DNA of 40,257 nt from Pseudomonadota bacterium (GTDB lineage Bacteria; Pseudomonadota; Alphaproteobacteria; Rhizobiales; Hyphomicrobiaceae). How positions within the stretch are numbered: the first letter of the stretch is position 1; every line of letters begins with the position of its first letter. The notes under the pieces were generated by a model. It was not told the DNA's origin. It did no database searches and worked only from the letters and a program-made list of their open reading frames with translations. This document shows positions 1 through 40,257 of the stretch, piece after piece. The stretch is from contig CAUJKI010000020.1 of assembly GCA_963205015.1 (NCBI GenBank), forward strand, positions 1 to 40,257, given 5' to 3'. The translations under genes and the position numbers were made by a program.

Positions 1-57
1 CGCCGTTAAGCGGTGCCGCCAAAACTCACTTGACAATACGGTTGTGATCGTACCAAA

Positions 58-70
58 CTGGTCCGACCAA
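58..70. promoter_or_regulatory. Putative FadR-subfamily GntR operator (CTGGTCCGACCAA)
   Basis: TGGTC-C-GACCA palindrome at 59-69 fits the TGGTnnnACCA consensus of FadR-subfamily GntR regulators; it lies upstream of the acyl-CoA ligase, and similar sites occur at 14088 and 14211. Confidence 0.45.
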
Positions 71-175
71 TATCGGTGAACTACCCAGCAAAGAATAACC
101 TCGCCATCCGCAGTTGCTTGTAGTCGAGGTGCTGGATGCGAAATTTCGGTTCTGGCGAAGAAGATTGGGCCCGCC

Positions 176-1732
176 ATGGAAGTGGATTTTTTGACTGACC
201 TGCCGCGACGCATCCACCTCATTGTGAATGAGGGGGCCAAAGCAGGAGCCTCCCGGCCGGCCATTACTGACGAGCAGGGCATCGTCTGGTCCTATCGAAG
301 ATTGATCGATACGATCGAGGCCGTCGCAGGTGATATGGCGCGTCTAGGAATCCGTCCCGGTGATCGGGTCATGGTGGTGGGCGAGAACTCAATTAGCGCC
401 ATCGTCCTGATGTATGCGGTCAGCCGGCTTGATGCGTGGGCAGTGATGACGAACGCCCGGCTCGGCCCGCACGAACTGGACGCCATTGAGAGTGATTGCA
501 AACCCAGACGCGTATTCTATACGCACGGAATATCGGCGGAAGCAGACGCAGCGGCGTGCCGGCGCGGGGCCGAAGCCGAAACATTCACAGGGATTGGAGC
601 GATCAAGGTAGGTAAGCTGGAGGCGAGCACCGTCCCAGAGGAGGTCTATGAGGATCCTGCCCGCCAGGTTGCTGTTCTCATCTACACGACTGGAACCACC
701 GGTCGCCCGAAGGGAGTGATGCTCAGTCACCGCAACCTCGCTTACGTGGCGGGCCGAGGCAAAAGAACCAACACGCTCTTTCCCGAGGACGTCACGCTCT
801 GCGTTATGCCGATCTCTCATTCGTACGGGCTGACGTTGCTGCAAGGTATGCTGTTCGCCGGCGCGCACCTGAGGATCATGCCGAGGTTCTCTCTCACGCG
901 AGCAATTGATGCCGTCGTGAATGGTTCATTGACCATCTTCACTGCTGTTCCCGCGCTGCTGTCGCGGATCATTGCTTACGTCGATCAGAACAACATCAAG
1001 CTCACGCCCAATAACCTTCGGTATGTCTATACAGGAACGGCACCGCTCGATCTGTCTCTGCGACAGAGCGTCGAGCGAGCGTTCGGCGTGGTGCTCCACA
1101 ATGGTTACGGACTGACTGAGACGTCTCCGACCATCAGTCGGACGGTGTATGCCATCGGCAGTAACGAAATCAATATCGGACCGCCAATCCCGGGAATCGA
1201 AACCAAGATCGTTGGACCTGATGGGCGGGAAGTACCCGATGGCGAAGCGGGCGAACTGCTCGTTCGCGGGCCTAACGTGATGTTGGGGTACTATGGTCAG
1301 CCGGACATGACCGCGGCGGCGATCGATCGCGAAGGGTATTTGAAGACCGGAGATATCGTCAGCCGGTCGCCCGGCGGTGAACTGGTGATCCAGGGGCGGT
1401 CGAAGGAGCTAATTATCAGGTCCGGCTTCAACGTCTATCCGCCCGAAATCGAGGCTGTCCTCAATACTCATCCGGCGGTTCTAAATTCCGCGGTAGTCGG
1501 GCGATCAATCGAGGGCAACGAGGAAATTATCGCCTTCGTCGAGCCAACGCCTGGAAGTACCATCGAAGTGGCCGAGTTGCTCGCGCTCGTGGAGCGGCAG
1601 CTTGCACCATACAAGAAGCCGCAGCAGATCATTGTCTTGCCGCAACTTCCGGTAGCCCCGAACGGGAAGATTAGAAAGCACGACTTGAAAAAGCGTGCCG
1701 AGGAGTTGCTGTCAGCGGCTACCTCAGTTTAA
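176..1732 (+). CDS. AMP-dependent acyl-CoA synthetase/ligase (class I adenylate-forming)
   Basis: 518 aa ORF with the AMP-binding motif YTTGTTGRPKGVMLSH, NGYGLTETSP, GYLKTGDI and C-terminal PNGKIRKHDLK. Confidence 0.93.
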   Translation: MEVDFLTDLPRRIHLIVNEGAKAGASRPAITDEQGIVWSYRRLIDTIEAVAGDMARLGIRPGDRVMVVGENSISAIVLMYAVSRLDAWAVMTNARLGPHELDAIESDCKPRRVFYTHGISAEADAAACRRGAEAETFTGIGAIKVGKLEASTVPEEVYEDPARQVAVLIYTTGTTGRPKGVMLSHRNLAYVAGRGKRTNTLFPEDVTLCVMPISHSYGLTLLQGMLFAGAHLRIMPRFSLTRAIDAVVNGSLTIFTAVPALLSRIIAYVDQNNIKLTPNNLRYVYTGTAPLDLSLRQSVERAFGVVLHNGYGLTETSPTISRTVYAIGSNEINIGPPIPGIETKIVGPDGREVPDGEAGELLVRGPNVMLGYYGQPDMTAAAIDREGYLKTGDIVSRSPGGELVIQGRSKELIIRSGFNVYPPEIEAVLNTHPAVLNSAVVGRSIEGNEEIIAFVEPTPGSTIEVAELLALVERQLAPYKKPQQIIVLPQLPVAPNGKIRKHDLKKRAEELLSAATSV

Positions 1733-1751
1733 CGAATTATAGACCGGACGG

Positions 1752-3212
1752 ATGGAAATGGTGACAAGTCGCGAGCAGATGTACCCCGATACAAAGTTGT
1801 TCATCGATGGATCCTGGCGCGATGGAACGAGCGGAAAGGTCGAGCCCATCCTGAATCCGGCGACGGGAAAATTGATCGGAACGGTTGCGCACGCGTCTAT
1901 CCCCGATCTCGACGACGCACTTGAATCGGCCGTGCGCGGGTTCGAATTGTGGCGGAGGACGTCTTCCTTCGAGCGATACAAATTGATGCGTGGGGCTGCC
2001 GAAAAGCTCCGCGAGCGAGCCGCCTCAATCGCGCGTATCATGACGCTCGAGCAAGGCAAGCCGCTGGGCGAGGCGAAGATGGAGGTGTTGCTCGGCGCAG
2101 ACATCATCGACTGGTTCGCGGAGGAGGCGCGTCGATCCTACGGTCGGACCATTCCGTCTCGTTCCGGCGCCGTACAGCAGGTCGTGATCCGCGAGCCAGT
2201 TGGGCCTGTCGCCGCCTTCACGCCGTGGAATTTTCCGATCAACCAAGCCGTCAGAAAGATATCAGCTGCGATGGCGGCCGGGTGCTCCGTGATTCTGAAG
2301 GGACCCGAAGAAACGCCGGCAAGTTGTGCAGCTCTGGTCAATGCTTATGTCGATGCCGGCTTGCCCTCCGGTGTCCTCAATCTCGTTTTCGGTGTGCCGT
2401 CCGACATATCGGAATACTTGATTGCCCACCCTGTCATTCGCAAGATTTCGTTCACGGGTTCGACGCCAGTCGGGAAGCGGCTTGCGGCTCTCGCTGGAAG
2501 TCACATGAAGCGCGTTACGATGGAGCTAGGTGGACATGCGCCTGCGCTAGTCTTCGAGGACGCAGATGTCAAACAAGCGGCAAAATTGCTGTCCGCGGCA
2601 AAGTTCAGGAATGCCGGCCAGGTTTGTGTTTCTCCGACCCGGTTCATGGTCCATGAACGGGTCTACGACGACTTCGTTGAACAATTCACCGCTGCTGCCA
2701 AAGCTCTCGTCGTCGGGGACGGCCTCGACGAAGCGACCCAAATGGGACCACTAGCTAATCTCCGTCGAGCCGAGGCGATGGACGCGCTGGTCTCGGACGC
2801 CGTTCAGCGCGGCGCGCGCATCCGGACAGGTGGGAGGCGCCTGCGCAACGATGGCTTCTTCTTTCAACCGACGGTTCTGACGGACGTGCCTCTCGACTCG
2901 CGCATTATGAACGAGGAGCCATTCGGCCCTGTTGTGCCAATCGCGTCGTTCTCGACATTCGAGGATGCCATGGTCGAAGCGAATCGGCTCCCTTATGGCC
3001 TTGCTGCATATGCGTATACGAAGTCAGCGGCGACGATCGGCGCGCTCGGCTCGATCGTGGAGAGTGGAATGGTGTCGATCAACCACCAAGGCCTTGCCTT
3101 ACCGGAGACTCCCTTCGGAGGAATCAAGGACTCCGGATACGGTTCGGAAGGTGGTACAGAAGCGATGGGCGCTTATCTCAACACTAAGTTCCTGACCCAG
3201 ATGCACGGTTAG
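1752..3212 (+). CDS. NAD(P)-dependent aldehyde dehydrogenase (succinate-semialdehyde dehydrogenase-like)
   Basis: 486 aa; [49 protein letters not shown] catalytic Cys, EEPFGPVVP. Confidence 0.93.
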
Positions 3213-3253
3213 CATGCGCGATCGGCAATGCTGATACGCCGTCGCGGAGCATG

Positions 3254-3279
3254 CGTCGCGCAGGTCAAACCTCGCGACG
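3254..3279 (+). other. Strong stem-loop in intergenic region
   Basis: CGTCGCG(c)AGGT-CAA-ACCTCGCGACG: 11-bp stem with a 1-nt bulge and 3-nt loop; no T-tract follows. Confidence 0.4.
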
Positions 3280-3339
3280 GTCCTTCGCCGCGCCAGACTC
3301 TAGGGCCCAAAGATCCAACGCCTAAAGCGAGTTAGCGAA

Positions 3340-4209
3340 GTGTTGTTGACCATCGACCGCGTTCAGATCGCGACGCCGGATGCCAAAAGTGCCGCGGAGA
3401 TGTGGCGTCGCCGATTGGGGGCGGAACAAGTCTCTGCGGATCGGGTCCGGGGATTGGGCGCCAAACGAGTGACATTGCGTGCCGGGACCGGCGAGATTGA
3501 GTTGTTGGAGCCGGAAGGCAACGGCGTTGTCGCGGACGAACTGGCAAGACGCGGGCGATCTCATCTATTCGGCGCCGGCGCGACCTCACTCGACCCGCGT
3601 GCACTGGTGCATCATGCCACGTCGGTCGGAGTTGAGCATCAGCACGAAAATGGCCAGGATTTTCTCCGGTTCAAAATCGAGGGGAAGCCGGTCCATTTCG
3701 TAATCTCTCCCCCGCGTACGGTGGAGCCGACCGGCGGGATTGATTTCCTTTATGAGGTGACTTTGCTCGCGGCCGACCAGGCAGCCGCGGTAACGCGCTT
3801 CGCCGAAGTCTTTCGTCTTGATACACGGAATTTCGTGACGATTACCTCGGAGCTCTTTGGCTATACGGGCGTCCTCACTCTCTTCGCGCCTGATCGCCTC
3901 GACCGATTTGAAGTCATCACGCCGACGGACTTCACCAAGACGCTCGGCAGGTATCACGCCCGCCAAGGCTCGTCTTTCTATATGGCGTATGCCGAAAGCC
4001 GAGAGATCGGTCGCATCGAAAGATCGGCGAAGGCGGACGACGTGGGACACACGCTGGATCCGCGCGAGGAGAAGCGGAGCGGTCGAGATCCGGAGCAACT
4101 CTGGCTTCATCCTCCGGCCCTTGGCGGAATGATGCTAGGGCTATCGCGGCCGACGCTTGGTTGGCGCTGGTCGGGCCACCCTGAGAGGGTCGTGGCGTTA
4201 GTGCAATAG
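3340..4209 (+). CDS. VOC (glyoxalase/bleomycin resistance superfamily) protein
   Basis: 289 aa GTG-start ORF; IDRVQIATPDAKSAAEMWRRRLGAE start and tandem VOC-like halves (GGIDFLYEVTLLAADQAAAVTRFAEVF). Confidence 0.7.
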   Translation: MLLTIDRVQIATPDAKSAAEMWRRRLGAEQVSADRVRGLGAKRVTLRAGTGEIELLEPEGNGVVADELARRGRSHLFGAGATSLDPRALVHHATSVGVEHQHENGQDFLRFKIEGKPVHFVISPPRTVEPTGGIDFLYEVTLLAADQAAAVTRFAEVFRLDTRNFVTITSELFGYTGVLTLFAPDRLDRFEVITPTDFTKTLGRYHARQGSSFYMAYAESREIGRIERSAKADDVGHTLDPREEKRSGRDPEQLWLHPPALGGMMLGLSRPTLGWRWSGHPERVVALVQ

Positions 4210-4265
4210 AAGCTCGATGGTGGATGCGTCGGGCTTATGTCGATTGCATCAGGCCGCGAATGACC

Positions 4266-4285
4266 CATCGGAAAATTATCCGATG
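4266..4285 (+). promoter_or_regulatory. Inverted repeat directly upstream of the glcD-like start
   Basis: CATCGGA-AAATTA-TCCGATG perfect 7-bp arms, 11 bp before the ATG at 4297. Confidence 0.4.
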
Positions 4286-4296
4286 ACGAGGATACG

Positions 4297-5733
4297 ATGA
4301 GCAAAATTAGGTTCACCGAACCAAATCGAGAAATCCTCGCGCGCCGAGATTCAATCATAAACGATCTAACCCGCCTTGTTGACCCCGCTGGGCTAATAAC
4401 GTCGGCGGACGAGTGTCGGGCTTATGAGACAGATGCGTTGACGGCCTATCGCAAGATGCCGCTCGCCGTCGTCCTACCGAAGACGACCGAAGAGGTGAGT
4501 GCCGTTCTGAAATACTGTCACGACACCGGCGTCAAGGTCGTGCCGCGCGGCGCAGGTACGTCTCTCGCCGGCGGGGCAATTCCGAGTGAAGACGCCGTCG
4601 TTCTCGGACTTTCAAAGATGAATCGGGTGCTCGCAGTCAACTACGATGACCGCTTCATCCGCGTCGAAGCGGGAGTCACAAATTTGAGCGTAACGGCGGT
4701 GGTGGCGGAGAACGGCTTCTTCTATGGGCCAGACCCCTCCTCTCAACTTGCCTGCACGATCGGAGGCAACATTGCCAACAACTCCGGAGGCGCGCATTGC
4801 CTGAAGTATGGAGTCACGACCAATAACCTCCTCGGCGTAAGGATGGTACTGATCGATGGATCGATCATCGATCTCGGCGGTGACTATCTCGATAGCGCTG
4901 GCCTCGATCTGCTGGGCCTGGTCGTCGGCTCCGAGGGGCAGCTCGGGATAGTGACCGAAGCGACCCTCCGAATTCTGAAATCGGCCGAGGGAGCGCGCCC
5001 GGTTCTGTTCGGTTTCCCGTCTTGCGAGGGAGCGGGCAAGGCGGTTGCGGACGTCATTGCCGCCGGTATCATTCCCGTAGCCATCGAATACATGGACAAG
5101 GCCGCCATCGAGATCTGTGAGGCCTTCGCCAAGGCCGGCTATCCGCTCGATGTCGAGGCCCTTCTGATTGTAGAGGTCGAAGGGTCCGACGCCGAGATGG
5201 ACGCGACGCTGGCGGACATCACCGCCATCGCTCGTGCGAATGGTGCGACGACAGTGCGCGAGAGCAGGTCGGCAATTGAGACGGCGGCAATCTGGAAGGG
5301 GCGGAAGTCGGCTTTCGGTGCGACCGGGCGAGTCGCTGACTATTTGTGCATGGACGGCACGGTGCCGACCGGCAAGCTGTCGTACGTTTTGGCGGAGATC
5401 TCCAAGATCGTACAGCGACACGGATTGCGTGTCGCGAATGTTTTCCATGCCGGTGACGGCAACATACATCCGCTCATCCTCTACAACGCGAACGATCCGT
5501 CGCAGCAGTCGAAGGCGGAAGCAGCGGGAGATGACATTCTCAGGCTCTGCGTTGAAGTTGGTGGGTGCCTGACGGGCGAGCACGGTGTCGGTATCGAGAA
5601 GCGTGATCTAATGCGCTGCCAGTTTGACGATGCCGATCTGGCTCAACAGATTCGGGTGCGCGCCGCGTTCGATCCGCGATGGCTGCTCAATACGGATAAG
5701 GTGTTTCCCCTCGATTTTCGATGTCAAGGTTAG
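4297..5733 (+). CDS. glcD: FAD-linked oxidase, glycolate oxidase subunit GlcD-like
   Basis: 478 aa; FAD PCMH motif VPRGAGTSLAGGAIP, GGNIANNSGGAHCLKYG, FHAGDGNIHPLI, GGCLTGEHGVGIEKRDLM. Confidence 0.88.
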   Translation: MSKIRFTEPNREILARRDSIINDLTRLVDPAGLITSADECRAYETDALTAYRKMPLAVVLPKTTEEVSAVLKYCHDTGVKVVPRGAGTSLAGGAIPSEDAVVLGLSKMNRVLAVNYDDRFIRVEAGVTNLSVTAVVAENGFFYGPDPSSQLACTIGGNIANNSGGAHCLKYGVTTNNLLGVRMVLIDGSIIDLGGDYLDSAGLDLLGLVVGSEGQLGIVTEATLRILKSAEGARPVLFGFPSCEGAGKAVADVIAAGIIPVAIEYMDKAAIEICEAFAKAGYPLDVEALLIVEVEGSDAEMDATLADITAIARANGATTVRESRSAIETAAIWKGRKSAFGATGRVADYLCMDGTVPTGKLSYVLAEISKIVQRHGLRVANVFHAGDGNIHPLILYNANDPSQQSKAEAAGDDILRLCVEVGGCLTGEHGVGIEKRDLMRCQFDDADLAQQIRVRAAFDPRWLLNTDKVFPLDFRCQG

Positions 5734-5745
5734 GGTGACGGGAGT

Positions 5746-6939
5746 GTGATGACCGATTGCTATAAGCCGCGCGACGAGTGCGGACTGTCGTCTGCCATCA
5801 AGGATGCGGCCACAGCAAAGATGCCTCTCGTCGTGCGCGGCGCCGGCTCCAAGTCGGCGATGGGCCGACCGCTGGGTGGATACGCCATGTCTCTAACGAC
5901 CGAGCGCATGCGGGGAGTCTCGCTTTACGAGCCGACAGAGCTCGTGATCGGTGCTTTGCCTGGGACGCCGGTTTCCGAAATCGATCGGATGCTCGCCAAG
6001 CACAACCAGATGCTTCCGTTCGAGCCGATGGATCATCGTGTGCTGTTCGGGACGAGCGCGGAGCCGACAATCGGAGGTATTGTCGCCGGGAATGTTTCGG
6101 GTCCGCGTCGTATCGCGGTCGGAGCTTGTCGCGACAGCCTGATCGGCGTTCGCTTGGTCACGGGCCGCGGAGACGTCGTCAAATCCGGCGGGCGCGTAAT
6201 GAAAAACGTCACCGGACTCGATTTAGTCAAGCTGAACTGCGGTGCGTGGGGTACGCTCGGCGTTTTGACCGAGGTCATCTTCAAAGTGTTGCCGAAGCCG
6301 GCGCGTTCCCTATCGGTGGGATTGGGCGGCATGAACGACACGACAGCGATTGCAGCGCTCACCGCAGCGCTCGGGTCGTCTTTCGCGGTGTCGGCGGCAG
6401 CGCATATTCCGGCGAGTATTGGGTCGGACTCGACTACGATCGTTCGACTCGAGGGTTCTGACGGCTCGGTAGCATATGGTGCCCGTGAGCTTGCCAAGCT
6501 GTGGCGCTCCTTTGGTAGGGCCGAGCTGATCGAAGGTGATGAAAGCGCGAACCTGTGGTTGCGCGTGCGCGACGCGCACTGGCTGGCTCAGCCAATGGAT
6601 CGTTCCATTTGGCGGTTGTCCTTGGCCCCCTCCAAAGCGCCGCATGTTCTTGCCGACATCCGGCAAAAACTCGGCGTGCGCTATTTCTACGACTGGGGCG
6701 GTGGTCTCGTGTGGCTCGCGGTCGTGGGCGCTGACGATGCGGGAGCGTCGGTCGTTCGGGAAGCTATGGTCAATACCGGTGGGCACGCCACACTCGTACG
6801 GGCTTCATCGGAGATTCGCCGCAGGATCGATGTGTTCGAGCCGCTTCCTCCTGCGGTGCTCAAGTTGACGCAGGAGATCAAGAAATGTTTCGATCCTGAC
6901 CGCGTTCTAAATTTCGGCAGGATGTACGCCGGTATCTGA
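5746..6939 (+). CDS. glcE: FAD-binding oxidase, glycolate oxidase subunit GlcE-like
   Basis: 397 aa; PLVVRGAGSKSAMGRP, GGIVAGNVSGPRRIAVGACRDSLIGVRLVTGRGDVVKSGGRVMKNVTGLDL typical of GlcE; follows glcD. Confidence 0.88.
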   Translation: MMTDCYKPRDECGLSSAIKDAATAKMPLVVRGAGSKSAMGRPLGGYAMSLTTERMRGVSLYEPTELVIGALPGTPVSEIDRMLAKHNQMLPFEPMDHRVLFGTSAEPTIGGIVAGNVSGPRRIAVGACRDSLIGVRLVTGRGDVVKSGGRVMKNVTGLDLVKLNCGAWGTLGVLTEVIFKVLPKPARSLSVGLGGMNDTTAIAALTAALGSSFAVSAAAHIPASIGSDSTTIVRLEGSDGSVAYGARELAKLWRSFGRAELIEGDESANLWLRVRDAHWLAQPMDRSIWRLSLAPSKAPHVLADIRQKLGVRYFYDWGGGLVWLAVVGADDAGASVVREAMVNTGGHATLVRASSEIRRRIDVFEPLPPAVLKLTQEIKKCFDPDRVLNFGRMYAGI

Positions 6940-6956
6940 GGCGAGGGCGGACTGGT

Positions 6957-8264
6957 ATGCAAACAAACTTCTCGCTGACGGCCCTGGCCGATGCACATGT
7001 AAGCGAGTCAGAAAAAATCCTCCGTGCCTGCGTGCATTGTGGCTTTTGTACTGCGACATGCCCGACATACCTGCTTCTTGGTGACGAAGCGGACAGTCCG
7101 CGCGGGCGCATCTATCTGATCAAGGACATGTTGGAGGAGGAAAAGCCGGCGACCCCTCAGGTCGTCGAGCATATCGATCGATGTCTGACGTGTCTTTCCT
7201 GCATGACGACCTGTCCGTCCGGCGTGCACTACATGCACCTGGTCGATCACGCGCGAGCCCATATCGCCCGAACCTACACGCGTCCTCTGCCTGATAGGTT
7301 GCTTCGAGGCATGTTGGCGAAGGTGCTGCCGTTTCCGGGCCGACTTAGGTTGGCTTTACGCGTGGCTACCGTGAGCAGGCCGATCAGAAAGTGGTTGGCC
7401 AATCTTCCCGGCGGCACGCAACTCGCTGCGATGATTGAACTTTCGTCGTCATTCAAGCGAAGAAGGCCGACCCGAAGGTTACCGGGCGCGACCGTCGACA
7501 GGCCGCGCGGTCGGGTTGCGCTTCTGAGCGGATGTGCCCAGCAGGTCCTCGGCCAGAACATCAACGAGGCAGCAATCCGGTTGTTGACGCGTCACGGTAT
7601 CGAAGTAGTTCAACCGATCGACGAGGGGTGCTGCGGAGCTCTCGTGCAGCACTTGGGATACGAAAGTCGGGCGCTGGATGCGGCTCGACACAACGTGGAT
7701 GTATGGACGCGTGAAATCGAGAACGGCGGCCTCGATGCCATCGTGGTTACGACGTCCGGTTGCGGAACGGTCATTAAAGATTATGGCTTCCTACTTCGCA
7801 ACGATAACGCCTACGCTCAGAAAGCCGTACGGATCTCGGCTCTAGCGCGGGACATCACAGAATTCTTGCATGAATTACCGCTTCAAGACGGTGTTCGGAC
7901 TACCGGCCAGGTCGTGGCTTACCATTCGGCATGCTCGATGCAGCATGGACAGCAGGTTAGAGATCAGCCGAAGTCACTTTTGAGGCGAATGGGGTTTGTA
8001 GTGAGAGAAGTACCGGAAGGCCACATATGTTGCGGCTCCGCCGGAACATACAACGTACTGCAGCCTGAGATCGCCAATCGACTGCGCGCGCGAAAGGTCA
8101 CCAACATTGAGAAGGTCAAACCGCAAATCATTGCGAGTGGAAATCTCGGCTGCATAACGCAGATTGGTGCTGGAACAGGCATTCCAGTCGTTCACACGGT
8201 GGAGTTGGTCGATTGGGCGATGGGCGGCCCGTTGCCTGACGTCCTAGGGAGGCGCTTGGGCTAG
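6957..8264 (+). CDS. glcF: Iron-sulfur glycolate oxidase subunit GlcF-like
   Basis: 435 aa; two 4Fe-4S motifs (CVHCGFCTATCPTY, CLTCLSCMTTCPSGVHY) and two CCG-type motifs (DEGCCGALVQHLG, ICCGSAGTYN). Confidence 0.9.
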   Translation: MQTNFSLTALADAHVSESEKILRACVHCGFCTATCPTYLLLGDEADSPRGRIYLIKDMLEEEKPATPQVVEHIDRCLTCLSCMTTCPSGVHYMHLVDHARAHIARTYTRPLPDRLLRGMLAKVLPFPGRLRLALRVATVSRPIRKWLANLPGGTQLAAMIELSSSFKRRRPTRRLPGATVDRPRGRVALLSGCAQQVLGQNINEAAIRLLTRHGIEVVQPIDEGCCGALVQHLGYESRALDAARHNVDVWTREIENGGLDAIVVTTSGCGTVIKDYGFLLRNDNAYAQKAVRISALARDITEFLHELPLQDGVRTTGQVVAYHSACSMQHGQQVRDQPKSLLRRMGFVVREVPEGHICCGSAGTYNVLQPEIANRLRARKVTNIEKVKPQIIASGNLGCITQIGAGTGIPVVHTVELVDWAMGGPLPDVLGRRLG

Positions 8265-8291
8265 GTTCGGACAAGCGACCGCTCTGACATC

Positions 8292-9332
8292 CTAGTTTGG
8301 ATTGCCATTTCCGTCCATCGCGGCTTCGATTGTCTTGTTGGCTGCTGCCTCATCATACAAATGGCAGGCGATCTGCCGATTGCCGTGCAACCGCAGCGGC
8401 GGAATTTCGCGGCTGCAGACCGGCATGGCGGACGGACAGCGAGGGTGAAATGGACAGCCGGGCGGGGGGGTGGCGACGCTCGGCACCTCGCCCTGAAGGA
8501 GCACGTGATCGCGGGCGCGCTCGATTTGCGGGTCCGGCACCGCTACCGCATCGAGAAGAATGCGCGTGTAGGGATGGAGCGGTTCGCCGTAGAGGTCGTC
8601 GCGCGTCGCGATCTCGACGATGCGTCCGAGATACATCACTGCGACCCGATCGCTCATGTGTCGGACGACGCCGAGGTCGTGCGAGATGAACAGATAGGAC
8701 AAGCCGAACTGCTCCTTGAGGTCGGAAAACAAGTTCAGAACCTGGGCCTGCACTGAGACGTCGAGAGCTGAGACCGGCTCATCACAGATGAGCAGTTTCG
8801 GACGCAGTGACAGGGCGCGCGCGATGGCGACCCTCTGACGCTGGCCACCGCTGAGTTGGTGCGGATAGCGGTCGAGGAAGCGAGTACCCATTCCGACCGT
8901 ATCTAGGAGTTCGGCAGCCTTCGCGCGGCGCTCGTTGCCCGATCTGCCGACGCCCTGAATCGCCATCGGTTCGGCGATCAGGTCGGCGATTGTCATGCGG
9001 GGATTTAGCGACCCAAACGGATCCTGGTAGATGATCTGCATCTCACGCCTCAGCGGTCGCATCTGGCGATGACTGAAGCCCGTGATATCGCGTCCGTCGA
9101 ACACGACCCGGCCGCCGCTCGGCGGCGTCAGTTGTAGTATGGCCATGGCCGTGGTGGATTTGCCGCAACCGCTTTCGCCGACGAGCGAGAGAGTTTCGCC
9201 GCGCTGGAGTGTGAGGGATATGCCCTTGACAGCTCGAACGGAGGGGGCGCCCGTTACGCCGAAAGAGGTGGTGCTTGCATAGTCGACGCACAGGTCCGAG
9301 ACATCGAGAATATTCGTTGCTACGTCGTTCAT
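8292..9332 (-). CDS. Oligopeptide/dipeptide-type ABC transporter ATP-binding protein (DppF/OppF-like)
   Basis: ORF extends to 9407, but MNDVATNILDVSDL at 9332 overlaps the preceding gene stop (ATGA); Walker A GESGCGKST, signature LSGGQRQRVAIARAL, C-terminal Opp domain CPFHPRCPSAMPVC. Confidence 0.92.
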   Translation of the reverse strand: MNDVATNILDVSDLCVDYASTTSFGVTGAPSVRAVKGISLTLQRGETLSLVGESGCGKSTTAMAILQLTPPSGGRVVFDGRDITGFSHRQMRPLRREMQIIYQDPFGSLNPRMTIADLIAEPMAIQGVGRSGNERRAKAAELLDTVGMGTRFLDRYPHQLSGGQRQRVAIARALSLRPKLLICDEPVSALDVSVQAQVLNLFSDLKEQFGLSYLFISHDLGVVRHMSDRVAVMYLGRIVEIATRDDLYGEPLHPYTRILLDAVAVPDPQIERARDHVLLQGEVPSVATPPPGCPFHPRCPSAMPVCSREIPPLRLHGNRQIACHLYDEAAANKTIEAAMDGNGNPN

Positions 9333-10327
9333 AGCGGATTCCAGCACGCGAACAGATGGCCGTTCCGCGTGCGGTCGTCGCCGCCAAGCGGAGGGCGTTC
9401 GTCGCACCGTTCGGTCCGACGTGAGCAGCGCGGTGCGAAGGCGCAGCCCCCGGTTCCGTCGGAGGGAGCGGGTGGCTGCCCAGCGATTGACTCGAGCCGA
9501 TGAGCGATCGGACCGACGATCTTGGGCACGGAGGCGAGGAGGGCGTGCGTATAAGGATGACGCCCATCGCGATAGAGGTTCTTGGCCGCCGCTGTCTCGA
9601 CGATGCGGCCGGCATACATCACGTTGACCCAGTCGGCGTAGCGCGCCACGACGCCGAGATCGTGCGTGATGAGAAGCAGCGCCCCGCCCAACCCGCGGGT
9701 AAGGTCAGTGAGAAGCGCCAAAATCTGCGCCTGTACGGTGACGTCGAGTGCTGTCGTCGGCTCGTCCGCGATGATGAGTCTTGGCTCGCAGGAGATCGCG
9801 ATAGCCACCATGACGCGCTGGCGCATACCCCCACTGAGCTGGTGAGGATAGGCCTCGGCCTTGGTCTCTGCATCAGGGATGCGGACCTTCTTGAGCAGGT
9901 TGATCGCCTGCGCTTTGGCAGCGCTCCAGGACAGCCGGCGATGACGCACCAGCGGCTCGGCGATCTGGCGCCAGATGCGCAGGCTTGGGTTCAGCGCTGT
10001 CATCGGCTCCTGGAAAACGATGCCGACCTCGTTGCCTCGGATGTCCCTGATCTGTTTCGGTGACTGCGTCTGCATATCACGGCCGGAGAGGCGTATTTCG
10101 CCGGCCGTGATCTTGATCGGTGGCATTGGCAGTAGATGGGTGAGCGACATCGCCGTGATGCTCTTGCCCGCGCCGCTTTCGCCTACGAGCGCCACGACCT
10201 GGCCGGAATAGGCTCGGAACGAAACGTCTGCAACAGCGACCAACTCCGTCTTGCCTGACCAGATGCCCATGCAGAGCCCGCGCACATCCAGTATCGGGGG
10301 CCCCGACTTTTCCAAACTTCCGGGCAT
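9329..10327 (-). CDS. Oligopeptide/dipeptide-type ABC transporter ATP-binding protein (DppD/OppD-like)
   Basis: 332 aa; GESGAGKSITAMSL, LSGGMRQRVMVAIAI, IIADEPTTALDVTVQAQIL, CAFAPRCSRRTERC. Confidence 0.92.
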   Translation of the reverse strand: MPGSLEKSGPPILDVRGLCMGIWSGKTELVAVADVSFRAYSGQVVALVGESGAGKSITAMSLTHLLPMPPIKITAGEIRLSGRDMQTQSPKQIRDIRGNEVGIVFQEPMTALNPSLRIWRQIAEPLVRHRRLSWSAAKAQAINLLKKVRIPDAETKAEAYPHQLSGGMRQRVMVAIAISCEPRLIIADEPTTALDVTVQAQILALLTDLTRGLGGALLLITHDLGVVARYADWVNVMYAGRIVETAAAKNLYRDGRHPYTHALLASVPKIVGPIAHRLESIAGQPPAPSDGTGGCAFAPRCSRRTERCDERPPLGGDDRTRNGHLFACWNPL

Positions 10328-10330
10328 CGA

Positions 10331-12028
10331 TCAGAAGCCCATCGACTTCTTTAGATCCTGATCGATCCAAGCGCGCGCCCAGATCGGCGCATCACGCCGA
10401 GCGGAGACCGAAATCTCGCCATAATAGTTTTTGACCCACGGCCACCATACCGTGAACGAGCGCGGCCTGGGCAGAAACAGGAATGGCGCTCGCGCGGTCA
10501 TCTCATTGGTGAGCGCGGCGACGGCCTTCTTGACCTTGTCCGGGTCCCTCTCCTGCTGTATGGCGTCGAGCGCCGCATCGACCTTCGGGTCGTTGACGCG
10601 GGCAGTATTCCAGACGGACGAGGAGCGGAACAGTTTCTCGACTGAAGCGGTCGGATTGCTCATACCTGCGAGATGCCAATAGCCGGGGCCGTGCTTGCCG
10701 GATGTCATCAGACTGAGGAACGCCCCATACTCCTTTGGCTCGATGATCATCTTTACACCGATTGCCGACAGATATCCGGCTACAATCTGTGCCTTCTTCA
10801 ATTGGTCAGCGAAGGTCGGAACTTGAGCCTTGAACTCGAAACCATTCGCAAGACCCGCTTCGGCTAGGAGTTTCTTGGCCTTGGCCGGATTGTATTGGAG
10901 AACCTCCCGTGCCTCCTCCGACATCTTTTCGGCCGGCGTGAAATAGCCTTCCCAAGTTTCATCCAATGGCAGGTGTGGGAAATCAGCGTGGCCGCCATAG
11001 ATCTGCTTCGCGATGGCGGCCCGGTCGACCGCGAGATTCAAGGCGAGACGTACCTTCGGGTTGTCGAAGGGTGGTGCATCGACCCGCATTGCCAGCGCCT
11101 CACCCGCATAGTCGGGGTGTTCGACGACTTTGATTTTATCTCGGATCGGTGCCAGCGATTTGAGCTCGTCCCAGCTAATATTCGTCATGACATCGATCTT
11201 GCCAGTGCGGAAGGCGGCTAGGCGTGTCTGTGAATCCGCGATCGTCCGCATCACAAGCTTATCGACGAAGGGAATCTTGTACGGTTTGCCGTCGATTTTC
11301 TCGCGGTCCCAGTACTCCTTGTTAGCCTGATAATCCCCGAAGGCCCCGGCCTCATACCGCGTCAGCCGGAAGGGACCTGTGCCGCAGGCATTCTGCCAGT
11401 TGCCAGCGCCGCCGTTGGGAGCCTCCGTAATCTCTTTGGGATAGATGCCGGCGTAGTAGCCGTAGCCGAGACGGTATTTCCACTCCGAGTTGTACTCCTT
11501 TAGGAAGAAGGTCACTTGGTGCGGTCCCGTCTCCTCGGCCCTGTCGATGAAGGAGAAATAGACTTTGTTCGCCTTCGGACTAGCGATGAGACGGTTATAC
11601 GCGAACACGACATCCTTGGCGGTAAAGTCGCGCGCTTCCATGATGCCTTTGCAGGCCTGCCATTTCACGTTCTTGCGCAGGTTGACAACGATTGAGAGCG
11701 GTTTGTCGACGACCTCCCAGCTCTCTGCGAGTTCGCCGCGCAGCACGTCGTCGGAGAGCCAGGCCTCGCTGAAAAAGTTGTTCTTTCCGCCGCCACGTAC
11801 GCCCTTGCTTAGGTCGCCCACCATCAGCTGCTCCATATAGGGCCCCGCATCAATCGACACCTTCCAGTTCCAGTCGGCGGGATCCCACGACAACGCCGAA
11901 ATCCCGGGGGAGTAAGGAGAGATGGTCAGCGTGCCACCGTATTTCGGCTCCTGTGCGCTCACGGCTTGGGTCGCAATTATAGCCCCGAGCGCGGCTGCCG
12001 CCATTGTTCCGAGATGTCCGCGTGCCAT
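10331..12028 (-). CDS. ABC transporter substrate-binding protein, family 5 (peptide/nickel/opine class)
   Basis: 565 aa with signal peptide (MAAAALGAIIATQAVSAQEP); LRKNVKWQ, DFTAKDVVFAYNR, GTGPFRLTRYEAG, NPKVRLALNLAVDRAAIAKQIYGG. Confidence 0.92.
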   Translation of the reverse strand: MARGHLGTMAAAALGAIIATQAVSAQEPKYGGTLTISPYSPGISALSWDPADWNWKVSIDAGPYMEQLMVGDLSKGVRGGGKNNFFSEAWLSDDVLRGELAESWEVVDKPLSIVVNLRKNVKWQACKGIMEARDFTAKDVVFAYNRLIASPKANKVYFSFIDRAEETGPHQVTFFLKEYNSEWKYRLGYGYYAGIYPKEITEAPNGGAGNWQNACGTGPFRLTRYEAGAFGDYQANKEYWDREKIDGKPYKIPFVDKLVMRTIADSQTRLAAFRTGKIDVMTNISWDELKSLAPIRDKIKVVEHPDYAGEALAMRVDAPPFDNPKVRLALNLAVDRAAIAKQIYGGHADFPHLPLDETWEGYFTPAEKMSEEAREVLQYNPAKAKKLLAEAGLANGFEFKAQVPTFADQLKKAQIVAGYLSAIGVKMIIEPKEYGAFLSLMTSGKHGPGYWHLAGMSNPTASVEKLFRSSSVWNTARVNDPKVDAALDAIQQERDPDKVKKAVAALTNEMTARAPFLFLPRPRSFTVWWPWVKNYYGEISVSARRDAPIWARAWIDQDLKKSMGF

Positions 12029-12061
12029 TCCTTGTTCCTCCCTAATGTTATTGTTGTTCGC

Positions 12062-12964
12062 TCAATTGCGGACTATTCCGCGCGGATCGAGAAGATCGCG
12101 GAGAGAGTCTCCGAAGATGTTCACGCAAAAAACGATCAGAGTTATCGCGAGGCCTGGGGCGGCGACCATCCAGACGTTCTCGAACATGTAGGGGCGGGCA
12201 TCGCTCAGCATACGGCCCCACGCGGGTGCCGGCGGCGGCACGCCAAGACCAAGGAAGCTGAGACTCGATTCGACCAGGATCACGCCGCCGAGCCGCGTGG
12301 TGTAGAGCACGATGAGGGGCGCGGCGATCGTTGGCAGGATGTGCCGGAGAATGATGTGCCCGTTACCGGCGCCGAAGGAATGGCCCGCCTGCACGTAGAG
12401 CTGCTCGCGCGCCGACAGTACCGCGCCCCGTACGATGCGCGAACCGGCGACGCCGTAGAGGATGCCGAGGAGGGCGATGATTTGCACGATGCCGGGGCCG
12501 AGAACCGCGACGCCCGCGATCAGCACGATCAGGTCGGGAAAGCTCTGCCAAGTATCGACGAACCGCTGAACCAGGGCGTCGAGACGTCCGCCGAAATACC
12601 CGGACAGAACTCCGAGCGTGACCGATATGGCGAGCGATAGCAGCGCGGCGGTGATACAGACGATAACGGAAGTACGGGCTCCGTAGATGACCCGACTGAG
12701 GATGTCGCGACCGAGTTCGTCTGTCCCTAGTGGGTGGGACCAGGACGGCCCCTGCATCAGCGATGTAAGGTCGATCGCGTCGAAGTCGTACGGTGCGAGC
12801 CAGGGTGCCAGGAGTGCGCAGAGCACGATCGCGGCGAGAAGGCCGGCGCAAACCGTTCCGAGAATGTCCTGTTTAAAAAGGCGACTGAAGAAAGTCCGTA
12901 CGGGCGCTGCCCAGGCGCCTCGGTCGGGACCTGCGTCGGTCTTCAGGGTCGAATTGATAGCCAT
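12062..12964 (-). CDS. ABC transporter permease (DppC-like)
   Basis: 300 aa; HPLGTDELGRDILSRVIYGARTS, ESSLSFLGLGVPPPAPAWGRMLSD. Confidence 0.92.
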   Translation of the reverse strand: MAINSTLKTDAGPDRGAWAAPVRTFFSRLFKQDILGTVCAGLLAAIVLCALLAPWLAPYDFDAIDLTSLMQGPSWSHPLGTDELGRDILSRVIYGARTSVIVCITAALLSLAISVTLGVLSGYFGGRLDALVQRFVDTWQSFPDLIVLIAGVAVLGPGIVQIIALLGILYGVAGSRIVRGAVLSAREQLYVQAGHSFGAGNGHIILRHILPTIAAPLIVLYTTRLGGVILVESSLSFLGLGVPPPAPAWGRMLSDARPYMFENVWMVAAPGLAITLIVFCVNIFGDSLRDLLDPRGIVRN

Positions 12965-12967
12965 GCG

Positions 12968-13936
12968 TCAGCCCTGACGAATCTTGGGATCTAGGAGGGC
13001 GTAGCTGATGTCGACGAGCAGGTTGATCGTCATTACGCCGACGCCCACGAGGAGAAAGATGCCGGTAATGACCGGATAGTCCCGCTGCGACACCGCCATC
13101 AGGAGTAGTTGGCCCATACCGGAGATCACGAAGATCTGCTCAATTACGACCGCGCCACCGATCAGCAGGGGCAACTGCAAGCCGACGATGGTTATGACCG
13201 GCAGAAGCGCGTTTTTGAGGACATGGCGCAAAACGACCGTCCGCTCGTCGAGACCCTTGCTCCAGGCCGTGCGGACATAATCCTGGCGCATGACTTCGAG
13301 GACCATCGTACGGGTCATCCTCATCGTCACTCCGGATAAGGCGATGCCGAGGACGATCGCGGGCGGCACCATCTGGCGGAGGCTAAGGAGGGGATCGTCG
13401 GTCAGCCCAACATATTGCGTGGTCGGCGCGATCCCCCAGAGAATCGCTGGCAGGATCACCACCAACGTCCCGAGCCAAAAAGGCGGCACGGACAGGGCTG
13501 TGATGGCAAAGACACGGCCGAGATAATCGACCGGCTTGTTTTGCCGGATCGCCGAGATGATGCCGACCGGCAGCGCGATCAAGAGGGCGAAGATCATGGC
13601 CAGCACCCCCAAATAGAGGGTAGTCGGTATGCGTTCAGCGACGAGGCTAGTGACGCTCTCTCCCGTCCAAAGCGAGCGACCGAAATCTCCGTGGAGCACA
13701 ATTGAGCTGATCCAGTGCCAATATTGTACAAGGACCGGCTGATCGAGCCCGAGTGCCTTGATAAGATCTTCGCGGGTCTTGACGCTCGCCGAGATGTCGT
13801 TCTGGGACATCATCATGTCGATCGTGTCTCCCGGTATCAGGCGAATGGCCGAGAACACAATAACGCTCGCTAGCAGGAAGGTCGGCACGAGCGCGACAAG
13901 GCGACGAACTAGATATCTCAGCATGACGCGGTCCAT
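12968..13936 (-). CDS. ABC transporter permease (DppB-like)
   Basis: 322 aa; MLRYLVRRLVALVPTFLLASVIVFSAIRLIPGD, VRTAWSKGLDERTVVLRHVLKNALLPVITIVGLQLPLLIGGAVVIEQIF. Confidence 0.93.
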   Translation of the reverse strand: MDRVMLRYLVRRLVALVPTFLLASVIVFSAIRLIPGDTIDMMMSQNDISASVKTREDLIKALGLDQPVLVQYWHWISSIVLHGDFGRSLWTGESVTSLVAERIPTTLYLGVLAMIFALLIALPVGIISAIRQNKPVDYLGRVFAITALSVPPFWLGTLVVILPAILWGIAPTTQYVGLTDDPLLSLRQMVPPAIVLGIALSGVTMRMTRTMVLEVMRQDYVRTAWSKGLDERTVVLRHVLKNALLPVITIVGLQLPLLIGGAVVIEQIFVISGMGQLLLMAVSQRDYPVITGIFLLVGVGVMTINLLVDISYALLDPKIRQG

Positions 13937-14087
13937 TGGAGGGCGCGCTCACCATGCAGATTGGCTTGGTCCGACAGCACCACGCTCTTGTCCCTCTCTA
14001 TGTGAAAAAGGTCGCTGAACGCCCGCTCATCAAAAAATGAGGTGAGTTCTCAATTTGCAGTTCAGTTGCAATCTGGCACATCCAATT

Positions 14088-14098
14088 TGATCATACCA
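14088..14098. promoter_or_regulatory. Putative GntR/FadR-type half-palindrome (TGATCATACCA)
   Basis: Single mismatch to TGGTnnnACCA; embedded in CCAATTTGATCATACC, matching 13/16 with CCAATTTGGTCCAACC at 14205. Confidence 0.35.
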
Positions 14099-14193
14099 TT
14101 CAAGCGTGCTCTTGGCGGCGGTGTCAAGGCGAATGTTGTCGCGGTGGCGTAGCTCCGGGTGCTTATCAATTCCGAGAAATCATTGACTGACCT

Positions 14194-14221
14194 AATTGGA
14201 TATGCCAATTTGGTCCAACCA
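14194..14221. promoter_or_regulatory. Putative composite operator: AATTGG-ATATG-CCAATT followed by TGGTCCAACCA
   Basis: Perfect 6-bp inverted repeat (14194-14210) adjoining TGGT-CCA-ACCA (14211-14221) in the divergent intergenic region between the ABC operon and the FAD oxidase. Confidence 0.45.
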
Positions 14222-14296
14222 GATCGCGATGTTTCCCGAAACGCATGCGCACCTGGATGATTTAATTGACGTCGAAATCTCGAAGGAGGACGCGCC

Positions 14297-15949
14297 GTGG
14301 CGAAGGAAAAGAGCGGCTACTATGGTCAGCGAAGGAAATTCTGGTCGTGGGGATATGAAGGTGAAGATAATTCCCAAGAAGAAATCCGTACCATGCGAGA
14401 TCGCGTGGAGCAGCGGCTTGGAATTAAAGACATCGAAGTTCTGTCAGACCCGACTCTAGATGAGATTGAACTTTATCCGTCGCGCATAAAGATCCCACGA
14501 ACGCTGGAGGATTTCTGCACCTCGGAAAAATGGGACAGAATTGTTCATACGTATGGTAAGGGTTTCAAGGACATGACCCTTATCTACCGGCGCGATTTTA
14601 AGAAGGCTCCGGACGTCGTGGCCTATCCGCGCGACGAAGAAGACATCGCCGCTATCTTCGACTGGTGCGGGGAAAATGGTTATGCATGCATACCGTATGG
14701 CGGCGGATCGAGCGTCACCGGCGGCTTCTGGGGTCCCGAGCGCGACGCCTTTCCCGGCGTCGTCGTAATCGACTTGGGCAACCTCAACAAGATTCTCGAA
14801 GTCGACCCCGTGTCACGCTGCGCGCGGATCCAGGCCGGCATTCTCGGTCCGGCTCTGGAAGAGCAACTGAAGCCGCATGGCCTCACCCTGCGCCATATTC
14901 CGCAATCGTGGGAATTCTCATCGCTGGGCGGTTGGATCGCGACTCGCTCGTCCGGTCACTATGCGACCCATCTCACGCATATTGACGACATGGTAGAAAG
15001 CCTGCGCGTGGTCACGCCGGCGGGAACGATCCAGAACCGCCGGCTGCCAGGCTCGGGTGCGGGACCCAATCCGGATCGGCTGTTCATCGGGTCTGAGGGC
15101 TCGCTGGGCATCATCACCGATGCATGGATGCGTTTACAGGGGCGTGTGAAATTCCGTGCGAATGCATCGATCTCATTCAAGACGTTCTATCAAGGTGCCA
15201 AGGCCGTCCGTCAGATCACCCAAGCAGGACTATTCCCGGCGAACTGTCGTTATCTGGACGAGCAGGACGCCAAATTCTACGGCGCTGGAGACGGCACCGA
15301 TTCGGTCTTGTTGCTGGGCTTCGAATCCGCCGACCATCCGATGGACGCGTGGCTGGAGCGCAGCCTCGAAATCTGCAAGGACTTCGGTGGCGTCGTGAAG
15401 CAACGCGCGGGAACTGCGGACAACGCGCTGGAGACCAGCCGTAGCGGGCCGCAGGGTAGCTGGCGGCACCAGTTCAGGTATCTGCCCCGGCTGATGCATA
15501 CGCGCGCCGCGATGGGAATCGTCAGCTTCACGTTCGAAACTGCCTACACTTGGGATAAGTTCGAAGAAGTCGATACCGAGATCATGCGACGCATGCGGAA
15601 AGCCCAGAAGGAAAATCTTGGCGGCGGCATCGTCTGCCGTAGGTTCTCCTTCCTGTATCCGGACGGCCCGGCCCCTTACTATTCGGTCATGGCTCCTTCG
15701 ACACATGCCAACAGCCTTGAAGCCTATACGATGCTCCACGACGTGGCGTCAGATGCGCTACTTGAACTCGGCGCCACCATCACGCACCATCATGCTGTCG
15801 GCAAATCGTTCCGTCCTTGGTACGACAAGGAAGTCGATCCGTTGTTCCGCCGTGTGCTGGCAGCCGCCAAGACCGAACTGGACCCGAAGTGGATGTTGAA
15901 TCCTGGGCTTATCGTTGACAAGCCAGCAGGGCTAAAGATCGTCGGATAG
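14297..15949 (+). CDS. FAD-binding oxidase of the VAO/PCMH family, alkyldihydroxyacetonephosphate synthase (AGPS)-like
   Basis: 550 aa GTG start; PYGGGSSVTGGFWGPE, SSLGGWIATRSSGHYATHLTHIDDMV, GSEGSLGIITDAWMRLQ, ITHHHAVGKSFRPWYDKE typical of AGPS-like oxidases. Confidence 0.85.
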   Translation: MAKEKSGYYGQRRKFWSWGYEGEDNSQEEIRTMRDRVEQRLGIKDIEVLSDPTLDEIELYPSRIKIPRTLEDFCTSEKWDRIVHTYGKGFKDMTLIYRRDFKKAPDVVAYPRDEEDIAAIFDWCGENGYACIPYGGGSSVTGGFWGPERDAFPGVVVIDLGNLNKILEVDPVSRCARIQAGILGPALEEQLKPHGLTLRHIPQSWEFSSLGGWIATRSSGHYATHLTHIDDMVESLRVVTPAGTIQNRRLPGSGAGPNPDRLFIGSEGSLGIITDAWMRLQGRVKFRANASISFKTFYQGAKAVRQITQAGLFPANCRYLDEQDAKFYGAGDGTDSVLLLGFESADHPMDAWLERSLEICKDFGGVVKQRAGTADNALETSRSGPQGSWRHQFRYLPRLMHTRAAMGIVSFTFETAYTWDKFEEVDTEIMRRMRKAQKENLGGGIVCRRFSFLYPDGPAPYYSVMAPSTHANSLEAYTMLHDVASDALLELGATITHHHAVGKSFRPWYDKEVDPLFRRVLAAAKTELDPKWMLNPGLIVDKPAGLKIVG

Positions 15950-15962
15950 GGATTTTCCAGCT

Positions 15963-16643
15963 ATGATTGATCTATACTTCTGGCCAACCCCCAACGGGTA
16001 TAAAGCAGCTATAATGCTGGCAGAGTTGGACTTGGAGTATCGTGTAATTCCGGTTGATATAACGGCAGGTCAGCAGTTTCATCCGGAATTCCTGAAGATC
16101 AATCCAAACAACAAAGTGCCGGCCATCGTGGATCACGATGGCCCGCACAACAAGCCTTATGCTGTTTTTGAATCCGCGGTCGTTCTGATCTATCTTGCAG
16201 AAAAGTTCGGTAAATTCCTTTCTCAGGATCCGGAGAAACGCTACGATACGTTAAAGTGGCTTGTCTTTCAGAATACGACGATGGGTCCAATGCTGGGCCA
16301 AGCACACCACTTCATGGTGTATGCGACCGAGAAGATCGATTACGCCATCGAACGTTATGATCGGGAAGTTGGCCGAATATACAACATTCTCGAGAAGCGC
16401 CTTGGCGAATCTGAATATCTCGCCGGCGAGTATTCTATCGCTGACATCAGCACATTCCCTTGGGTTCGCACGCGAAAGCTGCATCGACGCGAGTTGTCGG
16501 AGTACCCGAACATTGATCGATGGTACCAGGCGATCAAAGACCGTCCGGGGGTTCGGGCGGGCATAAACACGTTGTCCGACAGCAAACAATGGGAAGCGAA
16601 GCCGGGCACCGAGGCCTGGAAGAATATGTTTGGAAAGAACTGA
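15963..16643 (+). CDS. Glutathione S-transferase (YfcG/YghU-like)
   Basis: 226 aa; MIDLYFWPTPNGYKAAIMLAELDLEY, FLKINPNNKVPAIVDHDGP, FESAVVLIYLAEKFGKFL, GEYSIADISTFPWV. Confidence 0.88.
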   Translation: MIDLYFWPTPNGYKAAIMLAELDLEYRVIPVDITAGQQFHPEFLKINPNNKVPAIVDHDGPHNKPYAVFESAVVLIYLAEKFGKFLSQDPEKRYDTLKWLVFQNTTMGPMLGQAHHFMVYATEKIDYAIERYDREVGRIYNILEKRLGESEYLAGEYSIADISTFPWVRTRKLHRRELSEYPNIDRWYQAIKDRPGVRAGINTLSDSKQWEAKPGTEAWKNMFGKN

Positions 16644-16770
16644 AGTTCGTAACAATCAAAAGGGAGCGTCGACTCAAATGGCTAACTGGGTAAAGGCCGC
16701 TCTTACGAAAGATGGGTCGGATGATAGCATTCAGCAGCTCAATATCGACGGATGTAAAGTTGCGCTCTAG

Positions 16771-17336
16771 CGGGATGCCTATCCATGGCAGAAGTATCCC
16801 CAGGCTGAGTCTATCAACGCATTCGCGCGGGTATCGGTGCGGCAATGAGCCAAGATCCGACCAAAAGCGAGCGTTGAAGCGAAGCGGCTCGCTGGACTTC
16901 GCGAAGCGGCTGCGGCGATGAAGCTGAGTTATTGGGCCGATCAGATCGATATTCAGATCGAGGTCGTGCAAGGTCTTACAGCTTTTGCTGAAGGCGAGCG
17001 CGATGAGGGTATTACATGCTGGGCCACGCGGCGGATCGCGAAGATGCGAGTGCTAAAAGTGTCGTCACGCCAGGACCAATTGTTCCGGCGCGAGAGATAT
17101 TGGCGATGATACTTGAGCGTGACGGTAAACCGGCTGACGCTCTCGCTGAATTCGAAAAAGTGCTTCAGCACCAACCTAATCGATACCGCGCGATCGCGGG
17201 AGCGGCAGAATGTGCCAAGCGAGCAAGCAATGAGCAGAAAGCAGTCTTCTACTCGAAGCAACTGCTCGAGCTGGCCAAGCATGCGGATAGCCCACGACCT
17301 GAGATCGCTGAGGCAAAGCGCACGCTCGGGATGTAA
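16771..17336 (+). pseudogene. Decayed TPR-repeat protein (C-terminal part), frameshifted
   Basis: Fragments in successive frames form one TPR-protein C-terminus: RDAYPWQKYPQAESINAFAR / AKRLAGLREAAAAMKLSYWADQIDIQIEVVQGLTAFAEGERDEGI / MLGHAADREDASAKSVVTPGPIVPAREILAMILERDGKPADALAEFEKVLQHQPNRYRAIAGAAECA. Confidence 0.7.
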
Positions 17337-17369
17337 GGCAATAGTTTCTGGTGCCGGTTTCTGGATGCC

Positions 17370-17814
17370 TTGGAAAAGCAAACCGAGGAGAATATCAGAC
17401 GCGAACTGACAGGTTTCGAGCCCACGTCTTGGCTGATGTATCCAAAGGTGTTCAGCGACTATGCTTCGGCTCAGACGGAATATGGTCCGGTCAGGCCTGC
17501 TAACGCCAGTCTATTTCTATGGTATGAAGTCGAGGACGAGATCCTCGTCGATATCGAACGCAGCAAGATGCTTGTCATTCGCTGTCTGTCCATCGGTGAC
17601 GTCGATGAGAAGGGCATGGCGCCAATGCCGGCGTCGTGTCCACGGTGGCGGTTGCGACTGGACGATCGGTCAATTCCGGAGATGTGCTGCTATCGATCTA
17701 GGTCGTGAAAATGGAGACGGTACTATACGCCGATTGCGATGGACCGTCGCCGAAGTGCTGGTGCGCGCCAGCGATCAGATCGACGCAAAGGGTCTGTTGA
17801 TTGTTTACGGCTGA
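17370..17814 (+). pseudogene. pyc: Pyruvate carboxylase C-terminal fragment, multiply disrupted
   Basis: WLMYPKVFSDYASAQTEYGPVR, (frame shift) TPVYFYGM, ILVDIERSKMLVIRCLSIGDVDEKGMA, VVSTVAVATGRSVNSGDVLLSI*VVKMETVLYADCDG, (frame shift) TVAEVLVRASDQIDAKGLLIVYG*; KMET is the biotin attachment motif. Confidence 0.8.
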
Positions 17815-17985
17815 TTTGGGCAGTTAAGTAGATGAGAGGTGTGCCCGCAAAAGTATGACTCAAATCGGAGAGATGATAGCTCGCAGACAGGATGAAGGTT
17901 GTAGGACGGAAGAACATAGGTAACACATATCTGCGGAATTGCCGAGTTATGCACGACATAGGGACGGCAGAAAGGCAGGACAGGA

Positions 17986-18891
17986 TTGGATCTGCGTCAC
18001 CTTCGCTACATTATCGCAAGCGCTCGGAATGGCAGCTTCAGCGCCGCCGCACAAGAACTCAATGTAAGGCAGCCGATCGTCAGCAAGCGCGTGAAAGAAG
18101 TGGAAGACGAGTTTGGCGTCTGTCTTTTCGACCGTTCAAAGTCAGGGGCCAGCCTCACGGCCGCTGGCGAAGCATTCGTCGTCATCGCGCAGCGCATCAT
18201 TGAGGATACGGAGCGACTGGGTGAGCAGACGAAAGCGAGCGGTGCTGGACGCGTCGGCCGCATCGTCGTCGGTTTTTATATGTCATTGTCAACCGGCTCA
18301 CTACGAGCAGCGTTGCACAATTTCAGAAAATGCTATCGCGAGATCGATATCGAACCATTCGAGGCGCCGTACACCGAGCTTGCAGCCGGCCTTCATGCTG
18401 GCAGGATTGACGTTGCCATTCTGTTAGGAGACCCTGGTAGATGCGACATTTTTAACTCCCTTGCGATGCGATCTGAGCTTCTTGTCGTCGCGTTGCCGAA
18501 AGACCACCCTCTCGCGGATCGGCCATTTGTCTACTGGCCGGAACTGAAAGGTGAGCGGTTCCTGGTCAGTCACCACGACCCGGGACCGGATATTCGCATT
18601 ATTCTCGAACGCTATTTGGCTGCTCCGTCAGATCACCCCGAGATTCTGATGAGGTCTTTGAGTCGCGAGAGTATACTAAGCGAGGTCGGCAGCGGGGAGG
18701 GTATTAGCCTGCAATGCGAGACGGCCGCCGGACTGACCGATCTCGGCATTGTTTTCAAACCGGTGCATGATGGCAACGGCTTGACCCGTCTGGGCTACAT
18801 GGCGTGTTGGAAACCGACCAACACCAATCCGGTTGTGAAGACGTTTATCGATTTCATTGACTCAAGCACTGATTCGTTCGAGTCGCATTAG
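17986..18891 (+). CDS. LysR-family transcriptional regulator
   Basis: 301 aa TTG start; MDLRHLRYIIASARNGSFSAAAQELNVRQPIVSKRVKEVEDEFGVCLFDRSKSGASLTAAGEAF HTH plus substrate-binding domain. Confidence 0.92.
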   Translation: MDLRHLRYIIASARNGSFSAAAQELNVRQPIVSKRVKEVEDEFGVCLFDRSKSGASLTAAGEAFVVIAQRIIEDTERLGEQTKASGAGRVGRIVVGFYMSLSTGSLRAALHNFRKCYREIDIEPFEAPYTELAAGLHAGRIDVAILLGDPGRCDIFNSLAMRSELLVVALPKDHPLADRPFVYWPELKGERFLVSHHDPGPDIRIILERYLAAPSDHPEILMRSLSRESILSEVGSGEGISLQCETAAGLTDLGIVFKPVHDGNGLTRLGYMACWKPTNTNPVVKTFIDFIDSSTDSFESH

Positions 18892-19042
18892 CCGACATTC
18901 TTCGACCGGATTTACCGCCGAACATTTCAAGTATTTTTTCGACGGCCTACGATGAGCTACGGCAAACTACGACGTTTCAGATAAATCCTGTTGCCCATCT
19001 GTAAGTTCTGCATTTCTTGATTGTCCCCATCGTCATCCGATC

Positions 19043-20071
19043 GTGAGTGCGGATGGCCGAAATGGGGGCACGATGTCCGGTCATCATCACAACAGCCAAA
19101 AACTGGCGCGTGGCGCACGCATGCTGCGCACCGCGCTCGGGCCGGCTATCGCCCAATACCTCGAGGACCCCGCTGTTGTCGAGGTGATGTTGAACCCCGA
19201 TGGCCGGCTCTGGGTCGACCGGCTACGCGAAGGTCTTGTCGCAACCGACGATGTGCTGATCCCGTCCGATGGCGAGCGTATCGTGCGCCTGGTCGCACAT
19301 CATGTTGGCGCGGAGGTGCATCCCGGCAGCCCGCGGGTTTCGGCCGAACTCCCCGAGACCGGAGAACGCTTCGAGGGCCTGTTGCCCCCGGTAGTGATGG
19401 CGCCCACTTTCGCGATCCGCAAGCCGGCGGTCGCCGTGTTCACGCTCGCCGATTACGTCGCCGCCGGCATCATGACGGCTGCGCAGGCGGACGTGCTGCG
19501 GCTCGCGGTCGAGCGGCGCAAGAACGTGCTAATCGCCGGCGGCACCTCCACCGGCAAGACGACGTTGACGAATGCGTTACTGGCGGAAGTGGCGAAAACG
19601 TCAGATCGCGTGGTGCTGATCGAGGACACCCGCGAACTACAATGCGCCGCGCCGAACCTTGTCGCACTTCGGACGAAAGATGGCGTCGCCTCGCTCTCGG
19701 ATCTGGTGAAGTCGTCGCTGCGTCTGCGCCCCGACCGCATTCCGGTCGGCGAAGTGCGCGGCAGCGAAGCGCTCGATTTGCTCAAAGCCTGGGGCACCGG
19801 ACATCCCGGCGGGGTCGGCACCATCCATGCCAATACCGCGATCGGCGCACTGCGCCGGCTCGAGCAGCTCGTGCAGGAGGCCGTCGTCACGGTCCCACGC
19901 GCCTTGATAGCAGAGACCATCGATATTGTCGCCGTTCTGTCTGGCCGCGGCGCCGAACGGCGCCTGGCCGAGATCGCCCATGTCGACGGACTCGATCCAG
20001 CAACCGGCGACTACCGCACCCTCAACGCGCTGCTCCCCACCCCAAACCCCTCGAAAGGAGACCCTGAATGA
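19043..20071 (+). CDS. trbB: P-type conjugative transfer ATPase TrbB (VirB11-like)
   Basis: 342 aa (alternative ATG at 19073); Walker [51 protein letters not shown]. Confidence 0.95.
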
Positions 20072-20403
20072 CCCGGCTTGCCTTGTCTCGTGTGCGCCAC
20101 CACCTGACCGAGGCGACGGCGCTCGCCACGATCACGCTGCTGACGGCGGCGCCCGCCCATGCCTCCGGTTCGTCGATGCCGTGGGAAGAACCGCTTCAAA
20201 AGATTCTCGAATCCATCGAGGGGCCGGTCGCCAAGATCGTGGCGGTTATCATCATCATCACCACGGGCCTCACGCTCGCCTTCGGCGACACCGCAGGCGG
20301 CTTCCGGCGGCTGGTGCAGATTGTCTTCGGTTTGAGCATCGCTTTCGCGGCCTCTTCCTTCTTTCTCAGCTTCTTCAGCTTTGGCGGCGGGGCGCTGGTC
20401 TGA
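20068..20403 (+). CDS. trbC: Conjugal transfer pilin TrbC (VirB2-like)
   Basis: 111 aa, signal peptide plus two hydrophobic helices; ATGA overlap with trbB. Confidence 0.9.
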   Translation: MTRLALSRVRHHLTEATALATITLLTAAPAHASGSSMPWEEPLQKILESIEGPVAKIVAVIIIITTGLTLAFGDTAGGFRRLVQIVFGLSIAFAASSFFLSFFSFGGGALV

Positions 20404-20666
20404 TGGAGGAAGACGTCCGCGGCTTCTTCGCGCCGGTGCATCGCGCGCTCACCGAACCGATCCTGCTCGGCGGCGCGCCGCGCACGGTCGCCATCGCCAA
20501 CGGAACGCTTGCCGGCGCCGTCGGGCTCGGCCTGCGCCTGTGGCTCGCCGGCCTCGTCATCTGGGCGATCGGGCATTTCGCGGCCGTCTGGGCCGCGAAG
20601 CGCGACGCGCAGTTCGTCGACGTCGGCCGCCGACACCTGCGCTATCCCGCGCACATGGACGTGTGA
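20403..20666 (+). CDS. trbD: Conjugal transfer protein TrbD (VirB3-like)
   Basis: MEEDVRGFFAPVHRALTEPILLGGAPRTVAIANGTLAGAVGLGLRLWLAGLVIWAIGHFAAVWAAKRDAQFVDVGRRHLRYPAHMDV; position between trbC and trbE. Confidence 0.92.
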   Translation: MEEDVRGFFAPVHRALTEPILLGGAPRTVAIANGTLAGAVGLGLRLWLAGLVIWAIGHFAAVWAAKRDAQFVDVGRRHLRYPAHMDV

Positions 20667-20675
20667 GGCGCGCCG

Positions 20676-23171
20676 ATGCTGAACCTCGCCGAATACCGGA
20701 AGAAGAACGCACAGCTCGCGGATTTCCTGCCCTGGGCCGCGTTGGTCGCGCCGGGCGTTGTCCTCAACAAGGACGGATCGTTTCAACGGACGGCGCGGTT
20801 TCGCGGTCCCGATCTCGACAGCGCCACGCCGGCCGAACTGGTCGGCACGACCGCGCGCCTGAACAATGCGCTGCGCCGTCTCGGCTCCGGCTGGGCGATC
20901 TTCGTCGAAGCACAGCGTCATCCCGCCACCGACTACCCGGAAAGCCTGTTTCCGGAATCTGCCTCGGCCCTTCTCGACATCGAACGCCGCGAGCAGTTCG
21001 AGGACTCCGGCGTCCTGTTCGAGTCGAGCTACTTCCTCACCTTCGTCTGGCTGCCGCCCGCCGAGGAAGCCTCGCGCATGGAAGCCTGGCTCTACGAGGG
21101 CCGTGAGCGCAGTGGGGTCGATCCCTGGGAACTGCTGAAGAGTTTCGTCGATCGTACCGACCGCGTGCTCAATCTCGTCGAAGGCTTCGTGCCGGAAGCC
21201 GACTGGCTCGATGACTCGGAAACGCTGACCTACCTGCATTCGACCATTTCGACCAAACGCCATCGCGTGCGCGTGCCGGAAACGCCAATGCACCTCGACG
21301 CGTTGCTGGCCGATCAGCCGCTCGCCGGCGGGCTGGAACCGCGGCTTGGCGACTTCCATGTCCGCACGCTCACCGTCGTCGGATTCCCGACCTCGACATT
21401 CCCCGGAATCCTCGACGACCTCAACCGCCTGGCCTTCGTCTATCGGTGGTCGACGCGCGCCATCATGCTCGACAAGACCGACGCAACGCGCCTCGTCACG
21501 AAAATCCGCCGGCAGTGGTTTGCAAAGCGCAAATCAGTCGCGGCGATCCTGAAGGAGGTGATGACGAACGAGCAGTCGGTGTTACTGGACACCGACGCCG
21601 CGAACAAGGCCGCCGATGCCGACGCGGCCCTGCAAGACCTCGGCTCCGATCAGGTCGGCCAGGTCTATGTGACCGCGACCGTCACGGTGTGGAACGCCGA
21701 CCGCACCATCGCCGACGAACGGCTGCGGCTGGTCGAGAAGGTCATCCAGTCGCGCGACTTCACCTGCATCGTGGAAGGCGTCAATGCCATCGAAGCCTGG
21801 CTCGGCTCGATCCCCGGCCAGACCTACGCGAACGTCCGCCAGCCGCCGATCTCGACGCTCAACCTCGCGCACATGATGCCACTGTCGGCAGTCTGGGCCG
21901 GGCCGGCGCGGGACGAACACCTCGGCATGCCGCCATTGTTCTACGCCAGGACCGAAGGCGCGACGCCGTTCCGTTTCGCGCTCCATGTCGGCGATGTCGG
22001 CCACACCATGATCGTCGGGCCGACCGGGGCGGGCAAGTCCGTGCTGCTCGCTGTGATGGCGCTCCAGTTCCGCCGCTATCGCAATTCGCAAGTCTTCGTC
22101 TTCGATTTCGGCGGCAGCATCCGAGCCGCGACCTTGTCGATGGGCGGCGATTGGCAGGACCTCGGCGGCACGCTTACCGACGAGGCGGAATCCACGTCCG
22201 TCGCGCTCCAGCCGCTGGCTCTCATCCATCATGTTCTCGAACGGGCCTGGGCCGCCGACTGGCTGGTCGACATTCTCCTGCGCGAGGGCGTTACGATCAC
22301 CCCGGATGTTAAGGAATATATCTGGGCGGCGCTGACGTCGCTGGCCTCGGCGCCGGTCGAGGAGCGCACCATCACCGGCCTGACGGTGCTGTTGCAGTCC
22401 TCAGTGCTGAAACAGGCGCTGCGTCCCTACTGCATCGGCGGCGCGCATGGTCGGCTGCTTGACGCCGAGCACGAATATCTCGGCACGGCGAACGTCCAGG
22501 CCTTCGAGACCGAAGGGCTTGTCGGCACCAGGGCGGCGCCGGCCGTTCTCTCTTACCTGTTCCACCGCATCGAGGCCCGCTTCGACGGTCGACCGAGCCT
22601 GCTCGTCATCGACGAGGGCTGGCGGGCGCTCGACGACGGTGGCTTCGCCGACAAGATCAAGGAATGGCTCAAGACGCTGCGGAAGAAGAACGTCAGCGTG
22701 GTCTTTTCCTCGCAGTCGCTGGCCGACATCGAGGCGTCGCCGATCGCGCCCGTCCTGGTCGAGAGCTGCCCGACGCGCATCTTCCTCGCCAACGAGCGCG
22801 CCATCGAGCCGCAGATCACCGCCGTCTATGAGCGGTTTGGGCTTAATTCCCGTCAGATCGAGATCATCGCGCGGGCGACCCCGAAGCGCGATTACTACTG
22901 CCAGTCGCGACGCGGCAACCGCTTGTTTGAGCTGGGGCTTGGCTCCGTCGCGCTGGCGCTGTGCGCATCGTCGGACAAGGCCGCGCACGCGCTGATCGAC
23001 GAGCTGCTGCGCGATGGCGCGCGGCCGTACTTCCTCGAAGCCTGGCTCTACGCCAACGACCTCGCCTGGGCCGCCGACCTCGTTCCCAATCTCACGAATG
23101 TCATCGATGCGTCCGTTGCAACGCATCAGCCGTCGCGCATCACGCCGTCAGAACAGGAGACGCCATCATGA
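20676..23171 (+). CDS. trbE: Conjugal transfer ATPase TrbE (VirB4-like)
   Basis: 831 aa; MLNLAEYRKKNAQLADFLPWAALVAPGVVLNKDGSFQRT, Walker A GPTGAGKSVLLAV, LLVIDEGWRALDD. Confidence 0.96.
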   Translation: MLNLAEYRKKNAQLADFLPWAALVAPGVVLNKDGSFQRTARFRGPDLDSATPAELVGTTARLNNALRRLGSGWAIFVEAQRHPATDYPESLFPESASALLDIERREQFEDSGVLFESSYFLTFVWLPPAEEASRMEAWLYEGRERSGVDPWELLKSFVDRTDRVLNLVEGFVPEADWLDDSETLTYLHSTISTKRHRVRVPETPMHLDALLADQPLAGGLEPRLGDFHVRTLTVVGFPTSTFPGILDDLNRLAFVYRWSTRAIMLDKTDATRLVTKIRRQWFAKRKSVAAILKEVMTNEQSVLLDTDAANKAADADAALQDLGSDQVGQVYVTATVTVWNADRTIADERLRLVEKVIQSRDFTCIVEGVNAIEAWLGSIPGQTYANVRQPPISTLNLAHMMPLSAVWAGPARDEHLGMPPLFYARTEGATPFRFALHVGDVGHTMIVGPTGAGKSVLLAVMALQFRRYRNSQVFVFDFGGSIRAATLSMGGDWQDLGGTLTDEAESTSVALQPLALIHHVLERAWAADWLVDILLREGVTITPDVKEYIWAALTSLASAPVEERTITGLTVLLQSSVLKQALRPYCIGGAHGRLLDAEHEYLGTANVQAFETEGLVGTRAAPAVLSYLFHRIEARFDGRPSLLVIDEGWRALDDGGFADKIKEWLKTLRKKNVSVVFSSQSLADIEASPIAPVLVESCPTRIFLANERAIEPQITAVYERFGLNSRQIEIIARATPKRDYYCQSRRGNRLFELGLGSVALALCASSDKAAHALIDELLRDGARPYFLEAWLYANDLAWAADLVPNLTNVIDASVATHQPSRITPSEQETPS

Positions 23172-23920
23172 TTCTGTCCGTATTCCGCTTGCGTTATCGC
23201 CACCCGATTGCGGCGGGTGCGCTCGTGCTTGCCGTGACGTTTGCACCCGGCAGCACCGATGCATTTGACATCGTCTACGACCCGTCGAACTACGCGCAGA
23301 ACGTCCTGACCGCCGCACGCGCGCTTCAGCAGATCAACAACCAGATCACCTCGCTCGCCAATCAGACGCAGATGCTGATCAACCAGGCGAAGCACCTCGC
23401 CAGCCTGCCAACGTCTGTCCTCTCCCAGATCGACGGCAACTTCGCCGAGATGAAGCGGCTGATGGGTGAGGCCGACAAATTGGCCTACAACGTCGGCAAT
23501 ATCGAGACACAGTTCTCGTCGACCTTCCAGAACTTCGCGGTCGGCAAGACCGACGCGCAGCTCATCACGTCCGCACGCGACCGTTGGCAGCAATCGCTGT
23601 CGGCCTACGAGCACTCGCTGAAGGCCGGAGCGGTCGCCGTGCAGAACCTCGACGGCACGCGCGCCCAGACCAGCACGCTGGTCGACTCCAGCCAGTCGGC
23701 CGTCGGCGTGCTTCAGGCGACGCAGGCCGGCAACCAACTCATCGGCGTCCAGACCCGGCAACTTGCCGACCTCACCGCGATGCTCGCCGCACAGGGCAGA
23801 GCCGACGCCCTTGAGAACTCCCGCAAGGCCGCGGCGCAGGAGCAGTCGCGCGAACAGCTCAGCCGCTTCCTGACCGGAAGCAGCTACAGCCCGACGCCCG
23901 TTCGCATGTTCCATGACTGA
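23168..23920 (+). CDS. trbJ: P-type conjugative transfer protein TrbJ (VirB5-like)
   Basis: ATG at 23168 overlaps the trbE stop; signal peptide then FDIVYDPSNYAQNVLTAARALQQINNQITSLANQTQMLINQAKHL. Confidence 0.93.
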   Translation: MILSVFRLRYRHPIAAGALVLAVTFAPGSTDAFDIVYDPSNYAQNVLTAARALQQINNQITSLANQTQMLINQAKHLASLPTSVLSQIDGNFAEMKRLMGEADKLAYNVGNIETQFSSTFQNFAVGKTDAQLITSARDRWQQSLSAYEHSLKAGAVAVQNLDGTRAQTSTLVDSSQSAVGVLQATQAGNQLIGVQTRQLADLTAMLAAQGRADALENSRKAAAQEQSREQLSRFLTGSSYSPTPVRMFHD

Positions 23921-23929
23921 GGGACGACG

Positions 23930-24196
23930 ATGGATTGGAAAGTTGCAACCCGAGTTGTCGCCGTCCTCGCATTTGCCGTGATCGTGGCGGCTTGCGCCAT
24001 TGCGTTGCGTCCCGACGCCACCGAGGAAACACCCGCGTCGACCGCTCAGTCACAGAGCGAGGAGCCTGCATCCAGCGAATTGCTCCGCTGCCGCGAGATC
24101 GGCGCGGCCGCGCTCGACGACGCCGGTTGCAAGAAGGCGTGGGCGGACAGCCGCCGTCATTTCCTGGAAGGCGATGCTGGGCGCGCGCGGCCATGA
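23930..24196 (+). CDS. trbK: Putative entry exclusion protein TrbK-alt
   Basis: 88 aa, N-terminal hydrophobic segment, ELLRCREIGAAALDDAGCKKAWADSRRHFL; located between trbJ and trbL. Confidence 0.85.
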   Translation: MDWKVATRVVAVLAFAVIVAACAIALRPDATEETPASTAQSQSEEPASSELLRCREIGAAALDDAGCKKAWADSRRHFLEGDAGRARP

Positions 24197-25542
24197 ACAC
24201 CGGCGTCATCGACCGCTTTCTGGAGACATTTACCCGCTACATTGATAGCGGCTTCGGCCTGCTCGGCGGCGAGATCGGATTCCTCACCTCCACACTGATC
24301 GTCATCGACATCACGCTGGCGGGCCTGTTCTGGGCCTGGGGCGTCGACGAAGACGTGCTTGCCCGTCTCATCAGGAAGACGCTCTATATCGGCTTCTTCG
24401 CCTTCATCATCGGTAACTTCAACCGGCTCGCCGGGATCGTCTTCCAGTCCTTCAGCGGCCTCGGCCTGAAGGCGGGCGGATCGTCGCTCACGGCCGACAC
24501 ATTGCTCCAGCCCGGCCGCGTCGCGCTGGTCGGCATCGACGCCGGCATGCCCATCCTCAAGGCCGCCGGCGACCTGATGGGCTACATCTCGTTCTTCGAG
24601 AATTTTGTGCAGATCATGGTGCTGATGATCGCCTGGGCGATCGTGCTCATCGCCTTCTTCATTCTCGCGGTCCAGATATTCGTCACGCTGATCGAGTTCA
24701 AATTGACCACGCTCGCGGGCTTCGTGCTGATCCCGTTCGCGCTGTTCAACAAGACCGCGTTCCTCGCCGAAAAGGTCCTCGGCAACATTGTCGCCTCCGG
24801 CGTCAAGATTCTCGTGCTCGCCGTGATCGTCGGCATCGGCTCCCGCCTGTTCAGCGAATTCACGACCGGCTTCTCCGGTACACCGACCATCACCGACGCG
24901 CTGGCGCTTGTGCTCGGCGCGCTGTCGCTGATGGGATTGTCGATCTTCGGTCCCGGCATCGCTACCGGACTTGTTTCCGGCGCGCCGCAACTCGGTGCAG
25001 GCGCCGCCGTCGGCACTGGCCTTGCCGTCGCCGGCATCGGTGCGGCCGGCGTCATGGGCGCAAGCGCTGGCCTCTCCGGCGCGGCGAGCGCGGTTGGTGG
25101 CGGCGGACGCATGACCGCGGCCGCCGCGCGCGGAGGTGCGTATCTCGCCGGCAGCACATCGAGCGCCTATGGCGCCGGCGCATCCGGCCAGAGCCGCATG
25201 GGCGCCGTCGCTGCCGGTCTGGGCGGCGTTACAAGGGCCGGCGCATCCGCAGCTATCCAGCCTGTGCGACAGGCTGCATCGCGCGCCGCCGCATCCCTCA
25301 AATCGAGTTACGCAGCCGGCCGCGCCGCCGCCACGGGCGGACCATCCTCACCGGCAACAGCCGCGGGCGCTTCAGCCGCTCAAACCCCTTTAGCATCCGG
25401 CGCACCACCGGCCTGGGCCGCGCGCATGAAGCGCAGCCAGACCTTGAGCCACGGCGCGACCGCCGCTGCCCATGCCGTGCGTTCGGGCGATCACGGCGGC
25501 GGCTCCATGTCCGTGTCCCTCCATCAGGATGATCATAAATGA
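24193..25542 (+). CDS. trbL: P-type conjugative transfer protein TrbL (VirB6-like)
   Basis: ATG at 24193 overlaps the trbK stop; multi-TM MNTGVIDRFLETFTRYIDSGFGLLGGEIGFLTSTLIVIDITLAGLFWAWG, Gly/Ala-rich C-terminus. Confidence 0.94.
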   Translation: MNTGVIDRFLETFTRYIDSGFGLLGGEIGFLTSTLIVIDITLAGLFWAWGVDEDVLARLIRKTLYIGFFAFIIGNFNRLAGIVFQSFSGLGLKAGGSSLTADTLLQPGRVALVGIDAGMPILKAAGDLMGYISFFENFVQIMVLMIAWAIVLIAFFILAVQIFVTLIEFKLTTLAGFVLIPFALFNKTAFLAEKVLGNIVASGVKILVLAVIVGIGSRLFSEFTTGFSGTPTITDALALVLGALSLMGLSIFGPGIATGLVSGAPQLGAGAAVGTGLAVAGIGAAGVMGASAGLSGAASAVGGGGRMTAAAARGGAYLAGSTSSAYGAGASGQSRMGAVAAGLGGVTRAGASAAIQPVRQAASRAAASLKSSYAAGRAAATGGPSSPATAAGASAAQTPLASGAPPAWAARMKRSQTLSHGATAAAHAVRSGDHGGGSMSVSLHQDDHK

Positions 25543-26225
25543 ATCTCTTCCGCCGTCCCTCCGTGCGCTACGCGCGCACGCCCGAACCCGAAACTCCGTA
25601 TCTCAAAGCCGCGCAGGTCTGGGACGAGCGCATCGGCTCTGCGCGCGTGCAAGCAAAGAACTGGCGACTCATGGCCTTCGGCTCGCTGGTGCTCGCCGGC
25701 GGCTTCGCGGCCGCGCTGGTGTGGCAATCGACGCAGGGCACGGTCGTTCCCTGGGTGGTTCAAGTCGACAAGTTCGGCGAGGCGCAGGCGATCGCGTCCG
25801 CCGTCGCGGACTACAAGCCGACCGATCCGCAGATCGCGTGGCATCTCGCGCGCTTCATCGAGCAGGTGCGCAGCATTCCGGCTGACCCCGTCGTCGTGCG
25901 ACAGAACTGGCTGCGCGCCTACGACTACACGACCGATCGCGGCGCCATCGCATTGAACGATTACGCGCGCGGCAACGATCCCTTCGCGAAGGTCGGCAAG
26001 CAGCAGGTCGCGGTCGAAATCTCAAGCGTCATTCGCGCCTCGCCGGAATCATTCCGCATCGCCTGGCTGGAGCGCCGTTACGAGAATGGTCAGCTCTCCG
26101 GCACCGAACGCTGGACCGCCATCCTGACCATCGTAATCCAGCAGCCGCGCAGCGCCGACAAGCTGCGCGCCAATCCGCTCGGTGTGTTCGTCAACGCAAT
26201 CAACTGGTCGAAGGAGATGGGGTGA
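25539..26225 (+). CDS. trbF: Conjugal transfer protein TrbF (VirB8-like)
   Basis: 228 aa; single N-terminal TM, TVVPWVVQVDKFGEAQAI, VNAINWSKEMG. Confidence 0.94.
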   Translation: MNLFRRPSVRYARTPEPETPYLKAAQVWDERIGSARVQAKNWRLMAFGSLVLAGGFAAALVWQSTQGTVVPWVVQVDKFGEAQAIASAVADYKPTDPQIAWHLARFIEQVRSIPADPVVVRQNWLRAYDYTTDRGAIALNDYARGNDPFAKVGKQQVAVEISSVIRASPESFRIAWLERRYENGQLSGTERWTAILTIVIQQPRSADKLRANPLGVFVNAINWSKEMG

Positions 26226-27244
26226 TGGGGGACAACAGAAAAAATGCTGCGCCGGCGCTGATCGCCATGATGCTGGCGACGACAGCGCTTGCCGGCTGCG
26301 CCAACAAGTTCATTCCGCCGGACATCGACTACGACGATGCCGCGCCCGCCGTGCTCAGCGCCGATCCGGTCGGGCCGGTGCAGGTCGTCGAGCTGCCGAA
26401 GCCACTGCCGTTGCCCGGCCAGTTGAAGCCCGTCGGCGGAAAGAAGCCGAAGCCCGAACCGACCGATCCGAAGAAGCGCGTCGCCCAGGCCAATGAAGCG
26501 GCGCGGATGCAGCCGGTGCGTAATGGCTTCATCAACGCCGTGCAGGTTTATCCCTTCGTCGTCGGCGCGCTCTATCAAGTCTACGCCGCGCCCGGACAAG
26601 TGACCGACATCGCGCTTCAGCCCGGCGAGCAACTTGTCGGCGCAGGCCCCGTCGCCGCCGGTGACACCGTGCGCTGGATCGTCGGCGATACGCTCAGCGG
26701 CTCCGGTCAGGCCGCCCAGGTCCACATCCTCGTCAAGCCGACGCGACCCGACCTTCAGACCAACCTCGTCATCAACACCAACCTGCGCACCTATCACATG
26801 GAACTGCGCTCGACCGAGAAGACCTACATGGCCTCGGTGTCGTGGCAGTATCCGCAGGATCAGTTGATCGCGCTGCGTCGGCAGAATGCGCAAGCCGCAC
26901 TGACGCAGCCGGTCGCGTCTGGCGTCGACATCTCGAAGCTGAACTTCCGTTATGCAATCGAGGGCGATAGCGCGCCGTGGCGGCCGCTGCGCGCCTTCGA
27001 CGATGGCAACAAGGTCTATATCGAGTTTCCGTCGGGGATCGGGCAGGGCGAGATGCCGCCGCTGTTCGTCATAGGATCCTCCGGCAATTCCGAACTGGTC
27101 AACTATCGCGCTCGACAGAATTACTACGTCGTCGATCGTCTCTTTGCTGCCGCCGAACTCAGGCTGGGCGACAAGGACAGCGAGAAGCGCGTGCGGATCG
27201 TGCGCACCGACGGCCGGCCGGGACGAAGCGCGAGGTTGTTCTGA
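26222..27244 (+). CDS. trbG: P-type conjugative transfer protein TrbG (VirB9-like)
   Basis: 340 aa lipoprotein-like start (LATTALAGCANKFIPPDIDYDDA), FVVGALYQVYAAPGQVTDIALQPGEQL. Confidence 0.95.
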   Translation: MMGDNRKNAAPALIAMMLATTALAGCANKFIPPDIDYDDAAPAVLSADPVGPVQVVELPKPLPLPGQLKPVGGKKPKPEPTDPKKRVAQANEAARMQPVRNGFINAVQVYPFVVGALYQVYAAPGQVTDIALQPGEQLVGAGPVAAGDTVRWIVGDTLSGSGQAAQVHILVKPTRPDLQTNLVINTNLRTYHMELRSTEKTYMASVSWQYPQDQLIALRRQNAQAALTQPVASGVDISKLNFRYAIEGDSAPWRPLRAFDDGNKVYIEFPSGIGQGEMPPLFVIGSSGNSELVNYRARQNYYVVDRLFAAAELRLGDKDSEKRVRIVRTDGRPGRSARLF

Positions 27245-28449
27245 TGACCGACGCTCCGACTCCGCCTCCCGGCGATATCCGGGCCGAGCTGCGCTTGCGG
27301 CCCGAGCAGCCGCGCGTCACGCGCTTGTCGCGCAAAGTGCTCATTACGCTCGGCGGCGTCAGCGCCCTCATCATCATGGCCGCGCTGTTCTGGGCGCTCG
27401 ATGCCAACCGGCGCATGAACCAATCGCCGACCGAACTCTACAGCACCGAGAACCGCACGCCGGCAGATGGGCTGGCCGGCCTTCCGAAGGACTATACCGG
27501 CATCCCCAAGCTCGGCCCGGCCCTGCCGGGCGACCTTGGGCGTCCGATTCTGAGTGCGCAGGATGAAGGCAAACCCGTCGTCGCGCCCGACATCCGAACG
27601 CCGCGCGCCGATCCCACCGAACAGCGCCGTCTCGCCGAAATCGAAGCCGCGCGCGTCGCCAAGGTGTTCACCGACAGCCGCGGCGTGCAGGCGCCTGCGA
27701 CAGCGCCCGCCGTTGGCCGTGTCGATCCGGCCACTGGCCTCACGCTGCCGACCGAAACGCCTCCGCTCGATCCGGGCGCGGCGCAAAACATGCAGGATCG
27801 CAAGCTCGCCTTCGTCAACGCGGCCGTCGATCGGCGCACCGTCACGCCCGATCGCGTGCAGGAGAAGGTGTCGCCCTATGTCGTGCAAGCCGGCACCGTC
27901 ATTCCGGCAGCGCTAATTACCGGCATCAAATCCGACCTGCCCGGAACGATCACCGCGCAGGTGACGGAGCAGGTTTACGACACCCCGACCGGCAAGCAGC
28001 TCCTCATCCCGCAAGGCGCGCGGCTGATCGGCCAGTACGACAGCCAGGTCGCATTCGGGCAGTCGCGCGTGCTGCTCGTCTGGAATCGCATCATCATGCC
28101 CAACGGCACGTCGATCGTTCTGGAAAGGCAACCGGGCGCCGACGCCGAAGGCTATTCCGGGCTCGAGGACGACGTCGATTATCATTGGGGTCAGCTTTTC
28201 AAGGCGGCGATCCTCTCGACCTTGCTCGGCGTCGGCACCGAGCTCGGATCGAGCAACAACGAAAACGAGATCGCGCGGGCGATCCGCCAGAGCAGCCAGG
28301 ACACGGCGTCCGATGTCGGCCGTCAGCTCATCCGACGCCAGCTCAACATTCAGCCGACGCTCACGATCCGACCGGGCTTCCCCGTCCGTGTGATCGTCAA
28401 TCGCGACCTAATATTGCAGCCCTATGGGGCCGCGAAGGAGCCGTCATGA
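27244..28449 (+). CDS. trbI: Conjugal transfer protein TrbI (VirB10-like)
   Basis: ATG at 27244 overlaps the trbG stop; VQAGTVIPAALITGIKSDLPGTITAQVTEQVYDTPTGKQLLIPQGARLIGQYDSQVAFGQSRVLLVWNRIIMPNG. Confidence 0.95.
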   Translation: MTDAPTPPPGDIRAELRLRPEQPRVTRLSRKVLITLGGVSALIIMAALFWALDANRRMNQSPTELYSTENRTPADGLAGLPKDYTGIPKLGPALPGDLGRPILSAQDEGKPVVAPDIRTPRADPTEQRRLAEIEAARVAKVFTDSRGVQAPATAPAVGRVDPATGLTLPTETPPLDPGAAQNMQDRKLAFVNAAVDRRTVTPDRVQEKVSPYVVQAGTVIPAALITGIKSDLPGTITAQVTEQVYDTPTGKQLLIPQGARLIGQYDSQVAFGQSRVLLVWNRIIMPNGTSIVLERQPGADAEGYSGLEDDVDYHWGQLFKAAILSTLLGVGTELGSSNNENEIARAIRQSSQDTASDVGRQLIRRQLNIQPTLTIRPGFPVRVIVNRDLILQPYGAAKEPS

Positions 28450-28673
28450 CCAAGCTCAGGCTCTCGGCTCTCCTTGACGACAAGCCGGTCAAGCTCACGG
28501 TCGAGTTGCCGGCTGCCGTTCATCGCGATCTTGTCGCCTACGCCGAGATTCTTGCCCAGACCTCGGGCCAAGCGATGCCTCCCGATCCGGGCAAGCTGAT
28601 CGCGCCTATGCTCCAGCGCTTCATGGCCACTGATAAGGGCTTCACCAAAGAGAAACGCACGACACGACGCTAA
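28446..28673 (+). CDS. DUF2274 domain protein of trb operon
   Basis: 75 aa MTKLRLSALLDDKPVKLTVELPAAVHRDLVAYAEILAQTSGQAMPPDPGKLIAPMLQRFMATDKGF; ATGA overlap with trbI. Confidence 0.88.
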   Translation: MTKLRLSALLDDKPVKLTVELPAAVHRDLVAYAEILAQTSGQAMPPDPGKLIAPMLQRFMATDKGFTKEKRTTRR

Positions 28674-28729
28674 GATAGATGTGGCATTGAAAAACCGCTC
28701 GACCCGCTAGGACGGTAAATCCGCGATTC

Positions 28730-28876
28730 ATGAGGACAAAAGAAGAACATCGGCTGAGCAACGTCAATCAGGAACTTGAAATGTCAGAAGCGGCAGAGGC
28801 CGATTCTATGTCGGAATCGGAACGGCTCGACATGGCCGTGGTTCAGGCGATTGCGGCGCATGATGGCGACCCGTGA
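28730..28876 (+). CDS. Small hypothetical protein (48 aa)
   Basis: MRTKEEHRLSNVNQELEMSEAAEADSMSESERLDMAVVQAIAAHDGDP; read directly from sequence, not in the supplied ORF track; acidic. Confidence 0.35.
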   Translation: MRTKEEHRLSNVNQELEMSEAAEADSMSESERLDMAVVQAIAAHDGDP

Positions 28877-28993
28877 CGCACGATCCCTGATAGCCGTCCG
28901 TGACCGGCACCCTCCAACCCGGTATTAACGGTTAAGCTGGTATTGACTGTGATCGACAATCGACGTCATCGACAGCACGATGTGGGAACGGTC

Positions 28994-29773
28994 ATGGCCG
29001 AGACGCAAATTGAATGGACTGACGCCACCTGGAATCCAGTTGCTGGCTGCTCCATCGTCAGCGCGGGCTGCACGAATTGCTATGCCATGGAAATGGCGAG
29101 ACGACTTCAGGCGATGAATGTTCCGAAATATAAAGGACTCACGCGACGCAGCGGAAAACGAACCGTTTGGAACGGCGTGGTCCGTGAAGACAAGGCCGCC
29201 TTGGACATTCCGCTGCGCTGGAAGAAGCCGCGAAAAATCTTCGTTAACTCGATGTCTGACCTGTTTCATGATCGGGTGACGGACGCCTTCATCCTGAGAG
29301 TCTGGGCCGTCATGCGTGCCACGCCCCACCATCACTATCAGATCCTTACCAAGCGTCCGGAGCGGATGGGGGCGCTGGTTCGCTCCAAGATCGGCGAAGT
29401 TCTGCCGAACGTATGGCTCGGCACCAGTGTCGAGAGCGCCAACGTCGCGGGTCGCATCGATCATTTGCGCACCATCCCGGCTGCAATCCGTTTCATCTCA
29501 TTTGAGCCGCTGATCGGTCCGGTAGGGTCAGTCGATCTTCGCGACATCCATTGGGCCATCGTCGGCGGAGAAAGCGGAAGATCGGCTCGCCCGATCCGTG
29601 AAGATTGGATCGATGAAATCTTCGATCAGTGTGCGATGCACAACACCGCGTTCTTCTTTAAGCAGTGGGGGACATGGGGGAAAGACAACAAGCGTCGTTC
29701 CAAAAAGGCCAATGGGCGCGTATATCGCGATCAGGTCTGGGACGAAATGCCGAAGGCTTCGCTCGCGCTCTGA
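28994..29773 (+). CDS. Phage Gp37/Gp68 family (DUF5131) three-Cys-motif protein
   Basis: MAETQIEWTDATWNPVAGCSIVSAGCTNCYAMEMARRL, MSDLFHDRV, YQILTKRPERM, WAIVGGESGRSARPI, FFFKQWGTWG. Confidence 0.9.
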   Translation: MAETQIEWTDATWNPVAGCSIVSAGCTNCYAMEMARRLQAMNVPKYKGLTRRSGKRTVWNGVVREDKAALDIPLRWKKPRKIFVNSMSDLFHDRVTDAFILRVWAVMRATPHHHYQILTKRPERMGALVRSKIGEVLPNVWLGTSVESANVAGRIDHLRTIPAAIRFISFEPLIGPVGSVDLRDIHWAIVGGESGRSARPIREDWIDEIFDQCAMHNTAFFFKQWGTWGKDNKRRSKKANGRVYRDQVWDEMPKASLAL

Positions 29774-29812
29774 GAATGACGCCTCTGGATAGCAGGATTC
29801 ATTCGGAGGCGA

Positions 29813-31078
29813 ATGTCGAAAAAGCCGTATTCATGGGTCGCAGGCGCGGTTCTTGAGGAGCACTCAAGACGCAAGCACAAGGTCATCGCCGAATACGTCG
29901 CGCGATATCTGACCGTGCGCTGCCAGCTTCCTCAACAGTCCCGGTTTCGTCTTGCCATTGTCGATGGTTTTGCAGGCGGCGGCCAATACAAGTGCGGCAG
30001 TCCCGGGTCTCCGCTGATCTTTATAAACGAGCTTCGTGTCGCGACGGAGCAATTCAACATCAAGCGTCAGGCCGAGGGGATGTCGCCGCTCGACATCGAA
30101 TGCCTGCTCATCCTGAACGACTTCGACAAAGAGACTGTCGAGCTGCTGAAAACGAATGCCGCTTCGCTCATCGCCGAAATCAAGGAGAACGTGCCGAAGC
30201 TTCACCTTCGCGTCGAGTATCGGAATGAGAAGTTCGACGAACTCTATCCCGAGGTGAAGCAACTGCTCGAGCGCGGCAGCTATCACAACGTCCTCTTCAA
30301 TCTGGATCAATGCGGAACAGGCAGCGTCGAAATCAACACGATCGGCGACATCGTCGCGTCGTTCACGTCGGTTGAAATCTTCTACACATTCGGCATCCAG
30401 ACGTTGCTGACGTTCCTGCATCAGACGGACCGGGGCGCGCTGGCCAGGCAGCTTGCGCCGTTTGGCGTCAGTCCGGATGATCTATCGCAACTCGATGGTT
30501 TGATGACCAAGGACGCTTGGCTTGGCGCAGCGGAACGCATCGTGTTCGAGTCGTTTCGGCGCTGCGCGAACTACGTCAGTCCATTTTCCATCCACAATCC
30601 GGACGGATGGCGTTATTGGCTTATCCACTTCGCAAATTCGGTTCGTGCGCGTCAGGAATACAACAATATCCTGCATCAAAACAGCAGCGCCCAGGCACAT
30701 TTTGGCCGGTCCGGTTTGCACATGCTGTCTTACGACCCGAGTGAAGCCGACAGCATGCTCTACATGTTCGATGCGGCGGGAAGGGCGGAAGCAAAAAAGC
30801 AGCTTCACGATGATATTCCGCGGTTCATCACAAATTACGGCGATGCAATTCCGGTCGGTGAGTTTTACGCCAGCATCTACAACGCGACCCCGGCTCACAT
30901 GCACGACATCAACTCAGCGATCATCGAGAATCCGGACCTCGAGGTTATCACCGAACAAGGCGGCGGGGAGCGCCGCAAAGCCAACATGATCAAGACCAGC
31001 GACATCCTGCGCTTGAAACAGCAGCGCAGTTTCTTTCCGTTTTTCTTTGAAAATCAAAGCAGGGTAGCGAAGAAATGA
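29813..31078 (+). CDS. tcmP: Three-Cys-motif partner protein TcmP
   Basis: 421 aa; HSRRKHKVIAEYVARYL, VDGFAGGGQYKCGSPGSPLIFINEL; immediately downstream of the Gp37/Gp68 gene. Confidence 0.88.
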   Translation: MSKKPYSWVAGAVLEEHSRRKHKVIAEYVARYLTVRCQLPQQSRFRLAIVDGFAGGGQYKCGSPGSPLIFINELRVATEQFNIKRQAEGMSPLDIECLLILNDFDKETVELLKTNAASLIAEIKENVPKLHLRVEYRNEKFDELYPEVKQLLERGSYHNVLFNLDQCGTGSVEINTIGDIVASFTSVEIFYTFGIQTLLTFLHQTDRGALARQLAPFGVSPDDLSQLDGLMTKDAWLGAAERIVFESFRRCANYVSPFSIHNPDGWRYWLIHFANSVRARQEYNNILHQNSSAQAHFGRSGLHMLSYDPSEADSMLYMFDAAGRAEAKKQLHDDIPRFITNYGDAIPVGEFYASIYNATPAHMHDINSAIIENPDLEVITEQGGGERRKANMIKTSDILRLKQQRSFFPFFFENQSRVAKK

Positions 31079-31115
31079 CGCACGCCATCGTGGTCGCATA
31101 ACGATTGGTGCCCGA

Positions 31116-31898
31116 ATGGCGGATCATCGGAATACGCTCGCCCTTGTCGCAGCCGCTGCCACCCTGGCGCTTGTATTGGGGTTTGCCTATGGCGCCACCT
31201 TCAATGGTGGTTGCGAGCAGATCAAGGATGCTCAATGTGGTTGTCTCGAATGGTGGTTTTCCCGCTACCAGACGTTGATCGCCATGTTTGGCGCGATTTT
31301 CGTTGCTTGGCTTAGCGTCCAGCCTGTTCTGAAGCAGCTCAAGCTGTCCTCGGTGCAGACCGCTGTCGCTTTGCAACAGGTTCACGCAGATCGTGAAAAA
31401 CGGCTGGAGAACTGGCTCAAGCCAGAATTGGCCGCGCTGGAAAAACTGTCCGAAGACCTGGCGCGTGGCTATTATGAACGTGAGGATGACCATGGGGTGC
31501 TTCCTCACTGGGTATGGGATATGAACCAAACGGTCGACAGCACCCGCGGCCGTTTAATTCGGCGGCAGGACAGAAACTTCGGGCCTGCGGAGATAACAGC
31601 CGCCCGTCAAAACCTCATCGACATTCTCGGGCGGCTCACCAAGTGCATGTCAGACTACAATGGGTCTGTCTACGCTGACGATCCGGAGTACGATTTCTCC
31701 GACGACGACCGGGCGAAGATTGACGCAGCCGAGACCAAAGCGCGGGAATATCTGCCGACCCGAATTGACGAGGCGTCAGTGGCGATCAAGAAATTCGCTG
31801 AAGCTGTGGCAGCGGACCTTCGGGAGTTGCGTTTGAAGCGTCGGCTCTATGATCAGATGGTGGCGAGCGCCAACCTTCCGGCGGAGAAGTTGGAATAA
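31116..31898 (+). CDS. Hypothetical membrane protein with charged helical cytoplasmic domain
   Basis: 260 aa; two hydrophobic segments (LALVAAAATLALVLGFAYGATF; TLIAMFGAIFVAWLSVQPVL) then a long charged helical region. Confidence 0.6.
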   Translation: MADHRNTLALVAAAATLALVLGFAYGATFNGGCEQIKDAQCGCLEWWFSRYQTLIAMFGAIFVAWLSVQPVLKQLKLSSVQTAVALQQVHADREKRLENWLKPELAALEKLSEDLARGYYEREDDHGVLPHWVWDMNQTVDSTRGRLIRRQDRNFGPAEITAARQNLIDILGRLTKCMSDYNGSVYADDPEYDFSDDDRAKIDAAETKAREYLPTRIDEASVAIKKFAEAVAADLRELRLKRRLYDQMVASANLPAEKLE

Positions 31899-31992
31899 GG
31901 CGTCTGGGATCGCGTGAGACAACCGGCGATACGGATTCTTATCCGCGACGCGAATCAAACATGCGAGAGCTGTTCTCGCGAGGATTTCTGAA

Positions 31993-33054
31993 ATGGCCGC
32001 TGATCGCCCCCGCCGGGTTTTCCTTGATGCGAACGTCGTGATCCGGGCCGGCAAGCCGCCCGGCGGTCCGCTGATCCCGCGGGTCGCTGATCTGGTAGAC
32101 GCCGGCTATATCAAGGTTGTCACGACCGATCTTACAAAAATAGAGATCGCAAAAAACCATGGGGCTAACGATTTCGAGGTCATCGGCGACCTGACCAGGA
32201 GACGAGTCCGCGACCTGGCTGATGAGATTCTCGCCGTTAAACTCCCGGAGATTTCTCCGGTTGAACTGCAGCAAAGACTGATCGAGAAGTATCATGCTGC
32301 GGTGGAGCAGATGTTCAGCTCGCTGCGAGCGGAGACGCTTTCGATCGATAGTGTGAAGCCGTCCGTCGTATTCGACGCATACGCGCGCAGGACCGGCCTG
32401 TTTGGCGACGACGCCAAGAAGGATCAATTTCCAGATGCCTTCATCTTCGAAGCCCTAAAAGCGACTGTCACGAAAAGCGATCCGCTGACGATCGTCTCGG
32501 ACGACAAGGACTTTGCGGCGGTCATCAAGAACGCTGAGCATATCACCGGGCTGAGATCGATCGCGGATCTCTTCGCCAAGCTCGGGCTGACAATCGAAGC
32601 GGCCCCGGACGTCAACGATTTTGTGGATGACAATCGCGATGCGATCGTCGGGGTCGTTCATGAAGAACTCAATCAGTGGGGATTGCAGGTCAGCGATGTT
32701 GACGATGCAGAAATCGACGAAGCGGACGTGGAAAATGTGAACTTTCTCGACTTCAGGACATTTCGGACGATCGGCCCAGGCAAGGAGATTCTCGTCGTCG
32801 GGCGCATCGAGATGGACGTCAAAGTCTCCTACCACCATCCCGATTGGGACACCGCCACTTACGACAGCGAAGACAAGGTACTGCTGCCGCACCACACGGT
32901 GGAAGGCGAGAAGAACATAGATGTAGAAGCCAATTTTAGTATGACCCTGACCGTCGACAAGCACGGCAAGCCGACATCGGTTGCTGAGTTCTCGTTCGAC
33001 GACGATGATTTCGTCTGGGTCGCGATCGGGCCAAACGACTTCGACTACAAATAG
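31993..33054 (+). CDS. PIN-domain protein with uncharacterised C-terminal domain
   Basis: 353 aa; RRVFLDANVVIRAG, TTDLTKIEI, KDQFPDAFIFEAL, PLTIVSDDKDFAAV fit PIN acidic positions; a roughly 150-aa acidic C-terminal extension follows. Confidence 0.8.
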   Translation: MAADRPRRVFLDANVVIRAGKPPGGPLIPRVADLVDAGYIKVVTTDLTKIEIAKNHGANDFEVIGDLTRRRVRDLADEILAVKLPEISPVELQQRLIEKYHAAVEQMFSSLRAETLSIDSVKPSVVFDAYARRTGLFGDDAKKDQFPDAFIFEALKATVTKSDPLTIVSDDKDFAAVIKNAEHITGLRSIADLFAKLGLTIEAAPDVNDFVDDNRDAIVGVVHEELNQWGLQVSDVDDAEIDEADVENVNFLDFRTFRTIGPGKEILVVGRIEMDVKVSYHHPDWDTATYDSEDKVLLPHHTVEGEKNIDVEANFSMTLTVDKHGKPTSVAEFSFDDDDFVWVAIGPNDFDYK

Positions 33055-33077
33055 GTGTTTCGCGGCTCGTGAAATGG

Positions 33078-33689
33078 TTAGATTTCGCGCGGTGCGTACA
33101 CGTTGTCCGGGTAGGGAAGCCTTTCGTTGACACGCCGTAGGAGCACAAGATAGCCCCGCATAGCCAGTTGGAGTTCGGCGCCATCACCCAGGGGCTTGTC
33201 TTTGAAGGCGTGAATGGTGTTGCGCCGCTCCTGCACCAGATCAACGAGGGCATTCCCGTCAGCGCCGATGAGGTCATGCTCTTTCACGAAGATCTTCAGA
33301 GGCTGGAGCGTAAGTCCGTCAGGACTGAAAGCCTTTTGCTTTTTGTGATCGAACGCATTTGCCTTCTTGAGCACGTCCAGGTCGGCTTTGTAGTCCATGT
33401 AAAACACCGACAGGAGGAGTTTTAGCGTTCCTTCGAGCAGACTGCCGAGGTTCGACTAGGCGAGAATGAGTTCTCCGTCCGACAGCGCAGTGGAGGGTTC
33501 ACGTAGCCACAAACGCAATGTCTTTGACAGCGACGCCTGCCAGTCGAGGCGGCTCTTGGTCAGCAGGCCCGCGGCTTCAACAGGCGCCCAGCCGTTGCTT
33601 GCTGCCCAAAAGGTCGCCAAGCCGCTGTTCAGTTTTTCGATCCGGGAAACGACGTCCTCGATTGTCATGCGTGACTTATCCGTCGCCAA
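33078..33689 (-). pseudogene. HEPN-like protein interrupted by an in-frame amber stop
   Basis: ORFs 33456-33689 and 33078-33407 are in the same minus frame, joined as LILA*SNLGSLLEGTLKLLLSVFYMDY by one TAG at 33458-33456; C-terminal half contains RRNTIHAF (R-x4-H). Confidence 0.65.
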
Positions 33690-33885
33690 GCCGAATCGGC
33701 CAGCCGTCGATTGGCAGGCCAGAGCTTTACGATCTGACGCAGCCCTCAGGCAACTCGGGGTTCAGAGGGCACGTCGTCAATTGGGGCTTATTGCGGCGCA
33801 GCATAAGTGCCGCACGTACGGTCCGACAACCCAGCGGGAGGCGAGATTCAGTGCATCCGCGAGTTCGTGAAACTAGAATGTTCGC

Positions 33886-35628
33886 GTGATAATCGATTCG
33901 ATCTATCCCACCGTAGCTACGGACGATTTTGCGCGTCGCTTCTCGCAGCGCGGCGGAAATCTCATGTGGCTGCTCGGGGCTGGCGCTTCGGCGGCCGCCG
34001 GCATTCCGACGGCGTGGGACATGATTTGGGAATTCAAGCAGCAACTTTACGTCAGCCAGCGCCGCGTTTCTCCGAAACAGGTCGCCGACCTCGCCAATCC
34101 GGCCGTCCGACGTGAACTGCAATCGTTCATCAACGACCTTGGCAGCTTACCCGCGCTCGGTTCGCCCGACGAGTACGCGGCGCTCTTCGAGTCCGTCTAT
34201 CCAAGCGAGGCAGACCGTCGCACGTACATCGCTGCAAAGATCAGCGGCGCGAAGCCCTCCTACGGGCACATTGCGTTGGCGACACTGATGAAAGGTGCGC
34301 GTTGTCGTTTAGTCTGGACCAGCAACTTCGACCCTCTAGTCGCCGACGGCTGCGCGAAGGTTTATGGCGGGACCGGCCAGTTGACCACTGTGGCGATAGA
34401 GACCGGCAGTCTCGGACGGAACGCCATCGACGAAGGGCGCTGGCCCGTCGAGGTCAAGCTTCATGGCGACTTCCGATCGCGCCGGCTCAAGAATACCGGA
34501 GATGAGCTGCGCGAACAGGATGCGAAACTCAGAACCCTGCTGATCGATAGCTGCAGCCGGTGGGGACTTGTCGTGGCCGGCTACAGCGGTCGCGATGAGT
34601 CGGTCATGGACACGCTCGAAGCGGCGCTAGAACGTGATGCCTCCTTTCCCGCCGGTCTCTTCTGGCTCCATCGCGGCGAGGATCCGCCCTTGCTGCGCGT
34701 CCAACGGCTTCTTGCCGCCGCCGCACGTAAGGAAATCGACTGCGGTCTCGTGCCGATAGAGAACTTCGATGAAACGTTGCGCGATCTTATGCGGCTCGTG
34801 CCGGACCTAGACACGACAGTGTTGGATGAGATCGCAACCGAACGGCGGGTTTGGTCCCCAGCCCCGCGCCCGACCGGGAATCGGGGCTACCCGGTCGTCC
34901 GTCTCAACGCGCTCGAACTGACAGGGATGCCGAGCGTGTGCCGCCGCGCCGTCTGCGACGCCGGCGGCGTGGCGGAAATCAAGTCGGCAATCGAAGCGTC
35001 GGGCCTGCCGGTCATTGGCACCCGTTCGAAAGCAGGCGTGCTGGCCTTCGGTGCTGACGCCGATATCAGAGCAGTCCTTTCCGCATATGAGATCGAAAGC
35101 TTCGATCTGCATTCAATTGAAACCCGGCGGCTGCGTTACGATAGTCACGAACGGGGCCTTCTCCGCGAAGCACTGACCCGAGCTCTCACCCGCGAACATC
35201 GGATGATCGCTGCCCGTCGCAGAGGCGCCGACCTGTTGACGCCGACCTCCGTTGATGACGAAAAATGGGCGCCGCTGAGGAAGCTGACCGGAAGTCTAGG
35301 TGGATTGGTGCCGAAGCAACCCGAACTAAAATGGAAAGAAGGCGTGGGGATCAGGCTGGATTGGGTGGATGAGCGGCTTTGGCTTCTGCTCGAGCCGCGC
35401 ACCGTATTCGAAGGACTTACAAGGGAGAACAGGGCCGCCGCCACCGATTTCGCGCGCGAACGGATTGTGAGACGCTACAATCCTGCGCTCAATGCCTTGC
35501 TCGAGTTTTGGTCGATGCTGTTCGCGTCCCCGCAGCGCGACCTTCCGGCGCTTGGAATCAGCACTGGTGTGAATGCGGCCTTCAGGCTGGGCGATGTCAC
35601 AGCTTTCTCGGGGAGAGCCCGAGCATGA
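33886..35628 (+). CDS. SIR2-APAZ effector subunit of a short prokaryotic Argonaute system (SPARSA type)
   Basis: 580 aa; SIR2 motifs LLGAGASAAAGIP, WTSNFDPL, VKLHGD, then an APAZ-like C-terminal half; ATGA overlap with a downstream short pAgo. Confidence 0.88.
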   Translation: MIIDSIYPTVATDDFARRFSQRGGNLMWLLGAGASAAAGIPTAWDMIWEFKQQLYVSQRRVSPKQVADLANPAVRRELQSFINDLGSLPALGSPDEYAALFESVYPSEADRRTYIAAKISGAKPSYGHIALATLMKGARCRLVWTSNFDPLVADGCAKVYGGTGQLTTVAIETGSLGRNAIDEGRWPVEVKLHGDFRSRRLKNTGDELREQDAKLRTLLIDSCSRWGLVVAGYSGRDESVMDTLEAALERDASFPAGLFWLHRGEDPPLLRVQRLLAAAARKEIDCGLVPIENFDETLRDLMRLVPDLDTTVLDEIATERRVWSPAPRPTGNRGYPVVRLNALELTGMPSVCRRAVCDAGGVAEIKSAIEASGLPVIGTRSKAGVLAFGADADIRAVLSAYEIESFDLHSIETRRLRYDSHERGLLREALTRALTREHRMIAARRRGADLLTPTSVDDEKWAPLRKLTGSLGGLVPKQPELKWKEGVGIRLDWVDERLWLLLEPRTVFEGLTRENRAAATDFARERIVRRYNPALNALLEFWSMLFASPQRDLPALGISTGVNAAFRLGDVTAFSGRARA

Positions 35629-37043
35629 GCAGCGAGATATCGCCTCATTTGTTTTTTCCCGAAGCCAAGCTCGCGTTTCATCCAGACCGCGCGTCGGACG
35701 TGGATCTCCATCCTTTGCGTGGACTGCTGCGGTTCGGGCCCTATTCATCCGGTCTTGTTCCGGATCCCATCCGGATCGCGACGATCGCACCGGCACGGCA
35801 GGGAAACCGACTCTACGGCTTCATGAAGGAACTGGCGTTCCAGTACAAGCCGACGGAGCGCAAGGACTACCTGCCTCCCTGGCCCGGTTTCCGCAAAGCG
35901 TTCAATCTCGACATGCGGGGCGCGGTCAAGGATTGCCATATAGAGCTGGACGACCGGCTCGATGGCGAAATGAAGGACTCAGTCACCCCCCATGTCGTGC
36001 TGGCGGACCGCTTGCTTCGCGCGATCCGATCGTTGGAGGCTCGCCGCGACGCGTTCGACATTGTCTTCATCTACATCCCGCAAAGCTGGGCAGCCGGGTT
36101 CACGGGAGCAGACGGCGACGACTTCGATCTCCATGACCACCTGAAGGCCGCTACCGCAGCGCGACGCATTCCAATCCAACTCGTCCGTGAAGACCGCGCG
36201 CTCGCCTATCCGGACCGTGCGAGCGTCATGTGGCGGATCGGCCTAGCGATTTACGCGAAGGCTGGCGGCATTCCCTGGAAACTCGCAGATTCGGATCCTG
36301 AGGCCGCCTACATCGGTCTCTCTTATGCGCTGCGTCCGACCGAGTCAGACCGGCCACGCTTTGTCACCTGCTGTAGCCAAGTGTTCGATGCGGAAGGGGC
36401 GGGTCTTGAGTTCGTCGCCTACGATGCCCATGAAATCGATGTCCAGCGGGACAATCCGTTCATGTCCCGGACGGAGATGTTCCGCGTGATGGGCCGATCG
36501 CTAGATCTCTACCGACGTCGGCACTCGGGTCGCTCTCCCCGGAGAGTGACGGTACACAAGACGACAGAATTCAAGAAGGACGAGATCGACGGCTGCATGG
36601 AAGCGCTGCATCTGTGCGAAGCGGTCGATCTCGTGCAGGTCGTGGAGGACGTCGGCTGGAGAGGTGTTCGCATCGATCGCGACCGCCAAAGCGGCAAAGG
36701 GAAGCCAACGGGTTATCCGGTCGATCGTGGTACCCTGATCCCGCTCGGAGACCGCGAGTGTCTGCTGTGGATGCATGGCGATGTAAAAGGCGTCGCGGAG
36801 CGCTCGTATTACCAAGGCGGCCGCAGCACGCCTCGTCCGATTCGACTGGTCCGTCATGCAGGGCACGGCTCGTGGAACGAAACCGCCCGGTCAGCTCTCG
36901 CGCTCGCGAAGATGGATTGGAACAACGACGCACTGTACGACATGCTGCCGGTGACCATGGCATACGCAAAAACGCTCGCGCGCGTTGTCAAACGAATGGA
37001 CGGATTGGGCTCCGCTCCCTATCAATTTCGTTTCTTCATGTGA
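35625..37043 (+). CDS. Short prokaryotic Argonaute (MID-PIWI)
   Basis: 472 aa from ATG 35625; DAFDIVFIYIPQSWAAGF, GLSYALRPTE, PRRVTVHKTTEFKKDEIDGCMEAL, PVTMAYAKTLARVVKRM are typical of short pAgos. Confidence 0.88.
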   Translation: MSSEISPHLFFPEAKLAFHPDRASDVDLHPLRGLLRFGPYSSGLVPDPIRIATIAPARQGNRLYGFMKELAFQYKPTERKDYLPPWPGFRKAFNLDMRGAVKDCHIELDDRLDGEMKDSVTPHVVLADRLLRAIRSLEARRDAFDIVFIYIPQSWAAGFTGADGDDFDLHDHLKAATAARRIPIQLVREDRALAYPDRASVMWRIGLAIYAKAGGIPWKLADSDPEAAYIGLSYALRPTESDRPRFVTCCSQVFDAEGAGLEFVAYDAHEIDVQRDNPFMSRTEMFRVMGRSLDLYRRRHSGRSPRRVTVHKTTEFKKDEIDGCMEALHLCEAVDLVQVVEDVGWRGVRIDRDRQSGKGKPTGYPVDRGTLIPLGDRECLLWMHGDVKGVAERSYYQGGRSTPRPIRLVRHAGHGSWNETARSALALAKMDWNNDALYDMLPVTMAYAKTLARVVKRMDGLGSAPYQFRFFM

Positions 37044-37107
37044 CGTCGACTGGCCAACCGCGAGCCAGAATAATGATCCGAGTCAATTAGTTCCCGATAT
37101 ACAACAA

Positions 37108-37560
37108 GTGGATATTTCTGTGACAACATCTCTTGACGGAGAAATTCGCGACGGTCGCCATCATATGCAGGTCCGCGTCTATTTCGAAGATACGGACGCC
37201 GGCCAGATTGTTTATCACGCCAATTTCTTGCGCTTCATGGAACGGGGAAGAACGAATTACCTGCGTCTGCTCGGGACCAATCAGCGGGAGCTACTCAAAG
37301 AAGCGCACGACGATGCGCCAAGCTTCGCCTTCGTTGTCCGTTCAATGACAATCGATTTCCTAAAACCAGCGGCCTTGGACGACTTGCTTGATGTCATCAC
37401 AATCCCCGCAGAGGTCAAGGGCGCATCGATTACCCTGCTGCAGGAATGTCGACGCGGAGACGATCTTTTGGTCGCGGCCCGCGTGCGGGTAGCATTTATC
37501 TCAGGCGGAAGGGCGCAACGGATCCCGAAGGCGCTACGGCTCGCTATGGAAGGAGCGTAG
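37108..37560 (+). CDS. ybgC: YbgC-family acyl-CoA thioesterase (Tol-Pal associated), intact copy
   Basis: QVRVYFEDTDAGQIVYHANFLRFMERGRTNYLRLLG; start uncertain (GTG 37108, GTG 37120 or ATG 37165). Confidence 0.85.
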   Translation: MDISVTTSLDGEIRDGRHHMQVRVYFEDTDAGQIVYHANFLRFMERGRTNYLRLLGTNQRELLKEAHDDAPSFAFVVRSMTIDFLKPAALDDLLDVITIPAEVKGASITLLQECRRGDDLLVAARVRVAFISGGRAQRIPKALRLAMEGA

Positions 37561-37639
37561 AGAATCTACGCTTGTTCACGCTATAGCCCTCCAGCGCCCC
37601 AATGGAATCAAGCCGCTGTGTTGCGATGTTGGCAAGCCA

Positions 37640-38005
37640 GAGTTCTCAGGTCTCGTCTATCACGCGACCTACCTGCGCTGGTGCGAACGGGGCCGCTCGG
37701 ACTATCTGCGCCTTGTCGGCAACGAGCACCGCGCGCTGATCGAGGGCGGGGACGGCGCGGAGCCCTCGGCATTTGTCGTGCGCCGTATGCGGCTCGAATA
37801 TCTGAAACCCGCGCGCATCGACGACGTGCTCGAGGTCGAAACGCGCGTCACCGAGGTCAAGGGTGCAACATTGAGCCTCGCGCAGCGCGTGCTCCGCAAA
37901 GGAATCGCGCTTTTCGAGGCCGAGGTGCTCGTCGTGCTGGTCTCTGTGTCGGGAAAGCCGCAACGCCTGAGCCAGCGCCTGCGCGCTGGCCTCGCTGGCG
38001 GTTGA
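37640..38005 (+). pseudogene. ybgC: N-terminally truncated second YbgC-family thioesterase
   Basis: Frame reads EFSGLVYHATYLRWCERGRSDYLRLVGNEHRALIEGG...SAFVVRRMRLEYLKPARIDDVLEVETRVTEVKGATLSLAQRVL; no in-frame start before SGLVYHA and the EDTD region is missing. Confidence 0.8.
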
Positions 38006-38289
38006 ACGACCGCGCGGCGCGCCGTGCGGTGACCGATCTGCGCAATTGTTTATCGTTCATGGCGCCCCGGCGGCACATGGACACATGCGGCCGAATCCGG
38101 GCAGTTAGTCCCTAGTTTAGTCACAATGGAGCGTAAGAAGCGGCCCTGGGGACAGGCAGGCCCGTAGTTTCTCAGATTGAGCCCGATCGGTCGGCAATGC
38201 GCACACGAGGCGCGGATTGCAGGCCCGAGGGCTGGTGTTGTTTGGCCATTTCCGCCTCGATCCGAACCTCCCGCGTCAGCGAGCAAAGC

Positions 38290-39009
38290 ATGAACCCGGC
38301 GGACATCCTCAAGGATAAGATCGTTACGGTCGGTCACGGCAGCGGCACATCGTTCCTCGAGTTGTTCCTGCAGGCGCATGTCGTCGTCCAGATCGTCATG
38401 GTCGGCTTGATGCTGGCGTCCGTATGGTCATGGGCGATCATCATCGAGAAGGTTTTCACCTTCCGTCGTGCACGCCGCGAAGCCGACCGCTTCGAGCAGC
38501 TCTTCTGGTCGGGCCAGAGCCTCGAGGAGCTCTACGCGAGCCTCGCCCGCGACCGGACACAGTCCATGGCGGCGCTGTTCGTTGCGGCCATGCGCGAGTG
38601 GAAGCGCTCGGTCGAAGGCAATATCCGCGCGCTCGGAGGCATCCAGCTTCGCGTCGAGAAGGTGATGGACGTCACCATCAGCCGCGAGATGGAGCGGCTC
38701 GATCGGCGTCTCCTGTTCCTTGCGACGGTCGGCTCGACGGCGCCGTTCATCGGCCTCTTCGGCACGGTCTGGGGCATCATGTCGAGCTTCCAGGCGATCG
38801 CCGCCTCCAAGAATACCAGCCTCGCGGTCGTCGCGCCCGGCATTGCGGAAGCGCTGTTTGCGACGGCGCTGGGCCTCTTGGCCGCAATTCCGGCGGTCAT
38901 GGCCTATAATAAGTTCTCGGCGGATTCGGCACGCCTCGCGCAGCGCTTCGAGGCCTTCGCCGACGAGTTCTCGGCGATCGTCTCGCGCCAGATCGACACG
39001 CGGACCTGA
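38290..39009 (+). CDS. tolQ: Tol-Pal system proton channel subunit TolQ
   Basis: MNPADILKDKIVTVGHGSGTSFLELFLQAHVVVQIVMVGLMLASVWSWAIIIEKVFTFRRARREADRFEQLFWSG; VGSTAPFIGLFGTVWGIMSSFQAI. Confidence 0.95.
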   Translation: MNPADILKDKIVTVGHGSGTSFLELFLQAHVVVQIVMVGLMLASVWSWAIIIEKVFTFRRARREADRFEQLFWSGQSLEELYASLARDRTQSMAALFVAAMREWKRSVEGNIRALGGIQLRVEKVMDVTISREMERLDRRLLFLATVGSTAPFIGLFGTVWGIMSSFQAIAASKNTSLAVVAPGIAEALFATALGLLAAIPAVMAYNKFSADSARLAQRFEAFADEFSAIVSRQIDTRT

Positions 39010-39034
39010 GGGCTCGCGAGCGGAGAGAGGGAGC

Positions 39035-39502
39035 ATGGGCGCGAGCATCAATACGGGCGGGGCAGGCAAGGCCGGCCGACGCAGCCGCGCGCGCCGCCAC
39101 GCGCCGATGAGCGAGATCAACGTCACGCCGTTCGTCGACGTCATGCTCGTGCTGCTCATCATCTTCATGGTCGCGGCGCCGCTGCTCACGGTCGGCGTAC
39201 CGCTGGAGCTGCCGCAGGCCAAGGGCAAGCAGCTCGAGGCCAACAAGGAGCCGATCGTGGTTTCGGTCAATGCCCGCGGCGAGGTCTATCTCGGCCAGGA
39301 GGAGCGGACAGCCATGCGTCTCGACGAGATCGGAACGCGGCTGACAGCCATTGCCGGCAACCGCGGTGGCTTCGACGAGCCGGTCTTCGTGCGCGGGGAC
39401 AAGGCTGTGAGCTATGGCGACATCGCCCGTGTGATGGGCCGCATCCGTGATGCCGGATTTCGCAAGATCTCCCTCGTGACGGAGGTGGAGGGCGGAGGCT
39501 GA
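39035..39502 (+). CDS. tolR: Tol-Pal system protein TolR (ExbD family)
   Basis: [76 protein letters not shown]. Confidence 0.94.
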
Positions 39503-39506
39503 GGCC

Positions 39507-40257
39507 GTGTATTTCGGGCTTCTCGTCTCGGTTCTGCTGCACGCGAGTCTGCTCGGCTGGACAATCGTGTCCATTCAATCGACGCCGGAGCTGAAGGCAC
39601 CGGTGATCGAGCCGATCGCCGTCGACATGATCTCGCCGTCCGAACTGACCCGCATCACCAAGGGCAGCCGCTCGGCGACGCTCAAGGAGGCGATGGCCAA
39701 GGAGAGCCCTACGAGCGATCCGACGCCCAAGGAGGCGCCGCGCCCACGCCCTCAGGTCGCTCCGCCGCCGCCACCTCCTCCGGCTCCCCAGGCCGAACCA
39801 ACACCCACACCTCCCGAGCCGGTCAAGCCGGCGCAGGCGGCGCCGCCCCCGCCGCCACCTCCCGCTCCGACGCCGCCGGCACCTGAACCCGATCGCGCTG
39901 CCCTCGAGCAGAAGCTTGCCGACCTCGCGCTCCAGCAGGCCGAGGAAGCCAAGCGCGCGGCCCAGGCCAAAGCGGAAGCCGAGGCGAAAGCCAAGGCCGA
40001 GGCCGACGCCAAGGCAAAGGCAGAAGCCGACGCGAAGGCGCACGCCGAAGCGGAGGCCAAAGCCAAGGCGGATGCCGAGGCAAAAGCCAGGGTCGAGGCG
40101 GAAGCGAAGGCCAAGGCGGAAGCCAAGCGCAAAGCCGACGAGGCCAAGCGTCAGGCCGAGATCAAGCGCAAGCAGGATGAAGCGCGCAAGAAAAAGCTCG
40201 CCGAGGAAAAGGCCAAGGCGCAGTTCAGTGCCGATCGCCTGTCCGCGCTCCTCGACA
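39507..40257 (+). CDS. tolA: Tol-Pal system protein TolA (partial, runs off window end)
   Basis: GTG start [53 protein letters not shown], Pro-rich then Ala/Lys/Glu-rich helix; read directly, no stop before the window end. Confidence 0.9.
39949..40150 (+). repeat. Low-complexity AKAEA-type codon repeat within tolA
   Basis: Repeated gcc/gcg-aag-gcc/gca-gaa units encoding (A-K-A-E/D)n. Confidence 0.85.

Follow-up and report, generated by a model that had tools for sequence, protein, structure and literature searches.

Why should a chromosome carry two ybgC frames in tandem, one of them complete and the other without a beginning? The question arises near the right end of the window, the complete 40,257-bp contig C20 of a 687-contig genome (G000). 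At positions 37120–37560 on the forward strand, a full-length ybgC with a GTG start encodes a YbgC-family acyl-CoA thioesterase, which scored 144.2 bits against the thio_ybgC model TIGR02799 (cutoff 141.35) and contains the EDTD motif, thus qualifying as a YbgC thioesterase on both counts. A second frame reads ...CCDVGKPEFSGLVYHATYLRW... and stops at 38003–38005, but lacks the N terminus, EDTD and everything else before F-S-G, with no ATG, GTG or TTG codon between position 37562 and the point at which ybgC homology starts. An intact copy followed by a start-less, truncated one, as described in an earlier note on this DNA, was thereby confirmed. Downstream lie tolQ (38290–39009, forward strand), tolR and tolA; TolQ was 94–97% identical to that of two congeners, in the same gene order, marking this side as chromosomal flank.

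The truncated frame (37643–38005, forward strand) is the 3′ remnant of the native gene, its product being 89–91% identical to the single YbgC of three congeners and 81% identical to that of a fourth. The two YbgCs of the window shared only 47% protein identity and fell in different lineages of the tree, with the full-length copy in a clade that we refer to as cargo; judged by their sequences, the two copies are not a duplication. Copies 98.6–99% identical to the full-length gene were present in four other metagenome-assembled genomes (MAGs). Nucleotide homology between the window and all four congeners started exactly at position 37640. The segment between the two frames (37561–37642, forward strand), which has no homology in the congeners and is conserved at the equivalent position of other elements, constitutes the right end of an element and includes the left arm of its attP (TGGCAAGCCAGAG).

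If DNA bringing its own full-length ybgC had integrated into the native gene, as the earlier note proposed, then relatives without the element should have one intact ybgC, and the missing 5′ half should lie at the element's other end. Each of the four congeners had a single, intact ybgC and no tandem arrangement, with the empty site (taken from L014) ordered ruvB, metallophosphoesterase, ybgC, tolQRA. We sought the left half in the window's own genome using congener DNA from upstream of the break, which matched contig C628 at 5991–8234, overlapping by 8 bp at the break. On this contig, the native 5′ half runs as far as the core, ending ...VYFEDTDF, and then gives way to foreign DNA. Joining the C628 and window flanks by script yielded an uninterrupted native YbgC. 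The genome contained no further ybgC, the third match being a distant protein of 27% identity. Integration into ybgC with an incoming replacement was thus supported by both native halves, the empty sites and a core shared by the two ends.

The first gene inside the element at attL (C628:8211–9917, reverse strand) encodes a 568-amino-acid large serine recombinase (LSR), in which the resolvase N-terminal, Recombinase and zinc-ribbon domains (PF00239, PF07508 and PF13408) all scored above cutoff. The LSR gene ends at attL, where the dinucleotide TT lies at C628:8230; in attR, TT occupies 37643–37644. The two sites have TTCTC in common (37643–37647 in attR), a short core without a long direct repeat, and this agrees with the earlier note's expectation of a core repeated at the far end. 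Reconstructed from both ends, attP reads TGGCAAGCCAGAG-TT-CTCTGACCCGCCA, a near-palindrome centred on TT, in which the arms match at 10 of 13 positions, a value reached by 0.02% of window positions. Because in other genomes the element-side sequence is conserved up to TT and is followed by the host's own ybgC, the most likely crossover point is TT, with which the Phe codon of EDTD-F-S-G begins, although we infer the exact dinucleotide from these comparisons of attL, attR and empty sites. Among the 44 assemblies searched, none contained a circular or tandem attP junction.

A relative of the element could be examined whole. In Hyphomicrobiaceae bacterium SB17 (G405, WBUN01000007.1), a single contig contained the entire element, with 66,938 bp between crossovers, flanked by that genome's own ybgC halves, which when joined encode an intact, different YbgC. 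This element was collinear with window positions 1–37848 at 98.8–99.2% identity and with C628 from position 7807 onward at 96%. The element side of the window contig thus spans 1–37642 (forward strand), with the remainder on C628, including the LSR at attL; ~13.2 kb of the G405 element was absent from both C20 and C628 and is unplaced in the window genome. Mis-binning of MAG contigs cannot have created the pattern, given that the ybgC halves at the junctions are host-specific. That hosts from other families carry a near-identical element points to recent transfer.

By content, the element appears to be a trb-type integrative and conjugative element (ICE). Pfam and NCBIfam models matched TrbB, TrbC, a TrbE-like protein, TrbJ, TrbL, TrbF, TrbG and TrbI between 19043 and 28449 (forward strand); TrbB, TrbC, TrbJ, TrbL, TrbF, TrbG and TrbI together indicate a mating-pair formation system, and the integrase and two chromosomal att junctions are those of an ICE. 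A lytic transglycosylase is also encoded. At the cut end of C628, a relaxase matched positions 1–386 of the 654-position RlxS model and missed the full-length cutoff since the contig breaks off there. A coupling protein (TraG/VirD4) was not among the genes examined and may sit in the ~13 kb that is unplaced. Adjacent to the replacement ybgC is a SPARSA pair (33886–37043, forward strand; PADLOC Aga_SIR2-PNTD1-PNTD2 and pAgo_I), comprising a SIR2-type subunit (33886–35628) and a short prokaryotic Argonaute (~35622–37043). The proteins encoded at 28943–31078, a DUF5131 protein and a three-Cys-motif-partner-like protein, matched the PADLOC candidate defence models PDC-M30/M41; with a PIN_12 protein (31993–33054) and SPARSA they form a defence cluster beside attR. 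Metabolic cargo occupies 176–18891, from the contig start to trb: an AMP-ligase, an aldehyde dehydrogenase, three glycolate-oxidase-like subunits, a dipeptide ABC transporter, another FAD oxidase, a GST and a LysR regulator.

The junction proved to be widespread. Scanning GTDB genomes with the cargo YbgC identified relatives at 80–99% identity in Bradyrhizobium, Afipia, Tardiphaga, Hyphomicrobiaceae and others. In many genomes with the cargo, a 3′ half of the native ybgC, truncated at the identical residue, followed ~85–105 bp downstream, and most genomes with both contained LSR orthologues at 78–100% identity. The cargo clade and this LSR occurred together in dozens of genomes, those of Bradyrhizobium and Afipia among them, and the arrangement recurs across dozens of genomes of Hyphomicrobiales; ~20 LSR orthologues abutted a host ybgC 5′ half cut after EDTDF. 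More than 20 genomes share the tandem junction, each with a 3′ half specific to its host, and so chance cannot account for it. Elements whose LSR was only 41–46% identical also carried a cargo ybgC. In a sample of 398 genomes of the order searched with the LSR, there was one close relative, in Bradyrhizobium, and the other matches were distant LSRs.

Several arrangements depart from the simple one. Four loci or genomes (G531, G577, G486 and L066) had two cargo ybgC copies 5–7 kb apart ahead of one native remnant, as stacked elements. In G547, the right end after the cargo ybgC met a native ybgC 5′ half in inverted orientation (L184), and the LSR frame was fused to the native 3′ half in a 710-amino-acid frame (G547:C1:8612374–8614398), which resembles an insertion or inversion of opposite orientation. 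Cargo-type ybgC (85%) was also present on two Bradyrhizobium plasmids (NZ_CP064694.1:176863–177297 and NZ_CP082165.1:92503–92854), one copy being partial.

Is a split native gene regularly accompanied by a full-length copy? Genomes found through the cargo are biased in this respect, a bias that was removed for LSR-positive genomes by finding a second sample through the LSR. We searched 249 Bradyrhizobium genomes with the LSR, of which 41 matched, and scored ybgC in the 23 matches that were new relative to the cargo scan and in 20 LSR-negative genomes. A full-length element-borne ybgC accompanied the split native gene in 21 of 22 genomes (18 with main-type copies and 3 with a divergent type at 71–74%), and the remaining one, G556, had cargo pieces at contig ends. 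None of the 20 genomes with an intact native gene had a full-length element copy, and one genome of the scored sample was in neither state. The exact one-sided p value was ~4e-11 by hand calculation, which overstates the evidence because the genomes are related. In the cargo-chosen sample, G404 and G423 had the cargo together with a second intact copy.

The cargo gene differs from native ybgC at the very site of crossover. After EDTD, main-type cargo proteins continue A-G-Q, S-G-Q or S-G-K, the first residue being encoded by GCY or TCY in place of TTY (55 sequences fetched, 40 distinct). The TTY codon for Phe occupied this position in all 59 of the other full-length sequences (54 distinct) and in none of the 55 main-type copies; the 59 included three element copies of a second lineage (G461, G603 and G643), which read FSQ or FSK rather than FSG. 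Lacking the TT core, the main cargo type should escape cutting by the same recombinase. In a tree of 99 proteins, main-type cargo and Tardiphaga copies formed one group (support 100/98), which the second element lineage joined, with the Bradyrhizobium native proteins separate. Because the Tardiphaga copies also lack the core, its absence from the cargo may have been inherited rather than selected. Tardiphaga genomes had only the element-type ybgC, at a different locus in the case of the L085 copy, and may have kept the replacement after losing the element; using the adjacent metallophosphoesterase gene as a guide to the former ybgC site in Tardiphaga yielded nothing, in a set that had no positive control.

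The cargo pN/pS of 0.17 reflects purifying selection. The native 3′ remnants showed no sign of faster decay (pN/pS 0.12, versus 0.11 for intact genes), which is consistent with recent insertion. Possible traces of elements encountering one another's cargo were also seen. At L157 (G426:C143, 1439–1530), an LSR orthologue (78%) lay beside a split cargo-type ybgC 5′ end in which the core is TC rather than TT, as if the cargo gene of a different element had served this LSR as its insertion site; a matching 3′ half of the split gene was not found. At L182 (G568, 1504–2385), the sequence behind a main-type cargo was the 3′ half not of a native gene but of an older cargo of the FSQ type, which reads as successive elements at one site.

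Two readings of the junction dispense with site-specific integration. Two ybgC frames 80 bp apart do at first sight resemble the outcome of a gene having been duplicated locally and then truncated, or of a faulty assembly, with no mobile element involved. To this we give next to no credence, given that the copies are 47% identical and belong to different clades, that the native 5′ half lies beside the LSR on another contig and that the junction is repeated in many independent assemblies; the whole element on one contig between the ybgC halves of G405 led us to reject it. Homologous exchange between similar 5′ ends of native and cargo ybgC, rather than LSR action at TT, would be the other way to build such a junction, and a published Bradyrhizobium attY, a 78-bp stretch in the ybgC 5′ end, is a sequence that could recombine in this manner. 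Exchange of this kind would leave the join within the cargo, however, whereas host sequence resumes at TT ~85 bp past the cargo stop, left ends break at the identical TT in ~20 genomes, and TT lies at the centre of the near-palindromic reconstructed attP. We rejected homologous exchange on these three grounds and consider it very improbable.

A more serious alternative accepts the integration but denies the cargo any compensating role, regarding it as a passenger that was acquired once from an old host and kept by its nearness to the insertion site. In E. coli, ybgC is dispensable under laboratory conditions, which lends this reading some general plausibility, and remnants without visible decay imply that the time available for selection may have been short. 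Against it stand the near-strict complementarity of split native and full-length cargo genes, the presence of a cargo ybgC in elements with LSRs as divergent as 41–46% identity, the purifying selection on the cargo and the Tardiphaga genomes in which this type of ybgC is the only one. In Bradyrhizobium sp. LHD-71 (G427), moreover, only a C-terminal relic of the LSR is left and a frameshift divides the native 3′ half between two frames, and yet the cargo is intact. On balance, we regard a mere passenger as improbable, if less so than either of the readings above.

We therefore think it very likely, from the comparative sequence evidence, that the window holds the right end of an LSR-integrated conjugative element that split the host ybgC and brought a whole replacement with it. 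A trb-type ICE would be inserted by its LSR at TT within the conserved GAY-TTY-TCN-GG codons (D-F-S-G) of the host gene, separating EDTDF from SGxVYH. Its attP would carry no patch to mend the target; instead, a whole replacement ybgC would lie just inside attR, usually in the same orientation, and the host would keep its YbgC thioesterase after integration. With Ala or Ser (GCY/TCY) where the native gene has Phe (TTY), the replacement would lack the crossover core and offer the same recombinase no target, and excision would restore the host ybgC exactly. Read-through could also reach the genes behind the remnant, here tolQRA. Because the native ybgC of Bradyrhizobium sp. BTAi1 is not beside tolQ, however, it is probably ybgC itself, rather than the Tol-Pal function proposed in the earlier note, that the replacement protects.

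The LSR reading frame may add a further layer. In the integrated form, the LSR ends ...GGSE-KSVSSK before its stop, this tail coming from the opposite strand of host ybgC. In the circular form, it would instead read ...GGSE-NSGLPTSQHSGLIPLGRWRAIA before its stop, with the predicted alternative tail encoded at 37576–37644 on the reverse strand, opposite the segment between cargo ybgC and attR. Across other elements the circular tail was nearly always 22 or 24 amino acids, its length changes were in frame, and its end was conserved in 33 of 35 tails. Third codon positions within the tail were more variable than the others (0.31 versus 0.18, permutation p = 0.016; pN/pS 0.55), in DNA of which part is also under attP constraints. 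These patterns are suggestive and lend moderate support to the idea that the LSR frame crosses attP, such that integration would swap the C terminus of the recombinase. A tentative extension, which we think could be right but would not favour, combines an arms race with an integrase switch at the ybgC site: recoded targets that cannot be cut, later elements adapting to them (as at L157 and in G568), and an attP-dependent LSR tail, of 22–24 amino acids in the circle and short and host-encoded after integration, that possibly controls direction or stability.

If this model of integration with gene replacement holds, an element could land in a conserved protein gene without harming its host by swapping in a recoded gene that is not a target. 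The Tardiphaga genomes with only the element-type ybgC suggest that a passing element can even exchange a core gene permanently. The elements also provide ~20 natural att sites, with intact recombinases, for a serine integrase whose target is a conserved gene of Hyphomicrobiales.

How does this element compare with known systems? In the consulted parts of the reports by Weisberg et al. (2022; PMC9239051, PMC9174649), the bipartite tRNA-Val symICE of Bradyrhizobium has a small B element that integrates near ybgC at attBY (IntY), and symbiosis island B of B. japonicum is described in part of a further account (PMC11218460) as bordered by an integrase gene and ybgC. The window element resembles symICE B, as seen in those parts, in having ybgC as its target and an integrase and ybgC at its border, and its own insertion in ybgC with the integrase at the border matches that feature of such elements. 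By eye, the attY query published for symICE B, in the part consulted, reads as a cargo-type ybgC 5′ end such as that beside the L157 LSR. The same parts describe insertion near ybgC, whereas the window element is inside the gene; its host is outside Bradyrhizobium, unlike that of symICE B, and its G405 relative is a single-part element flanked at both ends rather than bipartite. The consulted parts of the symICE B and island B accounts made no mention of a serine recombinase, whole-gene replacement, the crossover point or a recoded core, and we found no report of this LSR, of whole-gene replacement or of a recoded core in the parts of the literature consulted. The present model would offer a mechanism for the known but unexplained ybgC end of these symbiosis ICEs.

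Other elements that integrate into genes spare their targets differently. According to the part of PMC10111431 consulted, attP usually carries replacement sequence for the target gene, with exceptions, and at dusA the 5′ end of the gene is replaced on integration (PMC4482086). Target function would be kept in the window element as in these systems, but their attP holds the missing gene end, whereas that of the window element holds none, a whole divergent gene lying beside attP with both native halves left as fragments. As in regulated gene integrity (PMC10111431), insertion divides the host gene, which would be restored by precise excision; unlike in that case, the replacement means that the function would not be switched off by the split. 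Integration-dependent immunity in mycobacteriophage BPs (PMC4557955) is similar to the predicted tail swap in that attP lies inside an element gene whose C terminus is altered by integration, although in BPs that gene encodes the repressor and here it would be the serine integrase itself. ybgC is thus already known as the attachment site of Bradyrhizobium symICE B, and a trb-type ICE and a serine integrase are ordinary parts; what is unusual is the carriage, as a fixed module, of a complete and divergent replacement gene that lacks the core, and, possibly, an integrase that exchanges its own tail.
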